A DNA stretch of 64,000 nucleotides from Desulfocurvibacter africanus subsp. africanus DSM 2603 (GTDB lineage: Bacteria > Desulfobacterota > Desulfovibrionia > Desulfovibrionales > Desulfovibrionaceae), in NCBI RefSeq assembly GCF_000422545.1, contig NZ_AULZ01000008.1, positions 1 through 64,000 of the forward strand, written 5' to 3'. Within the stretch, counting starts at the first letter, position 1. Every line of letters begins with the position of its first letter. The notes under the pieces were generated by a model. That model did not search any database, was not told the origin of the DNA, and worked only from the letters and a program-made list of their open reading frames with translations. The position numbers and the translations under genes are program-made. Below, piece by piece: positions 1-64,000 of this stretch.

Positions 1-52
1 TCCGCTTGGACTTGTGCGCGGGCTTTCGCCCAAGAGCTTTCGTCCGGCGCGA

Positions 53-110
53 GGTGTGCTTCTTAGTCGCCCTCGCCCCTTTCGTCAACTCTTTTCAGCG
101 GCTTTTTTTT
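53..110 (-). promoter_or_regulatory. Tandem stable-RNA promoter, proximal copy
   Basis: Read on the minus strand: -35 TTGACG (83-88), 17-bp spacer, -10 TAAGAA (60-65), and an A8 tract (103-110) upstream of the -35 like an UP element. It is the copy nearest the left edge, so transcription would start near 53 and leave the window. The short leader holds a GGGC-GAAA-GCCC hairpin (20-31). Together with two near-copies upstream, this is the arrangement expected ahead of an rRNA operon; the 16S gene itself is not in view. Confidence 0.7.
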
Positions 111-192
111 CGGCTTGTTTCAAGCCTTGCCACCTACTCAGTAAAGCCTGGCCAAGGGCACCCCCTTCGCCAGCCACTCGCGACATCTCGCG

Positions 193-254
193 GGCGGACG
201 GGCTATCTAGGCTGTTTGCCTTGCGCCGTCAACTCCCCGGCCAACCTTTTTTTT
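193..254 (-). promoter_or_regulatory. Tandem stable-RNA promoter, middle copy
   Basis: Minus strand: A8 tract (247-254), -35 TTGACG (227-232), 17-bp spacer, -10 TAGATA (204-209), then a GC-rich discriminator matching the distal copy (GGCGGACG on the plus strand, about 193-202). A GC-rich discriminator is typical of stringently controlled rRNA promoters. Same -35, spacer length and A-tract placement as the proximal copy. Confidence 0.72.
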
Positions 255-373
255 GCGACCACCCCGCTGGGCAGCCCCCATTCAAATATGGTCGGGGAAT
301 CTTCGTCCAAACGGAAAAATTCAGCTTTCACAGAACCGTCGCCTCTCCTTGACGGAGACTCGGCCCAGCCTCG

Positions 374-433
374 TGGCGGACGAGCTATCTATGTCTTTCG
401 TCTTCCCTCGTCAACCACAAAAACCTTTTTTTT
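374..433 (-). promoter_or_regulatory. Tandem stable-RNA promoter, distal copy
   Basis: Minus strand: A8 tract (426-433), -35 TTGACG (409-414), 17-bp spacer, -10 TAGATA (386-391). The initiation region GGCGGACGAGCTATCTA (plus sense) differs by one base from the middle copy. Three such promoters in 380 bp argue for a heavily transcribed stable RNA operon running left. Confidence 0.72.
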
Positions 434-764
434 GAAATTTGCCTCGAACCATTGTTTAAATTCAGCCATGCGCCATTCCAAACTCCAGCTTTTCCGCTGT
501 TGGCCACAGATGAATTGGGTGAATTGGTTGTTCAAACTTACCCTTCCTCAATCCATGTATCCATCCGGGCTGCATTCGGCGCTAGTCACATACCTTGCCG
601 AGCGATGCCAGTGGGCTCCCTTTCCTGGCGCAGACTACTTGGCCGCTAAGCGGCCTTGTTTCCATTCGGATGCGCTACTTGCGCTTTGACTTACTACTCG
701 GTAATCGCTAAGCATATTCGTAGCACGAGTTACATATTAATGCTACATATACACGAGGTTGAAA
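434..764. other. Spacer between divergent rRNA-type promoters and ABC operon
   Basis: No convincing gene. It holds a perfect hairpin GGCCGC-TAA-GCGGCC (641-655) followed by TTGTTT, terminator-like on the plus strand although no gene precedes it. A possible promoter for the ABC operon has TTGACT at 686-691, but its -10 is poor. Open frames here show no recognisable protein. Confidence 0.4.
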
Positions 765-1886
765 ATGGACCCCCTCCGACTACCCGTCACCTCACTGCTC
801 TGTGCGCTGCTGTTCTGTCTATGCACCAGCACGGCCTTGGCCGGCCCGACTCACACCATCACCGACGCCCATGGGCGCACTGTGTCTGTACCAGTCCAGG
901 TCGAGCGGGTCATCTGCTCGGGGCCGGGATGCCTGCGCCTGTTGAGCTATCTTCAGGCGCAGGAGCGCGTCGTGGCCGTGGACGACATCGAGACTCGGCG
1001 CAACACGTTCGACGCCCGGCCCTATGCCCTGGCCAACCCGCAATTCAAGAACCTGCCCGTGTTCGGTGAGTTTCGCGGCCACGATAATCCCGAACGTATC
1101 CTGAACCTGGAGCCCTCGCCGCAGGCGATCTTCAAGACCTACTCGACCATGGGGCATGAGCCTGAACTGCTGCAGACCAAAACAGGCATCCCTGTAATCG
1201 TGCTCAAGTACGGAAACCTTACCTACGACAGACAAAACTTGAATCACGCCCTGCGCCTCATGGGCGAAGTGCTGGGCAAGACCGAGCGAGCCGAGGCGGT
1301 CATCGCCTACTTCGACGCCCTCCAGGCCGACCTGACGCTGCGCACGCGCGATATCCCGACTGATCAGCGCATATCCTGCTACGTGGGCGGCCTCGCGGCA
1401 CGTGGGCCGCACGGCTTCCACTCCACCGAGCCGTCCTACCCGCCCTTCGTGTTCACCAACGCACGCAACCTGGCCGCCACTCTCGCGCCCGAGGGCAAGA
1501 GCCTGTCCCAGGCCGTGGTGGCCAAGGAACAGATAGTGGCCTGGGATCCGGACGTGCTTTTCTTGGACCTGTCCACCTTGCAACTTGGCGACTCGGCCGG
1601 CGGACTGCACGAGTTGCGCACGGACCCGGCCTACCGCAGCCTGACGGCCGTGCGCAAGGGGCGGGTGTTCGGCGTGCTTCCCTTCAACTGGTACTCCGAA
1701 AATTTCGGCTCCATCTTCGCCGACGGCTACTTCGTGGGCAAGACGCTTTATCCCGAGCGCTTCGCGGACGTCGATCCGGCGACCAAGGCTGACGAGATCT
1801 ACGCCTTCCTGGTCGGCAAGCCCGTGTTCGGGCAGATGAACGCGCTATTCCGTAACCTGGCCTTTCAGCCAGTGCCGGTGAAGTAG
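765..1886 (+). CDS. Periplasmic substrate-binding protein of FecB/BtuF type
   Basis: Binding component of an iron-chelate/cobalamin-class ABC importer (PF01497 type). The start is ATG 765, with GAGG 6 nt upstream; a TTG at 759 is in frame but lies on the ribosome site. The N-terminus is a signal peptide ending near TALA-G, then the family opening DAHGRTVSVP followed by ERVICSGPGCLRLL. About 373 residues, normal for the family. It is followed after 2 nt by the permease, then the ATPase and an FmdE protein. The substrate cannot be read from sequence: ferric chelate, haem, corrinoid, or molybdate/tungstate (as in the MolBCA subgroup) are all possible, and the FmdE partner makes an oxyanion or metal cofactor link worth testing. 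Confidence 0.85.
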   Translation: MDPLRLPVTSLLCALLFCLCTSTALAGPTHTITDAHGRTVSVPVQVERVICSGPGCLRLLSYLQAQERVVAVDDIETRRNTFDARPYALANPQFKNLPVFGEFRGHDNPERILNLEPSPQAIFKTYSTMGHEPELLQTKTGIPVIVLKYGNLTYDRQNLNHALRLMGEVLGKTERAEAVIAYFDALQADLTLRTRDIPTDQRISCYVGGLAARGPHGFHSTEPSYPPFVFTNARNLAATLAPEGKSLSQAVVAKEQIVAWDPDVLFLDLSTLQLGDSAGGLHELRTDPAYRSLTAVRKGRVFGVLPFNWYSENFGSIFADGYFVGKTLYPERFADVDPATKADEIYAFLVGKPVFGQMNALFRNLAFQPVPVK

Positions 1887-1888
1887 CC

Positions 1889-2959
1889 GTGCCCCATTTC
1901 GAGGACGGCGTAATCCCGGCCGAGTATTCAGCCTACATCAGCCGCAAGACACTCCTTTTGATCGGCCTCGTGGGCCTGTCGGGCCTATTGCTGGTAACAG
2001 CCGTATCCCTGGGTGCGGTGCGCATCCCCTTGGCGGACGTGCTGCGCACGCTGCTGGGCCAAGCCGACAACACGCGCCTGGCGCTCATCATCTGGAACAT
2101 CCGCCTGCCCCAGGCTCTGGCCGCCATTCTGGCCGGCATAGGCCTGGCCGTGGCCGGCGCGGCCATGCAGTCCATCCTGCGCAATCCGCTCGGCTCGCCC
2201 TTCACCTTGGGCGTGTCCCAAGCCGGGGCTTTCGGCGCGGCTTTCTCGGTCATGGTGCTGGGATCAGGAATCATGCAAAGCGCCAACGCCGGGGCCGTGA
2301 CCATCCTGAACCCATGGCTGACCACGGCCTGCGCCTTCGCCTTCTGCCTGCTGGCGGCCCTGGTCATCGTGGCCGTGGCGCGCTTGCGCGGGACCACGCC
2401 CGAGGTCATGGTCCTGGCCGGAGTGGCCCTGGGCTCGCTGTTCACGGCCGGAACCATGCTCCTGCAATACTTCGCCGACGACGTGCAGTTGGCGGCCATG
2501 GTCTTCTGGACCTTCGGCGACACGGCCCGCGCTGGCTGGCGCGAAATCGGCATCATGGCCGGGGTCGTGGTTCCGGCCATGGTCTTCTTCATCGCCAACC
2601 GGTGGAACTACAACGCCATCGACGCGGGCGACGAAACCGCGCATGGCCTGGGCGTGCTCGTGGAGCGCGTGCGCCTGACCGGGATGCTCGCGGCCTGCGT
2701 GCTCACGGCGACCGTCGTGTCCTTTCTCGGCATCATCGGCTTCGTGGGCCTGGTCTGTCCGCATATAGCCCGGCGCATGATCGGGGATGATCACTGCTTT
2801 CTGCTGCCCGCTAGCTGCCTGCTTGGCGGGGCGTTGCTGCTCGCGGCGGACACGGCCGCGCGGCTGGCCCTGGCCCCGCACGTGCTGCCCGTGTCCGTGC
2901 TCACGGCTTTCCTGGGCGCGCCTACCTTCCTGTTTCTTTTGGTCCGGGGGCGGCGATGA
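1889..2959 (+). CDS. FecCD-family ABC permease
   Basis: Integral membrane permease of about 356 residues with many hydrophobic segments (for example LLLIGLVGLSGLLLVTAV near the N-terminus) and the FecCD hallmarks RLPQALAAILAGIGLAVAG and GFVGLVCPHIARR, the latter forming the contact loop for the ATPase. The start is GTG 1889, only 2 nt after the binding-protein stop and without a clear ribosome site, so translation is probably coupled. It overlaps the ATPase gene in an ATGA junction. It would form the homodimeric channel of the importer. Confidence 0.9.
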   Translation: MPHFEDGVIPAEYSAYISRKTLLLIGLVGLSGLLLVTAVSLGAVRIPLADVLRTLLGQADNTRLALIIWNIRLPQALAAILAGIGLAVAGAAMQSILRNPLGSPFTLGVSQAGAFGAAFSVMVLGSGIMQSANAGAVTILNPWLTTACAFAFCLLAALVIVAVARLRGTTPEVMVLAGVALGSLFTAGTMLLQYFADDVQLAAMVFWTFGDTARAGWREIGIMAGVVVPAMVFFIANRWNYNAIDAGDETAHGLGVLVERVRLTGMLAACVLTATVVSFLGIIGFVGLVCPHIARRMIGDDHCFLLPASCLLGGALLLAADTAARLALAPHVLPVSVLTAFLGAPTFLFLLVRGRR

Positions 2960-3714
2960 TCCTGCACGCTAAAGACCTCTGCTTCGGATACGACGGTCGC
3001 CAGGTGCTGGACAGCCTGGGTTTCGATATAGCGGCCGGTGAGATACTGGCAGTGCTTGGGCCCAACGGCGTGGGCAAGACCACGCTGCTCAAGTGCCTGA
3101 ACGCCATGCACAGGCCCAGGGGCGGCGCGGTGCTGGTCGAGGGTCTGGACGTGTTCCGCATGGCCCGCGCCGAGGTTGCCAAGCGGTTGAGCTACGTGGC
3201 GCAGCGCGCTGAAGCCGGGCGCATGACCGCCTTCGACGCCGTGCTGCTGGGCCGCAAGCCGCATATGGGCTGGCGCGCATCGGCCAGGGATCTGCGCCTA
3301 GTCGAGGCAGCCCTGCGCCACGTAGGCCTGAGCCATCTAGCCCTGCGTTCCATCGACCGGATGAGCGGCGGCGAATTGCAAAAGGTCTGCATCGCCCGCG
3401 CCCTGGTTCAGGAGCCCCAAATTATGCTGCTGGACGAGCCGACCAGCTCCCTGGACCTGCGCAACCAGTTGGAGGTGCTGCGCACCATCCGGCACGTGGT
3501 CGAAGGCCACGGTATGGCCGCGATCATGACCATGCACGACCTGAACACGGCCCTGCGCTTCGCGCACCGGCTCCTGTTAATCAAGGACGGCCGCGTCCAC
3601 GCCCTGTGCACGCCCGACGAACTGGGCCCCGAGGTCATCGAGTCCGTCTACGGCGTGGCCGTGGACATAGTGCACCACGGCCGGCAACCGTTCATCATCC
3701 CCAAGGACATCTGA
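2956..3714 (+). CDS. FecE-type ABC transporter ATPase
   Basis: Cytoplasmic ATPase of 252 residues driving the importer. Walker A GPNGVGKTT (near residue 35), signature MSGGELQKV, Walker B IMLLDEP and the switch histidine in MTMHDLN are all intact. The ATG overlaps the permease stop (ATGA), so the pair is translationally coupled. Length and motifs match siderophore/cobalamin-class ATPases. The FmdE gene follows after 16 nt with its own ribosome site. Confidence 0.92.
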   Translation: MILHAKDLCFGYDGRQVLDSLGFDIAAGEILAVLGPNGVGKTTLLKCLNAMHRPRGGAVLVEGLDVFRMARAEVAKRLSYVAQRAEAGRMTAFDAVLLGRKPHMGWRASARDLRLVEAALRHVGLSHLALRSIDRMSGGELQKVCIARALVQEPQIMLLDEPTSSLDLRNQLEVLRTIRHVVEGHGMAAIMTMHDLNTALRFAHRLLLIKDGRVHALCTPDELGPEVIESVYGVAVDIVHHGRQPFIIPKDI

Positions 3715-3730
3715 AAGAGGAGAAATCAGC

Positions 3731-4342
3731 ATGGGCTGTTCTTTAAGTACCGAGCAAATCGCCAAAACCATTGAATTCCATGGGCACGAGTGCCCTGGCC
3801 TGAGCATCGGCCTGCGCGCCGCCGAGCTTTGTCTGCGCGAGCTGGGCCACAACGATCAGAGCCCCCTCGTGGCCGTGAGCGAAACGGACATGTGCGGGGC
3901 GGACGCCATCCAGTTCCTCACGGGCTGCACCTACGGCAAGGGCAACTTCATCCATCGCGACCATGGCAAGATGGCCTTCAGTTTTCATCGCCGGTCGGAC
4001 GGCAAGGCCCTGCGCGCGCTGCTCAGGCCCGATGCCTACGGTCCGGCCGGCGTGGAGATGCGCGAGTTAATGAAGAGGATCGTGGACGGCACGGCCAGCG
4101 AGGAGGAGAAACGCCGCTCGCAGGAGCTGCGTGCGCAGGTCCAGAAAGCAATTATGGACGCCGACCTGGAGATCCTGTTCAGCATAGAGGCCATCGAGTC
4201 CCTGCCACCCAGGCCAGCGCGCATCCTGGATAGCCTGGCCTGCGCCCATTGCGGCGAGTTGACCATGGAGTCGCGCACCCGTCGCTTCGGCGGCGAGACC
4301 CTGTGCATCCCCTGCTTCGAGCAGGTAGAGCAAAAGATCTGA
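3731..4342 (+). CDS. FmdE-domain protein with C-terminal zinc-ribbon
   Basis: 203 residues. The N-terminal two thirds is an FmdE domain (PF02663): HGHECPGLSIGLRAAEL near residue 17 and DMCGADAIQ near residue 55, with conserved His/Cys for metal binding. The C-terminus carries CAHCGEL and CIPCFEQ, a two-CxxC zinc-ribbon. A good ribosome site (AGAGGAG) precedes ATG 3731. FmdE was named from molybdenum formylmethanofuran dehydrogenase operons, but its biochemical role is not settled. Here it closes a FecBCD-type ABC operon, suggesting a role with the imported metal or chelate (inference). A GC hairpin follows. Confidence 0.82.
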   Translation: MGCSLSTEQIAKTIEFHGHECPGLSIGLRAAELCLRELGHNDQSPLVAVSETDMCGADAIQFLTGCTYGKGNFIHRDHGKMAFSFHRRSDGKALRALLRPDAYGPAGVEMRELMKRIVDGTASEEEKRRSQELRAQVQKAIMDADLEILFSIEAIESLPPRPARILDSLACAHCGELTMESRTRRFGGETLCIPCFEQVEQKI

Positions 4343-4359
4343 CGCCTTGTCCGCTTCAA

Positions 4360-4384
4360 GGGCCGGGCGAATGGCTCCCGGCCC
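4360..4384 (+). terminator. GC hairpin after the ABC-FmdE operon
   Basis: Perfect 8-bp stem GGGCCGGG/CCCGGCCC with a 9-nt loop, 18 nt after the FmdE stop. No proper T-run follows, so termination by this hairpin alone is uncertain. Confidence 0.4.
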
Positions 4385-4494
4385 AGTTCAACACCTCGGC
4401 TTGCGTTCCATTTGCCCGAATTTTCGCTTCTCCTTCCCGCCGCGCCTGCTACTATGAAAACGACGGCTTGGGCCCTTACCCCAGGAGGTTGATC

Positions 4495-4932
4495 ATGAAG
4501 CGGCAGGTCGTATCCCTGATTCTGTTGATTCTCGCGCTGCTCGCCACGTCCTGCGCCGGTTGGCGTGGCGGTTCCGGAAGCCTGCACCGGCCCGAGGATT
4601 GTCCGTTGGATCTGGCTACGCCATATGAATACACGGTGGAAAGCCTGGCGGGTGAAGACGCCAATGAATACGAGCGGCTATGGGCCCGCAATGTCCTGGC
4701 GGAATGCCACGAGCGAAGAGGCGAATACCGCCAGGCCTACGAGGATTACTACGCTGCTCGGAACATGGCCTGCGAAAGCGAACGCATGGGTCAGGAAGCC
4801 TCCCTGGATGCCGATGTGACCCGCCGCTACTGCGATGAATACGGACCCCAGGCACTGGAGCGTGTCGGCGCACGGCTCTCACCGCAAGAGCGGGAGGAGA
4901 TCCAGGCCGAAGAGGAGCAGGAGCAAGAATGA
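4495..4932 (+). CDS. Small putative lipoprotein, function unknown
   Basis: 145 residues starting at ATG 4495, with an exact AGGAGG 6 nt upstream. The N-terminus is a lipoprotein-like signal (LILALLATSC; the -3 residue is Ala, so lipidation is likely rather than certain). The mature part is acidic and helical, has four further cysteines, and includes YERLWARNVLAECHERRGEY and YRQAYEDYYAARN, which resemble one or two TPR-like helical pairs. It ends in a Glu/Gln-rich tail. Its stop overlaps the next start (ATGA), tying it to the ferredoxin-like gene. No family recognised. Confidence 0.7.
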   Translation: MKRQVVSLILLILALLATSCAGWRGGSGSLHRPEDCPLDLATPYEYTVESLAGEDANEYERLWARNVLAECHERRGEYRQAYEDYYAARNMACESERMGQEASLDADVTRRYCDEYGPQALERVGARLSPQEREEIQAEEEQEQE

Positions 4933-5942
4933 CGCAGGGAGAAAGCAGAAGCCCGAGAAAGGAGAGGCTTGCATTTCCCTCATCTGTCCGGCTATCTACA
5001 TACATGCGAATACCCCTGCCAATGAAGCCCTCCACACGCGCCTTCCTGGACGAAGCCCGCCGCACGCCGGGCTTCACGGTCTTCGACAGGCTGCACGCCT
5101 ATGTCTACGGCCGCTGGTGCTATCTCTACATAGCCATGGCCAAGGGCCAGCACCCCGCCTCCAGGCTGATCTACCCGCTCCTGGCCGGCCTGGGTAAGTT
5201 TTCCAGGCTGCTGAGCGGCGGCGGGACCGATCCTGACAGAGGGAAAAAAGTATTTGCCGATTCGTACCACGGCAAGGCCGTGTCCCTCGACTCGGCGCGC
5301 AAGCTCATCAGCGTGGGACGTGAAGTGAGCCTGGAGCTGCCCGAACAGGTCATCCCGTACACCCAGGCCCGCGACATAGTGCTTAAGAACCCGACGTTGA
5401 TCGCGGCCCTGGACTGCCCCTGCCGCGCGGCCTCGCCAAACCCCTGCCTGCCTCTGAGCGTATGCCTCCTCGTGGGCGATCCGTTCGCCTCGTTCATGCT
5501 GGAACACCACCCCAAGCGCACCCGGCGCATCAGCGTGCAGGAGGCTTTGGACATCCTCTCGGCCGAGGACGCGCGCGGCCACGCGCATCATGCCTTTTTC
5601 AAGGACGCCATGCTGGGACGCTTCTACGCCATCTGCAACTGCTGCTCGTGCTGTTGCGGAGCCATGCAGGCCCACAAGCGCGGGGTGCCCATGCTGGCAT
5701 CCTCGGGCTACGTCTGCCGGGTCGAGACCGAACATTGCGCGGGCTGCGGCGCCTGCACGGAGGCCTGTCCCTTCGGCGCGATGGGAATCCGCGACGACCA
5801 CGCCTGGGTGGACGAGAAGCAATGCATGGGCTGCGGCGTATGCCTGACGCGTTGCGATCACCAAGCCCTGCACCTTGAGCGCGAGCCGTCCCGTGGCGAC
5901 CCTCTGGAGATCGAGGCTCTCCTGAATGCTAAAAGCCCCTGA
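4929..5942 (+). CDS. Cysteine-rich 4Fe-4S ferredoxin-like protein
   Basis: The C-terminal part has two 4Fe-4S motifs, CAGCGACTEACPFGA and CMGCGVCLTRCDHQA. Before them are two unusual cysteine clusters, LDCPCRAASPNPCLP and ICNCCSCCCGAM. The body otherwise looks soluble, with no signal peptide. ATG 4929 overlaps the lipoprotein stop and has CAGGAG 5 nt upstream; an internal ATG at 5022 (MKPSTRAFLDEAR) fits the folded protein better and may be the true start. The CNCCSCCC motif is shared with a family of ferredoxin-like proteins of anaerobes whose partner is not known to me. Probably an electron carrier or cluster enzyme. Confidence 0.75.
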   Translation: MTQGESRSPRKERLAFPSSVRLSTYMRIPLPMKPSTRAFLDEARRTPGFTVFDRLHAYVYGRWCYLYIAMAKGQHPASRLIYPLLAGLGKFSRLLSGGGTDPDRGKKVFADSYHGKAVSLDSARKLISVGREVSLELPEQVIPYTQARDIVLKNPTLIAALDCPCRAASPNPCLPLSVCLLVGDPFASFMLEHHPKRTRRISVQEALDILSAEDARGHAHHAFFKDAMLGRFYAICNCCSCCCGAMQAHKRGVPMLASSGYVCRVETEHCAGCGACTEACPFGAMGIRDDHAWVDEKQCMGCGVCLTRCDHQALHLEREPSRGDPLEIEALLNAKSP

Positions 5943-6044
5943 ATCGGGAAGTAAGCCTTCACAATTCAGCCTTCTTCCCTGGCAAGCGCGGGAAAAGCGA
6001 GTATACAGATATGTCCTGGCCCCTCAGTTTTTACAGGCAGGACA

Positions 6045-7733
6045 ATGAAGACTTACGACATTTCTTACCAGAAGGCCCTGGAAAGACTGGTCAAGGCCAG
6101 CCGGGATCTATCTCGGGCGCGGGAAATCAGGGATATCGCGGCCGTGGTCCGCTCTGCGGCCAGGGACCTCATGGGCGCGGATGGAGCCACCTTCATCCTG
6201 CGCGAAGGAGACTTGTCCTACTACGCCGACGAGAGCGCCATAAGGCCCCTTTTCAAGGGCATGCGCTTCCCCATGGAAAAGTGCATCGGCGGGTGGGTCA
6301 TGCTGCATAGGCAGCCGGCGGCCATTGAAGATATCTCCGCCGACGAACGCATCCCTCCCGGTGTCTACGAGCCCACCTTTGTCAAAAGCCTGCTGGTGGT
6401 GCCCGTGCACCGGGAAGAGCCCACGGCGGCCATAGGCGCGTATTGGGCAAGACGGCACAGGCCATCGCGGCGCGAGCTGAGCGTGCTGCAGGCCCTGGCC
6501 GACGCGACATCAGTGGCCATGGAGAACGTGCGCCTATACGCCGAACTGCAGGAGCGCATCGCCGAACTGGAGAGCCAGAAAGCCCTGGCCGTGGCCGCAA
6601 CCAGAGCCAAGAGCGAATTCCTGGCTAATATGAGTCATGAAATCCGCACACCGCTCAACGCCATTCTCGGCATGGCCGAACTCGCGGAGCGGCGCTGCCC
6701 CCAGCATGTCAAAGAGCACTTCAAGCTCATTCGCCAGTCGGGCCGAGCCCTGCTGGATATCATCAATGACATTCTGGACCTGTCCAGAATCGAGGCCGGC
6801 AGGTTTGCACCCCAGCGCAAACCTTTTCAGCCGCGCGAAGCCCTGGACTCGGTGCTCGGTCCCATGTCCATGATTGCCGAGGAAAAAGGCCTCGCGCTGA
6901 ACCTCGCCGTTTCCCCAACCGTCCCGGTCTGGCTGGTAGGCGATGAGGGCCGATTACGGCAGGTGCTGACGAATCTCCTGGGCAATGCCCTCAAGTTCAC
7001 CGAGCGCGGCCGCATCGAACTGCATGTAGCCAGGGAACCGAGCGACCTACAGCATCCCGAAGCCGTGCGGCTGCACTTCAGCGTGCGCGACACGGGCATC
7101 GGCATTCCAGCCGAGCGACAGCAGGCCATTTTCCAGAGCTTCTCCCAGGCCGAGGCTTCGGCTCATGCCAAGTACGGCGGCACAGGCCTTGGCCTGACCA
7201 TCTCCAAGGAACTCGTGGAGCGCATGGGCGGGCGCATATGGGTCGACAGTGAGCCGGGCCTGGGCTCCACATTTCATTTCACCGCCGAATTCGACCGCAT
7301 GGAGCGGCAGTTGGAGAGGCCCATGGCTACCAACGGCAGGACGGCCACATCGACCAAGCCGCTCAACATACTTCTTGCCGAGGACAATCCCATCAATCAG
7401 TTCGTGCTTACGGAAATGCTCAAGGTCCGGGGCCACGCTGTCACCGTGGCGGCTACAGGCCGCGAAGCACTGGATCGCCTGGCCGAGCGGCCCTTCGAGG
7501 TAGTGCTCATGGACGCGCAGATGCCCGAGATGGACGGGGTCGAGGCCACCCGACGCATCCGTGAAGGCCAGGTTCCGGGCGCTCCGGCCAACATTCCCAT
7601 CATCGCCCTGACCGCCTACGCCCTAAGCGGGGACCGCGAGCGGTTTTTGAATGCCGGAATGGACGACTACATCCCAAAACCCGTGGACATGGACGATCTT
7701 GACGCGAAACTCAATGCCATTCCCCGCAGATGA
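6045..7733 (+). CDS. GAF-domain hybrid sensor histidine kinase
   Basis: 562 residues, soluble. An N-terminal GAF domain (about 20-165) is followed by a coiled linker, HisKA with NMSHEIRTP (phospho-acceptor His198), HATPase_c with N-box [11 protein letters not shown] (near 308), G1 DTGIGIP and G2 GGTGLGL, then a receiver domain opening [11 protein letters not shown] (near 443) with phospho-acceptor Asp490 in [12 protein letters not shown]. There is no transmembrane segment, so the signal is intracellular or a small ligand bound by GAF. No response regulator gene sits beside it; the hybrid presumably passes phosphate to a distant Hpt protein. Confidence 0.9.
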
Positions 7734-7956
7734 ATCCGTTCTCGGCTTCCCAGCAGGACCAGCCACCGGCTTTTCCCCCCCGAGCAGAGCAACCCTCGGC
7801 CGTTGATCGCGTGCGTCTTGCACCGCACGGACACTATTAAACCTCGCTCGGACGCGTCTTTTTCATTACATACCTTATCTTGACGGCAGGTCCTGTTTCT
7901 CCTAGGCAGACTTTAAACGCTCAGCAGCATCAATCAACTTATCCCGGAACCGACGC

Positions 7957-8364
7957 ATGAAATACATTCAGGATTTTCACGGCGGCACCTCCAGCGACGG
8001 ACGCGTCATCCTGGTGGAACTCACCTCCACCGAAGCCAAGCGCATCTCCATCGCCTTCGACAACCAGCAGATGGCCAGGTTCGTGCCTCTTTTGGCCGGA
8101 TTGGCGCATATGGCCGCCGACAAGCTGCCGCTCTCGCAACGCGAGGATATCGAAAAGGGTGCACGAGCCGTAGGCAAGCCCATCGAAACGACCTCGGCCA
8201 AGATTGCGCCGGGCAGCGATGGCGGCATGCTGTTCACGGTGCGCGTAGGCACCATGGACCTGGCCTTCCGCATACCGGCCGAGGCCAAGGCCCGGCTGAC
8301 AAAGGATCTGGCCTCGCTGGGCCTCGCGGCCGCCAAGCCCCAGACGGACGCGTCGGGCGGCTAA
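7957..8364 (+). CDS. Hypothetical protein
   Basis: 135 residues, no signal peptide or membrane segment, rich in Ala/Lys with alternating short strands (RVILVELTS, GMLFTVRVGTMDLAFRI) and a helical middle. The ribosome site before ATG 7957 is weak (CGGAAC). I recognise no family. A hairpin-bearing intergenic repeat follows directly. GC-rich third positions support real coding. Confidence 0.6.
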   Translation: MKYIQDFHGGTSSDGRVILVELTSTEAKRISIAFDNQQMARFVPLLAGLAHMAADKLPLSQREDIEKGARAVGKPIETTSAKIAPGSDGGMLFTVRVGTMDLAFRIPAEAKARLTKDLASLGLAAAKPQTDASGG

Positions 8365-8380
8365 GGCCGCCGCACAAGCT

Positions 8381-8437
8381 CCTGAAAGGAGCTCTGCCCT
8401 CCAAGAGTCTCTCCCGCCAAGCAGTTCCCAGGAAAAG
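8381..8437. repeat. Hairpin-bearing intergenic repeat, copy 1
   Basis: Begins CCTGAAAGGAGCTCTGCCCT, with an AGCTCCT-GAA-AGGAGCT palindrome starting just before it (8377), then a segment like ...AGTCTCTCCCGCCAAGCA...CCAGGAAAA. It aligns with 45009-45068 (CCTGAAAGAGGGCGCTGCCC ... AGACTCTCACCTGCCAGGAAAA). Both copies lie just after plus-strand genes, suggesting a mobile or terminator-linked element. Confidence 0.5.
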
Positions 8438-8554
8438 CGCGTCTGCGGGCCTGCGTAGTGCAATGGCAGGCTGCTGCAACCACGTCGCGTGGTCTGCTTT
8501 CGATAAGCATTCACCTATTTTTGAGTGCTGCTCGGCCCTGTTGGCCTGGGCAAT

Positions 8555-9568
8555 CTAGGCCTCTCTGGGCGACTCCAGGACATAGCCCAACCCACGCACG
8601 ATGCTCCGGAGCGGATCGTCCATGACGCGAACCGGGATCCCCAACTTTTCCCGCAAATAATCGTCCATGCCGCGCAGCAGGCTGCCGCCTCCTGTTAGAT
8701 TGATGCCGCTCGTCATGAGATCGCCGGCCAACTCGGCCGGGCAACGCTCGAGAGCCTCATGCGCGATGCGCTCGATGGCGCTCACCTGCTCGCGGATTGC
8801 CTCGTGGATTTCAGCCGAAGTCACTTTCACGGCATCCGGCAGGCCCGTGGCCAGATTGCGGCCACGCACGGTTACGACCATATCTTCCAGGTCCGGATGC
8901 GCCTTGCCCGCGTGTATCTTGGCCTCCTCGGCCTCGCCCCGACTGATAAGCATGTTGTGCCTGCGCCGGACGTGGCTTTGGATGGCTTCATCCATTTTCT
9001 CGCCGCCGCAGCGCATCGACGTGTGGTTCACGATTCCGCCCAGCGAGATAATGGCAGCCTCGGTGATGCCCCCGCCAATATCCACGATCATGCTGGCCAC
9101 GGGCTCGGCCACAGGCAGCTTGGCCCCCAGAGCAGCGGCCATTGGCTCGTCGAGCATGTCCATGCTGCGCGCGCCCACGGACTGCACAGCGTTGCGCAGG
9201 GCTCGCCGCTCCAGGTGCGTTGAGCCGATGGGCGCGCAGATCATAACCTTGGAGCGTCTGTAGGACCCATAGCCCAGCACCTGTTCGAACATGTGGCGAA
9301 AGATGGCCTCGGTGGCCGAAAGGTCAGCGATGACCCCTTCACGCATGGGGTTGACCACCTGCACATCCCGCGATGAGCGGCCCAGCATGCGCTTTGCCGC
9401 TCCCCCCAAGGCCAGCACCTTGCCGTTCCCGCGCTTTATGGCCACTACCGTGGGCTCATGGAATACGAGGCCTCGCCCCTTCACATAGACCGAGATGTTC
9501 TTGGTGCCGAGATCAATGCCGATATCCTTATCCATTACACAGCGCATCCGCTGCAGCACATTACGCAT
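8555..9568 (-). CDS. MreB/Mbl-like bacterial actin
   Basis: 337 residues, cytoplasmic, of the MreB family that organises lateral wall synthesis. Actin-fold nucleotide motifs are intact: phosphate-1 DLGTKNISVYVKG, phosphate-2 VDIGGGITE, connect and adenosine motif LTGGGSLLRG. The start is ATG 9568 with AGGAGG well placed; an in-frame Met twelve codons later (MDKDIGIDLG) is the alternative. There are no mreC/mreD genes beside it, so this may be a second, solo MreB paralogue rather than the one in the main elongasome operon. A minus-strand promoter candidate lies at 9599-9627. Confidence 0.9.
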   Translation of the reverse strand: MRNVLQRMRCVMDKDIGIDLGTKNISVYVKGRGLVFHEPTVVAIKRGNGKVLALGGAAKRMLGRSSRDVQVVNPMREGVIADLSATEAIFRHMFEQVLGYGSYRRSKVMICAPIGSTHLERRALRNAVQSVGARSMDMLDEPMAAALGAKLPVAEPVASMIVDIGGGITEAAIISLGGIVNHTSMRCGGEKMDEAIQSHVRRRHNMLISRGEAEEAKIHAGKAHPDLEDMVVTVRGRNLATGLPDAVKVTSAEIHEAIREQVSAIERIAHEALERCPAELAGDLMTSGINLTGGGSLLRGMDDYLREKLGIPVRVMDDPLRSIVRGLGYVLESPREA

Positions 9569-9598
9569 TATGTCCTCCTGATCAGTGTACGAAAGCTA

Positions 9599-9627
9599 CC
9601 AATAGACCGCGCGCGAGCCCTGGTCAA
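9599..9627 (-). promoter_or_regulatory. Candidate promoter of the mreB-like gene
   Basis: Minus strand TTGACC (9622-9627), 17-bp spacer, TATTGG (9599-9604), about 30 bp before the start codon. Good -35, mediocre -10. Confidence 0.35.
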
Positions 9628-9773
9628 ACTGCGTTATGGCCGCAGACGGCCTGCTCCGACTTTGGAGCGTGATAAGGCATGGAAATGATTATCCTGCCTC
9701 CCCAATTCATGTGGCAAACTGCGTTAGCCAGAGCAATCGCACAATAGGGTCGACATACCAGCTTACGGATCAC

Positions 9774-9801
9774 AAAAAGAGAGGCCGAATCCGGCCTCTC
9801 T
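9774..9801 (-). terminator. Rho-independent terminator of the rnf operon
   Basis: Minus strand: perfect 10-bp stem AGAGAGGCCG/CGGCCTCTCT with 4-nt loop, followed by a T5 run, 28 nt after the rnfB-fusion stop. It marks the end of the rnf transcript. Confidence 0.85.
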
Positions 9802-9828
9802 TCAGTTCGCACTCGCACGGCCGCAGAA

Positions 9829-11925
9829 TCAATGCACTTGGTCCAGGGGCACTTCCGGGTTGGCGTCAATGTCGCGGTTGTAGCATAGCAGGCCGCACTG
9901 CAGGCAGCGCGCGGCTTCCTTGAGGGCGTCCTGCTCCGGGATGGCGCCTTCGACCTCGGAGAAGGTGCACGTGCGCTCGTCGCCCTCGCACAGGTGCGGC
10001 ATCCTAGCTCTTGCCTTGACCTCCACGCCCGGCACCTCCTTGAAGAGCGTCCAGGGAATCATCTCGCGCTGAGTCTTCTCGGACACCGGGATGCGCCCCT
10101 CGGTCAGCAGGTAGTGTATGGAGCGTGCGGCCTTGCGGCCGGCGCCCACGGCGGTGATGACCAGATCCGGGCCGGTGAACACGTCGCCGCCCGTGAACAC
10201 GCTTTCTACGGCGGTCTGCAGCGTGTCGGGATTGGCCACGATGGTCTTCCACTTGGTGGTTTCCAGGGGGCACGCCTTCCCATCCTCGTAGAGACAGGAG
10301 ATATCCGGCTTCTGGCCGATGGCCGCGACGATGAAATCGGCCTCTATGACCGTTTCCGAGCCCGGCACGGGCACGGGTCTGCGCCGGCCCGAGGCATCGG
10401 GCTCGCCCAGCTCCATGCGCTGCCACTCAAGGCCCTTGGCCCGGCCGTTCCCGTCCAGCACCACGCGCGTGGGCGCTGCCAGGAACAGGTACTTGACGCC
10501 CTCTTCCTCGGCTGCGTCGACTTCCTCCGCGTTGGCCGGCATTTCCTTGCGCGAGCGACGGTAGACCAGGGTCACCTCCGCGCCCAGGCGGATGCACGTG
10601 CGCGCGGCGTCCATGGCCGTGTTGCCGCCGCCAACGACCACGACCCGCTTGCCGACCTCCGGCGTGCGGCCCAGCGCGTGGGTCGTGAGGAACTCGGTGC
10701 CGCCCATGACACCGGGCGCGTCCTCGTTATCCACGCGCATGGTCGAGTGCTCCCAAGCGCCGATGCCCAGGAAGAAGGCCTCGAAGCCCTCGGTCTTAAG
10801 GCTGTCGATGCTGAAGTCCTTGCCGAACCTGTCGCCCGTGCGCGCCTCCACGCCCATGTCCAGGATGCCCTGGATCTCCCAGTCGAGGACGGCCTTAGGC
10901 AAGCGGTACTCGGGAATGCCGTAGCGCAATTGTCCGCCCAACTCGGGCATGGCCTCCAGGATGGTCGGGCTATGGCCCAATCGGCGAAGGAAGAAGGCGC
11001 AGGACAGGCCCGCCGGCCCGCCGCCGATCACGGCCACCTTGCGGCCCGTATCCTTGGCCACGGGCACCGGAAAGCGCGTGCCGGAATGCATTTCGTGGTC
11101 GGCCACGAAACGTTTGAGCATGTTGATGCCCACGGGCTCATCCACATTGCCCCTGCGACAAACGGTTTCGCAGGGCCTGGGGCAGACGCGGCCGCAGACC
11201 AGCAACAACGGGTTGCGTTCGCGGATGGTCGCCACGGCTCCCTCGTAGTCGCCCTGGCGCACCTGCTCGACGTAGCGCGGAATGTTGATCTGGCCAGGGC
11301 ACTTCTGGCGGCAGGGCGGCAGACAGTCGTTGGTCTGATTCAAGTGCAGGAGCCTGGTGGTCAGCCCGAGCACGCTGATGACCCCGCGCGGACATACGGC
11401 CACGCATTTGCCGCAGGCCCGGCATTCGGCGGGGTTTACGTGCGGCAGGTTGTCCGGTCCCATGTGGATGGCGTCGAAAGGACAGACCTTCACGCAGGAG
11501 CCCAGACCGAGACAGCCTTCGGGGCAGCGTTTGGAGCCGCCGTAGAGCATGGCCGCGGCGCGGCAGTCGTCCACTCCCTCATAGCTGAAGGCTTCCTCGG
11601 CGCGCGGTCCGCCCGTGCAATCGGGCACGGCAAGTTGCGGCTCGCGCTCAACCACGGACAGACCCATGATGGCCGCGACCTTCTGGGCCGTTTCCATGCC
11701 GCCCACCACGCATACCCCGGCGTCGGCCTGGCCAGAGACCACCGCCGCGGCCGCGCCGGCGCAGCCCGGATAGCCGCAGCCCCCGCAGTTCGCGCCGGGC
11801 AATGCGCCCTCCACCTGCGCGATGCGCGGGTCCTCTTTCACGAACAGCAGCCTGGAGGCCACGGCGAGCACCAGGGCCGACACCAGGCCCAGGCCGAAAA
11901 GTACAAGCATCGAGGATAGAATCAT
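9829..11925 (-). CDS. rnfB: RnfB fused to GltD-like NAD(P)H:flavin oxidoreductase
   Basis: 698 residues, against roughly 180-330 for usual RnfB. Residues 1-28 are a membrane anchor. Next come the RnfB 4Fe-4S site GANCGGCGYPGC (near 45) and two ferredoxin clusters, CLGLGSCVKVCP (near 138) and CRACGKCVAVCP (near 168). From about 200 a complete glutamate-synthase-small-subunit module follows: a cysteine-rich lead (CLPPCRQKCPGQ, CGRVCPRPCETVC), FAD site VIGGGPAGLSC (about 299) and NAD(P)H site VVVGGGNTAMDAA (about 428). The fusion would let RnfB exchange electrons directly with a pyridine nucleotide besides ferredoxin. Strong GGAGGAGG ribosome site. Last gene of the operon, separated from rnfA by hairpins. 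Confidence 0.9.
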   Translation of the reverse strand: MILSSMLVLFGLGLVSALVLAVASRLLFVKEDPRIAQVEGALPGANCGGCGYPGCAGAAAAVVSGQADAGVCVVGGMETAQKVAAIMGLSVVEREPQLAVPDCTGGPRAEEAFSYEGVDDCRAAAMLYGGSKRCPEGCLGLGSCVKVCPFDAIHMGPDNLPHVNPAECRACGKCVAVCPRGVISVLGLTTRLLHLNQTNDCLPPCRQKCPGQINIPRYVEQVRQGDYEGAVATIRERNPLLLVCGRVCPRPCETVCRRGNVDEPVGINMLKRFVADHEMHSGTRFPVPVAKDTGRKVAVIGGGPAGLSCAFFLRRLGHSPTILEAMPELGGQLRYGIPEYRLPKAVLDWEIQGILDMGVEARTGDRFGKDFSIDSLKTEGFEAFFLGIGAWEHSTMRVDNEDAPGVMGGTEFLTTHALGRTPEVGKRVVVVGGGNTAMDAARTCIRLGAEVTLVYRRSRKEMPANAEEVDAAEEEGVKYLFLAAPTRVVLDGNGRAKGLEWQRMELGEPDASGRRRPVPVPGSETVIEADFIVAAIGQKPDISCLYEDGKACPLETTKWKTIVANPDTLQTAVESVFTGGDVFTGPDLVITAVGAGRKAARSIHYLLTEGRIPVSEKTQREMIPWTLFKEVPGVEVKARARMPHLCEGDERTCTFSEVEGAIPEQDALKEAARCLQCGLLCYNRDIDANPEVPLDQVH

Positions 11926-11947
11926 ACGACCTCCTCCCTGACAGACT

Positions 11948-12072
11948 GTTGAAAAAGTCCGCCCTGCACTTTTTCAACTCCGGAATGGTTGAGCAAAGCT
12001 CCACCATACCGGACGGTTGCTGCGCACCCGGCGGGCCATCCTGGCCCGAACAGCCCGTTTTTCAACGGGCTG
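11948..12072. repeat. Mosaic of four hairpins between rnfA and rnfB
   Basis: Four consecutive inverted repeats: GTTGAAAAAGT/ACTTTTTCAAC (11948-11958, 11968-11978), CCGGAATGGT/ACCATACCGG with one mismatch (11980-12012), CGGGCCA-TCC-TGGCCCG (12032-12048) and CAGCCCGT/ACGGGCTG (12051-12072). The block fills almost the whole spacer inside the operon. It may alter the rnfA:rnfB expression ratio or be an inserted repeat element. Confidence 0.75.
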
Positions 12073-12651
12073 CTACCCTATCATGCCCTTGAAGGCGAAA
12101 AAGGCCAGGGACATGAGCCCGGCCATGGCCAAACCAATGGGCGTGCCGCGCAGGGAGCGGGGCACGCGCTTGACCGCCAGACGTTCGCGGATGCCGGCCA
12201 GGAGCACCAGCGCCAGCATGAACCCAGCCCCCGAAAACAGCGCGAAGGCTACGGTCTTGATGAACGAATACTCGGCGCGCTGGGTGATGAGCGCGATGCC
12301 CAGCACGGCGCAGTTGGTGGTGATCAGCGGCAGGAAGATGCCGAGGGCTTTATACAGGGGTGGCATGGCCTTCTTGAGAAACATCTCCACGAACTGCACC
12401 AGGGCCGCGATGACCAGGATGAAGGTCAAGGTCTGCAGGTAGCCTATGCCGAAGGGCTCCAGCAGGTATTTTTGCACCAGCCAGGTGATCGCCGCGGCCA
12501 TGACCGAGACGAAGACCACGGCCGCGCCCATGCCGAGCGCCACCCCGCTCTCCTTGGAGGTGCCGATGAACGGGCAGTTGCCCAGATATTGGGCCAGCAC
12601 GATATTGTTGACGAAAACCGCGGCCACGAAAAGAAGGAAGTATTCCTGCAT
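12073..12651 (-). CDS. rnfA: Rnf complex membrane subunit A
   Basis: 192 residues, six hydrophobic segments, full family length. Opens with EYFLLFVAAVFVNNIVLAQY and carries the two half-channel cysteine motifs LGNCPFIG and TTNCAVLG, which bind the intramembrane iron-sulfur centre shared with RnfE in Rnf/Nqr structures. AGGAGA ribosome site before ATG 12651, 9 nt after the rnfE stop. It forms the ion-translocating core with RnfD and RnfE. Confidence 0.95.
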   Translation of the reverse strand: MQEYFLLFVAAVFVNNIVLAQYLGNCPFIGTSKESGVALGMGAAVVFVSVMAAAITWLVQKYLLEPFGIGYLQTLTFILVIAALVQFVEMFLKKAMPPLYKALGIFLPLITTNCAVLGIALITQRAEYSFIKTVAFALFSGAGFMLALVLLAGIRERLAVKRVPRSLRGTPIGLAMAGLMSLAFFAFKGMIG

Positions 12652-12660
12652 GGCGCTCTC

Positions 12661-13341
12661 CTACTTGCCGCCGCGGATGCCCGCCGCCGAGCAGGCCCGG
12701 CACGAGCCGCAGCTCAGGTTCTCAATCTCGGCCAAGCCCTGCCGCCTGCGGCGCCAATTGGTCGCGTAGTTCATGGCTCCCAGGAGCAGTCCCAGGCAGA
12801 CGAAGGCCCCGGGCGCCTCGACCATGAAACCGAAGGGTTTGAAGCTCGACCAAGCGATCTGCTGGCCGAAAAGTGTGCCGTAGCCAAGCAGCTCGCGCAG
12901 CCCGCCCAGGAACGTCAGGGACATGGCGAAGCCCAGGCCCAGGCCCAGGCCGTCGGCCACGGACAGCAGCGGCCCGTTGCGAGAGGCGAAGGCCTCGGCG
13001 CGGCCCAGGATGATGCAGTTGACCACGATGAGCGGCACGAAGATGCCCAGTTGCAGGTAGAGCGGATAGGCATAAGCCTGCATGAGCAGCTCCACGGCTA
13101 CGACCAGGGTCGCGGCGATGACGATGAAGCAGGCGATGCGCACCTTGGGCGGGATGATATTGCGCACCAGGGAGACCAGGAGGTTGGACAAGGCCAGTAC
13201 GAAGATGACCGCCAAGCCCATGCCCAGGCCATTGCCGGCCGTCTTGGTCACGGCCAGGGTCGGACACAGGCCGAGCACGAGTTTGAATGGCGGCAGCTCC
13301 TTCCACAGACCCTTGGAGAATTCCTTCCACAGCGCGTTCAT
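12661..13341 (-). CDS. rnfE: Rnf complex membrane subunit E
   Basis: 226 residues, six membrane segments, sister of RnfA. Conserved cysteine motifs VLGLCPTLAVT and VVNCIILGRAEAF match the RnfA/E intramembrane cluster sites. The C-terminal tail after the last helix is Arg-rich and then has three closely spaced cysteines (LSCGSCRACSA), which I do not expect in the enterobacterial protein. GGAGG ribosome site before ATG 13341. Sits between rnfG and rnfA as usual. Confidence 0.94.
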   Translation of the reverse strand: MNALWKEFSKGLWKELPPFKLVLGLCPTLAVTKTAGNGLGMGLAVIFVLALSNLLVSLVRNIIPPKVRIACFIVIAATLVVAVELLMQAYAYPLYLQLGIFVPLIVVNCIILGRAEAFASRNGPLLSVADGLGLGLGFAMSLTFLGGLRELLGYGTLFGQQIAWSSFKPFGFMVEAPGAFVCLGLLLGAMNYATNWRRRRQGLAEIENLSCGSCRACSAAGIRGGK

Positions 13342-13382
13342 GCGATGCCTCCAGGCTAAAACTATAACCGATCCCGGATGTG

Positions 13383-13964
13383 TCAGGACCAGGTCTTCTC
13401 GAATTCGGGCTTAAGCGCCTTGTAAATTTCCGCTGCCTGACGCACGGCCTCGACGGCCCCGGTGGAGGAAACCGTGGCCCCGGCCACGGCGTTGACCGAT
13501 CCTCCCTGGGCCGACAGCGCCAGCCCGTCCAGGGCGCGGTTGTGGAACTGCGTGGTGAAGCCGTGTTGCGCCACGCGAGTGCCCACGCCCGGTGTTTCCT
13601 TCATGGTCGTCATGCCGATGCCCATGATGCGGTCCGACTCCAGGGAAAAGGCTGTGATGACGCCGATGTCCCCGCCGTAACCAGGGCCCTGGGTTTCGAA
13701 AGCCACGCCCACGAGCCGACCTTCCCGTATGACCGGAAAGACCAGGACTTCGCGGCCCGTACTCGGCAAAACGAAGGTCTGACGGTCCTGAACCGGGTCG
13801 TTGTCACGCTGGCCGATGACTGCATCGAGCACCGGTCTCTGCACATAGGCCAATACCTGCTCCTCGATGCGCGGGGCGGTGTATTCGCGCAGGGAGGCCA
13901 GGGTCAGGCCGGACAGACCGGCGATGACCGAGAGCACCACGACCATCTTGAACATCTCGCGCAT
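13383..13964 (-). CDS. rnfG: Rnf complex flavoprotein subunit G
   Basis: 193 residues: one N-terminal membrane anchor (MVVVLSVIAGLSGLTLASL) and a periplasmic FMN-binding domain. The region for covalent FMN attachment by ApbE reads VNAVAGATVSSTGAV near residue 160, a recognisable G-A-T flavinylation motif. The rnfD stop lies 3 nt upstream. It would pass electrons between the cytochrome/RnfC side and the membrane subunits. Confidence 0.92.
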   Translation of the reverse strand: MREMFKMVVVLSVIAGLSGLTLASLREYTAPRIEEQVLAYVQRPVLDAVIGQRDNDPVQDRQTFVLPSTGREVLVFPVIREGRLVGVAFETQGPGYGGDIGVITAFSLESDRIMGIGMTTMKETPGVGTRVAQHGFTTQFHNRALDGLALSAQGGSVNAVAGATVSSTGAVEAVRQAAEIYKALKPEFEKTWS

Positions 13965-13967
13965 GGC

Positions 13968-14972
13968 CTACCTCGCTCCGAAAGGTTTGGGCCGGATGCG
14001 GGCCAGCATCGGTGTGAACAGATTGGCCAGCAACACGGCGAAGGGCGCGCCGTCGGGATAGATGCCGTAGATGCGGATGACGGCCGTCAGCGCGCCGGCC
14101 AACAGGCCGAACAGGAGCATGGGCAGCACGCGCGATGGACTGGAGGGTTCGTCCGTGGCGGCGAAGAAGGCCACGAAAATGGCGCTGCCCGCCAGCAGGT
14201 GGAAGAGCGGCGAGGCATGGGACGCCGGATCGCTCAGCCAATAGATTCCCGTGGTGGCGACCAGACCGGTTAGAAAAGCCAGCGGAATTTCCCAACGCAC
14301 CCGGCCAAGGGCCAGAAGCAACAGACCGCCCGCCGATACGGCCCAGAGCTGGCTTGCGCCCAGGCCGCCGAGCTGCCGCCCCAGCAGGAGCTGCACGGAC
14401 GTGATCCCGTCCACGGCCTCGGGGCCGAAGAACTTGAGATGGTGCAGGGGCGAAATCAACTCCGAGGCCAGCATAGAGAACTCGGCGTCCATGGCCTCGG
14501 GCCAAGACAAGCGGCACACTGCCCAACCCACAAGGGCCGGACTCAGGGGGCTGCCTCCCAGGCCGCCGAAGATCATCTTGCCGAGCACTATGCTCGACGC
14601 CGCGCCCATGACGGCCAGCCACCATGGCGCGGCGGCTGGCAGGAGGAAGGCCAGCACGAGACCCACGTACAGGCAGTGGTAGTCGTCCGCGCTGCTCTGA
14701 CGGCCCATGAGCCGCTCGCACAAGGTTTCGGTTATTATGGCCGTGGCCCCGCACAAGGCCATGACGCGCACGGCCGGCAGTCCATAAGCCACTGCCGCCA
14801 TTATCGCGGCAGGAGCCAGAGCGGCGATGGAGGTCAGCATCAGGGAGCGCACGCTGGAGCCGGCGTGAGCAAAGGGCGGAGCCGAGACCGTGAGCACGGG
14901 CGCGGCGGTCAGGGGGCGCAGTGCTCCCGCCCCGAGTACTCGCGCCGTTTTATCGGGCGTCAGAGATTGCAT
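13968..14972 (-). CDS. rnfD: Rnf complex membrane subunit D
   Basis: About 334 residues from ATG 14972, chosen because GGGAG precedes it; an in-frame ATG at 15020 lacks a ribosome site. Multiple membrane helices and the NqrB/RnfD signatures GKMIFGGLGGSPLSPALVGW and ATDEPSSPS identify it. At the place where RnfD/NqrB carry a covalent-FMN threonine (S/T-G/S-A-T) the sequence is DGITSVQLLLG, with Gln where Thr is expected, so flavinylation here is doubtful. The spacer to rnfC holds a ~125-bp structured repeat. Confidence 0.92.
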   Translation of the reverse strand: MQSLTPDKTARVLGAGALRPLTAAPVLTVSAPPFAHAGSSVRSLMLTSIAALAPAAIMAAVAYGLPAVRVMALCGATAIITETLCERLMGRQSSADDYHCLYVGLVLAFLLPAAAPWWLAVMGAASSIVLGKMIFGGLGGSPLSPALVGWAVCRLSWPEAMDAEFSMLASELISPLHHLKFFGPEAVDGITSVQLLLGRQLGGLGASQLWAVSAGGLLLLALGRVRWEIPLAFLTGLVATTGIYWLSDPASHASPLFHLLAGSAIFVAFFAATDEPSSPSRVLPMLLFGLLAGALTAVIRIYGIYPDGAPFAVLLANLFTPMLARIRPKPFGAR

Positions 14973-15090
14973 ATGGCAGTCTCCCGGGTTGTCGGACCAA
15001 GTCGTTTTCAAACAGCTCATATCGCGAAGGCCGAGGGAAACAGTCTCCCATCGATCATAATCAGAGGCAGTCCTCGCTTGTGCAATCTCT

Positions 15091-15215
15091 AGAGCAGATT
15101 GCCTTTAAGACGCCCGCTTCGGCGTTGACGGCGCAAGTGAATTGCGCCTACGCCTACGCGGCGGCAAGCCATGCCGACGCACGGCTTGCAGAGCATTTTC
15201 AAAAGCAAATGCTCT
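15091..15215 (+). repeat. Structured ~125-bp intergenic repeat, copy A (within rnf operon)
   Basis: Lies between rnfC and rnfD. It contains, in order, a stem GGCGCAA/TTGCGCC, a stem GCAAGCC/GGCTTGC and a terminal palindrome AGAGCATTTTCAAAAGCAAATGCTCT (15190-15215; the arms are AGAGCATTT/AAATGCTCT). The inverted copy at 29772-29897 matches over its whole length, and the first stem changes on both sides (GGCGGAAT/ATTCCGCC), a compensatory change. Confidence 0.85.
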
Positions 15216-15219
15216 AATA

Positions 15220-16347
15220 TCAGACTGATTCGGCCACCTCGCGCAACTGCTGCTTGGCCAGGCGGATATACTGCAGCACGGGCCGGTGCGTGGGGCACAC
15301 GTAGGCGCACAGGCCGCACTCCATGCAGGCGTCGATGTAATTGTCCACGGCCTGCTTGAGCAGCCCGAACTCGGCGCAGCCCGAGAGCAAGCCCGGGTCC
15401 ACCCTGGATGGACAGATACGCACGCACTTGCCGCATTCCATGCACGGCGCATCGGTTACGGGAGCATGCGCCCCGGCCGGCACTACCGACAAGCCATACA
15501 CGCCCTTGTCCACGCCTTGCCCCAGGGAGCGGGCCGTGAAGCCGCGAAAGAGGCCGTCCAATACCACCCGGTCGCCGTCCCGAGCATCCAGGCCGGCGGC
15601 TGCGAGCACTTCGGACACGGGCGTGCCCACGACGACCAGGAAGTTGCGCTCGCCGACCGTGAGCACGGTCCTGTCGCAGGGCAGACCAGTCTCGGCCACC
15701 TGCCCCAGGCAGAACAATTCATGCACGGACAGTGCGGCCACGCCCTCGGGATTCTCCTTGCCCGTCACGGCCTTGATGACCAAGGGGTCCAGGGTCTGCG
15801 GGTAGACAGCGGGCACGGATCTGGTGTCGCAGCCCGCCAGCGAGGCGGCCACGCCCTGGCGCAACGCCAGCACGCACACACTTGCGCCCATGACCCTGCG
15901 GGCCAGGTCCAGGCCTGCCTGCAGCGTGGGCGCGAAGTCCCGCAAAAGCAGCTCGGCCGAGGTAACGCCCGGCTCGGAGTTGAGCCCGTTGATCACCAGC
16001 GTGTTTATTACCGCCAGAGGTGCGATATCCACGCCCAGGCTCCGCAGGACCGCGCGCAACGTGCCGCCCTCCAGCGCCGCGAGGTCGACCGGCTCAGCCC
16101 TGGCCTCGCCCTGCGCAACTACGCACACGTTCCACTTGTCCACCAGATCGACCTTGCCGGCCACGGGCGCGTGCGCGTCGCCCAGGCCTGGTTCCAGCGC
16201 CTCGGCCACAAGCTGACCCTTGGTCACGGCCTGGCCGCAAGACACTCTAGGAGCATGGCCGGCCAGGGGCACGCAAGCGCGGACCGGCGCCGGCAAGGCC
16301 ATTGCGGCTGGACCCGGATCCGTTGATGGAGAAAACATCCTGTTCAT
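15220..16347 (-). CDS. rnfC: Rnf complex NADH/ferredoxin-side subunit C
   Basis: About 375 residues from ATG 16347 (GGTGA ribosome site); a Met at 16368 overlaps the cytochrome stop. It has the RnfC N-terminal barrel-sandwich (KGQLVAEAL ... HAPVAGKVDLV), the NADH/FMN-binding Rossmann-like core, and two 4Fe-4S motifs near the C-terminus, CMECGKCVRICP and CMECGLCAYVCP. It lacks the long Ala-rich tail of E. coli RsxC, as expected for short RnfC forms. It would be the cytoplasmic entry point of the complex. Confidence 0.93.
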   Translation of the reverse strand: MNRMFSPSTDPGPAAMALPAPVRACVPLAGHAPRVSCGQAVTKGQLVAEALEPGLGDAHAPVAGKVDLVDKWNVCVVAQGEARAEPVDLAALEGGTLRAVLRSLGVDIAPLAVINTLVINGLNSEPGVTSAELLLRDFAPTLQAGLDLARRVMGASVCVLALRQGVAASLAGCDTRSVPAVYPQTLDPLVIKAVTGKENPEGVAALSVHELFCLGQVAETGLPCDRTVLTVGERNFLVVVGTPVSEVLAAAGLDARDGDRVVLDGLFRGFTARSLGQGVDKGVYGLSVVPAGAHAPVTDAPCMECGKCVRICPSRVDPGLLSGCAEFGLLKQAVDNYIDACMECGLCAYVCPTHRPVLQYIRLAKQQLREVAESV

Positions 16348-16352
16348 GGCGA

Positions 16353-17117
16353 TCACCGGATATGGCACTTGTTGCAGTCATCGTCTTTGTAGGGCCCCTG
16401 CCGACGCTCCTCGTGACAACTCATGCACTGGTCGTGGAAGGCATTGGTGCGCGTGAGCACCAGTTCCTTCTCGGGGTGCTCGTCATGACATTGGGCGCAG
16501 CCGGTGAAGTCTCCGTGCCACTTGGTCATGTCCGCCTCCACATGACAGGATTTGCAGCTTGTCAGGCCGTGGTCGAACATATCCTGATGGCAGCTGGCGC
16601 AACGGGTGTGACCTGCTTCCATCTGATCGGGCATGGAGTCACCGCTCTCAGGTTTTTCCTCGGGGTGGCAGCTGCGGCAGGACTGGGGCTCGGGCTCGAT
16701 GTCAGGGCCGTGGTGACAGGCCTGGCAGTCTCCGCCGGCGTACTCCACATGCTCGTCATGGCCGAAATTCAGCTTGGCGTATTCCAGGTGGTGGCACTGG
16801 ATGCAGTACGTTTTGTCCGGGAAGGAAGCCACGTGCTGCTTCACATACTGCTCGTCAAAGGCCAGCGGATGGCAGGAGCCGCACGGCAGTGGCTCGGCGC
16901 CCTGGGGTGCGTTCTCGTGGTGGCAGGCTTCGCAGGCGATGGCGTAGTCACGATGGTGACGCAGGTGGGTGAAGACCACCTTTCCGCCCGTATTGTCGAA
17001 AAGGATGCGTACCGGAAGTTTCTGGGATTCAGCCGGGGTCAGATACCCGGCCACGGCCACGACCAGCAGCACCGCGCATGTGGCGATGATGGGGAAATAC
17101 TTCCTGGGCAGTCGCAT
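16353..17117 (-). CDS. Decaheme c-type cytochrome of the Rnf operon
   Basis: 254 residues with an N-terminal signal anchor (IIATCAVLLVVAVAGYL) and ten CxxCH haem-binding motifs (CEACH, CGSCH, CIQCH, CQACH, CRSCH, CASCH, CKSCH, CAQCH, CMSCH, CNKCH) plus many free His for second axial ligands. It is the first gene of the rnf operon and sits directly before rnfC, as in Desulfovibrio genomes. It would connect the Rnf complex to the periplasmic cytochrome c3 / hydrogenase / formate dehydrogenase pool. GAGGGA ribosome site before ATG 17117. Confidence 0.94.
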   Translation of the reverse strand: MRLPRKYFPIIATCAVLLVVAVAGYLTPAESQKLPVRILFDNTGGKVVFTHLRHHRDYAIACEACHHENAPQGAEPLPCGSCHPLAFDEQYVKQHVASFPDKTYCIQCHHLEYAKLNFGHDEHVEYAGGDCQACHHGPDIEPEPQSCRSCHPEEKPESGDSMPDQMEAGHTRCASCHQDMFDHGLTSCKSCHVEADMTKWHGDFTGCAQCHDEHPEKELVLTRTNAFHDQCMSCHEERRQGPYKDDDCNKCHIR

Positions 17118-17186
17118 GGTCCCTCGCTTGGGCGCGAAGTGCGCCCGGACCTATGTTCCTCCCGTCCGGAAGACTCGGGAGGGTGT

Positions 17187-17212
17187 GGGCGGGGCGCCCT
17201 TGCGCCCCGCCC
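17187..17212 (-). terminator. GC-rich hairpin after the DASS transporter gene
   Basis: Perfect 11-bp stem GGGCGGGGCGC/GCGCCCCGCCC with 4-nt loop, 20 nt past the transporter stop. No T-run on the minus strand, so it could be a pause or RNA-stability hairpin as much as a terminator. It separates the C4-dicarboxylate genes from the rnf operon. Confidence 0.5.
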
Positions 17213-17231
17213 GTTCACAACCAGAGGCCCG

Positions 17232-18755
17232 TTACGGCACCGATGTCGCCGTGACGTTTGCCCATTCAGGCAGCGTATTCAACTCCACGCCCCACAGCGC
17301 GGGCATGATGTAGGCGGTAAAGCCCGTGATAAGGATGATGCCTATGATGTTCAGCCACACGCCGGCCTTGGCCATCTGCGGGATGGTCACACAGCCCGTG
17401 CCGAAGATGACCGCGTTGGGCGGCGTGGCCACGGGCAGCATGAAGGCGTAGGAGGCCGCCACGACCGCGCCGACGATGGTGGCGTACGGATGCACGCCCA
17501 GGGCCACGGCGGACGCGCCCATGATGGGAATGAGCAGCGTGGCGGTCGCGGTGTTCGAGGTGACCTCGGTCAGGAAGATGGTCATGGTCACCACGATGGC
17601 GACGAAGGAGAGCATGCTCAGGCCGTCGAGCAGCGTGAGCTGCTGGGCTATCCAAACCGCCAGGTCGGTCTTGGCGAAGCCGTTGGCGATGGCCAGACCG
17701 CCGCCGAAGAGCAGGATGACGTCCCAGGGGATCTTGACCGCGGTCTTCCAGTTGAGCAGAAACTCGCCCTTCTTGAAGTCGGAGGGGATGGCGAACATGG
17801 CCAGGGCGCCAAGAATGCCGATGGTCGCGTCGGCGATCATCTTGAAGCCCAGGTACTTGACGATGAGCGCCTGGAATATCCACATCAAGGAGACCACGAG
17901 GCCCACGTAAACGATGTACTTCTCTTCCTTCTTCATGGGCCCAAGATCGCGCAGCTCTTTCTCGATGATGGCCGCGCCTCCGCCGAGCTCCAGGTTGCCG
18001 GTCTTGAACAGCACCTTGGTCAGCAGAAACCAGGTAATGGCCAGCATGATTGCGGACAAGGGCACGCCGTACATCATCCACTCGGCGAAGCTGATGGTCT
18101 GGCCGTACAACTTCGCGATCATGCCGACCATGATGACGTTGGGCGGAGTGCCTATGATGGTGGCCACGCCGCCGATGGACGCAGCGTAGGCGATGCCCAG
18201 CATGAGGCCTTTGCCGAAGTTGATTTCGCCCGTGGAGCCTCCCACGCGCTCACGCATCTGATCGCTATTCAGGCCGGTTGCTTGCATGACCACGGCCAGA
18301 CCGATGGGCACCATCATCATGGCCGTGGCGGTGTTGGATATCCACATGGACAGGAAGCCCGTGGCCAGCATGAAGCCGAGCGTCATGCGCGAGGGGCTCG
18401 TGCCCACCAGCCTGATGGTGTGAATGGCGATGCGCCGATGCAGGTTCCAGCGCTCCATGGTCACGGCGATGAAGAAGCCGCCCATGAACAGGAATATGAG
18501 ATGGTCGGCGTAAGGAATTGTGGCTTGCGCCGACTTCATGATGCCCAAAGCAGGGAACAGCACGATGGGCAGCAGCGACGTGGCCGGAATGGGAATGGCC
18601 TCGGTGATCCACCAGACGGCCATGAGTACGGTGATGGCTGCCACTTTCCAGGCCTCGGGCTTCATACCCTCGGGCACTGGCAGGAGCAGCATGGCAATGA
18701 ACAGGATGGGGCCAAGGATAAAACCTATCCTTCGACCTTGACTAGACTCTTTCAC
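17232..18755 (-). CDS. DASS (SLC13-type) dicarboxylate transporter
   Basis: About 507 residues with around eleven or more membrane segments. Both Na+/substrate SNT motifs are present (WISNTATAMMM and VTSNTATATLL), as in VcINDY-type succinate/malate carriers. I chose GTG 18755 because AGGGGAGG sits 4 nt before it; the upstream in-frame ATG (18803) has no ribosome site and would add 16 residues spanning a CCCCC-AGAA-GGGGG hairpin. Next to malic enzyme, fumarase and fumarate reductase, the likely cargo is malate, fumarate or succinate. Confidence 0.9.
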   Translation of the reverse strand: MKESSQGRRIGFILGPILFIAMLLLPVPEGMKPEAWKVAAITVLMAVWWITEAIPIPATSLLPIVLFPALGIMKSAQATIPYADHLIFLFMGGFFIAVTMERWNLHRRIAIHTIRLVGTSPSRMTLGFMLATGFLSMWISNTATAMMMVPIGLAVVMQATGLNSDQMRERVGGSTGEINFGKGLMLGIAYAASIGGVATIIGTPPNVIMVGMIAKLYGQTISFAEWMMYGVPLSAIMLAITWFLLTKVLFKTGNLELGGGAAIIEKELRDLGPMKKEEKYIVYVGLVVSLMWIFQALIVKYLGFKMIADATIGILGALAMFAIPSDFKKGEFLLNWKTAVKIPWDVILLFGGGLAIANGFAKTDLAVWIAQQLTLLDGLSMLSFVAIVVTMTIFLTEVTSNTATATLLIPIMGASAVALGVHPYATIVGAVVAASYAFMLPVATPPNAVIFGTGCVTIPQMAKAGVWLNIIGIILITGFTAYIMPALWGVELNTLPEWANVTATSVP

Positions 18756-18905
18756 GGGACCTCCCCTTGTTTGCCCCCAGAAGGGGGACGTTACATGCCT
18801 CACTCCTCTATATTTGCCGCGCAGCCCTCGCGCGACCCGTCCACCGGGCCGCGGACGGGCGCGCGAGGCGCGCGGGTTGTAAAATTACGTTGAAGACAGC
18901 CTGGG

Positions 18906-20228
18906 CTAGACGTCCAGGTTGTACATATCCACGAAGGCCTCGACGCGCTTGCGCGACTCGCCGAGACGCTCGCGCAGGGACTTCTTGTAGGCTTCCATGT
19001 CCGCGATGGGCTTGCGGGCCACGCCGGTGTCCATGGCCGCCTGGGCCACGGCCGTGGATTCCCACTCGATGAGCCGCAGGTCCAGCGGCTTGGGGATCAC
19101 GTAGTCCACGCCGAACTTGAGTTCCTTGACCCCGTAGGCCTGGCAAACGTAGTCGGGCGCGGGCTCCTTGGCCAGGGCGGCCAGGGCCTTGGCCGCGGCG
19201 ATCTTCATCTCCTCGTTTATGGCCTTGGCCTGCACGTCAAGCGCGCCACGGAAGATGAAGGGGAAGCCGAGCACGTTGTTGATCTGGTTGGGGAAGTCCG
19301 AGCGGCCGGTGCCCATGATGGCGTCGGGCCGGGCTTCCTTGGCGTCCGGGTAAGGGATCTCGGGATCGGGGTTGGCGCAGGCGTAGATGATGGGATTCTT
19401 GCCCATGCCCTTGACCATATCCTTGCTGACCGTGCCGGCCGCGGACAGGCCCAGGAACATGTCCGCGCCCTTGAGACCTTCGCCCAGGGAGCCGACGTCC
19501 TTCTTCTGGGCGAAGAACTTCTTGGTCTCGTTCAGGTCCTTGCGTCCCTCATGCAGCAGACCCTTGGAGTCGTACATGTAGACGTTCTCTTTCTGGATGC
19601 CGAGGCTCAGGTAGAACTTGGTGCAGGCGATGGCGCTGGCGCCCGCGCCCGAGACCACGAGCTTCATGTCCTCGACGCGCTTGCCGCTGATCTCCAGGGC
19701 GTTGATGAGGCCCGCGCCGGAGATGATGGCCGTGCCGTGCTGGTCGTCATGGAATACCGGGATGTCCATCATGGCCTTGAGCTTCTCTTCTATGTAGAAG
19801 CACTCGGGAGCCTTGATGTCTTCCAGGTTGATGCCGCCGAAGGTGGGCTCCAGGGACTTGACGATCTCGATGAGCTTGTCCGGATCGTTGCAGTCCAGGT
19901 TGATATCGTAGACATCCACGTCGGCGAAGACCTTGAACAAAACGCCCTTGCCTTCCATGACCGGCTTGCCGGCATGGGGGCCGATGTTGCCCAGGCCCAG
20001 CACCGCCGTGCCGTTGGAGACAACGGCCACCAGGTTACCGCGACCGGTGTACTCGTAGACCAAGGACTGATCCTGGTGGATGGCGCGGCAGGCCTCGGCC
20101 ACGCCGGGGCTGTAGGCCATGGACAGGTGCTTCTGGGTCTTGCAGGGCTTGATGGGCACGACCTCGACTTTGCCCTTGTGGCCCTTGGAATGGTACTCCA
20201 GCGCTTCCTGCTTCGTGTAAAGAGCCAT
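18906..20228 (-). CDS. Malic enzyme (NAD(P)-dependent)
   Basis: 440 residues from ATG 20228 (GGGAGG ribosome site). Oxidative decarboxylation of malate to pyruvate. Family blocks seen: [29 protein letters not shown], metal-binding [10 protein letters not shown], Rossmann [12 protein letters not shown] and ACANPDPEI. This is the short bacterial malic enzyme without a fused phosphotransacetylase domain. It follows the fumarase genes after 58 nt, so fumarate made or imported can be channelled to pyruvate; cofactor preference cannot be read reliably. Confidence 0.93.
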
Positions 20229-20286
20229 CATATCCTCCCAGTGTTCATGTGTGCACTCGCGCGCGACAAACCTATCCCAGCCTGGC

Positions 20287-20844
20287 CTACTCCAGCCCGG
20301 CGGCCTTGAGGTCCGGCTTGGCGTACAGTTCCCCGCCCTGGCAGTCATTGATGACCAGCAGCGGGAAATCCTTGACACTCAACTCGCGGATGGCCTCGGG
20401 GCCGAGTTCCTCGTAAGCGATGACCTTGGCCGCCGTGATGCACTTGGAGAGCAGCGCGCCCGCGCCGCCCGTGGCCCCGAAGTAGGCGGCCTTGTGCTCG
20501 CGCAGGGCCTGCTTGACCTCCTCGCTGCGCTTGCCTTTGCCGATGGTGCCCTTGAGGCCCAGGCCGTGCAGGCGCGGCGCATAGCTGTCCATGCGGTAGC
20601 TCGTGGTCGGCCCGGCCGCGCCGATGGGCCGCCCCGGAGGCGCGGGACTGGGACCCACGTAGTAGATGAGTGAACCCTCCAGCCGGAAGGGCAGTTCGTC
20701 GCCCTTGTCCAGGGTCTCCACCAGCCGTTTGTGGGCCGCGTCGCGGGCCGTGTAGATGGTGCCCGTGAGCTTGACCACGTCTCCGACCTTGAGCTTCTGG
20801 ATGTCAGCGTCGGTCAGAGGCGTCTTGAGCGAATATTCCGCCAT
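20287..20844 (-). CDS. Class I fumarate hydratase, beta subunit
   Basis: 185 residues, corresponding to the C-terminal domain of one-piece class I (Fe-S) fumarases. It contains RLHGLGLKGTIGKGKRS, the GATGGAGALL loop and a YEELGPEAI segment, all typical. ATG 20844 shares one base with the alpha-subunit stop (TGATG), so the two subunits are translationally coupled. Functions as a heterodimer with the adjacent alpha subunit; L-tartrate dehydratase is the usual alternative, but the frd neighbours favour fumarase. Confidence 0.92.
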   Translation of the reverse strand: MAEYSLKTPLTDADIQKLKVGDVVKLTGTIYTARDAAHKRLVETLDKGDELPFRLEGSLIYYVGPSPAPPGRPIGAAGPTTSYRMDSYAPRLHGLGLKGTIGKGKRSEEVKQALREHKAAYFGATGGAGALLSKCITAAKVIAYEELGPEAIRELSVKDFPLLVINDCQGGELYAKPDLKAAGLE

Positions 20845-21686
20845 CAGATCTCCACCTCCTGGTGTCGGGAAGAGTGGCACTGGACGTTGACCGCCAAGGG
20901 CAGGCTGGCCAGGTGGCAGGGGCGCATCTCGATCTTCACGCCCAGGCAGGTGGTCTTGCCGCCGAGGCCCATGGGGCCGATGCCCAGCTTGTTCACGGCC
21001 GCAAGCAGCTCCTGCTCCATGGCCGCGATCTTGGGATCGGGATGGAGCGCGTCCAGGGACCGCATGAGAGCCTTCTTGGCCAGAATGGGCGCATAGTCGA
21101 AGGTGCCGCCCACGCCGATGCCGAGGATGGTAGGCGGGCAGGGGTTGGGACCGGCCTCGGCCAGGCGCTGGATCACGAACTTCTTGATGCCTTCCCAGCC
21201 CTGGGCCGGGGCGAGCATGGTCACGCGGCTCATGTTCTCCGAGCCGCCGCCCTTGGCCATGAAGCTGATCTTGAGCTTGTCGCCGGGCACCATGTCGAAG
21301 TGCACGATGGCCGGCGTGTTGTCGCCCACGTTCTTGCGCGTCATGGGATCGCAGGAAGACTTGCGCAGGAAGCCGTCCTTGTAGCCCTTGCGCACGCCTT
21401 CGTTGATGGCCTCGCGCAGGTTCATGCCCGTGACGCGCACGTCGTCGCCCACGTCCACGAAGAACACGGCCAAGCCAGTGTCCTGGCACAGCGGCAGGCC
21501 GGTCTCCTCGGCCAGCTCGTAGTTCTCCTTGAGCTGACGAAAGACCTCCTTGGCCGCCGGCAAATCCTCGGCCGCGGCGCAGGCGTCGAAGGCGCGCTTG
21601 ACGTCGGCGGGCAGATAGCGGTTGGCCTTGATGCACATGTCGGCCACGGTATCGATGATCTGTTGTGCGGGAATCTCGCGCATCAT
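20844..21686 (-). CDS. Class I fumarate hydratase, alpha subunit
   Basis: 280 residues. Holds the three cysteines of the catalytic 4Fe-4S cluster in GLPLCQDTG, NPCPPTILG and KTTCLGV, plus the KGGGSENMS loop. Two adjacent ATG codons (21686 and 21683) follow GGGGGAG; the second has the better spacing. It starts 7 nt after the frdB stop, so fumarase is made with fumarate reductase. Oxygen-sensitive Fe-S fumarase fits an anaerobe. Confidence 0.93.
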   Translation of the reverse strand: MMREIPAQQIIDTVADMCIKANRYLPADVKRAFDACAAAEDLPAAKEVFRQLKENYELAEETGLPLCQDTGLAVFFVDVGDDVRVTGMNLREAINEGVRKGYKDGFLRKSSCDPMTRKNVGDNTPAIVHFDMVPGDKLKISFMAKGGGSENMSRVTMLAPAQGWEGIKKFVIQRLAEAGPNPCPPTILGIGVGGTFDYAPILAKKALMRSLDALHPDPKIAAMEQELLAAVNKLGIGPMGLGGKTTCLGVKIEMRPCHLASLPLAVNVQCHSSRHQEVEI

Positions 21687-21693
21687 CTCCCCC

Positions 21694-22428
21694 TTACTTG
21701 AACAGCCGCTTGAGCGCCGTAATGCCCATCCTGCGACGCAGGAAACCGAGCTGGTTCTGCAGCGGCAGTCCCTTGGGACATACGTCCTCGCAGGCCAGCA
21801 GGCCCATGCAGCCGAAGATGCCCTCGTCGTTGCCGATGATCTGGTAGTAGTCCTTGTCCGAGCGCTGGTCGCGCGGGTCCACCACGAAGCGGGCGATGCG
21901 GTTCAGGCTGGCGGCGCCCAGGAAATCGGGACGCAGGCGCGCCGTGCCGCAGGCCGACACGCAGCAGCCGCACTCGATGCAGCGCTCGAGTTCGTAGACC
22001 TGCTCGGCCACGGCATTGTCCATGCGCTCCTCGAGCGCCGCCGGGTCGAAGGCCTTGCTGGTGTGCACCCAGGATTCGACCTTGTCGTACATCTGGCGGA
22101 ACCAGACGCCCGTATCCACGGACAGATCACCAACCAGCTTGAACACTGGCAGGGGCAGAAGCGTGATCTCGTCCGGCAGTTCCTTCGTCTTGGTCTTGCA
22201 GGCCAGGTTGGGCCTGCCGTTGATGACCATGGCGCACGCCCCGCAGATGGCCGCGCGGCAGCAGAAGTCGAACTGCAGCGACGGGTCCTGCTCTTCGCGC
22301 AGGCGGTTGAGGGCGATGAACAGGGTCATGTTCTCGGTCTCGTCCAGCACGTACTTTTGCATGTGCGGAACGGACGCGGGATCTTGCGGGTTGTAACGGA
22401 ATATCTCGAACTGAAGGTTTCTGGCCAT
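21694..22428 (-). CDS. frdB: Fumarate reductase/succinate dehydrogenase iron-sulfur subunit
   Basis: 244 residues with the three-cluster set of SdhB/FrdB: 2Fe-2S (CCRAAICGACAMVING ... C), 4Fe-4S CIECGCCVSAC, and the 3Fe-4S site CMGLLACEDVCPKGLP followed by a second cysteine set. Gene order C-A-B and sequence style match the Wolinella-type quinol:fumarate reductase. It passes electrons between the cytochrome b haems and the FrdA flavin on the cytoplasmic side. Confidence 0.94.
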   Translation of the reverse strand: MARNLQFEIFRYNPQDPASVPHMQKYVLDETENMTLFIALNRLREEQDPSLQFDFCCRAAICGACAMVINGRPNLACKTKTKELPDEITLLPLPVFKLVGDLSVDTGVWFRQMYDKVESWVHTSKAFDPAALEERMDNAVAEQVYELERCIECGCCVSACGTARLRPDFLGAASLNRIARFVVDPRDQRSDKDYYQIIGNDEGIFGCMGLLACEDVCPKGLPLQNQLGFLRRRMGITALKRLFK

Positions 22429-22440
22429 CGTCGGCTCCCC

Positions 22441-24336
22441 TTAGTTGGCGGTCTTGGCCTTGGCGGCTTCAGCCGGCTTCGCGCCCGGCTTGATGGTCAA
22501 CTTGGCGATCTTCTCCGCGTCGGCGGTGATGATCTTGCCTCCGCCGTAGCCGCGCTCGCCCGGGGGCAGCTCGTAATACGGGGTCGGATCCTCGTACTCC
22601 AGACGCGGCAGGCGAGCGCCCTCGGGCCAGTAGGCCAGGGTGCGCTTGAGCCAATCGCGGTCGTTGCGCTCGGGGTAGTCTTCGCGGGTATGCGAGCCGC
22701 GGCTTTCCTTGCGCTCCAGGGCTGCCTTGGCGATGCACAGGGCGAGCTTGACCTGGCCCTGGATCTTGAGCGCGGCGGACAGCTCAGGATTGGCGCCGAT
22801 GCCGCTGGACTGGAGGCCGACAGCCTTGGCCCGCTCCATGACTTCCTGCAGCACGTTCACGCACTTCTCCAGATCCTTGCCGTTGCGGAACACGAAGCAG
22901 CCGTCCATGAGCGCGTCCTGCATGGCCTCGCGGACCCTGTAGACGTTCTCGCGGCCGTTCTTGCCCGCGATGAGGGCGTCGATGCGCGACTGTTGCTTGA
23001 GCAGGGCATCGCGGATGGTCTTGGTGGGGAAGTTGACCTCATGGCCCTGCAGGAACTCGGCGATCTTCTTGCCGATGATGCCGCCGGCCACGACCGTCTC
23101 GGCCAGGGAGTTGCCGCCCAGGCGGTTGAAGCCGTGCATGTCCCAGCAGGCGGCCTCGCCGGCCGAGAACAGGCCCTTGAGCCCGTAGGCCGCGCCATCC
23201 TTGTTCGTGCGGATGCCGGACATGGTGTAGTGCTGCGTGGGCCGCACCGGGATGAGGTCCACGCGCGGGTCGACACCCAGGAAGTTCTGGCAGATCTCGT
23301 CCACCTCGCGCAGCTTGGTGGATATGTGCTTGTCGCCGAGGTGGCGGATATCGAGCCACAGGTGCTCGCCGTAGGCGCTCTTGACGCCCTTGCCGGCGCG
23401 CATGTGCTCGGTCATGCGCCGGCTGACCACGTCGCGCGAAGCCAGCTCGGCCTTCTCGGGCTCGTAAATCTGCATGAAACGCTCCTTGTTCACATCAAGG
23501 AGCGTGCCGCCGTCGCCGCGGCAGCCTTCGGTGACCAGGATGTCGGTGGGCACGATGCCGGTCGGATGGAACTGGATGGCCTCGGGGTTGCCGAGCGGCA
23601 CCAGGCCCGTGTCCATGGCGATGGCATGGCCGCCGCCGTCGCAGATGACCGCGTTGGTGGTGGCCTTGTAGATGCGGCCGAAGCCACCGGTGCAGATGGC
23701 CGTGGCCCGCGCCACGTAAGCCTCCAGCACGCCGGTCTTGAGGCAGCGCACCACCGCGCCCAGACAGTTCGCGCCGTCGTGGATGAGCGCTATGGCTTCC
23801 TTCTTATCGAAAACATTGATTCCGAGCTGGGCGCAGCGGTTGTCGAGGGTGCACATGACCGCGTGGCCCGTGCCGTCGGAGGTGTAGCAGGTGCGCCACT
23901 TGGCCGTGCCGCCGAAGGCGCGGGCCGTGATGAGGCCCTCCTTGTCCTCCTCCTCGATCTTCTCGAACTTCTCGCCGCCCTTGAAGAAGGTCGACTTGCC
24001 GGGCACCACGCGGTTCCAGGGCACGCCCCAGAAGGCCAGCTGGCGCATCTCTATGGGCGCGTTATCCACGAACATGCGCGCCACTTCCTGGTCCGCGCCC
24101 CAGTCGGAGCCCTTGACCGTATCGGCGAAGTGCACGTCGGGACAGTCGCCCTTGCCCATGGCGCAGTTGCCGAGCGCCGCCTGCATGCCGCCCTGGGCAG
24201 CCGATGAGTGCGAGCGCCGGGCCGGCACGATGGACAGCACGTTGACGCCGAAGCCCGCGCCAGCTGCCTCCACGGCTATGCGTTCGCCGGACAGTCCCGC
24301 GCCGATGACCAGCAGATCGGAAAAATAGGTCTGCAT
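22441..24336 (-). CDS. frdA: Fumarate reductase/succinate dehydrogenase flavoprotein subunit
   Basis: 631 residues. FAD-binding VIGAGLSGER at the N-terminus, the histidyl-FAD attachment region ARRSHSSAAQGG, substrate motif QFHPTGIVP, catalytic-arginine region TEGCRGDGG and C-terminal HYTMSGIRTN are all intact. Cytoplasmic; reduces fumarate to succinate or the reverse. The gene order C-A-B with a single diheme membrane subunit suggests a reversible menaquinone-linked enzyme. 12-nt gaps to both neighbours. Confidence 0.95.
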   Translation of the reverse strand: MQTYFSDLLVIGAGLSGERIAVEAAGAGFGVNVLSIVPARRSHSSAAQGGMQAALGNCAMGKGDCPDVHFADTVKGSDWGADQEVARMFVDNAPIEMRQLAFWGVPWNRVVPGKSTFFKGGEKFEKIEEEDKEGLITARAFGGTAKWRTCYTSDGTGHAVMCTLDNRCAQLGINVFDKKEAIALIHDGANCLGAVVRCLKTGVLEAYVARATAICTGGFGRIYKATTNAVICDGGGHAIAMDTGLVPLGNPEAIQFHPTGIVPTDILVTEGCRGDGGTLLDVNKERFMQIYEPEKAELASRDVVSRRMTEHMRAGKGVKSAYGEHLWLDIRHLGDKHISTKLREVDEICQNFLGVDPRVDLIPVRPTQHYTMSGIRTNKDGAAYGLKGLFSAGEAACWDMHGFNRLGGNSLAETVVAGGIIGKKIAEFLQGHEVNFPTKTIRDALLKQQSRIDALIAGKNGRENVYRVREAMQDALMDGCFVFRNGKDLEKCVNVLQEVMERAKAVGLQSSGIGANPELSAALKIQGQVKLALCIAKAALERKESRGSHTREDYPERNDRDWLKRTLAYWPEGARLPRLEYEDPTPYYELPPGERGYGGGKIITADAEKIAKLTIKPGAKPAEAAKAKTAN

Positions 24337-24348
24337 GATGTCTCCCCC

Positions 24349-25011
24349 CTATTCCGCCAAGACGGTGGCCAGGGTTGCGAAGCGGATCAGGGTGATCACG
24401 CCGATGGTCATGAACAGGGCGAACAGCCCATATTCAAACTTCTTGCCCATCGCGCGGTTGTCGCTGCGGATGAAGCCCCACTTGACGCCGATGCGGTAGA
24501 AGCCCACGGACACGTGCAGCTCCACCATGGGCAGCAGCACGGCATAGAACACGAGCCAGAAGCCGCTCTGCACGCGGGCCGCGGATTTCTGAGCCGTGAT
24601 GGGCAGGTCGTTGAGCACGACCCACATATGGATTGCGCCGAGAATGAGAATGATCATGGCCGAGACGACCTGCACCAGCCACAGCCAGGTGTCGCGGTGC
24701 TTGAGCATCAGGGCGTGGTCGGCCATCAGGCGCTGGCCCTCGAAGCGGAAGGGAATCTTGCGCGCCGCGAGTACGAAGTGCACCAGAAAGGCCAGAAAAA
24801 TGAGCGGCCCGCCCACCTGGGCCATGTAGGTGGATTCGAAGAAGTCGGCGATGGCGTTCATCACCCCTGGGCCGACGATCACCGAGGAGACCAGCACCAT
24901 GTGCGACCACATGAAGAGCACCAGCCCCAGTCCGGTAAGCATCTGCAGCCAGTCATAGTAGGCGTCCCTGCGTGTGGGGCGCGCTACGTGGGCCGTAACA
25001 TAAGTGGACAT
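24349..25011 (-). CDS. frdC: Fumarate reductase diheme cytochrome b subunit
   Basis: 220 residues from ATG 25011 (GGAGG ribosome site). Five membrane segments with one histidine placed in each of the first four (MWSHMVL, FLVHFVL, GAIHMWV, VELHVSV), the ligand pattern for two b haems as in Wolinella succinogenes FrdC. Anchors FrdAB and links it to menaquinone. First gene of the frd-fumarase-malic enzyme series. An upstream in-frame ATG (25098) gives an Arg-rich leader and is unlikely. Confidence 0.93.
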   Translation of the reverse strand: MSTYVTAHVARPTRRDAYYDWLQMLTGLGLVLFMWSHMVLVSSVIVGPGVMNAIADFFESTYMAQVGGPLIFLAFLVHFVLAARKIPFRFEGQRLMADHALMLKHRDTWLWLVQVVSAMIILILGAIHMWVVLNDLPITAQKSAARVQSGFWLVFYAVLLPMVELHVSVGFYRIGVKWGFIRSDNRAMGKKFEYGLFALFMTIGVITLIRFATLATVLAE

Positions 25012-25117
25012 GAACGAACCTCCAGCTTGCGGCGCGCTACGCCGCGTTGAGCGAAACGGGCCAGGCCCGAGCGCCACCCTGCGGGATGGCGCGGACATGC
25101 GTCGCGGTTTGGGCTAG

Positions 25118-25838
25118 GTCTAAACGCCTACACCCAAGCATTCAGTGCGGACCATGAAGCCTGGCCCGCGTGTCGCGCCCGGCGCCGGCCATTTCGGTCG
25201 GCAGCGCCGCGGCAGCGATATCGCACGGGCCCGCGCCCGCACGAAGCGATGCGTGCACACTCGGATTACGGTCCGCGCGGGCGGCATGCGCCTGGCACGG
25301 ATCGAAACGTTCTGGATACAGGGAATTCGGTGAAGATGAATTTGTGGATGGGATATAAAGGAAGAGAGGAAATTCAACAGATGAGCCAGGAGACGCGCGA
25401 TTGAGCAAGCGAGCCTTGTCAGGTTGATGATCGGCCTGTCCGTCCACTGGCCCAACTGGTGCACCCACAGGCGTTTAGACCTTCTTGTGGGGCTTGCCAC
25501 TTGGGCTTTGCAGACGAGACCGCAGTTGTCGCTCGCGCACATATCGCCTCCTGGCGACAGGCAGAGTTGGCCGGGAGCATGCTCCCGCGAGTGCCCCAAG
25601 GGCATCGACCATGGACAATATTGTTAACTTGCTTACAAACTTGTCACGGTAAAGGGGGTATACCCCCGCCTGATTGATTCGTCAATCAAGATTTGTTAGG
25701 CTATTTCAACTTACCTGAAATTTTCATTTTCAGGCATGGCCAGCGGCAAGCCGTATACACATTGCGCGCTTCAGGCCTCAAGCGTATGCATTAGGCGCTA
25801 GCACAAAATGAATAACGACGTAAATACATTATCGACAA
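25118..25838. other. Long spacer between divergent frdC and tetR operons
   Basis: No gene I can support; frames here are proline/arginine-rich shadows. It carries a 13-bp inverted repeat at its frdC end (25117-25129 with 25469-25481), an AT-richer tract at 25320-25380, and three perfect palindromes between 25654 and 25734. The promoters of both divergent units must lie here, but I could not place them confidently. Confidence 0.5.
25654..25734. promoter_or_regulatory. Cluster of three perfect palindromes
   Basis: GGGGGTATACCCCC (25654-25667), TGATTGA-TTCG-TCAATCA (25671-25688, a UUCG-type hairpin if transcribed) and CCTGAAA-TTTTCAT-TTTCAGG (25714-25734). All are perfect and within 81 bp, upstream of the tetR / MFS-ApbE unit and divergent frd operon. 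The first resembles G-tract/C-tract operators of CsoR-family metal or persulfide sensors, but no such regulator is in the window. Confidence 0.55.
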
Positions 25839-25856
25839 ATGTGAACTTGTTCACAT
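25839..25856. promoter_or_regulatory. Perfect 18-bp operator palindrome ATGTGAACTTGTTCACAT
   Basis: Two 8-bp arms around TT. It fits both a TetR-family autoregulatory operator (73 bp before the probable tetR start) and the CRP/FNR pattern TGTGA-N6-TCACA. Its right arm overlaps an in-frame ATG (25855), arguing that translation starts further downstream. Confidence 0.7.
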
Positions 25857-25929
25857 GAATGGTAAGTCAATGCCACTGACCGAGTCTAACCCGCCACTCA
25901 CCGAAGCCGCCGCAAGGCAGGAAAACTCC

Positions 25930-26553
25930 ATGCCCAAGAAGACGGCCATCCTGCACTCAGCACAGGAAGTTTTCGGCCAGCACGGTTATTCGACCACGAC
26001 CATGAAGATGGTCGCCGAAAAGGCCGGCGTGGCCTTCGGCCTAGTTGCCCATTATTACGGCAACAAGGAAAGCCTGTTTATCACCGCGGGCTTCTCCATG
26101 ATCGACGACCTGCTGGCCACTTTGAGCCACAAAACGCGCAAGGCGCGAAGCGGCCTGGACGGCGTGCGCCTGTTCGTGGAGAGCTATCTGACTTTCACCC
26201 AGGAGCACCGCCGGACCTTCCCCGTGCTCATTCGTTGCTCGCCCTTCAGCGACGTGGAGCTGCCTGCGGAGCGAGAGCGCATCGCCGAGAAATTCCTGGA
26301 AATCATCCGCGCTCTCCAGGCTTTCGTACGCCGGGGCCAACAGGACGGCTCCATCAATCCTGAACTGCCCGAGGCCGAGACCGCCTTTCTTATCTACTCC
26401 AATATAGTGGGCGCAGTGCGCACGACCATGATCACACCCTACAACGTGCCCGGCCTATACGCCGAGACCGTGCGCTACGTGGTGCGTTCGCTAAGCGTCG
26501 CGGCCGAGAGTTCCATACCGCCATTTCTGCGGCCCAGCAGCTTGGTGGATTAA
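25930..26553 (+). CDS. TetR-family transcriptional regulator
   Basis: 207 residues from ATG 25930 (AGGCAGGA ribosome site); an ATG at 25855 would add 25 residues but overlaps the operator palindrome. N-terminal HTH: ILHSAQEVFGQHGYSTTTMKMVAEKAGVAFGLVAHYY spans the three TetR helices (about residues 5-42), followed by NKESLF. The C-terminal ligand/dimer domain is divergent, so the inducer is unknown. It lies 24 nt before the MFS-ApbE gene, and probably represses that operon and itself. Confidence 0.88.
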   Translation: MPKKTAILHSAQEVFGQHGYSTTTMKMVAEKAGVAFGLVAHYYGNKESLFITAGFSMIDDLLATLSHKTRKARSGLDGVRLFVESYLTFTQEHRRTFPVLIRCSPFSDVELPAERERIAEKFLEIIRALQAFVRRGQQDGSINPELPEAETAFLIYSNIVGAVRTTMITPYNVPGLYAETVRYVVRSLSVAAESSIPPFLRPSSLVD

Positions 26554-26577
26554 GAGGAATCCGCGCGAGGACAACAC

Positions 26578-28893
26578 ATGACCAGCCCCGCCAAGCCGCG
26601 CCCGCAGTCCATGCCCGCATTGCTGACGGGCTTGGCCTTGTCCGGCCTGGCCGCGGGCGCATTCTCCTTCGCCTACCCGCTCACGGCCGCCGGTCTCGCC
26701 TCCGCGCCCCTGGCTCCGATGGATGGCGCGAGCTGGATTGGAGCGGCCTTTTCCATTTATTTCCTGGCCAAATTGGCAGCAGCACCCGTGATGGGCTGGC
26801 TGGCCGACCGCATGGACGGCTACGGCCGGAGCGGAGCATCCATGGGCACGCTCATGGCCCTGGCCTGTGTATTTGCCTCGGCCTTGCCTCTGCTCTTCCA
26901 GGCGGCCAGCAGTGTCGGGAAAGCCCAGCTGGGGCTGCTGCTGGTACAGGCAGGCCTCGGGCTGTGCGCCGGAGCCAGCAGGCCCCTAGCCTTGGCGGCG
27001 GCAGCCGGGCCAACCTCGGCCGCGCCTGCCGGTCGACGCCTGGCGCAAGCCGCCCTGGCCAACCAACTGGCTTTTCTCCTGGCGCCTCTCCTGGGCGGGC
27101 TGATCCTGGCCGGACGGGATATCCAAGCCGTGCTGGCCTTCCTGTCGGTCGGCATGCTTGCGGCGGCTCTGTTTTTCTTCCTGGCCTTGCCGCGCTGCAC
27201 GCGCACATTCAGACCGCCCATTCCCGGCACTGCAGCAAGCCATCCCGACCCGGTCGGGCCACGGCTGCTGCCCGCGCTGCGTGCGGCCCTGGCCGACCCG
27301 CTTGCCGCCAGGCTGCTGCCCGCCGTGGCAGGCCGGGCTCTGGGCATCGCGGCTTGGGCGGCATTCCTGCCCATGTTCCTGACCTCCAGCCTGCCGCGCG
27401 ATCCACTGCTCTTCGGCCTGCTCTTCAGCTTGCCCAATCTTGCGGTCTGCCTTGGCCTGCCCTTCACTGGCCGGCTGGCCGACGGTCCGTACGCCCTGCG
27501 CTGGGCGGCCGGCGGCATGCTTATCAGCGCCCTGGGTCTGTTGGCCCTGCCGCTGTTGCCTTCCACAATCTGGGCCGTGGCCATCTCCGGCTTGGCCGCA
27601 GGCTTGGGCTCGGCCGCTTCGCTGCCCGCATCCTTGGGACTTGCCGCATCCTCTGGACCAGACCGGGCCACGCACATGGCCGTGTACCAATCCGCTGCCA
27701 GCCTGGGGTTCGTGGTTGGGCCTCTACTCGGCATTCTTGCCGTGCGCGCCTTCGGCACGGCCGAGGCCGCCCTCGGCTTGGGCGGGTTGTGCGGCGTCCT
27801 ATGCTGCCTTCCCCTGCTCGCGGGAACTCTGCCTGTGGCGACGCGCAGCCCGGTCCTGGCCGGCGCCGTGGCCCTGGTCCTGATTCTGGCCGCCATTCCG
27901 CTGCAGCGAGACGCACACCCGCCCGCAACCGGTCTGCCTTCGATCCGCAACGCCGCTGCCGCAAGCATAAGCGGCATACCATACCAGTATGCCGACTTGG
28001 CCATGGGCACCATCGTCCGCCTGAGCCTGGAAGCTCCCGACAGACACGTGGCCGATGCCGCGGCGGATAAGGCCTTCGAACTTATTCGCATCATGCAGGC
28101 CGATTTGGACCTGCGCAATCCGCACGGCTCCGTAGGCCGCGTGAATTTGAATGCTGGCCGCGCTCCGGCGCAGGTCAGCAGTGAGGCCTATGGCGTCATC
28201 GAGCGCGGCCTGGCCTGGGGCAGGCTCACTAGCGGCGCCTTCGACATCAGCGTGGGAGCCGTGAGTCGTGTCGCGGCCTACTGGGGGCTGGACCCATGGT
28301 ATGCGCGGGCGCAACAAGGGCTGGTGGACTACCGCAAGGTCGTGCTGGACCCGGTCAAGCGCACGGTGTTTCTGCCCGAGGCCGGCATGGCCCTGGACCT
28401 GGGCGGCCTGGCCAAGGGAGCGGTCATCGATGCGACAGTGGAGCTGCTGCGTCGCTCGGGTGTTGCGGCGGGCATCGTGGAGGCCGGTGGGGACATGTAC
28501 TGCTTCGGAACGCGCGCTTGGCGCGTGGGCATCGAGAATCCGCGCGGTCCCGGTCTGCTAGGCTCGGCTCTGCTGCGCGAGCGCGGCATATGCGGCTCGG
28601 GCGACTATCGTCGCTTCGCGTCTGGCGATGATCCCAGGAGCCAGGGACGGCGTCATCACGTTCTGGACCCGCACAGCCTGAGCTCGGTGTCGGGTAGCGC
28701 GGCCGTAACGGTATTTGCTGAAAACGCCGAGACGGCCGACGCCCTGGCCACGGCCTTGCTCGTCCTTGGCCCAGAGCGCGGAATCGAGTTCCTTAGCCGG
28801 GAGCTCGGCGCGGCGGCCTTGTGGGTGCATGATGATCTCACCTTGATAGCCTCGCCCGGTTTCCCCGAAATGTTGTCTTCGCCTGTCAGGTGA
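26578..28893 (+). CDS. MFS permease fused to ApbE FAD:protein FMN transferase
   Basis: 771 residues. Residues 1-420 form a major-facilitator permease with twelve hydrophobic segments and a GWLADRMDGYGR loop between TM2 and TM3. A thirteenth segment (about 425-443, VLAGAVALVLILAAIPL) then carries the chain back across the membrane. Residues about 465-765 are a complete ApbE domain: LAMGTIVRLSL (474), LDLGGLAKGAVID (607), GGDMYCFG (637), HHVLDPHS (693) and the Mg-binding ETADALATALLVLG (718). With 12+1 helices the ApbE domain falls in the periplasm, where RnfG-type proteins receive covalent FMN. The permease could supply FAD or another flavin, or move an unrelated solute. Start ATG 26578 has GAGGA 7 nt before it. 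Directly under the TetR gene. Confidence 0.9.
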   Translation: MTSPAKPRPQSMPALLTGLALSGLAAGAFSFAYPLTAAGLASAPLAPMDGASWIGAAFSIYFLAKLAAAPVMGWLADRMDGYGRSGASMGTLMALACVFASALPLLFQAASSVGKAQLGLLLVQAGLGLCAGASRPLALAAAAGPTSAAPAGRRLAQAALANQLAFLLAPLLGGLILAGRDIQAVLAFLSVGMLAAALFFFLALPRCTRTFRPPIPGTAASHPDPVGPRLLPALRAALADPLAARLLPAVAGRALGIAAWAAFLPMFLTSSLPRDPLLFGLLFSLPNLAVCLGLPFTGRLADGPYALRWAAGGMLISALGLLALPLLPSTIWAVAISGLAAGLGSAASLPASLGLAASSGPDRATHMAVYQSAASLGFVVGPLLGILAVRAFGTAEAALGLGGLCGVLCCLPLLAGTLPVATRSPVLAGAVALVLILAAIPLQRDAHPPATGLPSIRNAAAASISGIPYQYADLAMGTIVRLSLEAPDRHVADAAADKAFELIRIMQADLDLRNPHGSVGRVNLNAGRAPAQVSSEAYGVIERGLAWGRLTSGAFDISVGAVSRVAAYWGLDPWYARAQQGLVDYRKVVLDPVKRTVFLPEAGMALDLGGLAKGAVIDATVELLRRSGVAAGIVEAGGDMYCFGTRAWRVGIENPRGPGLLGSALLRERGICGSGDYRRFASGDDPRSQGRRHHVLDPHSLSSVSGSAAVTVFAENAETADALATALLVLGPERGIEFLSRELGAAALWVHDDLTLIASPGFPEMLSSPVR

Positions 28894-28966
28894 TTCCCGG
28901 CAGGCGAAGACTCCCGGCATCTCGTCAACGCGGCGTGAGGCGGTCAAGACACAGGCAAGGGCGATA

Positions 28967-29611
28967 TCATACCGAACTCGGCCCCTTGGCTCCCGACCGC
29001 CAGGTGGTCAGGCGCTCGTGGGCCTCATCGCTGGCGATAAACATGAAATCGGAATCCGGACGGCATTGAAAGCCAAGCTTTTGGTAATGCGCCTTGAGTT
29101 TGGCTCTGCTTGTGTCCCAGTCTCTAGGCAGCAGGTCCATGCGCAGGCGAATGTCAAAACTGGCGCTGCCTTTGCTGAACTGAAGCGGATAGACCTTGAG
29201 GATTGCCAAGTCGCAATTCGCGCGAAAGCTCCTGAGCGTGTCGGCCAATGCGCGAAGCGCCAGATTCCTGCCCCTGTGCTTGTGATAGACGGCGATCTTA
29301 TCAATCACGATAAGGTTGCCCCGCTCAAGGAGCTTTGCCAGCCCGACGTCCAAGCTCGCACCCCGTCCGTAGAGATGCTCCCATATCTCCAGGGTGTTCC
29401 GGTCGTGCGCGAACACGGCTCGCCTGTCGACACCTTCCGCCGCAGCACGCTGCAGATCGAGAATGGTCGCGGTCAGCCTTCCGGCCTCCTCATATTGATC
29501 ATCCAGATTTAGGCTTCTGATCGTCCCGCTGATCTCCCTGCGCAGGTGCTCCGGCGCCGCTTTGGACGTGAGACTGCTGGAGAGCTTGTATTCCACATAA
29601 CTATCGAACAC
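28967..29611 (-). CDS. Probable GNAT-fold acetyltransferase
   Basis: 214 residues from GTG 29611, chosen because an exact AGGAGG lies 6 nt upstream. The middle reads IDKIAVYHKHRGRNLALRAL, like GNAT motif A (Q/RxxGxG/A) though the loop is imperfect, and a later HYQKLGFQ matches the YxxxGF end of GNAT proteins. Cytoplasmic, no membrane segment. Substrate unknown. Convergent with MFS-ApbE, 73 nt apart. The GNAT assignment is moderate. Confidence 0.6.
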   Translation of the reverse strand: MFDSYVEYKLSSSLTSKAAPEHLRREISGTIRSLNLDDQYEEAGRLTATILDLQRAAAEGVDRRAVFAHDRNTLEIWEHLYGRGASLDVGLAKLLERGNLIVIDKIAVYHKHRGRNLALRALADTLRSFRANCDLAILKVYPLQFSKGSASFDIRLRMDLLPRDWDTSRAKLKAHYQKLGFQCRPDSDFMFIASDEAHERLTTWRSGAKGPSSV

Positions 29612-30032
29612 GCCGCGCCTCCTTGACGGAACACGCCGCCACACCCCTCTGACCGGAATCACTGTCACTGCCGTTTATCCTGCTCAAGGCTCTGGAAAGA
29701 GAGAATAGCCGGCAACCCCCAGACATCTCCCCTGCCGGTCGCGTAATTGGCTGGAGGTCCGCTGCGCCTTTAGAGCATTTTGCTTTTGAAAATGCTCTGC
29801 AAGCCATGCGTCGGCATGGCTTGCCGCCCCGCAGGCGTAGGCGGAATGTAATTCCGCCGTCAACGCCGAAGGGAGCGTCTGAAATGCAAAATGCTTTAAG
29901 AACTGGGGACTCCTGAGCGCCCCGGTGAATGCGCCATTTCCACAATGCATCCCGTACTGGCCGCGCAGTCCCGATGGGCGAAGCGCATCCTTCCATGCGG
30001 CCGTTGATGATTCTCAAACAGCCAATAATCAC
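29601..30032 (-). CDS. Candidate ORF containing the repeat, doubtful
   Basis: GTG 30032 has a perfect AAGGAGG 5 nt upstream and opens a 143-codon frame (VIIGCLRIINGRMEGC ...) that overlaps the GNAT-like start by about 11 nt. Its middle, however, is the structured repeat at 29772-29897, so either the repeat split a small gene or the frame is only a coupled leader for the downstream gene. The start sits 20 nt after a strong terminator, an attenuator-like layout. Confidence 0.3.
   Translation of the reverse strand: MIIGCLRIINGRMEGCASPIGTARPVRDALWKWRIHRGAQESPVLKAFCISDAPFGVDGGITFRLRLRGGKPCRRMACRAFSKAKCSKGAADLQPITRPAGEMSGGCRLFSLSRALSRINGSDSDSGQRGVAACSVKEARRVR
29772..29897 (-). repeat. Structured ~125-bp intergenic repeat, copy B
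   Basis: Reverse-orientation copy of 15091-15215. Starts (plus sense) with the palindrome AGAGCATTTTGCTTTTGAAAATGCTCT (29772-29798; perfect arms AGAGCATTTT/AAAATGCTCT around a 7-nt loop), then GCAAGCCATG/CATGGCTTGC and GGCGGAAT/ATTCCGCC stems. Stem sequences differ from copy A at paired positions, consistent with selection for structure. Confidence 0.85.
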
Positions 30033-30051
30033 GGCAACCTCCTTAATGGGT

Positions 30052-30083
30052 AAAAAAAGCCCCATGTCCGAGAGACATGGGGC
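30052..30083 (-). terminator. Strong Rho-independent terminator ahead of an SD site
   Basis: Minus strand: perfect 10-bp stem GCCCCATGTC/GACATGGGGC with 5-nt loop, then T7. Only 7 nt further comes AAGGAGG and a GTG start (30032), the layout of a leader attenuator or riboswitch rather than an operon end. Confidence 0.85.
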
Positions 30084-30360
30084 CGACAATCCTTGTATGT
30101 GAGAGATGAAGACAACTACATGTCGCGCCCCGAAGATGCTCTACGGACGTAATTATGCGAAACGGAGCCTTTGGCGGCACACCTCGCAAAAAGGTATATA
30201 CCCTTATGGATACGCGACATATAATGCTCTGAAAAATTAAGTTTAAGCAATTTTGTGTTTGATAAACAAATTTATTCTATACAAAAGAAAAAAATTCGCA
30301 ACACCATTCGCCATGACATTCTTGCTTTCCTTCCGATGAGTTTCTCTTGTGGATGAACCA

Positions 30361-30378
30361 CTATTCCAGACGGAATAG
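30361..30378. repeat. Palindrome CTATTCC-AGAC-GGAATAG
   Basis: Perfect 7-bp arms with a 4-bp centre in the AT-rich spacer. Possible regulator site; partner unknown. Confidence 0.4.
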
Positions 30379-30538
30379 TTTCGATAAAATGGGACGTTCT
30401 GTTCGTCTCCTCAAATGAGGGTTCTGCTCTGGACGCTTCTCCCGGCCCCGCGCACGGTTTTGCAGGAGCAGGTTTGTCCTTGCAATTTCACCTACTTTTA
30501 GCTAGCAATTATTTAATCCTTGCGGGGATTACCCTCCA

Positions 30539-30580
30539 TAAAATCCGGCTAAGGTTTACCCTCCCCTTGGCCGGATTTTA
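30539..30580. terminator. Long hairpin, possible bidirectional terminator
   Basis: TAAAATCCGGC (30539-30549) pairs perfectly with GCCGGATTTTA (30570-30580) and the stem extends inward with AAGG/CCTT after one wobble pair. A/T bases at both outer ends give a short T-run on either strand. Confidence 0.5.
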
Positions 30581-30920
30581 GTCCCAAGCGACCCGACCGC
30601 TTCATCGAAAAATTGCCTCCAAAATCCACTGAACTCCCCGTCATTGCAGCCGCTTACCTCTGATTCGCGCCTGAGCTTCCGCCCAGCCGCTTGATCCTCG
30701 CGTTCAAGGGCTCGTAGCTTTCCTGCCAGCGACGCTTTCGCCGGGCAGCATGCCCTCGAGGCTGCCACACGCCGCCCAGCCGCAAAGCATGTGGCGTTCC
30801 GTACATCCGCAGACTGTCGGACGCCCTTGGACACTAGAATCAGGAATGGTCCTGCACTCCGCCTCCCCGGTTGCGAGTATGCTGGCATGCGGAACCATCT
30901 GCAACGATACAGGAGGCCGC

Positions 30921-31343
30921 GTGCGATACGAGCAGTTCGTCGAGTCAGTCAGGGAAAGGGCAGGCATCGAATCTCGCAGGGAGGCGGAACAGACCGTGGA
31001 GGCCTTTCTGGGCACATTGGGCGAACGCCTGCCCAGAACCGAGCGGGACGGCCTGGAAGCCCAGCTGCCCAACCAGCTCAAAAACATGTTTTCCTGTGAT
31101 CGGGGCACGGACCGCTATGACCTGGAGGAGTTCTACAACCGCGCCGAGAAGCGCATGAAGATCGGCTATCCCCAGGCCCTGGAGCGCTGCAAGGCCGTGG
31201 CCGGAGTGCTCAAGGACGCCGTGTCCGAAGCCTATATCAAAAAGGTTCTGCACGGCCTGCCTGCCGAGTACGAAGAGCTCTTCGGCATGCGCGAGCCTGG
31301 CCCCCTCTCCCCGGGCACGCCGGAGGGAGATCGTGGACATTGA
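30921..31343 (+). CDS. DUF2267 protein
   Basis: 140 residues from GTG 30921 (AGGAGG ribosome site). The opening RYEQFVESVRERAGIESR and the following LGTLGERLPRTERDGLEAQ and LPNQLKNMF are the DUF2267 signature (PF10025), helical and soluble; a second, weaker half follows (LEEFYNRAEKRM ...). Function of the family is not established; members often lie beside stress genes. Its end overlaps the AI-2E-family permease start by 11 nt, implying coupling. Two paralogues lie at 36963-37761. Confidence 0.85.
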   Translation: MRYEQFVESVRERAGIESRREAEQTVEAFLGTLGERLPRTERDGLEAQLPNQLKNMFSCDRGTDRYDLEEFYNRAEKRMKIGYPQALERCKAVAGVLKDAVSEAYIKKVLHGLPAEYEELFGMREPGPLSPGTPEGDRGH

Positions 31344-32370
31344 AGCAAGGCGGCTTTCCGCCCGAACCGCCGTAGTCGCCGGCACCCTGGGGCTCATGGC
31401 GGCTCCGGTCGTGGTCATCCTGCTCGCGCCCGAGGCCTTCCTGCTCCTCTTCGCCGGCAGCTTGCTGGCCATCTTCATGATCGGCTCGGCTCGCATCGTT
31501 GAAGAACACACCCCATTGTCCTACGGCTGGTCACTGCTCGCCACCCTGCTCATGTACTTGACCATGGCGGCGCTCCTGGCCCTGCTGCTCCTGCCGCGTG
31601 TGGCCGAGAGCCTAACCGAGCTAGGGGAGCAAATCCCCGAGCGCATCTCGCAGGCGCAGGACACTCTTTCGCGAACGAGCCTGGGCCGAGTAATACTGCG
31701 CGAAGCGGACAAGGCCACGGAAACCGAACGCATACGCAATCAACTGGACGAGATATGGAAGCGCTCGGCCGGGGCGATCTCCTCTGCGGCGGGTGCCCTG
31801 GGAAGCGGCGTGATCATCCTCTTTATCGGAATCTATCTCGCCGCCATGCCCAAGGCCCATCTTCGACTGCTGCGACGATTCCTCCCGGAAAGCGGGGCTC
31901 GCAAGGCCGAAGAAACCATGGGCGAAATGGGTTCCGTGCTGTGGCGCTGGCTCATGGGTCGCCTGCTGGAAATGACCATGGTCGGCATCCTTACTTGGCT
32001 CGGCCTGCTCCTGATCGGCTTGCCGATGGCACTCTCGCTCGGGTTCATAGCCGGCGCGTTGTCGTTCATTCCTTACCTCGGCCCCATTCTAGCGCTGCTT
32101 CCCGTGACCCTCGTGGCTATCTCCGAGAGCCTGCCCATGGTCCTATGGGTCCTGGGCATCTTCTTCGTGGTGCAGGGCGTGGAGAGCTACCTGCTCACCC
32201 CGCTCATCCAGAAACAGGCCGTATCGCTGCATCCCGTGGCCATTCTCATGGCGCAGCTCGTAATGGGCAGCCTATTCGGCATCCTCGGCGTGGCACTGGC
32301 CACGCCGCTCACGGCCGTGGCCATGACCATGGCCGAGTCTCTGACTCCGAAACCAGGTATTGGCGGATAA
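31333..32370 (+). CDS. AI-2E exporter / PerM family membrane protein
   Basis: 345 residues, about eight membrane segments in the AI-2E transporter family arrangement (PF01594): two hydrophobic pairs at the N-terminus, a soluble helical region (SLTELGEQIPERISQAQD), then the C-terminal set with GALSFIPYLGPILALLP and QGVESYLLTPLIQKQAVSLHP, the family signature. GTG 31333 has GGAGGGA just upstream. Substrate uncertain: the name derives from TqsA, but most relatives have not been shown to export AI-2. Confidence 0.9.
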   Translation: MDIEARRLSARTAVVAGTLGLMAAPVVVILLAPEAFLLLFAGSLLAIFMIGSARIVEEHTPLSYGWSLLATLLMYLTMAALLALLLLPRVAESLTELGEQIPERISQAQDTLSRTSLGRVILREADKATETERIRNQLDEIWKRSAGAISSAAGALGSGVIILFIGIYLAAMPKAHLRLLRRFLPESGARKAEETMGEMGSVLWRWLMGRLLEMTMVGILTWLGLLLIGLPMALSLGFIAGALSFIPYLGPILALLPVTLVAISESLPMVLWVLGIFFVVQGVESYLLTPLIQKQAVSLHPVAILMAQLVMGSLFGILGVALATPLTAVAMTMAESLTPKPGIGG

Positions 32371-32881
32371 GCAACCAGACGCAAGCTCATTAGACGCACA
32401 CCAAATCCATATAAGAGGATCAAGCCACACAAGTCGACACGCTACCAAATGTTGAGTGAAAGCAGTTTCTAGTATTACGGTAATAATATAGAAAGAAACA
32501 ACCAGACACTTCTTTCGATATGCATTAGTTGTGCAAGCAGTATAAAACGACTCAGGATCATTTCCTACATGAAATAAAGTATCCGTCCGACAGCTTTTCC
32601 AACCCGCCCTTTGCTACATAATCAACCAGCCTGAGTCTGTCCAAAATCCAGGCAGACCTGGGCGACATGCAGACAGCGAATGTTCCGCCCGACTCCCCCC
32701 CCGGGTGGAATAACACCCCCCCCCCCACCCCCGGCAGCCTCATGCTGCCGGGGACTTTTTCTCGATGTCGCCCGGAAATGTCCTACCGGCAATAACGCAT
32801 CCCCCCTACAGCGTATTCTTAATAATCCAAATACGCTGACAGCCTGAGGGGGATATGCCTTATCCGGCAAGGAGGTAGCAT
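32371..32881. other. Spacer with poly-C tracts and terminator
   Basis: No supported gene. AT-rich first half, then C8 (32695-32702) and C11 (32716-32726) homopolymers, a terminator (32729-32760) and an AGCGTATT/AATACGCT hairpin (32810-32837) in the leader of the small gene at 32882. Confidence 0.5.
32729..32760 (+). terminator. Rho-independent terminator
   Basis: Perfect 10-bp stem CCCCGGCAGC/GCTGCCGGGG with loop CTCAT, then AC and a T5 run on the plus strand. It is 358 nt after the AI-2E permease stop, so it may end a longer transcript or a short RNA from this spacer. Confidence 0.8.
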
Positions 32882-33061
32882 ATGGCACACTTTGACGGCG
32901 GCGCCGAACTTCTGATCATCCTGCTATCCATTCTGGGTCTGTATCTGATTCTGACGGCCGGCTTGGTAATACAGGACATGCTCGGCCGCAGACACGACCG
33001 GAAGAAGTTTAACACATACAGTTCCGGCAACACCGCGTCTCACATCACCGGAGGGCCATAA
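32882..33061 (+). CDS. Small single-pass membrane protein, 59 residues
   Basis: ATG 32882 with an exact AAGGAGG 6 nt upstream. The peptide has an acidic N-terminus (MAHFDGGAE), one strong membrane helix (LLIILLSILGLYLILTAGLV) and a basic tail (MLGRRHDRKKFNTY), so N-out or N-in single pass with a cytoplasmic basic end. A hairpin leader precedes it. No family recognised. The ribosome site, codon usage and clean transmembrane helix make it a likely real gene. Confidence 0.72.
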   Translation: MAHFDGGAELLIILLSILGLYLILTAGLVIQDMLGRRHDRKKFNTYSSGNTASHITGGP

Positions 33062-33350
33062 GCCCAGTTTAGGTTACTTGTCGAAAGACAGGCAGCTTTG
33101 TCATAAGAACCTGCCGCCATGATACGCCATTGTTTGCCTTGAGTACGCTGCCAACATTCCTGCAAGAAATGCCTTCCCTTGCAATTGGCCCTGCAATCCA
33201 GTCCAGCCGGTTGCGGCCCAGACGGACTGGTGGTACGAGCTACGCCTGAGCGAATCCAGTGCGTCTCGGCCTGCCACATCGTTTGCGGCTCACGGCCAGG
33301 GTGCCTGGGCCCGCGTCAAGCCACCCCCCCGTTTCTCGGAGCCTTACACA

Positions 33351-35903
33351 ATGACGCCGCCTCGGCCTCTTTCACGTCTCCTCAACAGGGTCATCCTGCT
33401 TTGGCTGGTCCTGCCCGGTCTGTTCGCCATTTTTATCCTGGGCGTATTCGGGCTGCATAGGATGATCGACAACTTCGCCTCCGACAGCAAAGTCTTCGCA
33501 AGCTCAATTGTCCGTTACGTCGAAGTCTACCTGGATGATGCATTCAGCCATCTGGAGGCGGTTGAAACTCAATATGCAGCGCTAAGTAAAGGCTCGGACA
33601 AGCTTCCTCTATCCATGCTGAGTTTCGATCCCCACTTCCACAAGATCATGCTTGTGAACGAACAGGGCCGCATTCTGGCTTCATCGCCTTCCGGCGATGA
33701 AGGCGAACATTTCGGCCTCGACTTCGATGCCGGAGGTGCCGACAGGCTCATCCTGTCTCGTCCCGTGCCGTCCCAGGAAACAGGCAGTCTCGTGCTGTAC
33801 ATCGGACGACGCATCGAGGGCGGCCTGCTGCTGGCCGGCGAACTCGATCTGGAAGCCTTCCAGCGACACCTGAGCGCCCTGCTCGTACCAGGCAAGGGAA
33901 GCTTGATCATCACCGACGCCTTCGGCAACCTCATCACTCATCCGGACATGCGCAGGGTCATGACCCAGGACAACATCGGCGGCGATGCGCTCTTCCGCAA
34001 GGCGGACCAAGGTGGCCAGCTCATCCTTGCTCGCGACCAGCACAGCCGTTCGCTGCTGGTGGCCTCGGCCTGGCCGACGTCGCTCACGGGCTGGCGTATT
34101 TTCCTTATCAAACCCCTGGCCGACGTGGCCAAGCCTGCGTTCATGTTCCTGGGCGCCCTGCTGGCCGCCGTGCTGCTCTTTTTCTGCGCCTTGGCCTTGT
34201 TTCTCCGCTTAAGCCTCAATCGCCACATCGTGCTGCCGTTGGCCTCCTTTGCCGAGGCGATGCGCAGCCTCGCCCGAGGCGAACAGGAAACCAGCACGCC
34301 TCATCAGGCCTCCTCCCGGGAATTGCTGAGGGTTTTTTACAGCTTCCGGGCCATGGCCCTTCGCGTACGCAAGCGTGAACGCGAGCTGACCGCCAGCCGT
34401 GAGCGTTTCAGGCAACTGGTGGAAAACATGGAGGAGATATTCTCCATAATGGAGCTGCCCTCCGGTAAGCTGACCTACGTCAGCCCCGCAGTGAAACAGG
34501 TCCTGGGGCCAAATTTCGCCAAGCTCGGCATGCGCCCCTGGGACTGCCTCGATATGGTTCATCACGAGGATGCCCAACGCCTACGAAACAGTCTGGAGCG
34601 CTCCGGATGGATGGGGGTGCAGATTGAGGAGGAATTCCGCGTGATCCAGCCGCCGCACGGTGAAGCCCGCTGGATGCGCCTGCGGGCTTATCCGGTGCGC
34701 GACGGTTCGGGAAAGGTAGGCAGTCTGGTGGGCTTCCTGCAGGATATCACGGACAAACGGCGCATGGACGAGGCGCTGCGCCACATGGTTCGAGCCACTG
34801 CCGCACCCGTGGGTGAGGAGTTCTTCGCGGCCATGGCTCAGCACTTGGCCGAAGCGCTGGAGACATCCCACGCGCTCATCGGCACATATACAGATACCCC
34901 GCCGACCCGCGCCATGCCTCTGGCCTTTTGGGGTCGGGGGCGGCCCCTGCGCAAGGAGGAGTATTCTCTCCAGGACACGCCATGCGGACTTGTTGCTCAG
35001 CAAGGCGTGGCTTTGGTGCAGTCTGGCCTGAGCGAGGCCTTCCCGAGGGCTCGGATCCTGCAAAATGAACACCTGGAGAGCTTTCTGGGCGTAACGCTCC
35101 ACGACAGCCACGGCAAGCCGATCGGCCATATCGCTGTCATGGACGATAAACCCCTGCTGGATGAAGCGCGCGCCAGGTCCGTGCTAACCATTTTTTCGGC
35201 TCGCGTGGCTTCGGAAATTGAGCGTAGAGCCGCCCTGTCGAGCATGGAAGCCTCTCTGGCCGAGAAAGAAATCCTGCTCAAGGAAGTCCACCACCGGGTC
35301 AAGAACAACCTGCAGGTGGTCTCCAGCCTCATGAGCCTGCAAGCCTCCAGTAAAGGCAACCCGGAGTTGACCGCCCTGCTCACCGAAAGCCGCAACCGCG
35401 TGCAAGCCATGGCCCTGGTGCACGAGGAGATCTACAAGTCCACGGACCTGGCGCGCATTGATCTGTCCCGCTACTTGCGCCATCTTCTGAATATCCTCCT
35501 GGCAAATATGTCCAATGGGCGGGCCGTCACTTTGCGCCTCGATATCCAAGACATCTCCCTGCCCGTGAACTTGGCGGTTCCGTGCGGCCTGATCATCAAC
35601 GAACTGTTCACCAATGCCTTGAAACACGCCTTCGCGAATCATGATCTCGGCGAGGTGCGCATCGACATGTCTCGCAACGAGGACGGACTGGTCACCCTGA
35701 CCCTGCGCGACGACGGGGTTGGATTTCCTCCGGACTTAGATTTCCGGGCCACCGAAACCCTGGGCATGCAACTCGTGGTCAGCTTGGTGCGCCAGCTAGA
35801 CGGCAGCATCGACCTGCTGCCCGGGCCGGGCACGGCCTTCGCCATCCGTTTCCAGGCTGGCCAGGCTGTCGTAGAACAGCCTCTAGGCCCCCTGGACAAC
35901 TAG
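33351..35903 (+). CDS. Membrane sensor kinase with Cache, HAMP, PAS, GAF and HisKA_2
   Basis: 850 residues. TM1 (about 14-36), a periplasmic Cache-like sensor (37-255), TM2 (263-286), HAMP, a PAS domain (about 350-470, ending LVGFLQDITDKRR), a GAF-like domain (480-625), then HisKA_2 with LLKEVHHRVKNNLQVVSSLM (phospho-His at 647 or 648) and HATPase_c (NELFTNALKHAF, DDGVGFP). This kinase class often signals to antitermination or general-stress regulators. No response regulator adjoins it. Confidence 0.9.
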   Translation: MTPPRPLSRLLNRVILLWLVLPGLFAIFILGVFGLHRMIDNFASDSKVFASSIVRYVEVYLDDAFSHLEAVETQYAALSKGSDKLPLSMLSFDPHFHKIMLVNEQGRILASSPSGDEGEHFGLDFDAGGADRLILSRPVPSQETGSLVLYIGRRIEGGLLLAGELDLEAFQRHLSALLVPGKGSLIITDAFGNLITHPDMRRVMTQDNIGGDALFRKADQGGQLILARDQHSRSLLVASAWPTSLTGWRIFLIKPLADVAKPAFMFLGALLAAVLLFFCALALFLRLSLNRHIVLPLASFAEAMRSLARGEQETSTPHQASSRELLRVFYSFRAMALRVRKRERELTASRERFRQLVENMEEIFSIMELPSGKLTYVSPAVKQVLGPNFAKLGMRPWDCLDMVHHEDAQRLRNSLERSGWMGVQIEEEFRVIQPPHGEARWMRLRAYPVRDGSGKVGSLVGFLQDITDKRRMDEALRHMVRATAAPVGEEFFAAMAQHLAEALETSHALIGTYTDTPPTRAMPLAFWGRGRPLRKEEYSLQDTPCGLVAQQGVALVQSGLSEAFPRARILQNEHLESFLGVTLHDSHGKPIGHIAVMDDKPLLDEARARSVLTIFSARVASEIERRAALSSMEASLAEKEILLKEVHHRVKNNLQVVSSLMSLQASSKGNPELTALLTESRNRVQAMALVHEEIYKSTDLARIDLSRYLRHLLNILLANMSNGRAVTLRLDIQDISLPVNLAVPCGLIINELFTNALKHAFANHDLGEVRIDMSRNEDGLVTLTLRDDGVGFPPDLDFRATETLGMQLVVSLVRQLDGSIDLLPGPGTAFAIRFQAGQAVVEQPLGPLDN

Positions 35904-35928
35904 ATATTTTTACAGCCCTACTTCATGG

Positions 35929-36723
35929 ATGAGAGTGCTCATGCCCGACCACATCCTGCCCAGGGCAGACTGTTATATCGCGGCCATGCCGCGTTCCGGC
36001 AGCACCATGCTGGCCAACCTGCTGACACTCCCGCCCCGCCGGCTTGCGCTCGTAGAGCCCTGGCTCCCCCATGGCTGCCGTAGCCCGAGCCTTCTGGAGC
36101 ACTTGCGCGGATTCGGTTTCGACATTCCCGACAGCGAGTGGACCGATGCAGGCGGACCCGCCGGGCGAGAAGAGAATGGCCCACGTGTCGCCAGACTGCT
36201 GGCCAACAGATTGGCCGGCCTGGAACGCTGGGGCGTCAAGGAGGTCAGGCCCGCGCTGCACCAACCAAGCCTTGCATTGCTCAGGCCCAGGCGTGTCGTC
36301 ATCCTTGTGCGAGACATGTTTTCCGCGGCCCAGAGCCTGTGGGACAAAGCTCGGCGCATCCCCAGGCCCGGCCAGGACGAGCAAAGCCTGGCGACTTTCA
36401 TACTCGATGCCGCGACCTGCCTGCAGGAGCTGGCCAGGGATTTGCCCACGGACCAGGCGCGTGTGGTCAGATATGAGGATATTACGACCGACGAAGCCTG
36501 CCGCGAGGACCTTGGGCGTTGGTTGGACTGGCCTCTGGCCGGCAATCCCAGTCGAGACCTCGAACTCTATGGCCGGGAATGGGAAATTCAGCGCCACGGA
36601 GACGCCATCAGCCCGGCTCACTGCGGACAAAGGATCGATCTGCCCTCGCAAGCCCTGGATTTCGCGGCCGCCGTGCTTGAACGCGCTCGCGGGTATCAAA
36701 CGGCTTTCGGCTACGCGTCCTGA
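35929..36723 (+). CDS. Sulfotransferase-like protein
   Basis: 264 residues. PAPS 5'-phosphosulfate loop AAMPRSGSTMLANLL near residue 18 and the 3'-phosphate site PRRVVILVRDMFSAAQSLW (Arg and Ser) near residue 120, plus a VRYEDI segment, match bacterial Stf0/sulfotransferase-family proteins. The acceptor is unknown. The first ATG (35929) or that at 35941 (MPDHILPR) may be used. It follows the sensor kinase after 25 nt, possibly co-transcribed. Confidence 0.78.
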   Translation: MRVLMPDHILPRADCYIAAMPRSGSTMLANLLTLPPRRLALVEPWLPHGCRSPSLLEHLRGFGFDIPDSEWTDAGGPAGREENGPRVARLLANRLAGLERWGVKEVRPALHQPSLALLRPRRVVILVRDMFSAAQSLWDKARRIPRPGQDEQSLATFILDAATCLQELARDLPTDQARVVRYEDITTDEACREDLGRWLDWPLAGNPSRDLELYGREWEIQRHGDAISPAHCGQRIDLPSQALDFAAAVLERARGYQTAFGYAS

Positions 36724-36962
36724 AGCTTCCTTACATCACCTGTTCCCCACCACTGCCCGACACGCACCGCAAGGCATTTGCCTGATCGCGGAAGCACTGA
36801 ACGGCCCGTTCAATAAGCGATTTCCGTGGAATCGACAGCAGATGAGCACTCGCGGTCTATGTGAGATTCCGTCCGACGCAGGGATGGCTTGAACGCCGAC
36901 AGCCATTCCGGCCCGGACTCTTTATTGTGACAAACGCAGGACAACGCCACAGGAGGGACGGC

Positions 36963-37340
36963 ATGAACTTCTCGCAATTCGTCCAGCGCGTGCAGGAGCG
37001 CTCCAGCGCTCCCTCACGCGAGGCATCCACCACGGCCGCCATTTCCGTGCTCACGACCCTGAGCGAGCGCATCAGCCGAGGGCAACGCCTCAACCTCTCG
37101 GCGCAGCTACCCAATGAACTCAAGCCGCCATTCATGACCGACGACCGTCAGGAAGGTTTCGGCGTGGAGGAATTCGTGCGCCGGGTACAAGGGCGCTGCG
37201 GGGTGGAGCACGACGAGGCGGCGGCCCTAAGCCGGGCAGTGTTGGGAACCCTGAACGAAGCTATCGCGCCCGGCGAAATCGACGATGTGGCCTCGGAACT
37301 ACCCAAGGAATTCGACTCGCTGCTGAGCGGAAACGCCTGA
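36963..37340 (+). CDS. DUF2267 protein
   Basis: 125 residues from ATG 36963 (GGAGGG ribosome site). Two DUF2267-like halves: NFSQFVQRVQERSSAPSREA ... LSAQLPNELKP, then VEEFVRRVQGRCGVEHDEAA ... VASELPKEFDSL. Soluble, helical. Immediately followed by another DUF2267 gene, an evident tandem duplication. Confidence 0.85.
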   Translation: MNFSQFVQRVQERSSAPSREASTTAAISVLTTLSERISRGQRLNLSAQLPNELKPPFMTDDRQEGFGVEEFVRRVQGRCGVEHDEAAALSRAVLGTLNEAIAPGEIDDVASELPKEFDSLLSGNA

Positions 37341-37356
37341 TATCAAGGAGATACCC

Positions 37357-37761
37357 ATGCGTTACGATGCATTTCTTCAGGATGTCCGCGACCGGTTGCA
37401 ACCAGGCGAGCGCGACATGGCCGAGACCGCCGTAGCCGCTACCCTGGCTGCTTTGGGCGTGGCGCTATCCAAGGAAGGGCGTGCGGACCTGGCGCCCCAG
37501 CTCCCGAAGGAACTCAAGGCCCATTTCTCCGCCGGGCTTGAAAACGGCCTGGATACGGCTGAGCTGTTCCTGGCCCGTGTAGCCCAGACCATGAACCTCG
37601 ACACCACGGCCGTGGAGCCCATGGTCAGCGCGGTCATGGCCGCCCTGCGCGACGCCGTGTCCGAAGGCGCGCTACGCAACGCCTTGTCCACCCTCCCGCC
37701 GGACTACAACCGGATACTAGGCCTTGAGTCCCAGGGGCCCGCGCGAGGGGCCATGCCGTAA
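37357..37761 (+). CDS. DUF2267 protein
   Basis: 134 residues, AAGGAG before ATG 37357, 16 nt after its paralogue. Same two-half build: MRYDAFLQDVRDRL ... LAPQLPKELKAHF and AELFLARVAQTMNLDTTAV ... LSTLPPDYNRILG. Its N-terminus (RYDAFLQDV) is closer to the copy at 30921 (RYEQFVESV) than to its neighbour. Function unknown. Confidence 0.85.
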   Translation: MRYDAFLQDVRDRLQPGERDMAETAVAATLAALGVALSKEGRADLAPQLPKELKAHFSAGLENGLDTAELFLARVAQTMNLDTTAVEPMVSAVMAALRDAVSEGALRNALSTLPPDYNRILGLESQGPARGAMP

Positions 37762-38178
37762 ACACCGGGCTGGAGTTACCCAGGACTGGAGAGGGTTCAG
37801 GCTTCAGCGAAAAGCCGGATACTGTTCCAATCACGCCTTGAGCATGGGCTGGGGGTCGCGTTTATTTTGCGGGTGGCCCATGCGCCAGAGTAAATAGCAA
37901 ATGTATCCGCAATTGCGGCCTTCGCTGCCCTGATTCCGCGGCAAAAAGAGTTGGGGCATGTTTTCAGGCTTTCGCGCAAGGCGATGGCTAGACGCATTCT
38001 GAAGATATACGCAGCAACCGCCAGCAGGCTTCGTTACTGAGCTAATCCAAACGTAAGAAAGAACTTGACCTTTATGTGTGAGGAGGACATGGGATTTTGC
38101 ATTGAAAGGGACCCGGAGGATGAAGGGCGCACATCCTCTGGTTCCCGATCCCTCGCATTCGTCAAGGAGTCGTTACCT
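37762..38178. other. Spacer, possible gene remnant
   Basis: No intact gene. On the minus strand 37800-38030 has codon-like composition (for example a frame reading CGYICYLLWRMGHPQNKRD before a stop) that might be a degraded gene, but I recognise no family and would not call it. The opgG promoter presumably lies near 38050-38090, where TTGACC occurs. Confidence 0.35.
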
Positions 38179-39786
38179 ATGCGTCTGTTCCGCTTTCGCT
38201 CTCGGAAAGCCGTGCGGAGTTGTCCGCCATTTCTGCGAGTTACCCTCTTCGCTCTTTTGCTCCTGGCTATTCATCCCAGCAGTGTCTCTCCGGCCAAACC
38301 CCTCGGCGACCAGGAGGTCGGTTTTTCCTTCGAGTCCGTCGTGGCCCGCGCCCTGGGCTTGGCCGTGGCCCCGTATGAGGATTCCAAAGGTCAAGTGCCC
38401 GATTTTCTGCTCAATATGGATTACGACGCCTGGAGGGATATCCGCTTCCGGCCTCAGAAATCCCTGTGGCGGGGGGAAGCTCTGCCCTTCGAGCTGCAGT
38501 TCTTCCATCCCGGCCTGTATTACGACCGCAGTGTGAGCGTGAATGTCGTGGATCAAGGCCGCGTGGGACGCCTGGGCTTCGACACGGACATGTTCGATTA
38601 CGGCCGCAACGAATTCGCCAACGATATTCCGGCCAGCATGGGCTTTGCCGGCTTCCGCGTGCATTTTCCCGTCAACCGGGCCGACTACAAAGACGAGTTC
38701 CTCGTATTCCTGGGCGCGAGCTATCTGCGCGCCGTGCCCAAGGGCCAGTACTACGGCCTTTCCGCGCGCGGACTGGCCGTGGACACTGCATCGCCCAAGG
38801 GCGAGGAGTTTCCCTGGTTCCGTGAATTCTGGATCGTCAAGCCCAAACCGCAGGATACCGAGCTCACGATCTACGCCCTGCTGGACAGCCCGAGTGTCAC
38901 CGGCGCTTACCGCTATGTGGCCAAGCCAGGCGTGTCCACGGAAATGGAGGTCAGTAGCGTGCTCTTCCTGCGCAAGCCCGTGGAGAAGCTGGGCATCGCG
39001 CCGCTCACTAGCATGTACTTCTTTGGCGAAAACTCACGCCCTGAGGGCGTGGACGACTTCCGTCCCGAAGTGCATGATTCCGACGGTCTGCAGATCCAAT
39101 TCTCCTCGGGCGAGTGGCTCTTCCGGCCGCTCAAGAATCCCAAGAACCTGGCGATCTCCGCTTTCGAGGCCGAGTCCGTGCGCGGCTTCGGACTGCTGCA
39201 GCGAGATCGCGACTTCGGTTCCTTCCAGGACCTGGAAGCCCACTACCATCAGCGGCCCAACCTGTGGATCGAGCCACGCGGCGACTGGGGATCCGGCAGG
39301 CTCGAACTGGTGGAAATTCCCACGCCAAACGAGATGAATGACAATATCGTAGCCTATTGGTCGCCGGCCCGGATGCCCAAGCCCGGCGTACCCATGTCCT
39401 TCGACTACGTCATGCGTTGGCAGGGCGAGGCCGAGAGCCACGCGCCCGCCGGACACGCGATCTCCACGCGCGCCGGCCAGGGCTCCCGAACCGGCAGCAG
39501 GCTCTTCGTGGTGGATTTCAAGGGTGGCGCGCTGGAAAGCCTTGCGGCCGATGCCCCGATCATGGCCGTGATCAGCGTGGACGAAGGGGCCAAGCTCCTG
39601 GAACAGCAGGTCATGCGCAACCAGGCCACGGGTGGCTGGCGGCTGAGTTTCCTCGTGCTGCCCGATGCGTCCTCGGCCCTGGATAAAATGCTGGCCGAGC
39701 GACGTTCCCCTGTCGAACTGCGCGCCTTCTTGCAACAAGGCTCCGACGTGCTCACCGAGACATGGAGCTATTCCTTCAAGCCGTAG
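38179..39786 (+). CDS. opgG: Periplasmic glucan biosynthesis protein OpgG/MdoG
   Basis: 535 residues from ATG 38179 (AAGGAG upstream); an in-frame ATG at 38065 would add an acidic leader before the signal peptide and is unlikely. Sec signal (VTLFALLLLAIHPSS ... SPA) then the MdoG fold. Family blocks: FSFESVVARALGLA, YDAWRDIRFRPQKSLW, FPWFREFWIVKP and an NIVAYWSP block near the C-terminal Ig-like domain. It makes osmoregulated periplasmic glucans with OpgH, encoded downstream. Confidence 0.95.
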   Translation: MRLFRFRSRKAVRSCPPFLRVTLFALLLLAIHPSSVSPAKPLGDQEVGFSFESVVARALGLAVAPYEDSKGQVPDFLLNMDYDAWRDIRFRPQKSLWRGEALPFELQFFHPGLYYDRSVSVNVVDQGRVGRLGFDTDMFDYGRNEFANDIPASMGFAGFRVHFPVNRADYKDEFLVFLGASYLRAVPKGQYYGLSARGLAVDTASPKGEEFPWFREFWIVKPKPQDTELTIYALLDSPSVTGAYRYVAKPGVSTEMEVSSVLFLRKPVEKLGIAPLTSMYFFGENSRPEGVDDFRPEVHDSDGLQIQFSSGEWLFRPLKNPKNLAISAFEAESVRGFGLLQRDRDFGSFQDLEAHYHQRPNLWIEPRGDWGSGRLELVEIPTPNEMNDNIVAYWSPARMPKPGVPMSFDYVMRWQGEAESHAPAGHAISTRAGQGSRTGSRLFVVDFKGGALESLAADAPIMAVISVDEGAKLLEQQVMRNQATGGWRLSFLVLPDASSALDKMLAERRSPVELRAFLQQGSDVLTETWSYSFKP

Positions 39787-39907
39787 ACCAACCTCCGATG
39801 GCCGGGGGATACCTTCCCCGGCCCTACACATAACGGCCAATACGGCGGCTCGACATGGCCGCCCCGCCAGGGCGACATTCCCTTTCGAAATGATTAATTG
39901 GAGAGCG

Positions 39908-40384
39908 ATGGACCAGCATAACGTGCAAAGCAGGCGTCCCGACGGAGGCTGCGAAGCAGCCTCCTATCCTGTCCCAGCGACCGAAGCCGCCGGCCGCAGG
40001 GTGTTGGCGTACCTGCGCCTGCTGCCCATGGCCGAGGAGCGCCGGCTGGAATTGACCCTGGAGGTCCTGCGCGGCTTGGCTGCCAACCCAGCCGACGAGC
40101 AGACCCCGGCGCAGGCCATGAGCCTGCTGCGCGAGCGCCTGCGGAAACCGGAGGCGCGAGACGCGCTGCCCACCGTACCTGCTCCGGTGTGCCTGCCCCT
40201 GATGCGCGGACACATGGTCCCCGAGGAGATGGACCGCCGTCCCTGGCTGAGCCAAGCCACGCGCCTGGCCCAGGGCTATAACCGTCTGACCGGCCGCCTA
40301 TCCGTGCTCAAGCCCCGTGTGATCTGGCCCATGCTGTTCGCCGTGCTTGTTCTCATACACCTATTGGCGCGGAAGTTATCATGA
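39908..40384 (+). CDS. Unknown membrane-tailed protein between opgG and opgH
   Basis: 158 residues from ATG 39908 (GGAGAG close upstream; an ATG at 39890 is possible). A soluble helical body (VLAYLRLLPMAEERRLELT ... AQAMSLLRERLRKPEARDA) ends in a single C-terminal membrane helix (VIWPMLFAVLVLIHLLARK). The stop overlaps the opgH start (ATGA), so it is made together with OpgH. E. coli OpgH has a ~140-residue cytoplasmic N-terminal region missing from the OpgH here; this protein might supply an equivalent in trans (inference, no clear sequence match). Confidence 0.7.
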   Translation: MDQHNVQSRRPDGGCEAASYPVPATEAAGRRVLAYLRLLPMAEERRLELTLEVLRGLAANPADEQTPAQAMSLLRERLRKPEARDALPTVPAPVCLPLMRGHMVPEEMDRRPWLSQATRLAQGYNRLTGRLSVLKPRVIWPMLFAVLVLIHLLARKLS

Positions 40385-42504
40385 CTGTTCGCAAGGCCAT
40401 CCTCCAGCGCGAATTCCTCAACGAGCCGTGGGGCAAGGTTGCCCAGCGCCGCAGGCTGATCCTGCTCCTGCTGGTGCTCGCGCCCACTCTGGCCGCAGGC
40501 CCGACCATGGCCTCGCTGCTGCCGCGTGGAGGCGGCACGCCCCTGGAAGCCAGCCTGACGGTGGTCTATTCCGTGCTCTTCGCCTGGATTTCCATCGGCT
40601 TCTGGACCAGCCTGGCCGGTTTCATCATTCTTCTGCGCCGCTACGACCGCTACGCCGTGACCAACATGAGCGAGCGCGATGCGCCAGAGCGCCCGGACGT
40701 CCGCACGGCCATCCTCTTCCCGGTTTGCAACGAGGACATGGACCGAGTGCTAGCCGGACTGGCCGCCACATACCGCTCCCTGGAGCGCACGGGTCGGCTC
40801 GCGTCCTTCGATTTCCACATCCTGAGCGACACGTCCGATCCGGACGCCTGGGTGGAGGAGGAACTGGCCTGGCGGCGCGCCTGCGACATGCTCGGCGGCC
40901 ATGGCCGCATCTATTATCGCCGCCGGCGCGTCAACCAGAAGCGCAAGAGCGGCAACGTAGCCGACTTCTGCCGCCGCTTCGGCCAACGCTACACGTATAT
41001 GGCCGTGTTCGACGCCGACAGCGTCATGAGCGGCCAGACCCTGGTGCGCATGGTCGCCATCATGGAGCGCCGTCGCAACGTAGGCATCCTGCAGAGCGCG
41101 CCCTCGGCTTTCGGCCGCGAGACGCTCATCGCCCGCGCGTCCCAGTTTGCCGGCAAGCTCTATGGTCCACTTTTCGCCGCGGGCCTGCATTGCTGGCAAC
41201 TCGGCGACGCGCCTTTCTGGGGCCATAACGCCCTGATTCGCGTACGGCCCTTCATGCGCCACTGTGCCTTGCCAAAGCTACCGGGCGAGCCGCCGCTTGG
41301 CGGCGACATCCTGAGCCACGACTTCGTGGAAGCCGCGCTCATGCGCCGCGCAGGCTGGTCCGTGTGGCTGGCCTACGACCTGCCGGGCAGCCACGAAGAG
41401 CTGCCGCCCACGTTGTTGGACGAACTCAAGCGCGACCGGCGCTGGTGTGTGGGCAACTTGCAGCATCTGCGCCTGGTTTTCACCCGCGGCATCTTTCCGG
41501 CCCATCGGGCCCTGTTTCTCAACGGCATCATGTCCTACGGCTCGGCTTTGCTGTGGTTCGTGTTCCTGGCTTTGTCCACGGTCGAGGCCATTGCCCAGTC
41601 CGTGCTGGAGCCCGTCTATTTCAGCGAGGCGCATTCGCTCTTTCCGGAATGGCCCGTGTGGGACCCCTTATGGGCCTTGCTGCTGCTGGCCGGCACCGGC
41701 GTCATCCTCTTCCTGCCCAAGCTCCTGGCTCTGCTGCTCGTGACGTTGCGCGGCGAAGCGCGGCTGTTCGGCGGCCTGCCCAAGCTGTCGGCCAGCATCG
41801 CGGCCGAGGTGCTTCTGTCCACGCTGCTTGCCCCGGTGCGCATGCTCTTCCACAGCCGCTTCGTGTTCATGACGCTGCTGGGCAGGCAGGTAGGCTGGGG
41901 AGGCCAGACGCGCGACGATCGCGGCACCACCTGGGCCGAGGCTGTTCGCTTCCACGGCATGTCCAGCCTGCTCGCCCTGCTCTGGGGGTTGGCCTTGGCA
42001 CTGTACAATCCGCAATTCCTGCTGTGGATCAGCCCCATCATACTATCCCTGGTGCTGTCCGTACCTCTGTCCGTGCTCACCGGCCGGCGCTCGGCCGGGC
42101 TCCAGGCCCGGCGCATGGGACTGTTCCTCACGCCTGACGAATCAGCTCCACCAACGCATATTGCCGCGGTGGAAAAATATCGGGATCGCCTGACGCAAAC
42201 ACGCTCGACGGACTCGGCCCACCGCTTGAACGGTTTCGCCCGCGTGGTGCTCGATCCAGAAGCCCTGGGCCTGCATCTGGCCCTGCTGCGCGGCCCTCGG
42301 CGGATGTCTCCGAAAGTGGCGGCCAGACGCGACGACCTGCTTGCCAAGGCTCTGCAATGCGGCCCCGCAGGTCTGAGCGCAAGGGAGCGCAAGGAAATGC
42401 TCTATGATCCCGAGCGGCTGGCCGCGCTGCACCGCCAAGTGTGGGCGTTGCCCGCATCCGGCGGCAATCCCTGGACGCGGCTGCTGGCCGAAATTGGAGG
42501 CTGA
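40381..42504 (+). CDS. opgH: Glucans biosynthesis glucosyltransferase OpgH/MdoH
   Basis: 707 residues against about 847 in E. coli: the long cytoplasmic N-terminus is absent and the first membrane helix begins near residue 22. The family-2 glycosyltransferase core is intact: FPVCNEDMDRVLAGL, FHILSDTSDPD, VFDADSVMSG (catalytic Asp), GHNALIRVRPF, SHDFVEAALMRRAGW and the acceptor motif KRDRRWCVGNLQHLR. Several C-terminal membrane helices follow. Polymerises beta-1,2-glucan across the inner membrane for OpgG. Confidence 0.95.
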   Translation: MTVRKAILQREFLNEPWGKVAQRRRLILLLLVLAPTLAAGPTMASLLPRGGGTPLEASLTVVYSVLFAWISIGFWTSLAGFIILLRRYDRYAVTNMSERDAPERPDVRTAILFPVCNEDMDRVLAGLAATYRSLERTGRLASFDFHILSDTSDPDAWVEEELAWRRACDMLGGHGRIYYRRRRVNQKRKSGNVADFCRRFGQRYTYMAVFDADSVMSGQTLVRMVAIMERRRNVGILQSAPSAFGRETLIARASQFAGKLYGPLFAAGLHCWQLGDAPFWGHNALIRVRPFMRHCALPKLPGEPPLGGDILSHDFVEAALMRRAGWSVWLAYDLPGSHEELPPTLLDELKRDRRWCVGNLQHLRLVFTRGIFPAHRALFLNGIMSYGSALLWFVFLALSTVEAIAQSVLEPVYFSEAHSLFPEWPVWDPLWALLLLAGTGVILFLPKLLALLLVTLRGEARLFGGLPKLSASIAAEVLLSTLLAPVRMLFHSRFVFMTLLGRQVGWGGQTRDDRGTTWAEAVRFHGMSSLLALLWGLALALYNPQFLLWISPIILSLVLSVPLSVLTGRRSAGLQARRMGLFLTPDESAPPTHIAAVEKYRDRLTQTRSTDSAHRLNGFARVVLDPEALGLHLALLRGPRRMSPKVAARRDDLLAKALQCGPAGLSARERKEMLYDPERLAALHRQVWALPASGGNPWTRLLAEIGG

Positions 42505-42606
42505 CGCCTCCGAGACCCAGAATCGGGCTTTCCTCTCGCCAAGTAACACATGCGAGGTTGCGATCCCCTTTCGGATCTACCTCCCTCTTGACGCTTCCTA
42601 TTTCCA

Positions 42607-42619
42607 TACCAATTTGGTA
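42607..42619. promoter_or_regulatory. Palindrome TACCAA-T-TTGGTA
   Basis: Perfect 6+1+6 palindrome about 50 bp before the DUF2318 lipoprotein gene, in its likely promoter region (TTGACG at 42588-42593). Candidate operator, regulator unknown. Confidence 0.4.
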
Positions 42620-42668
42620 GACAATTGACCCACGACAAACGATGTATCCCCTCAGCCAAGGAATACCC

Positions 42669-43088
42669 ATGCGTATAGCCCTTCTTGTCCTGGCCGCCCT
42701 GGTTCTGGCGGCCTGCTCCTCCGGTTCTCAGACCATGAGCGTGACCGACGGCGCCGTCAGCGTGCCGGTTGCCGAACTCGACGGCGGCGAGGCCCGCCAC
42801 TTCAGCGTGGACATCGACGGCAAGCCTGTGCGCTTCTTCCTGCTCAAGACGTCCGACGGCGTGGCGCGCGCGGCCTTCGATGCCTGCGACGTGTGCTACC
42901 AGGAGAAGAAAGGCTACTCCCAGAACGGCGAGTACATGATCTGCAACAACTGCGGGCAGCGCTTCCACGCCTCGCGCATCAACGAGGTGCGCGGCGGCTG
43001 CAATCCCGCCCCGCTTGAGCGCTCCATCGTGAACGATACGGTCGTTCTGCGCACCGAGGATCTGCGTCAGGGTCTCAAGTACTTCTAG
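42669..43088 (+). CDS. DUF2318 lipoprotein with cysteine-rich metal site
   Basis: 139 residues from ATG 42669 (AAGGAA upstream). Lipoprotein signal ending LVLAAC (near residue 12), then a DUF2318 domain: FFLLKTSDGVARAAFDACDVC, YMICNNCGQRF and GGCNPAP, a CxxC...CxxC...C arrangement. DUF2318 proteins accompany FtsX/LolD-type ABC genes in iron-uptake clusters of the Campylobacter p19/Ftr1 kind; here Ftr1 and P19 are absent from the window. Likely a periplasmic metal-handling or redox partner of the transporter that follows 8 nt later. Confidence 0.82.
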   Translation: MRIALLVLAALVLAACSSGSQTMSVTDGAVSVPVAELDGGEARHFSVDIDGKPVRFFLLKTSDGVARAAFDACDVCYQEKKGYSQNGEYMICNNCGQRFHASRINEVRGGCNPAPLERSIVNDTVVLRTEDLRQGLKYF

Positions 43089-43096
43089 GAGCGACC

Positions 43097-44260
43097 GTGA
43101 ATCTGCTGACCATCCCCCTGCGCAACGCGCGCCGCAAGCTGTTGCGCACGCTGCTGCTGGTGAGCGTGTTCTCCGTGGGCGTCACGGCCGTGGTGGCCCT
43201 GCACTACGTGGCCGAGGCCGTGGGCGAGAGCTTCGAGCGCAAGCTGGCCCGCTACGGCGCCAATATCGTGATCTTCCCCGAGGCCGATACTCTGGCCCTG
43301 AGCTACGGCGGAGTGCAGCTCGGCAGCCTGTCCTACGACGTGCGCCACCTGGAGCAGGCCGACACGGAGCGACGCATCCGCTCCATCCACATGCATGACC
43401 GGCTGAGCGCCGTCTCGCCCAAGCTCGTGGCCCTGGCCCGCGTTGACGAGCAGGCCGTGGGCGTCATCGGCGTGCGCATGCAGGACGAGCTGGCTCTCAA
43501 GGCCCACTGGCAAACCGAGCACGCCTTTCCCAAAGCGGAACACGAGCTGCTGGCCGGTAGCCGCGCCGCGAGCAGCATGGGCCTTGCGCCCGGATCGACG
43601 GTGAAAATCGGCGGTAAGGAGTTCCGAGTTTCCGGCGTGCTGGCCGAGACCGGCTCCGAAGACGACGAGGTGCTCTTCGCCGACTTGGCCGCGCTGCAGG
43701 CCGCCATGGGCCGCCAGGGCCAAGTCAATCTGGTGGAGATCGCGGCCCTGTGCGCCGGCTGCCCCATCGACGAGATCGTGGCAGAGCTGCGCCAGGCCCT
43801 GCCCGGCGTAGACATAAAGGCCCTGAGCCAGGTCGTGGGCCAGCGCATGTACTCCATCGGTTTCGTGAGCACCCTGGCCTGGGTAGTTGGCCTGATCATT
43901 CTGCTCACGGCCTGCGCCATGATCGCCCTGTCGCTGTATGCCTCAGTGGGCGAACGCCGCAAGGAGATCGGACTCATGCGTGCCCTGGGTTTCTCGCGCG
44001 CCGGAGTGTTCACGGCCTTCAGCTTCGAGGCCCTGCTGTTGGGCGCGCTGGCCGCCGTGGTCGGCTACCTGGCCGGATGCCAAGCCAGCGTCGAGGTGCT
44101 GCGCGCCCTGGACGTGGCCGATGCCGCGACCTGGCCCTTCAGTTTCGCGCACCTGGCCCTGACCCTGGCCATGGTCAGCCTGCTGACCGTCCTGTCCTCT
44201 GCCCTGCCGGCCTGGAAAGCCGCGCGCATAGAGCCCAGCGAAGCCTTCAGCCTCGTGTAG
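43097..44260 (+). CDS. FtsX/MacB-type ABC permease
   Basis: 387 residues, GTG start with AGGAG. One N-terminal membrane helix (LLRTLLLVSVFSVGVTAVVAL), a large periplasmic domain (about 45-255), then three C-terminal helices with the FtsX-family ERRKEIGLMRALGFSRAGVF segment. The fold transmits ATPase strokes to the periplasm instead of forming a solute channel. The periplasmic domain has a CAGCPID cysteine pair. Partner of the ATPase at 44281 and the DUF2318 lipoprotein. Confidence 0.9.
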   Translation: MNLLTIPLRNARRKLLRTLLLVSVFSVGVTAVVALHYVAEAVGESFERKLARYGANIVIFPEADTLALSYGGVQLGSLSYDVRHLEQADTERRIRSIHMHDRLSAVSPKLVALARVDEQAVGVIGVRMQDELALKAHWQTEHAFPKAEHELLAGSRAASSMGLAPGSTVKIGGKEFRVSGVLAETGSEDDEVLFADLAALQAAMGRQGQVNLVEIAALCAGCPIDEIVAELRQALPGVDIKALSQVVGQRMYSIGFVSTLAWVVGLIILLTACAMIALSLYASVGERRKEIGLMRALGFSRAGVFTAFSFEALLLGALAAVVGYLAGCQASVEVLRALDVADAATWPFSFAHLALTLAMVSLLTVLSSALPAWKAARIEPSEAFSLV

Positions 44261-44280
44261 GGATTCAAGGAGCAAACCGC

Positions 44281-44952
44281 ATGCTTTCCGCACGCGACAT
44301 CTGCAAAAGCTACCGCTCGCAAGGCGTGGAAACGCCCGTGCTGCGCAACGTGAGCCTGGACATCGAGCCGGGCGGCTTCGTGGCCATCGTGGGCCGCTCA
44401 GGCTCGGGCAAGTCGACTCTGCTGAGTGTCCTGTCCACCCTGCTGCGACCAGACTCGGGCGCCCTGACTTGGCAGGGCCGGGCCATAGACCACGCCTCCG
44501 AGAGCGTTATCAACGCTCTGCGGCGCAAGGACTTTTCCGTGGTCTTCCAGCAGCATCAGCTCATGCCCTATCTCACGGCCCAGGAAAACGTGCTGCTGCC
44601 ATTCATGCACGGCCTGCGGCCCGTGAAACGCGAGCAGACCGACAGGGCCCGCGAGTGCCTGGCGCGCGTGGGCCTGGCGGACAAGGGCGAACGCCTGCCG
44701 GGGCAACTCTCGGGCGGCGAGCAGCAACGCGTGGCCATCGCCCGCGCCCTGGCCACGGGCCCCGCAATGCTCTTTGCCGACGAGCCCACGGGCAGCCTGG
44801 ACAAGGCCACGGGCCAGGGCATCATGGAGCTGCTGGCCGGGCTCAACTCCGACGGCCCGGCCGTGGTGCTGGTCACTCATGAGCCGGCCTACGCCAAGCT
44901 GGCCCGCACCGTGGCAGTTATGGAAGACGGCAGGCTTACGATACAGGCCTAG
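44281..44952 (+). CDS. LolD/MacB-type ABC ATPase
   Basis: 223 residues from ATG 44281 (AAGGAG). Walker [11 protein letters not shown]-loop [12 protein letters not shown], signature [15 protein letters not shown], Walker [14 protein letters not shown]-loop VTHEP, all intact and typical of the LolD/FtsE/MacB class that partners FtsX-type permeases. Last gene of the DUF2318 cluster. An intergenic repeat and a bidirectional terminator follow. Confidence 0.93.
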
Positions 44953-44989
44953 CGCCCGAGAAAAGCGCCCAAGCCCGGATTGGCGCAAC

Positions 44990-45068
44990 TAGAGCATCTT
45001 GCATTTGACCTGAAAGAGGGCGCTGCCCTCTCTCAGACTCTCACCTGCCAGGAAAATGATTTCCCTGA
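44990..45068. repeat. Composite intergenic repeat, copy 2
   Basis: Opens with CTAGAGCATCTTGCATTTGA, resembling an end of the 125-bp repeat (15091, 29897), then joins CCTGAAAGAGGGCGCTGCCC and the CCAGGAAAATGATTTCCCTG segment that matches the repeat at 8381. Contains a GAGGGC-GCT-GCCCTC hairpin. Confidence 0.5.
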
Positions 45069-45124
45069 ACCCTCATTTTCTCGTTTCTTTTGCAAACGGC
45101 TATAGCGTGATGACTAGGTCAATG

Positions 45125-45167
45125 AAATGAATCAGGGCTCCGCGAAATGCAGGGCCCTGATTCATTT
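45125..45167. terminator. Bidirectional terminator between convergent genes
   Basis: Perfect 14-bp inverted repeat AAATGAATCAGGGC (45125-45138) and GCCCTGATTCATTT (45154-45167), 15-nt loop. Lies between the convergent ABC operon and the secreted-protein gene. Confidence 0.75.
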
Positions 45168-45222
45168 ACTCTATCGGCTATTGCCTCCGAACAAGCCAGC
45201 TACGGCTTCCTAGCTGTCCTTG

Positions 45223-46656
45223 CTAGAAAGAAAACGAGCCGGAATCGCCGCTGTCGTCGGAGTCATCACTTTCGGAATCGTCATCACCGTTGGAGTCGTC
45301 GTCATCACCGGTGCTGCCAGTACCGCCAGTGCCGTCTCCGCCAGCCACTCCTCCTGCGGCGTAGGCATCGCCAAAAATAGCGTCCGGCAAGACCAGCACG
45401 GGATCACCAGCCGCCTCCAAGGTTGTCAGGTCCACCGGGATGTTGACAATGCCGACCCCGGTTTCGGCATCCTGAATGGGGGCTATGAAATAGAGCGACA
45501 TGTCATCCGCTCCGAATCCAGGCCAGGCCGGGGGCAGGCTCTGGATGATGGCTCCGAGGGCCGCCTCCGGCTGGCTGATGTCGGCGACGACCAGCACCGT
45601 GGCCATCTCCTCTCCTTCGCCAGTCACGGCTTCAAAGGTTATAAAATTACTAGTCGCATGACTGAACGCGGGATTCACAAGCTGCATATCCGGGATGCCG
45701 AAGCCCACGAGCTCTCCGGTATTAAAATCGCCCACGAGCACGACCCACTGGAGCGTCGCCTCTCCACTCTCACTCTGGGCGGGGACCAGCGCGTCGAAGA
45801 CGATCTTCATCCCGTCATCGGAAAAATCGACCGCGCCGACAGCCTGCAGGACGCTCTGACCGGACTCATCCGTGATCTGTATAGGAGACTCCTCCCCTGT
45901 CGCGAGGTCGCGGATCACGAAATAGTCGGCCGGCTCCTCCGTGGCCGACAGCGGCACGTACGCCAGCAAGCTGCCGTCCGGAGAGAGGGCGACATCAACC
46001 GCTCCAGTGGCGGGAGCTGCCTGACGTGAGGATTGGCCACCGGTTCCGCCGCCGGTCCCTGGAGTGGCTTCGTCACATACCTCGCCGGCCTGGGCGTCGA
46101 TGAGGCAGATCATGTTCGCTTCGGCTTCCACAAAGGCGACCATCGAACCATCGCTGGTGACCGACGGCGGAACGATCGCCGCGGGCGTCTGCGAGATCTG
46201 CACGCCTTGGGCGCTATCACTCTGGGTCGGATCCAGCAGGCCGACATACCAGAGCACCTCCTGCTGCTGCCTGGCGTCAGACCAGCCCACGCCGGTCCCG
46301 GACGAAGAGGAGCCCGAGCCGCCCGTGCCTGCGGATGATTGAGACAAGTCCGGAAACAGGAATACGAAAGCGGTTTCCACTGCTTCGTCACCATCGCCCG
46401 GAGGCGTCACCTGCCTGACCTTCGCCGCGTTGGTCTGCTTGAGTTTGGACGGAATAGTCATCTCGATCTCGCCGGCACTCTGGAACGGATCCACGCTGAA
46501 CAGGTCCACAGCCTGTCCTGGCAGTTGATCCGGAGCATCTTCCGCTAGGTCTCCCTGGGCCATGGCCTGGGTCTGCCAGAGCAGCAGGCCCAATACCAAC
46601 AGAATAATGCGCGTGACCTTGCACGTACTCGCTTTGTTGCTTTGTAGTCTCTGCAT
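45223..46656 (-). CDS. Secreted beta-propeller-like protein with Asp/Ser-rich tail
   Basis: 477 residues. Signal peptide (IILLVLGLLLWQTQAMA-Q), a Gly/Ser-rich linker near 110-125, then TolB/WD-like repeats marked by VALSPDGSLLAYVPL, VDFSDDGMKIVFDAL and FGADDMSLYFIAP, and a C-terminal tail of about 35 residues of Gly, Asp and Ser ending SGSFSF, suited to calcium binding or extracellular use. It aligns with the C-terminal half of the M4 protease encoded just upstream (for example LSPDGSLMAYVPL there). AGGAGG-like site before ATG 46656. Function unknown; possibly a cofactor or decoy of the protease. Confidence 0.8.
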   Translation of the reverse strand: MQRLQSNKASTCKVTRIILLVLGLLLWQTQAMAQGDLAEDAPDQLPGQAVDLFSVDPFQSAGEIEMTIPSKLKQTNAAKVRQVTPPGDGDEAVETAFVFLFPDLSQSSAGTGGSGSSSSGTGVGWSDARQQQEVLWYVGLLDPTQSDSAQGVQISQTPAAIVPPSVTSDGSMVAFVEAEANMICLIDAQAGEVCDEATPGTGGGTGGQSSRQAAPATGAVDVALSPDGSLLAYVPLSATEEPADYFVIRDLATGEESPIQITDESGQSVLQAVGAVDFSDDGMKIVFDALVPAQSESGEATLQWVVLVGDFNTGELVGFGIPDMQLVNPAFSHATSNFITFEAVTGEGEEMATVLVVADISQPEAALGAIIQSLPPAWPGFGADDMSLYFIAPIQDAETGVGIVNIPVDLTTLEAAGDPVLVLPDAIFGDAYAAGGVAGGDGTGGTGSTGDDDDSNGDDDSESDDSDDSGDSGSFSF

Positions 46657-46859
46657 GGCCTTTCCTCCGATGCATGGTTGAGATTGAAAGAACCAATCGG
46701 CGCATATTCAAACAGCTCGCCGTCCCTGACGGCCGGCCATATCCGCCTGTGGCTCCTCTCCCCCCTCCTGAATCGTCCGCGCATGGCTGCAACGGGCAGG
46801 TCGGGCAAGCCGGTTGTCCGGCATCATCTTTCGTAGTCACCCCCTGATATCGCTCTTGC

Positions 46860-49616
46860 CTACTGGTCACCCAGGCCGAAGCTCCGCACGTCCACGGTCC
46901 GCATATCGAATTGCATTGGAGCAGCCGGAAGCCGCAAGTTGGCGTCGCCGGTCTCGGACTGCGCGCCGTCAGCGGTGCTCCCGGACGCATAGGCCTCGGC
47001 GTAGAGCGCATTGGCCAGGATCATTTCAGGATCGCCAAGAGTCCGCAGGTTGGCCATGTCCATCGGAACTCTCCAGATGGCGGGCGCCTGCGCTCCCGAA
47101 TCTGGCGCGCTGTACAGTACTGCGCTGTCGTCGCTGTTGAAGCTTGGGACGGCAAGCGGCGCTGTTTGCGCAACAGGCGCGAAGTTCAACAACGACAGAT
47201 CACCGGCAGACACGAGGGACTGGGCTTCCGGTCCATCCAACCCGGTCAGGACCTCCAGGCTGATGTGCTCCAGGCTCTGGTTGCCCATGGCCGGGCTGGC
47301 CAACGGCGTATCCTGCGCGGCAAGCGCATAAGCCTGCATGGATTCGAGGTTCGCGACGATTACCACCCATGCGGCAGTCCTTGTTCCGTCTTCTTCCTCT
47401 ATTGGGGCCAAGACATCGAATGCCAAGGTATGCACGTCGGTTGCGAAATCGACCGAATTCACGGCCAGGAAGACGCTATTACCCGCTTCATCAACGAAGA
47501 GAACCGGGACCTCCTCGCCGGTCGCCACATCGTGAAGCACAAAGTGGTCGGCCAGCTCCCCGGCTTCGGTCAGGGGCACATAGGCCATCAGGCTGCCGTC
47601 CGGTGACAAAGCGACGCTGGCCACCTCACCTTCCAGACCGAGACAGTTCTCCTCCAGGCTGTCCATGTCGACCGTGCAGGCGTCGTGGTCCGCGCTCACG
47701 AAAGCCGCCAGCGAGCCGTCGTTGCTCACCGCCGGAGGAGCCAGGGCCGCCGGCGTCCGGGAAATGCGCTCGCCCTGCGGATCATCGTCCCTGGCCGGAT
47801 CAAGGCGGCCGAGAGACCAGACGGCATCCTGCCCTTGTTCCGTGGCGAGCAGGAGGCAGACCATGGCGTCATCTGAGAAATCGGACGGGGGCGATGGCTG
47901 CGGCTCGACTATGCCCACGGCGGCAAAGGCAGCCTCCGTGGCGCGCACCTGGGCCGAATTCGAGCCGAAGATTTCCTCGGCCGAGGCCAGGCAGGCCAGG
48001 CGGGCGTCGAGGAATCGCGAAGCCGGCGGCATGTGCCTGGTCACGGCGCGGAAGAAGATCTCCTCCGTGTCCTCAATGCCGATGGCGTCGTCCTGGCCTT
48101 CGGCCAGAAGGTAGAATGCATGCGAGACAACCGTGCAGTTCCAGTGCACGGCCCCATTATCCGCCGCATAATCCTCACCCAGGAGCGGATCGTCCGGGGT
48201 GACCATCTCGTCTACATGGGAGGGATAAGGACGTCCGGGGACGATTTCCCTGGAGGCGGGGTCGGCTAGGCTACGTTGGAATCTTTCCGAAAAGACGGTG
48301 CCGCCGACCCAGTCCGTGGCGCCCATGGTTCTGGCTTCCACGGCGCACCCGAAAATATCCGCCCAAGCCTCGTGCAGGGCTCCGGACTCCCCGTAGTACA
48401 GAAGGCTTGAGGCGTAATCGACCACGCCGTGCGTGAACTCGTGGGCGACCACGTCCAGGCCGGCCACGGCCCGTTGTCCCGCGCCGAAGAAGAACGACTC
48501 CAATCCAGGATTCCAGCAGGCGTTGCTGAGAATCGAACCGCCCACGCGCACGTATGCCCGCACGGACATGCCCTGATCATCAATGGAATCCCGACCGTGA
48601 CGCTCGAAGTAATAGTCGTAGGTTTCGGAAAGATTGTAGGCCGCGCTCACTCCATCCGGCAGCCAGCCCGAATCGGGGCTTGCGGACTCGACCAGACGGG
48701 GATTGAAGCCAAGAAGCGGATCTTGCCCCGCGAAGTCATGCACCGGGATGGCCCCGGATTCCATGTACTCCTCAATGCCCCGGAACATGGGCTTGCTCGT
48801 GTCCAGGAGATAGTAAAGCCCTTCGTCCTCCCACACGTTGAGGGGCACCGTCTCGCCCAGCAGGTCCTGGCCCGAGCCCGAAGGGTTGTCCTCCATGACC
48901 GTGTCGTAGGCCAGTAGAGCCTGCCGCGTCATGGCATCCACGAGAATCAGCCAGCGCGAGGCGACGGAGCGGTTCAGGATCACCTTCCAGGCCAACCGGG
49001 GCTGCGAGCCGCCGCCCATGTATACGATGAGCTCCGGCTTGCCTTCCAGGAGCGCCAAGGCGCTCTCGCCAGCAACTCCGTCCAGGACATCGCGGGCCTT
49101 GCTTTCGGCGGCGTCAGCCTTCACGAGCGGTGCCGTGCGCAGCCCCAGCGGAGTCGGAATGTATGCGCCCTCCATGAGATCGACGCGGCCTACCGGGTCC
49201 ACGTGCACCAGGATCTCGGCGGGCCAGACCGGCAGGCCTTTGTAGCGCTGGGCGAAACGGAGTTGACGGCGGCCCAGTTCGTCAGTCGTGTAGGCCTGTA
49301 AGGCGAGTTCCCTGGCCGAGTCCTGCAAGCCGAGGATCTCCTCGCGGGACAGCAGGAACTCCATGGCCGCGGCAAGGTCGGCCTCCTTATCGGGCGCGGT
49401 TCGGAATCGCTCGGGATAGGCCTGGGGTCCCCGGTCGCCCAGGTTGACCATGATGCGCCTGGGCGTCCCGGCAGGCGAAATGAGAATTCCGCCATCGCCC
49501 GAATCCAGTTCCGATGCGTCGGCTCGTGCATCCGTCAGCCCTGCACAGGTCAACAGCATCAGGGCAAGCATGAGGATACGCATCAGCGGGTGACTGTTCG
49601 TAACCGGCAATGACAT
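46860..49616 (-). CDS. Secreted M4 (thermolysin-like) metalloprotease with C-terminal repeat domain
   Basis: 918 residues. Signal peptide, FTP/PepSY propeptide (about 70-230: LRFAQRYKGLPVWPAEILV), M4 catalytic domain (about 240-560) with zinc motif VVAHEFTHGVVDY (His392, His396), third ligand in GALHEAWADIFG (Glu416) and the active-site His491 in GAVHWNCTVVSHAFYLL. The last motif deviates from the usual VHxNSGIxN. From about 570 to the end is a TolB/propeller-like domain (VASVALSPDGSLMAYVPL, VPSFNSDDSAVLYSAP) paralogous to the neighbouring secreted protein. Probably exported through the outer membrane or periplasmic. Confidence 0.9.
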   Translation of the reverse strand: MSLPVTNSHPLMRILMLALMLLTCAGLTDARADASELDSGDGGILISPAGTPRRIMVNLGDRGPQAYPERFRTAPDKEADLAAAMEFLLSREEILGLQDSARELALQAYTTDELGRRQLRFAQRYKGLPVWPAEILVHVDPVGRVDLMEGAYIPTPLGLRTAPLVKADAAESKARDVLDGVAGESALALLEGKPELIVYMGGGSQPRLAWKVILNRSVASRWLILVDAMTRQALLAYDTVMEDNPSGSGQDLLGETVPLNVWEDEGLYYLLDTSKPMFRGIEEYMESGAIPVHDFAGQDPLLGFNPRLVESASPDSGWLPDGVSAAYNLSETYDYYFERHGRDSIDDQGMSVRAYVRVGGSILSNACWNPGLESFFFGAGQRAVAGLDVVAHEFTHGVVDYASSLLYYGESGALHEAWADIFGCAVEARTMGATDWVGGTVFSERFQRSLADPASREIVPGRPYPSHVDEMVTPDDPLLGEDYAADNGAVHWNCTVVSHAFYLLAEGQDDAIGIEDTEEIFFRAVTRHMPPASRFLDARLACLASAEEIFGSNSAQVRATEAAFAAVGIVEPQPSPPSDFSDDAMVCLLLATEQGQDAVWSLGRLDPARDDDPQGERISRTPAALAPPAVSNDGSLAAFVSADHDACTVDMDSLEENCLGLEGEVASVALSPDGSLMAYVPLTEAGELADHFVLHDVATGEEVPVLFVDEAGNSVFLAVNSVDFATDVHTLAFDVLAPIEEEDGTRTAAWVVIVANLESMQAYALAAQDTPLASPAMGNQSLEHISLEVLTGLDGPEAQSLVSAGDLSLLNFAPVAQTAPLAVPSFNSDDSAVLYSAPDSGAQAPAIWRVPMDMANLRTLGDPEMILANALYAEAYASGSTADGAQSETGDANLRLPAAPMQFDMRTVDVRSFGLGDQ

Positions 49617-50549
49617 GACCTCTCTCCTTTCCCCCTGGCTTGGGCGGTATCGCCCGCAGCTCGACGGAGTCCTGGCGGTCAGTCCATACAGACAGCGAGC
49701 TTAGCCCGCCTCCATACTGCATCCGTGATGCCGTTTCTGTTGGGATTCAGCCCATCTCATCGAACCGGAATCGAATCACAGGGCGAATCCCGAGAACTGC
49801 CGCTTAGCGGAGTAGCTGCTCCGATCGGGTCGTAAAGCTTCCATGCGCGTACGTGCGAGAGCGGTTACAGCGGGTAGGTGGATCCGGAGGATAGAGAGCA
49901 TTCCGAGCTGCGGAGAGAGTGCTTGAGTGTCGATGAATCCATGCTGCGCAACGGGGAGCACGAGCTTATGTAAAGCTTCAAGTGTAATTCAAATGCTTAA
50001 ATGTTTTAATTTGTACTTTGCCTCCTAGGTATTATTCTTTTTTAAACTCGACAAGCCTTTCTTATCCCTTTGTACTCCATATTTTTCAAGTCAATAAAGT
50101 TGATACAACTTTACTATACACATGATAATCTGCTATATGGCCTGTTACTCCGATGGAAGTATTTATGTTTTTTAAAATAATAAAGTAAGACTCTTGCTTA
50201 TAAACGCGTCAAACTATGTCCGACTTCTGCTGTTTTGGGTTCCACGGTAAATCGCGAGCTTCGGCACCTTGGTTTGACCATCTTTGTCACAGTTGTTGCC
50301 CTGTTGCCCGGGCATGTCGTCTCGTTGGCCATGCCCCCCGGCGGGCAAGCCTCGCCCTGCGTCGCCGAAAAGCGCGCCGGCTATCCGCCCAAGCGATGCC
50401 CGAACTGCCCGAACTGAACGAAGATTGAGAGGGGTATTACCGAGCAGCCCAGGCCATGCTTTGAGCATTAAAATTTCAAGTTCCGGGCTTTCATTAAACC
50501 GTGTTTCCGCCTATGGATGCTATATAGAACATGAACCAAGAGGACGGAA
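49617..50549. other. Long spacer, AT-rich core with a palindrome
   Basis: No firm gene. 49977-50215 is strikingly AT-rich for this genome and includes the palindrome TAAAGTTG-ATA-CAACTTTA (50095-50113). A 60-codon plus-strand frame from a TTG at 50235 to 50417 has a signal-like stretch (LGLTIFVTVVALLPGHVV) and ends RCPNCPN; its start is poor and I leave it as a doubtful candidate. Promoters for both divergent units must be here. Confidence 0.4.
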
Positions 50550-52043
50550 ATGAACATTCTGCTCGTGAATCCCAGCTATCCGGACACCTTCTGGAGCTTC
50601 AAGCACGTTTTGCGCTTCGTCTCCAGAAAGGCAGCATTCCCGCCGCTCGGCCTGCTGACGGTGGCGGCCATGCTGCCTGGAGGCTGGGACAAGCGTCTCG
50701 TGGACCTCAACGTGGAGGAGCTCACGGACGAGCACATCGCCTGGGCCGACATGGTCTTCATCGGCGCCATGCTCGTGCAGAAGGAAGGAGCGCAGGAGGT
50801 TATCCAACGCTGCAAGGAGGCAGGCAAGCGCATCGTTGCCGGCGGGCCGGCTTTCACCTCATCGCCGCACCTCTTCCCCGGCGTGGACCACCTGGTGCTC
50901 AACGAGGCCGAAGTCACCCTGCCCCTGTTCATCCGCGACCTGGCCGCGGGCGAGCCCAAGCCGGTCTACACCTCGGATGAGAAGCCGGACATCACCAGGA
51001 CCCCTGTGCCCATGTGGTCGCTCATGAAGCTCAAGAACTACGCGACCATGTCCGTGCAGTTCTCGCGCGGATGCCCCTTCAACTGCGAATTCTGCGACAT
51101 CATCATCATGAACGGCCGAATGCCGCGCACGAAGACGCCGGACCAGATGCTGCGCGAGCTGACCTCGCTCAGGGCCGCCGGCTGGCGCGGGTCGGTGTTC
51201 ATCGTGGACGACAACTTCATCGGCAACAAAGACAAGGTCAAGGAGTTCCTGCGCGCGCTCATCGCCTGGCAGAAGGAGCACCGCTACCCCTTCAAGTTCC
51301 TCACCGAGGCCAGCCTGAACCTGGCCCAGGACGAGCAGCTCATGACGCTCATGAGCATGGCCAACTTCCACAAGGTCTTCCTGGGCATCGAGAGCCCTTC
51401 GCCCGAGAGCCTCAAGGAATGCAGCAAGCACCAGAACACCGTCCTCGACCTGTCCAAGGCTGTTGACTCCATCCATGCCCACGGCTTGCAGGTCATGGCC
51501 GGCTTCATCGTGGGATTTGACAGCGACACGGACAAGATCTTCGATATCCAGATGGACTTCATCCAGAAGGTCGGCGTGGTCACGGCCATGGTCGGCGTGC
51601 TAACGGCCCTGCCGGGCACGCGCCTGTGGCACAGGCTCAAGGCCGAGAACCGGCTGCTGTGCGACACGAGCGGCGAGAACACTGACGGTTCGCTCAACTT
51701 CATTCCCAAAATGGGTGCGGACACGCTCCTGCAGGGCTACAGGGATCTCGTGAACTCCCTATATAGCCCGAATATCTACTACAAGCGCATCAACATGTTC
51801 CTGAGCAAGTACAAACCTACCGCGCGCGGCCGGCCGACTCTGTCGGACATGGCCGCATTCATGCGTAGTCTGTGGCTCATCGGCATGCGCTCGCGCGCCA
51901 GGCGGCACTATTGGCGGCTAATATTCAAAACCGGCTTCACGCGATTCAGATCGCTGCCCACTGCCGTGGATCTGGCAATCCAGGGATTGCACTTCGAAAA
52001 GTGCGCGCGCAAAATGCAGCAGTCCGAGAATGTCGCCTGTTAA
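50550..52043 (+). CDS. B12-binding radical SAM protein with DUF4070-like tail
   Basis: 497 residues. N-terminal B12-binding-like Rossmann domain (ILLVNPSYPDTFW ... PPLGLLTVAAML; a GAMLVQKEGAQEVI stretch, no DxHxxG), then radical SAM with the CxxxCxxC motif in SRGCPFNCEFCDI (near residue 177), and a C-terminal helical domain like DUF4070 (RINMFLSKYKPT ...). This architecture includes the hopanoid methylase HpnP and many uncharacterised methyltransferases; substrate cannot be assigned. AGAGGAC before ATG 50550, terminator after. Monocistronic. Confidence 0.85.
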   Translation: MNILLVNPSYPDTFWSFKHVLRFVSRKAAFPPLGLLTVAAMLPGGWDKRLVDLNVEELTDEHIAWADMVFIGAMLVQKEGAQEVIQRCKEAGKRIVAGGPAFTSSPHLFPGVDHLVLNEAEVTLPLFIRDLAAGEPKPVYTSDEKPDITRTPVPMWSLMKLKNYATMSVQFSRGCPFNCEFCDIIIMNGRMPRTKTPDQMLRELTSLRAAGWRGSVFIVDDNFIGNKDKVKEFLRALIAWQKEHRYPFKFLTEASLNLAQDEQLMTLMSMANFHKVFLGIESPSPESLKECSKHQNTVLDLSKAVDSIHAHGLQVMAGFIVGFDSDTDKIFDIQMDFIQKVGVVTAMVGVLTALPGTRLWHRLKAENRLLCDTSGENTDGSLNFIPKMGADTLLQGYRDLVNSLYSPNIYYKRINMFLSKYKPTARGRPTLSDMAAFMRSLWLIGMRSRARRHYWRLIFKTGFTRFRSLPTAVDLAIQGLHFEKCARKMQQSENVAC

Positions 52044-52077
52044 CATTTAGTGCGACCTGAAGCCATATAGCATGCAG

Positions 52078-52110
52078 AAAGCCTGCGGAGAGTTTCTTCC
52101 GCAGGCTTTT
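52078..52110 (+). terminator. Rho-independent terminator after the radical SAM gene
   Basis: Perfect 12-bp stem AAAGCCTGCGGA/TCCGCAGGCTTT with 8-nt loop, T-rich 3' end, 35 nt after the stop. Confidence 0.88.
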
Positions 52111-52267
52111 ACATTTCATTCCTGGCCTTTATGCAACCGAGCCGGCGTGCTTATCCGTTCTGCATTGAACCGATGACGTAGCACCGCCCTGCGGCAGACC
52201 TTCCACTTCCTGTCCATCTTCTCGCCAGCTTGGTATCACCTCTGCATTGAGCTGTGTGGAGGTGATT

Positions 52268-52900
52268 ATGTACAAGAAAACATCTCGATCCACGCGGCAG
52301 GATGCATCAACCGTAAACTACAGAGATATCTACGTCTTCATCTGCGATCAATATCGCAAGAACGGCAAGGTTCCTACCTTGAGCGAGATCTCCATGCGTC
52401 TTGGTGTGCAAAAAACGTATCTTGTCCGTTTCAACGCCTTCGTGAAGGCCATGGGCGTCGAGGTGGCTTCGCTGGCCGCGGGCCGTGTGCATATCCCTTG
52501 GCCCGTGGAGAACCTGCACGACGTGCTTGAAGCCTCGGATCTCTACGCCTGCCAGACAGGGCAACGTCCCAGTTTCGCCCAACTAGCCGAGGCCTTGAAC
52601 ATGGAGGAGGAGCAGCTACGGCAGATCACGCCCCGCAAGGCGTTCTTCGCACACAGCAAATCACTGGCCGAGCGGCGCAAGGCCCTGCGCTCGCGCCGCA
52701 GCAGGTTCTTGGGCATGGAAGGCATGGTCGTGCAGGAATCCGAGCGGCTCATGGTCTACTTCCGGGATGGCCATCTCCTGCGCAAACAGGCCCTGCCCCT
52801 CAATGCGACCAGTACCTTGGACGGGCTGCGCCTGGAGCCAGTCCGGCGGTCCCTGGCCAATGACCCGGATCGACCGAGCAGCCTGAGCCATACGGCCTGA
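52268..52900 (+). CDS. Hypothetical protein with HTH-like N-terminus
   Basis: 210 residues from ATG 52268 (GGAGGTGA just upstream). An N-terminal LexA/winged-helix-like stretch IYVFICDQYRKNGKVPTLSE ISMRLGVQKTYLVRF suggests DNA binding, and a second similar unit (CQTGQRPSFAQLAEALNMEE) follows, so two related helical repeats. The C-terminal part is basic (RRKALRSRRSRFLG) with short strands. No known family; possibly a regulator. Confidence 0.6.
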   Translation: MYKKTSRSTRQDASTVNYRDIYVFICDQYRKNGKVPTLSEISMRLGVQKTYLVRFNAFVKAMGVEVASLAAGRVHIPWPVENLHDVLEASDLYACQTGQRPSFAQLAEALNMEEEQLRQITPRKAFFAHSKSLAERRKALRSRRSRFLGMEGMVVQESERLMVYFRDGHLLRKQALPLNATSTLDGLRLEPVRRSLANDPDRPSSLSHTA

Positions 52901-53101
52901 GACAGCCCCGGCGTCGTGACGCGGCAGGGCGCGCCGCGAACACGTTCCGCAGCGGCTTTTCAGATTTCGCTTCTTGCCTAATTCGTCTCTCATGACCTGG
53001 TCCCAAGCGGGACATAATACGCATTTACCTTCGGCCTTGCCCTCTTCCATGGCCATTCCGGCCCGCAACGCCTTTTCTTCATCGCTACGCCGCCGAGAAC
53101 C

Positions 53102-53872
53102 TTAGGGCGTCAACAGCCTCAGCAGTTCCCCGCCGTAAAGCACGCATGCCATGGCGCCCAGACTGAGAAAGGGGCCGTAGGGCACGATTGCCGGCTGCCC
53201 TGTGCGCTTGGAGCGCAGCGCGTACAGGATGCCCACGGGCAGTGCGGCCACGGAACCCACCAGCACGGCCATGGGCACGAGTTGCCAGCCGAGCCAGGCC
53301 CCGATGAGCAGCATGAGCTTCACGTCGCCCGTACCCAGGCCATCCACGCCGCGCAGGAATTTGTAGCTGACCTGGATGAGCTTGAACGCGCCGGCCCCGG
53401 CCAAGGCTCCCCAGGTCGCGTCGCTCAGGGCCAGGTCGGGCCGCAGGACCGCGAAGCCCAAAGCCAGGGGAAAACCGCTCAAGGTCAGTCTGTCCGGCAG
53501 GATGAAGTTGTCGAGATCGATGCCCGAGGCCACCAGCAGCATGCCGCCCAGTATCATGTGCCCCAGCCACTCCCAGCCAGGACCGAACTGGATCGCCAGC
53601 AGCAGCGCCCACAATCCCGAGAGCAACTCCACCAAGGGATACTTGAGGCTTATGCGCTCTCCACAGCCCTTGCAGCGGCCGCGCTGCCACAACCAACTGA
53701 GCACCGGCACAAGCTCCAGCGGCCCCAGCGTGCGTCCGCACAGCGGGCAGTGGGACCTGGGCCGCAGGATGGACAAGCCGCTTTCGTAGCGGGCGATGCA
53801 CACATTGTAGAAGCTGCCCAGGATCAGGCCCAGGAGCGTGGCCAAAACCGGAAATGCGGCGTCGGGTGTCAT
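53102..53872 (-). CDS. Prepilin peptidase/N-methyltransferase (A24)
   Basis: 256 residues, about eight membrane segments. N-terminal methylase/zinc part with GSFYNVCIARYESG and two CxxC pairs (CPLCGRTL, CKGCGERI); catalytic aspartates in GIDLDNFILPD and in GLGTGDVKLM. Full-length PilD/GspO type that cleaves and methylates type IV pilin or type II pseudopilin leaders. No pilin gene beside it. Confidence 0.94.
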   Translation of the reverse strand: MTPDAAFPVLATLLGLILGSFYNVCIARYESGLSILRPRSHCPLCGRTLGPLELVPVLSWLWQRGRCKGCGERISLKYPLVELLSGLWALLLAIQFGPGWEWLGHMILGGMLLVASGIDLDNFILPDRLTLSGFPLALGFAVLRPDLALSDATWGALAGAGAFKLIQVSYKFLRGVDGLGTGDVKLMLLIGAWLGWQLVPMAVLVGSVAALPVGILYALRSKRTGQPAIVPYGPFLSLGAMACVLYGGELLRLLTP

Positions 53873-53920
53873 GCTCGCTCCGGAAGGCGCGCGGCGTGCG
53901 GCGCGGTTATGGATCGAAGC

Positions 53921-54748
53921 TCAATAGGCATAGGGCTCACTGTCGCGCACTTCGAAGATATAGGGCAAGTCCGGCTCCACTACCTCCACGCGCTCGGCCT
54001 GAAAGATAAAGCCCTCGGCCAGGGCCGTGATGAACACGCCGTCTAGCTGCGGCGCCGAAGGCAGACCTTTGGCGGACTGCGGCATCAGGCGGCCATAAAT
54101 TTTAAACCACTGGCCCGGCTCGTAGCCGGAGGGATCGTCCACCTTGACCCGCAGGCCCAGGCCCACGGCGTCGGCCAGACAGCAGCTCACGGCCACACGC
54201 ACGAGGCCCACTTCGCCGCGGGCGTCCATCTCAGGCGTGCGGGCCACCAGGCCCTTCGTCACATAGCCCAGGGCCAGCTTGGCTGGGCTGGCCTCGACAG
54301 TCTCGAAATACAGCTCCGCCGTATTGATGCGCACGTACTCGCGGCCGTCCAGCTCGATCCTGGAGGGCTCCGGGGCCTGTCTGCCCCTGGCCGGACCAGT
54401 TAGCGCGGAGCCGGTCTGGGGCGAATACGTCGAGAATGCGCTGTCCATGTCCAGGCCGCCTTGTGGCGCAATGGTCATCTCAGGATCATGCATGGCCAGC
54501 AAGAGCACCAGACCTGCCATGACCAGGCCGCGCCAGGTTCCGGGCCGAGCGGCCGGCATCATGAACAGGGCGAAGGCGGCCAGTGTGATGCCGCAGCCGC
54601 CGGCGGCCGTGACCAGCTTGTACTTGGGGTTGAGCAGCAGCCAGTATGTATTGCTGGAAGCCAAGGCCAGCATGTACAGCCCGAGGGAAGCCAGCAGCAT
54701 GGCCTCGGCTTTGGCCCACAGACGGGTAAGCAGGGTTCTAGCGCTCAC
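53921..54748 (-). CDS. TIGR03943/DUF1980 family membrane protein
   Basis: 275 residues: two or three N-terminal membrane helices (AMLLASLGLYMLALA, TAAGGCGITLAAFALFMMP, GLVMAGLVLLLAM) then a soluble C-terminal domain with the family AVSCCLADAVGLGLRV and GQWFKIYGRL motifs. It overlaps the permease start by 4 nt (both minus strand) and is the usual partner of PF03773 permeases in bacteria; the pair lies beside ZnuA and Zur, indicating a role under zinc limitation. Confidence 0.88.
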   Translation of the reverse strand: MSARTLLTRLWAKAEAMLLASLGLYMLALASSNTYWLLLNPKYKLVTAAGGCGITLAAFALFMMPAARPGTWRGLVMAGLVLLLAMHDPEMTIAPQGGLDMDSAFSTYSPQTGSALTGPARGRQAPEPSRIELDGREYVRINTAELYFETVEASPAKLALGYVTKGLVARTPEMDARGEVGLVRVAVSCCLADAVGLGLRVKVDDPSGYEPGQWFKIYGRLMPQSAKGLPSAPQLDGVFITALAEGFIFQAERVEVVEPDLPYIFEVRDSEPYAY

Positions 54749-55707
54749 CAGGAACCTCCCGGAAGCAGCAGGCCCAAGGCCATGCAGAGCACGAAAACCA
54801 GCAACGTCGGCACCACGACCAGTGCCGTGGCCAGGCGGTGATGGAATACGCCGTAGAACATGGCCAGCAGCTTCAGGTCCACCATGGGTCCCAGGGTTAC
54901 GAAAGCCATTTGCGAGGCCCAGGGAAAGCCCGTGAAGGAGGCTGCCACGAAGGCGTCGGCCTCGGAGCAGATCGACAGCAGCACGGCCAGACCCATCATC
55001 GCCGCCACTGACAGGGGCAGACTGGACTGCAGGGGCGTGAGCAGCGACGAGGGCATGAACGTCTTCACCGCCGCGGCCGCCAGTGCGCCAAGGATAAGGA
55101 ACTTGGCCATGTCCAGGAACTCCAGAGCCGTTCCTCGGGCCAGGCGCAGGGGCAGGGACCGGCCGTCCGCGCCATTGTCATGGTCGCAACCGCAGTCCGG
55201 TCCATGGACGTGTCCGCACACTTCGTCCATGCGCGGCAGCCCCACGGGGAAGGGATTGCCGCCGCGCAGCAACGCAGCGGAAGCCGTGCCCGCCACGGCC
55301 CAGCCCATGGCCGCGGCCGCCACGGCCACCACGCCGACCCTGGCCGCGAGGCTCGCCCAGCTGCCCTGGAAGGCCACCCAGGTGGAAAGTAGCACCACTG
55401 GATTCACGACCGGCGCGGCCAGCATATACGTTATGACCGTGTGCGACGGCAGTCCCTGGCGCAACAGCCGCCGGGCAACCGGAACCACACCGCATTCGCA
55501 GGTGGGCAGGACCAGACCGGCGAACAGGCCGACAAGAATGCCGCCCCCACGCGAGCGAGGGGCCGCACGGGCCAAGCGCTGGCCAAGAGAGGTCTCGCCG
55601 GCCACGGCCGAAACGAACGAGCCGAGCAACAAGAAGGGAGCTGCTTCCAGGACGATGGCGATAGCCAGGGAGATGAATATCTGACTGCTGCCGAAAAGGT
55701 TGTTCAT
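54745..55707 (-). CDS. PF03773 (DUF318) permease with His/Cys loop
   Basis: 320 residues, about eight membrane helices. Hallmarks: GLVLPTCECGVVPVARRLL, MLAAPVVNPVVLLSTW and LLSICSEADAFVAASF. A cytoplasmic or periplasmic loop near residues 165-180 reads EVCGHVHGPDCGCDHDNG, a metal-binding stretch suited to zinc. Related permeases include ArsP-like exporters; the partner TIGR03943 protein and neighbouring zinc genes suggest metal homeostasis, direction of transport unknown. Confidence 0.88.
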   Translation of the reverse strand: MNNLFGSSQIFISLAIAIVLEAAPFLLLGSFVSAVAGETSLGQRLARAAPRSRGGGILVGLFAGLVLPTCECGVVPVARRLLRQGLPSHTVITYMLAAPVVNPVVLLSTWVAFQGSWASLAARVGVVAVAAAAMGWAVAGTASAALLRGGNPFPVGLPRMDEVCGHVHGPDCGCDHDNGADGRSLPLRLARGTALEFLDMAKFLILGALAAAAVKTFMPSSLLTPLQSSLPLSVAAMMGLAVLLSICSEADAFVAASFTGFPWASQMAFVTLGPMVDLKLLAMFYGVFHHRLATALVVVPTLLVFVLCMALGLLLPGGSW

Positions 55708-55814
55708 GCGCTTTTGTCCAAGGAGTAGACCTGCGTGGCAGCTTTAGCCGCGAAAAGCAAGCCGGAGAGGTGGTTAAGGGCTGTTGACAACTCACGCGGC
55801 AAGGCTGCATAGGT

Positions 55815-55833
55815 AATGCAACTCAGTTGCATT
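55815..55833. promoter_or_regulatory. Candidate Zur box AATGCAACTCAGTTGCATT
   Basis: Perfect 19-bp palindrome (9+1+9) in the spacer between the divergent permease and znuA genes, 32 bp before the znuA start. Position, symmetry and a Zur-like gene in the znuA operon make it the probable operator for both directions. Confidence 0.8.
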
Positions 55834-55864
55834 CGCAAGCCCGCTTCTCCCATGGGAGGGAAAT

Positions 55865-56761
55865 ATGAAACGGATTCTGACCTGCTTCCTGCTGCTGACC
55901 GTCCTGCTTGCCTCGACCTTGGCCCAGGCCGAGGCCGTCGAGGTCTTCGTGAGCATAGTGCCCCAAAAGTACTTCGTGGAGCGCATAGCCGGCGACTTGG
56001 CCGAGGTTTCGGTCATGGTCCTGCCGGGCGCGAGTCCGCACATCTATGAACCAAAGCCCAGGCAACTGGCCTCGCTGCAGAGCGCCCGAGCCTACTTCAC
56101 CATAGGCGACAGTTTCGAGCAGGCCTGGATGCCCAGACTCAAGGCCGCCAACCCCAATCTGCTCCTGGTGGCTACCGACAACGGTGTGCCGAAGATCCCC
56201 ATGGCTGCCCACCCCCAAGGCGAGGAGCATGGGCAAGAAGCAAATCAAGCTGATGACGCAGAGCATGACCATGGCGGCCTGGACCCGCACATCTGGCTCT
56301 CGCCCAAGCTGGTCAAGATCCAGGCGGCCAATATCCTGGAAGGGCTCAAAGCCGTCGATCCCGAGAACGCCGCGACCTATGAAGCCAACTACCAAACCTT
56401 TCTGAGCGAGTTGGACGCCCTGGACGCACGCATCCGCGCCATCCTGGCGCCTGCGCGGAGCAAGGAATTTCTGGTTTTCCACCCTTCCTGGGGCTATTTC
56501 GCCCAGAATTACGGGCTTGTACAGGTGCCGATCGAGATCGAGGGCAAGGAGCCCAAGCCCGAAGAACTCGTAGAGCTGGCCGGCTTCGCCTCCAAACACC
56601 GCATCCGGGTCATATTCGTGCAGCCTCAATTCTCGCGCGCTACGGCCAATGTCGTGGCCAGGGAGATCAAGGCCGAACTAATCGTGGCCGACCCTCTGGC
56701 AGGCAATTGGGACCGGAACCTGATACAGGTCGCGGAGAAGCTCAGGCTGACCCTGCAGTAA
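55865..56761 (+). CDS. znuA: Zinc-binding periplasmic protein ZnuA-like
   Basis: 298 residues with signal peptide (LLLTVLLASTLAQA-EA). Cluster A-1/9 solute-binding fold: VFVSIVPQKYFVERIAGD, PGASPHIYEP with the first metal His, an acidic His-rich loop (EEHGQEANQADDAEHDHGG) near residues 118-138, LDPHIWLSPKLV and VFHPSWGYFAQNYGL. All zinc-ligand positions appear present. The znuB/znuC permease and ATPase are not in the window; zur follows after 55 nt. Confidence 0.9.
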   Translation: MKRILTCFLLLTVLLASTLAQAEAVEVFVSIVPQKYFVERIAGDLAEVSVMVLPGASPHIYEPKPRQLASLQSARAYFTIGDSFEQAWMPRLKAANPNLLLVATDNGVPKIPMAAHPQGEEHGQEANQADDAEHDHGGLDPHIWLSPKLVKIQAANILEGLKAVDPENAATYEANYQTFLSELDALDARIRAILAPARSKEFLVFHPSWGYFAQNYGLVQVPIEIEGKEPKPEELVELAGFASKHRIRVIFVQPQFSRATANVVAREIKAELIVADPLAGNWDRNLIQVAEKLRLTLQ

Positions 56762-56816
56762 CCGAGAGTCCGGGGAGCCTTGGCGACCCGGGCTCTTGTC
56801 CGAACGAGGAAACGAC

Positions 56817-57254
56817 ATGTGCGTCGATTGCGACTATCCCACCCTGCTGCGCACGGCAGGGCTCTCGCCTACCTGCAACCGGCTGGCTGTTCTGGCCGTG
56901 CTCACGCGCTCGGCCGCGCCGCTGACCACGCGGGAAGTCCTGGACAGTCTGGACGCGAGCGCCGGCGCGGCCATGAACCGCGTGACCGTCTACCGCATCC
57001 TGGAGCTTTTGGCCCACAAAGGCGTGCTGACTCGCCTGGCCTGCCCCGATCGCGTGGATCGCTACTGTCTTGGCGTAAGTCCCTTGCATCCGAGCCATGC
57101 CCACTTCTACTGCCAGAAATGCGGGAACATGCGCTGCCTGCAACCCGACAGCGTGCGCCTGGAGACGGATCAGGACGCATCCCTGGGCCAGGTTGAGGCC
57201 GCGCAGGTGCTGCTGGCCGGCACTTGCTCCATCTGTCTATCGCGGCGGCAGTAA
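56817..57254 (+). CDS. zur: Fur-family regulator, probably Zur
   Basis: 145 residues from ATG 56817 (GAGGAAAC upstream). Winged helix with PLTTREVLDSLDASAG ... NRVTVYRILELLAHKGVL typical of Fur proteins, HFYCQKCGNMRCL and a C-terminal CSIC forming the structural zinc site, and HPSHAHFYC sensor histidines. An additional N-terminal MCVDCDYP cysteine pair is unusual. Lying in the znuA operon and near a palindromic operator, it is best read as the zinc uptake regulator. Confidence 0.88.
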   Translation: MCVDCDYPTLLRTAGLSPTCNRLAVLAVLTRSAAPLTTREVLDSLDASAGAAMNRVTVYRILELLAHKGVLTRLACPDRVDRYCLGVSPLHPSHAHFYCQKCGNMRCLQPDSVRLETDQDASLGQVEAAQVLLAGTCSICLSRRQ

Positions 57255-57695
57255 AAGCCCGCACAAAGGTCGCTGGCAGAAGGCCGGTGTGCTCAGTCGA
57301 CAGAGCCACGGACGAGTGCTCCCTCCATCCCGCAACCTTCACCAACTTCCAGAGTTGCCGCGGAACTCCGCCGGCTGCGTCTAAACAAACGACTGGCCTG
57401 CGACACCTCTGTAGCTGCATCTCTCTCGCGCAGGGCAAGCATTCGTAAGCTTTACCTCCAATGTCATTTCTCGCAAGCAATCCTCCATCAGCCTTTTGCC
57501 TCCAGCTAACACCTCACGTATCCAAGCCCGCGTTGCATGCTTCGACCGGAGTCCTCCCGTGCAAGGCTCGGCATTCATATGCCGGAAAGCTAATTGCGCA
57601 TCTGCCACTTACCTACTTTTAGAAAGTTGATTAACTAATCAATATCGATAGACCATGCATTATGCCAAAAGAAGCCCTATTATTTTTGTGCAAAA
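57255..57695. other. Spacer before the PAS hybrid kinase
   Basis: No supported gene. Contains CGGCAT-TCAT-ATGCCG (about 57571-57586) and the palindrome TTGATTA-AC-TAATCAA (57627-57642) 54 bp before the earliest kinase start; AT-rich end suits a promoter. Confidence 0.45.
57627..57642. promoter_or_regulatory. Palindrome TTGATTA-AC-TAATCAA
   Basis: Perfect 7+2+7 palindrome in the AT-rich promoter region of the hybrid kinase; possible operator, regulator unknown. Confidence 0.4.
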
Positions 57696-60209
57696 GTGGT
57701 TATAGTAAAGCCTTATGCATCCTTACGAAGGTTCGGATGGCCATCTGACATGAGCAGAACAGACAAGATGAAATTACACCGACAGGGAAGCAGAACCCTC
57801 ATGCTCCGGCTCCGCAGAGCTCGGCAAGCCGCGCTCTGTCGGACGCGCCCGGCAATGCATGTTGTTGGACCTCCTGATGTCTCGTGTTTGCACAGCGAGA
57901 GCGAGGCCAGATATCGCACCCTCTTCCGGGCTGTCTCGGATTCATTGTTCGTAGTGCGACAACGGGACGGCCGCATCCTGGATGTCAACGAGGCAGCCGT
58001 TGCCCAATACGGCTACAGTCGGGAAGAATTTCTCGAAATGCATAACGTGGATGTTTCGGTCGAGCCGGTAAAGACGGCCGAGGCGACGCTGCAGGTTCGG
58101 AATCACATTCCTTTGCGCTACCATCGCAGGAAGGACGGCACGGTCTTCCCCGTGGAGATTACCGCCAAGACTGCCCAGCTTAACGCTGAAACCTTGATCG
58201 TGTCTTCCACGCGCGACATCAGCGAGCGCCAGCGTATGGAAGATGCCCTGCGCGACAGCGAGCAGCGCTTCCACGCCTTCATGGATACAATCCCGGCTCC
58301 GGCTTGGATAACGGACGAGCAGCATCGCTACTTATACATCAACAAACCCACAATGGAGCAGATGGGCGGCAGGCGGGAAGACTACCTGGGCAGGTCGACC
58401 TGGGACGTATTTCCCATAGGAGCACAACTTAACTCCTATATGGAGCATGCACGCAGGGCAATGCAGGCTGGACACCCCCTGCGGGAGGAGGCGGATTATC
58501 CGCTCACGGATGGCAGCCTGCGCCGCTGGGTGCGCTACATCTTCCCCATTCATACCGCCGACGGCCATAGGCTCATCGGCGGCGTAGCCTTCGACATCTC
58601 CGAGCGCAAACGCACGGAGGACGCCCTGCGCACCTCCGAAGAAAAATTGCGCAGCATCTTTGAGAACTCCTCCCTGGGCATCTTTCGCAGCACTCCCCAG
58701 GGCCGCTTCCTGGAAGCAAATCCCGCCACGGCCAGCATTCTCGGCTATTCCTCGCCCGAAGAATTCATACGCGAGGTAAAGGACATCGGCAGCCAAGTTT
58801 ACGTCAATCCCGAACAGCGGGACGCCATCATGCGCATGCTGCTCGAAGAGCGCCGACAGCATGTCACGACCGAAATCCAAGTCAGGCACAAAAGCGGAAG
58901 CATCCTGACCCTGCGCATAAACATGCACCCCGTGTGGGACGAAAACGGCCGGCCGCGCTACCTGGAAGGCTTCGTGGAGGACATGACCGAGCGGGTGCGC
59001 ATGGAGCGGGAGCTCCGGACCGCTAAGAGCGCAGCCGAGGCCGCCAACCTGGCCAAAAGCGATTTCCTGGCCACCATGAGCCACGAGATACGCACGCCCA
59101 TGAACGGCATCCTGGGCATGGTCGAGGTGGCCATGCGCCAGGAGTCATCGCCGGCCGTCGCCCAAAGCCTGCGGTTGGTGCGTCAGTCGGCCAGGGCTTT
59201 GCTGGACATCATCGGCGACATCCTGGACTTCTCCAGGATCGAGGCCGGCAAGATGGAGCGCAAGGAACAACGCTTCCTATTACGCGAACTGCTGCGCCCC
59301 ACCCTTGACCTCCTGGCCCAAACCGCCGTTGACAAGGGCCTGCGGCTGAGCAAGCACCTCGCCCGGGATGTGCCCGAGGCTCTGCTGGGCGACGCGGCTT
59401 CCCTGCGCCAGGTGCTCGTCAACCTCCTGGGCAACGCGATCAAGTTCACGCACGAGGGCGAGGTGGCTTTGGATGTGGATTTGGCGGAGCCCTCCGCCAA
59501 GGACAGCGGATACGTGCGGCTGCGCTTCACGGTCAGCGACTCCGGCATCGGCATCCCGGAAGACAAGCTGCAGACCATCTTCGAGCCGTTCGGCCAGCTG
59601 GACGGCGCGAGCTACGCGGGAACCGGCCTGGGTTTGTCCATCTCCGCCAAGCTGGTGGCCCTGCTGGGCGGCAGGCTGGAGGTGCGGAGCACGCCCGGCA
59701 AGGGCAGTCGATTTTCCTTCGACGCCGAATTCAGTCTGGATAAGGAAGCACGGGAATGCGCCCAAGAAGAGCGCGGTCCAATAATCGACAGGCCGCTGCG
59801 CATTCTGGTAGCCGAAGACAACGCCATCAGCAGGCTGGTGGCCGAGGAGCTGCTGCGCAACATGGGCCACCAGGTGCTGGCCGTGATTGACGGCAGGCAA
59901 GCCGTTGAGGCCCTGTCCCGCGAGCGTTTCGATCTGGTGCTCATGGATGTGCGCATGCCGGGCCTGGACGGCCTGGAGGCCACGCGCATCATCCGCCACG
60001 CGCCTCCACCCGGCGTGGACCCAAAGGTGCCCATTGTGGCCCTTACAGCGCAGGCCATGGCGGGTGATCGCGAACGACTCCTGGAAGCCGGCATGAATGA
60101 CTACCTGCCCAAGCCCTTTGATCCCGTTGTGCTGGAAGCGGTGCTGGAGCGAGTGAGCCGCACAGGCCGAAAGGAGCAGGACTGCCAAGCGCCCGACCCT
60201 GCTGTTTGA
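57696..60209 (+). CDS. Three-PAS hybrid sensor histidine kinase
   Basis: Up to 837 residues; the start is uncertain because GTG 57696 lacks a clear ribosome site, and ATG 57750 is as likely. Three PAS/PAC units (about 72-180, 190-310, 320-440, each closing with an ISERQ/ISERK/MTERV motif), HisKA ([14 protein letters not shown]), HATPase_c (LVNLLGNAIKF, DSGIGIP, GTGLGL) and a receiver domain (LVAEDNAISRLV, VLMDVRMPGLDG). No membrane helix, so a cytoplasmic redox or ligand sensor. The following MerR-like gene is 80 nt away. Confidence 0.9.
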   Translation: MVIVKPYASLRRFGWPSDMSRTDKMKLHRQGSRTLMLRLRRARQAALCRTRPAMHVVGPPDVSCLHSESEARYRTLFRAVSDSLFVVRQRDGRILDVNEAAVAQYGYSREEFLEMHNVDVSVEPVKTAEATLQVRNHIPLRYHRRKDGTVFPVEITAKTAQLNAETLIVSSTRDISERQRMEDALRDSEQRFHAFMDTIPAPAWITDEQHRYLYINKPTMEQMGGRREDYLGRSTWDVFPIGAQLNSYMEHARRAMQAGHPLREEADYPLTDGSLRRWVRYIFPIHTADGHRLIGGVAFDISERKRTEDALRTSEEKLRSIFENSSLGIFRSTPQGRFLEANPATASILGYSSPEEFIREVKDIGSQVYVNPEQRDAIMRMLLEERRQHVTTEIQVRHKSGSILTLRINMHPVWDENGRPRYLEGFVEDMTERVRMERELRTAKSAAEAANLAKSDFLATMSHEIRTPMNGILGMVEVAMRQESSPAVAQSLRLVRQSARALLDIIGDILDFSRIEAGKMERKEQRFLLRELLRPTLDLLAQTAVDKGLRLSKHLARDVPEALLGDAASLRQVLVNLLGNAIKFTHEGEVALDVDLAEPSAKDSGYVRLRFTVSDSGIGIPEDKLQTIFEPFGQLDGASYAGTGLGLSISAKLVALLGGRLEVRSTPGKGSRFSFDAEFSLDKEARECAQEERGPIIDRPLRILVAEDNAISRLVAEELLRNMGHQVLAVIDGRQAVEALSRERFDLVLMDVRMPGLDGLEATRIIRHAPPPGVDPKVPIVALTAQAMAGDRERLLEAGMNDYLPKPFDPVVLEAVLERVSRTGRKEQDCQAPDPAV

Positions 60210-60289
60210 ACTACGGCCCGATTCCTGCTAGTCTCTTTTTGCCGCTTCCTGCGGTTCCCAACAGACTTTACGATTCGAAAGGGAGAACA

Positions 60290-60937
60290 ATGGCCGAGGA
60301 GAACTGGCTTCCCCTGGCTGAGTTGGCCCGGCGTAGCGATATACCCGAGACGTCCGCGCGGCGCTACGCCAGGCTTTTCCTGAACGCCCTGCCGCACAGG
60401 CGGGAGGGGCGCGCCTTGCTCTATGCTCCGCAGGCAGGCGCGGTCCTGGCCCGGATCGGCCAGCTCTTCGCCGAAGGCTGCACCGCCGGCCAGGTGCGTG
60501 AGGCATTATACGCCGAGTTCCAGTGCATCGAGGTGAACGCAATGCAAGACAGGGCAAACATTCCCGCCCATGCCGACCGCCGTCCCAGCCCGCAAGGCGA
60601 AGACATTCGGAGCAGGCTGGCCGAGTTCCTGCGGCATGTGGTCGATCAAAAAAGGGCCATTACCTCCCTACGCGACGACTTCGGCCAAGTGCGGCGCGAG
60701 CTGGCCGAGGAGCGTGCCTGCCGCCAGGCCTTGGAGGACGAGAACCGCAAGATCAAGAAGATCCTGCTCGTGCTCATGCGCCAGCGCAAGGCGGCCATCG
60801 AGGCAGGGCCAAGGCGAGAGGAAGACCAGGACCTGCGCGCCAAGCTCAGCGTGCTGGAACAGGAGCTCGTCAGGCTGCGCAAGGACCGTCGGGAGCTGGA
60901 ACGCTATCTCTTGGAGAAGATCGGCAAGGAAGACTAG
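60290..60937 (+). CDS. MerR-like HTH protein with coiled coil
   Basis: 215 residues from ATG 60290 (GGGAG upstream). N-terminal MerR-type helix-turn-helix: LPLAELARRSDIPETSARRY ARLF, with a LLYAPQAGAVL wing and GCTAGQVREALYAEF. Residues about 105-215 form a long charged coiled coil (LRDDFGQVRRELAEERACRQ ...). A layout of HTH plus coiled coil is seen in chromosome- or plasmid-associated regulators; role unknown. Confidence 0.75.
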   Translation: MAEENWLPLAELARRSDIPETSARRYARLFLNALPHRREGRALLYAPQAGAVLARIGQLFAEGCTAGQVREALYAEFQCIEVNAMQDRANIPAHADRRPSPQGEDIRSRLAEFLRHVVDQKRAITSLRDDFGQVRRELAEERACRQALEDENRKIKKILLVLMRQRKAAIEAGPRREEDQDLRAKLSVLEQELVRLRKDRRELERYLLEKIGKED

Positions 60938-61081
60938 ATTTCAACGTAGCGGTCTGACCCCGCCCGAATGGACAGTCCCCGAATGGACGCCAAAGCCGTG
61001 CCCGCTGGACATGCAACGGCTCACGGTGCGAGCATCACCAGCTCACGAACTATTCCGAGCGTACGGCTGTAGTGCGATATG

Positions 61082-61103
61082 TTCCGGCAGGAATCTGCCG
61101 GAA
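61082..61103. terminator. Hairpin TTCCGGCAG-GAAT-CTGCCGGAA
   Basis: Perfect 9-bp stem 33 nt downstream of the small minus-strand gene at 61136-61315; no T-run, so terminator status is tentative. Confidence 0.4.
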
Positions 61104-61135
61104 GGCGGAGCCTTGCAGGGCTTCGACACTGTAGA

Positions 61136-61315
61136 TTAAAACTTCCTCAAGAACTTTGGTGCAGCCTGGATCTTCTGTGCAGCACCAACTGGGCCCGGCT
61201 TCAGGGCGAAGACTTCCCTCTTGAAGATGCGGTTGAAGAACGTCTTCTCACGTGCGTTCAGGATGCGATTTGCATCGATGAAGCCGTTGCGCTGCAGACC
61301 AGCATGGCGGTTCAT
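61136..61315 (-). CDS. Small basic protein, 59 residues
   Basis: ATG 61315 preceded by GGGAGGG with good spacing. Strongly basic, no membrane helix: opens MNRHAGLQRNGFIDANRIL, then REKTFFNRIFKREVFALKPG and ends KFLRKF. Length and charge resemble small nucleic-acid- or ribosome-binding proteins, but I recognise no family. Stands alone in a 1.1-kb spacer. Confidence 0.55.
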   Translation of the reverse strand: MNRHAGLQRNGFIDANRILNAREKTFFNRIFKREVFALKPGPVGAAQKIQAAPKFLRKF

Positions 61316-61702
61316 GGTTATCCCTCCCCAGAATGCAAGTATCACTTGCGGCAAATTCCCTGTGCGAGTTTTCATATCCCGGCTTAACGACTATTTCAAC
61401 ACAAATATGTTTCACGCCGTATCCGAGTACATGAAAAATTGCATGTTTCATGCGGGCCTGACAAGACACGGCAGGCGTTTCACGCAATTTCTCTGTGCAT
61501 ACAGACCCTTGGGACCTTGTGAAACATATGCTAAACGCCCATCGTCCATTGCCACCACGTATATCCGCCCATCCTTCCATTGAATAACCGATCGATTGTC
61601 CGCCACCACACAGGCAAGGAAATAGGACTTCCACCCCGCCAGCAAGGGACGTATACTCCCGCCTGCACCGGCAACGGAGCATACAGCGCAGGAGGAATCG
61701 TC
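61316..61702. other. Spacer between two small divergent genes
   Basis: No firm gene. A minus-strand frame around 61480-61630 reads like protein (VADNRSVIQWKDGRIYVVA then DDGRLAYVSQGPKGLYA) but has no good start, and may be a remnant. Confidence 0.35.
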
Positions 61703-61867
61703 ATGAGCAGGCAGCACCCGCAACTCTCCATTCTAAGCCCCCATTCCCCCATCGGCCGCCTGGAGGTGGAGATAACCATGCGACTGACCCATACGATCCT
61801 GCGGCTGGGCCGCTCCCGTTTGCGCCTTATCCTGGCTTACCAGCCCACTGTTCCGAGCCTGAACTGA
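61703..61867 (+). CDS. Small ORF, 54 residues
   Basis: ATG 61703 with an exact AGGAGG 7 nt upstream. Peptide MSRQHPQLSILSPHSPIGRL then a basic amphipathic helix (MRLTHTILRLGRSRLRLIL). No family recognised; the ribosome site is the main support. Confidence 0.45.
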   Translation: MSRQHPQLSILSPHSPIGRLEVEITMRLTHTILRLGRSRLRLILAYQPTVPSLN

Positions 61868-62041
61868 CCGACCGTCCGCACCGTTTCCAGATTTCGCCAT
61901 CCCGCCGCGTCCATCCGAGTTGACAAAATTCCGTCAACCCGGAAAGCTCATCGATGATGCCAGCCCCCGCAGTATCCGTCTGGCTGCCGGAAAACCTGTC
62001 CGGGTTTTCCAACCTGGCGGTAACGACACGGAGCCCCATTC

Positions 62042-63568
62042 TTGCCACGGATGATTCACATGAGGCGGGCGTTCCCGGCCTTGCGGCCATCACGGAAGGG
62101 ATTCGCACACTATTTACCCGACGGATGCAGCCCGGACGCCCCTAAGCGGCCGGACCGCTCCCGACGCATCTCTTATCCGCGATGGTTGCAGCGTCATGCG
62201 GCGGCCTTGTGCGTGCTGCTTACGCTGCTGACCTGGGGGGCGACGGCCTGGGGGCAGGTCACTGTGCAGGCTCCACGGGATGCCGCCGAACCCGCCCGCC
62301 CCATCCCCCTGGAGTCCGCGCCGGATGACCGGCTGGAAACGCGCATCCGTCAGACCTTTTCGCATATCGAGGCATTCCGGGGCATCCAGGTCGATGTCAC
62401 CGACGGGGTCGTGCGCCTGTCCGGAGCGGCAGAGCGGGCCAGCGCGGCTCAAAGGGCCGAGGAGCTGGCCTCCAGGTTCGAGGGCGTGGCCCATGTGGTC
62501 AACGATGTACAGGCCCAGGCCGAGCTGGAACGCCGGCTGGCCCCGGCCCTGCGCCGCCTGGGAGAGCTCTGGGACAGCCTGCTGGCCTCCCTGCCCATTC
62601 TGGGCGTGGCCCTGGCCGTGCTGCTGGCGTTTGCCGTGCTGTCCCGTCTGCTGTTACGCTGGGACTGGCTCTGGGAGCGTATGGGCGCTGGTTTGCTCCT
62701 GCGCAATATCCTGCGCAACCTGACGGCCACGCTCGTGATTATCGTCGGAGTGCTACTGGCCTTACAGCTCCTGGACCTGACGGCCCTGGTGGGCGCGGTG
62801 ATCGGAGCGGCAGGCCTGTTCGGCTTGGCCTTGGGCTTCGCCTTCCGCGACGTGGCCGAGAACTACCTGTCCGGCATGCTGCTCGGCCTGCGCAGCCCCT
62901 TCGGGATCGGCGACTACGTGGCCGTGGGCGACCTGGAGGGCAGCGTGCTGCGCCTTACCTCGCGCGAGCTGATCCTGATCACCCTGGACGGCAACCACGT
63001 GCGCATCCCCAATGCCGAGGTATTCAAGAGCACCATTATCAACTACATGCGCAACCCGCTGCGGCGCTTCGGCATCGAGGTGGGCGTTGGCACCGGCGAG
63101 GATTTGCGGCGCGTGCAGGAGCTGGGCTGCGCCGCCTTGGCGGCAATGAAGGGCGTGATGGAGGACCCGCCCCCGGTCATGTTCGTGGAGAGCCTCGGCG
63201 AGTACAACGTCATCGTGCGCTTCCACGGCTGGGTGGACCAACGCCGATACGATTTCCTCAAGGTGCGTAGCGAGGCCAAGCGCATCCTCAAGGCAGCCCT
63301 GGACGAGGAAGGCGTGGTCATGCCCATGCCCATGCGCGACATCCTCGTGCGCAGGCCGAAACAAGCCGAAGCCGAAACCGTGACGCCTCCCCCAACCAAG
63401 CCCGCAGCCAGGCAGTCCGGCAAGCCTCCCGTCAAGGACGAGGCCCGCAAGGCCGATGTGAGCCGCGAGGAGCACATCGACAAACAGATCAGAGACGAGC
63501 TTGCCGCCTCCAGCGAGGAAAATCTGCTGCAAGGCCAGAAAGAGGTCGGTAAAAAGCACTCGCGTTGA
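62042..63568 (+). CDS. BON-domain mechanosensitive channel (MscS family)
   Basis: Up to 508 residues; start uncertain. After a membrane or signal segment (LCVLLTLLTWGATAWG) comes a periplasmic BON domain (about 95-165: RLETRIRQTFSHIEAF ... VAHVVNDVQAQ), then three MscS-type helices, the pore helix AAGLFGLALGFAFRDVAENYL, the beta domain with DGNHVRIPNAEVF, and a C-terminal alpha/beta part. The final 70 residues are a Pro/Lys/Glu-rich tail. BON fusion may anchor the channel to the envelope. Followed by a second MscS-type gene. Confidence 0.9.
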   Translation: MPRMIHMRRAFPALRPSRKGFAHYLPDGCSPDAPKRPDRSRRISYPRWLQRHAAALCVLLTLLTWGATAWGQVTVQAPRDAAEPARPIPLESAPDDRLETRIRQTFSHIEAFRGIQVDVTDGVVRLSGAAERASAAQRAEELASRFEGVAHVVNDVQAQAELERRLAPALRRLGELWDSLLASLPILGVALAVLLAFAVLSRLLLRWDWLWERMGAGLLLRNILRNLTATLVIIVGVLLALQLLDLTALVGAVIGAAGLFGLALGFAFRDVAENYLSGMLLGLRSPFGIGDYVAVGDLEGSVLRLTSRELILITLDGNHVRIPNAEVFKSTIINYMRNPLRRFGIEVGVGTGEDLRRVQELGCAALAAMKGVMEDPPPVMFVESLGEYNVIVRFHGWVDQRRYDFLKVRSEAKRILKAALDEEGVVMPMPMRDILVRRPKQAEAETVTPPPTKPAARQSGKPPVKDEARKADVSREEHIDKQIRDELAASSEENLLQGQKEVGKKHSR

Positions 63569-63759
63569 TCACGCCATCTCCGCAACTTGACTGAAACGCG
63601 CACTGACGGCTAGTTCTGCGCCATCCTTGCGCGCTTGATTTTCACCGCTCTGGGAAACACTCGACGATTTGTTCTCCGCCGACGGCGGCGAGCGCACGCC
63701 ATAGATCATTATGCGGCCATGTCCGACAAGGCTGCGCAAACATTAAGGGAGGACGGCAA

Positions 63760-64000
63760 TGGCAGCGGAGCCACTGCTCGGAAACACACTCGGCACGCAC
63801 CTCAGCACGGCAGGCGAATGGCTGCTTTCGAGCGGTCTGCGCATCGTGCTCGTCGCGGCGATCATGTACGTCGCATTGCGCGCCGCGCGCATCGTGGCCT
63901 TGCGCCTGTTCACGCTCTTCGCGGACAAGGACGACATCGAGATGAAGAAGCGTGCCGACACGCTGTCCTCGGTGGTGCGCGTGGGCCTGACCATTGCCAT
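63760..64000 (+). CDS. MscS-family channel, N-terminal part, cut by window edge
   Basis: ATG 63760 with GGGAGG upstream; 80 codons visible. One membrane helix (LRIVLVAAIMYVALRAARI), then DKDDIEMKKRADTLSSVVRV, the helix-loop typical of MscS proteins before the pore helix. Tandem with the BON-MscS gene, 191 nt apart. Confidence 0.8.

Follow-up and report, generated by a model that had tools for sequence, protein, structure and literature searches.

An MFS permease fused to an ApbE-type flavin transferase in Desulfocurvibacter africanus, a candidate FAD exporter serving the Rnf complex

The window analyzed here, i.e., the whole 64,000-nucleotide stretch of contig NZ_AULZ01000008.1 from Desulfocurvibacter africanus, contains on its plus strand an open reading frame (26578-28893, ATG start, 771 aa) for an MFS permease fused to an ApbE-type FAD:protein FMN transferase. 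A Pfam scan of the protein with E-values up to 0.001 returned MFS_1 and ApbE only, and no ECF subunits or MATE domain. MFS_1 was matched in two stretches (E = 1.1e-24, the best at residues 251–422) within a domain that has twelve helices in the predicted model (TM1–TM12, residues 1–419, 26578..27834). The ApbE domain (residues 464–771, 27967..28893) was matched by PF02424 at residues 476–748 (E = 2.4e-58) over positions 1–265 of the 266 in the profile and is, with 198.2 bits against a curated cut-off of 25.6, a full-length member of this family. All four motifs that an earlier, sequence-only reading of this DNA had pointed out (LAMGT, LDLGGLAKG, HHVLDP, and ETADALATALL) are present, and the residues HH, GMALDLGG, A720, D721, A724, and T725 are invariant in 16 aligned fusions. 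The predicted model of the ApbE half matches structures of the FmnB/Ftp/ApbE kind, among them Treponema pallidum Ftp and Listeria FmnB, with a TM-score of 0.85 by target length for 7esb and a Z-score of 35.9 for 4ifw (2.2 Å over 303 residues).

A thirteenth transmembrane helix (residues 420–445, 27835..27912) follows the MFS domain and is predicted to take the chain to the periplasm. Hydropathy averaged over an alignment of 16 fusions gave 13 TM centers between residues 24 and 434, ahead of the ApbE domain, and a weaker peak at residue 562 within that domain. The AlphaFold2 model likewise has 13 long helices, with the ApbE domain starting at around residue 464; the extra helix, which had been placed at about residues 425–443, was thus recovered by both approaches. 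With a pTM of 0.58 and a mean pLDDT of 78.8, the model does not give a reliable mutual orientation of the two domains. The loop charges, counted as K+R over the first 30 residues of each loop in the 16 fusions, have means of 2.7, 2.2, 1.9, 3.8, 2.6, 1.6, and 2.5 for the cytoplasmic loops and of 0.9, 0.2, 0.9, 0.4, 0.1, and 0.4 for the outer loops. The first 30 residues after TM13, with a mean of 2.4, are the start of a folded domain. The earlier argument that an odd number of helices puts ApbE outside therefore agrees with the topology prediction, and a periplasmic location of the ApbE half is well supported by the 13 TM helices and the positive-inside charges, as far as prediction goes.

By fold, the model of the MFS half is closest to VMAT1/2, VAChT, and SotB (Z-scores of 40.1 for VMAT1 and 35.2 for SotB), and by sequence it is closest to NorA. 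We take the class of VMAT, SotB, and NorA to be that of the DHA1-type exporters. Judged by its nearest solved relatives, the MFS half belongs to an exporter class, and shares both fold and sequence class with these proteins.

A gene for a TetR-family regulator (25855..26553, plus strand; Pfam TetR_N, 5.1e-13) ends 24 bases upstream of the fusion and is probably co-transcribed with it. A TetR homolog was found at the equivalent position in 20 of the 53 fetched fusion loci. The minus strand further upstream carries genes for a Na_sulph_symp symporter, malic enzyme, and fumarase together with a frdB-frdA-frdC block (17232..25098, assigned by Pfam). This stretch lies between the fusion and an rnf cluster, and frd genes are found inside the fetched stretch at 36 of the 53 fusion loci.

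The rnf cluster (9829-17117, minus strand) is complete and lies 9.5 kb from the fusion. It opens with a multihaem cytochrome c3 gene (16353..17117, Pfam), followed by rnfC (15220..16368), rnfD (13968..15020; NQR2_RnfD_RnfE, 5.6e-82), rnfG (13383..13964; FMN_bind, 6.9e-12), rnfE (12661..13341) and rnfA (12073..12651), both matched by Rnf-Nqr, and rnfB (9829..11925), which encodes a C-terminal pyridine-nucleotide oxidoreductase domain (Pfam) and has no adjoining apbE. The assignment of rnfC is based on weak RnfC_N and Complex1_51K matches, both below the cut-offs, on its place in the cluster, and on homologs in the rnf clusters of relatives. RnfG, with the putative flavinylation site VAGATVSS, is the proposed client of the fusion. 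This contig has no ApbE other than the fusion, and the rnf cluster of the window is without an apbE of its own. Genome-wide (4.4 Mb in 40 contigs), ApbE and FMN_bind were each matched twice: contig C15 carries a second rnf cluster (cytochrome-C-D-G-E-A-B) with a stand-alone apbE behind it. This organism thus has another flavin transferase besides the fusion and, given the apbE beside the second rnf cluster, the fusion could be redundant in this genome. The statement of the sequence-only reading that Rnf was the only client visible holds for the window, with its complete cluster, but a second rnf cluster exists on another contig, outside the window.

The search across genomes for the same architecture and its neighbors, which had been proposed as a check, was carried out with a profile built from six fusions, scoring three candidates per genome. 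A full-length fusion was found at 54 places in 53 of the 348 genomes of the order (the own genome included), so this architecture is not a chance product. The fusion is present in 34 of 36 genomes of genus g5, in 16 of 17 of genus g8, and in one genome each of g1 (the own genome), g22, and g24. A search with the fused alignment A1 through 395 genomes sampled evenly from the phylum found the fusion in the own genome and in G684 only, the latter corresponding to AUK300 by its gene order; two candidates were scored per genome here, and unfused MFS proteins could escape. When this search was repeated with alignment A5 at E-values up to 1e-30, ten of the 395 genomes were matched, namely G684 (1.6e-85), the own genome, and eight weaker ones, whose proteins served as outside MFS in the tree and residue comparisons below.

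The other fusion genomes, 52 in number, were used to look for the client. No other ApbE was found in 29 of them (11 of these 29 are listed with one contig), and 23 have a further ApbE. A second stand-alone apbE that fully accounts for RnfG flavinylation had been named beforehand as something that would speak against the fusion as the enzyme of RnfG; a second stand-alone apbE is present here on C15, and none was found in these 29 genomes. FMN_bind matches occur in all 52 genomes. In ten (G004, G045, G021, G023, G289, G308, G302, G283, G301, and G307), the fusion is the sole ApbE found and there is a single FMN_bind match, which is RnfG in an rnf cluster. These genomes are 99–100% complete, apart from G021 with 67%. 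For eight of the ten, the 19 kb surrounding this rnf cluster contain no apbE; the contig of G021 stops within rnfB, and in G023 rnfB is immediately followed by the fusion. A fusion directly behind rnfB is seen at two places, G023 (L036) and AUK300 (L080). In addition, no apbE accompanies the C15-like rnf cluster of G297, a genome in which no ApbE besides the fusion was found.

The same island of frd, fum, malic enzyme, and symporter genes includes rnf, located after the symporter, in 10 of the 20 genomes looked at, all from g5. In the other ten (nine from g8, and G297), where the side beyond the symporter was likewise looked at, no rnf was found within 15–17 kb. In g8 the fusion lies beside frd at 15 of 16 loci. 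Fumarate reductase was considered as a client and set aside, since FrdA is not known to be an ApbE target. At four loci (L196, L074, L078, and L084) a tandem FMN_bind-type protein with two repeats is encoded directly upstream of the fusion; both repeats are over the Pfam cut-off in L196, and the grouping of the other three with it is based only on BLAST. The client search covered FMN_bind proteins. The motif [STA]GA[TS] was present in all 20 RnfG proteins examined. If RnfG is flavinylated, as this site suggests, then the fusion is the only enzyme found for the job in these genomes. The elimination in ten genomes, the two fusions behind rnfB, and the island shared in 10 of 20 genomes bear out the suggestion that the fusion could serve Rnf, and from these comparisons we consider it very likely that it flavinylates RnfG.

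The search of the order also listed MFS proteins of this family without an ApbE domain. There are at least 14 (E-values from 8e-84 to 4.3e-74), as further unfused members could have escaped; among the matches listed, with three candidates per genome, there was no further MFS-only match down to 1.7e-32. Each of the 14 adjoins an nqrABCDEF-apbE operon. Thirteen are encoded just upstream of nqrA on the same strand, and the one in G291 lies beyond apbE on the opposite strand. A separate nqrA search of the 348 genomes gave 14 clear matches (E = 1.1e-34 or better), and the genomes with a clear nqrA and those with a listed unfused MFS are the identical set of 14. This tally leaves out 18 weak matches (1.8e-4 to 9.7e-4) as nqrA; four of these pass the cut-off only together with neighbors in frame (666–1225 aa), and including them would give 18 genomes. 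As 11 of the 14 genomes belong to g8, two to g5, and one to g31, the agreement represents a few events and not 14.

A tree of the MFS halves was calculated from 32 of the 58 fetched fusions plus the window protein, 10 of the 14 nqr-linked MFS proteins, and the eight outside MFS, on which it was rooted. The 58 fusions are the 53 loci plus L074, L076, L078, L084, and L080, and include some near copies. The 33 fused and 10 nqr-linked proteins split from the eight others at 100/100, while the fused MFS proteins alone form no supported group (39/0). The tree comes with a long-branch warning, and the window MFS half itself sits on a long branch (2.05). It also matches the profile of the nqr-linked group at 3.4e-36, and unrelated MFS proteins do so nearly as well (7.4e-34). 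The ApbE tree, made by a quick method with SH-aLRT values and no bootstrap, contained 21 of the 58 fusions plus the window protein, 5 of the 14 nqr ApbE proteins, the C15 ApbE, and 44 others. All 22 fused ApbE domains group together (SH-aLRT 100), which makes one fusion that then spread the simplest history. The nqr-operon ApbE and the fused ApbE fall in different ApbE groups, and the pairing of MFS with ApbE has therefore arisen, or been kept, twice. By these trees, members of one MFS family accompany two distant ApbE lineages, in one chain or as neighbors, and two electron pumps. Such an association is the usual sign of a common task, which here would be the supply of FAD.

Six positions of the MFS half, K/R65, D77, Q124, K/R135, P170, and R253, are kept in all 59 fusions. 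Position 124 in TM4 (26947..26949, plus strand) is Q in 59/59 fusions and in 14/14 nqr-linked proteins, and R in 8/8 of the nearest other MFS. Position 135, also in TM4 (26980..26982, plus strand; R in the window protein), is K/R in all 59 fusions and all 14 nqr-linked proteins and in one of the eight others, and R253 in TM7 (27334..27336, plus strand) shows the same distribution (59/59, 14/14, and 1/8). Within the helices, D77 is the only acidic residue that the fusions have in common with the nqr-linked MFS, which as a group carry an acidic residue at position 400 in TM12. We take the TM4 arginine to be MFS motif B and GPxxGG in TM5 to be motif C of the DHA1-type exporters. Motif C is largely kept (G169 in 58/59, P170 in 59/59, and G173 in 57/59, with A169 in the window protein itself), and the motif B arginine is replaced by Q124. 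The loss of the TM4 arginine would argue against a plain proton-drug antiporter. TM4 and TM7 line the MFS cavity, and the basic residues at 135 and 253 on these helices would suit an anion such as FAD as the substrate.

The route by which FAD reaches periplasmic ApbE has been called obscure (PMC12052999), and its FAD supply an open issue (PMC5655446). We propose that the MFS half exports FAD from the cytosol, where it is made, across the inner membrane, that TM13 would place the ApbE half on the periplasmic face beside the exit, and that ApbE would transfer FMN from this FAD to RnfG of the Rnf complex at its GAT threonine, with release of AMP. We regard this reading as a whole, an FAD exporter feeding a tethered ApbE that flavinylates RnfG, as quite probable. 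Sequence, prediction, and comparison speak for its architecture, its topology, the intact ApbE site, and the tie to RnfG. We infer that the MFS half transports a flavin, that FAD is this flavin, and that transport runs outward. The idea that the permease supplies FAD, already put forward in the sequence-only reading, gains indirect support from the tie of the unfused homologs to nqr-apbE and from the common basic residues.

It seems unlikely that the MFS half has lost its transport function, or that transport is irrelevant here, and that it acts as a membrane anchor only, with FAD coming through another exporter, e.g., a MATE protein of the Bfe/YeeO type. A mere anchor would fit the rarity of the family in the phylum sample, the fast evolution of the window MFS half, and the finding that Salmonella ApbE is functional without its lipid anchor provided that it is periplasmic (PMC12052999). 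This reading does not explain why the six MFS residues are kept in 59/59 fusions, nor why unfused members of this MFS family adjoin all 14 nqr-apbE operons detected in the order, where, being unfused, they cannot act as an anchor of ApbE.

The MFS proteins RibZ and RfnT show that carriers of this superfamily can move flavins, in their case inward, and RfnT is an MFS protein like the permease half studied here. RibZ carries MFS_1 Pfam domains, and both have been demonstrated to be riboflavin importers (PMC4418817). The accessible part of that paper makes no tie to ApbE, and the two are set beside the fusion by their description only. The MFS half might by analogy import periplasmic riboflavin or FMN, or flavin from outside, and thus recycle flavins near ApbE; NQR also holds a riboflavin (PMC12052999). 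We consider this quite improbable, as exporters are the nearest relatives both by profile and by fold, and inward transport would leave the supply of ApbE unsolved. Moreover, Rfam at gathering scores gave no match in the window or in L036, L040, L080, and L078, and hence no FMN riboswitch, as seen upstream of Clostridium difficile RibZ, was found in the window and these four related loci. A TetR neighbor and a NorA-like sequence are common for drug pumps, and the fusion has both, with the TetR gene 24 bases upstream; still, a drug or metabolite exporter under TetR control, with the ApbE fusion and the nqr neighborhood as operon accidents, is very improbable, since pairing with two ApbE lineages and an identical set of genomes with nqrA are hard to get by accident, and Q replaces the TM4 arginine present in 8/8 of the nearest other MFS.

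A variant of the proposed FAD exporter is that the MFS half represents a new family of flavin-nucleotide transporters and works as an exchanger, with FAD out and AMP in, so that the same carrier would clear AMP from ApbE. ApbE would then use FAD upon its emergence, the drive would be the AMP made by ApbE and not protons, and supply, use, and product removal would be one machine. AMP is a product that inhibits ApbE (PMC12052999). A drive by AMP would agree with the absence of the TM4 arginine and with the pair of common basic residues. We nevertheless see it as doubtful, and put it forward tentatively.

Among known systems, the proposed FAD exporter resembles the FmnA/EetB ECF exporter of Listeria, which provides FAD to FmnB, a transferase outside the cytosol; genes for ECF FAD exporters are often located near apbE and flavinylated proteins and are most abundant in Firmicutes (PMC9973259). 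Both are dedicated transporters tied to an ApbE-type transferase, but FmnA/EetB is of the ECF type with separate subunits, whereas here an MFS protein is fused to ApbE in one chain. The MATE exporters Bfe/YeeO, proposed to supply FAD for ApbE in Vibrio cholerae, belong to another transporter superfamily, and no ApbE fusion is mentioned in the accessible part of the paper (PMC5655446). Most characterized ApbE-type transferases are lipoproteins (PMC12052999); compared with ApbE, Ftp, and FmnB, the C-terminal domain of the fusion is a complete member but is hung on TM13 of a permease. In the trypanosomatid fusion, ApbE is joined to fumarate reductase inside the cell (PMC12052999), so the partner there is the client enzyme, whereas here it is a permease. 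Unlike NorA, VMAT, and SotB, the MFS half has Q124, invariant basic residues at 135 and 253, a thirteenth helix, and an enzyme domain. An MFS-ApbE fusion, or an MFS protein beside nqr/apbE, was not described in the accessible parts of the literature searched, which included PMC12174285 and left subscription journals mostly outside.

The fusion is a real, conserved transporter-transferase. Flavin exporters dedicated to flavinylation are already known from the ECF type; the present one would belong to another superfamily, and we did not find its architecture described. A permease that shares its chain with the transferase, and whose kin adjoin each of the 14 nqr-apbE operons found, makes a concrete candidate for the FAD route. 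If the proposal is right, MFS joins ECF and MATE in periplasmic flavin supply, and the fusion is an example of a carrier that feeds its own enzyme.

Two candidates from the searches were rejected. An ORF of 1790 aa in G004 looked like a larger fusion, but its profile match begins only near residue 1064, and the part before resembles, as judged by eye, the antisense of another gene; the G004 row is trimmed within TM1 in alignments A1–A3. An MFS-only match in G524, outside the order, has 26% identity and no reference flavin genes nearby, and the tree places it among the other MFS; it was therefore not taken as a member of the family. A scan of contigs with a single sequence gave no match and the MFS alignment A3 no usable pattern, whereas the fused alignment A1 gave 79 loci, of which 15 (L071–L085) match both halves. 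One stop was present in the matched stretch for 16 of the 54 rows of the order search, and none inside the 15 named fusion loci. The scan with A1 adds fusions from Deltaproteobacteria MAGs (DOLJORAL/DOLZORAL), one MAG labeled Desulfobulbus, and AUK300. The fusion family is narrow, with one member outside the order in the phylum sample plus these MAGs. The names DOLJORAL and DOLZORAL point to the dolphin mouth.

The [STA]GA[TS] flavinylation motif is present in RnfG in all 20 Rnf clusters examined, whereas it is absent from RnfD in the same 20 clusters (window 13968–15020, minus strand, and 19 related rnfD genes, including those of the second rnf cluster of this genome, of L210, and of L036 and L080, two loci where the fusion directly follows rnfB). 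As the motif is reported on E. coli RsxD according to an excerpt of PMC12174285, this sequence pattern suggests that covalent FMN may be missing from RnfD of the window's Rnf type. In the nqr operon of the related locus L040, both NqrB and NqrC carry the motif. Among the 14 nqr operons, L204 (genome G291) is the sole exception in gene order: its MFS gene is not upstream of nqrA but past apbE, encoded on the other strand.

Directly upstream of the fusion, four related loci encode a small protein with two FMN_bind-like repeats (L196:8185–8865, L074:9192–9935, L078:9200–9907 and L084:9153–9830), both repeats exceeding the Pfam cut-off in L196 and the other three proteins being grouped with it by BLAST only. 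The protein has sites like AKASMSSDG and is a possible second client type. The genome that L196 comes from, G315, has two fusions.

The second rnf cluster (contig C15) has its own stand-alone ApbE (L005:6849–8057), on which a twin-arginine-like leader, TRRAFIRALG, was seen by eye; a speculative further route for FAD outward would be export of this protein folded and FAD-loaded. An integrase/transposase-type gene (rve, L005:5023–5913) lies near its gene. RnfB of the window (9829–11925, minus strand) has a C-terminal pyridine-nucleotide oxidoreductase domain, which is common to both rnf clusters of the genome.
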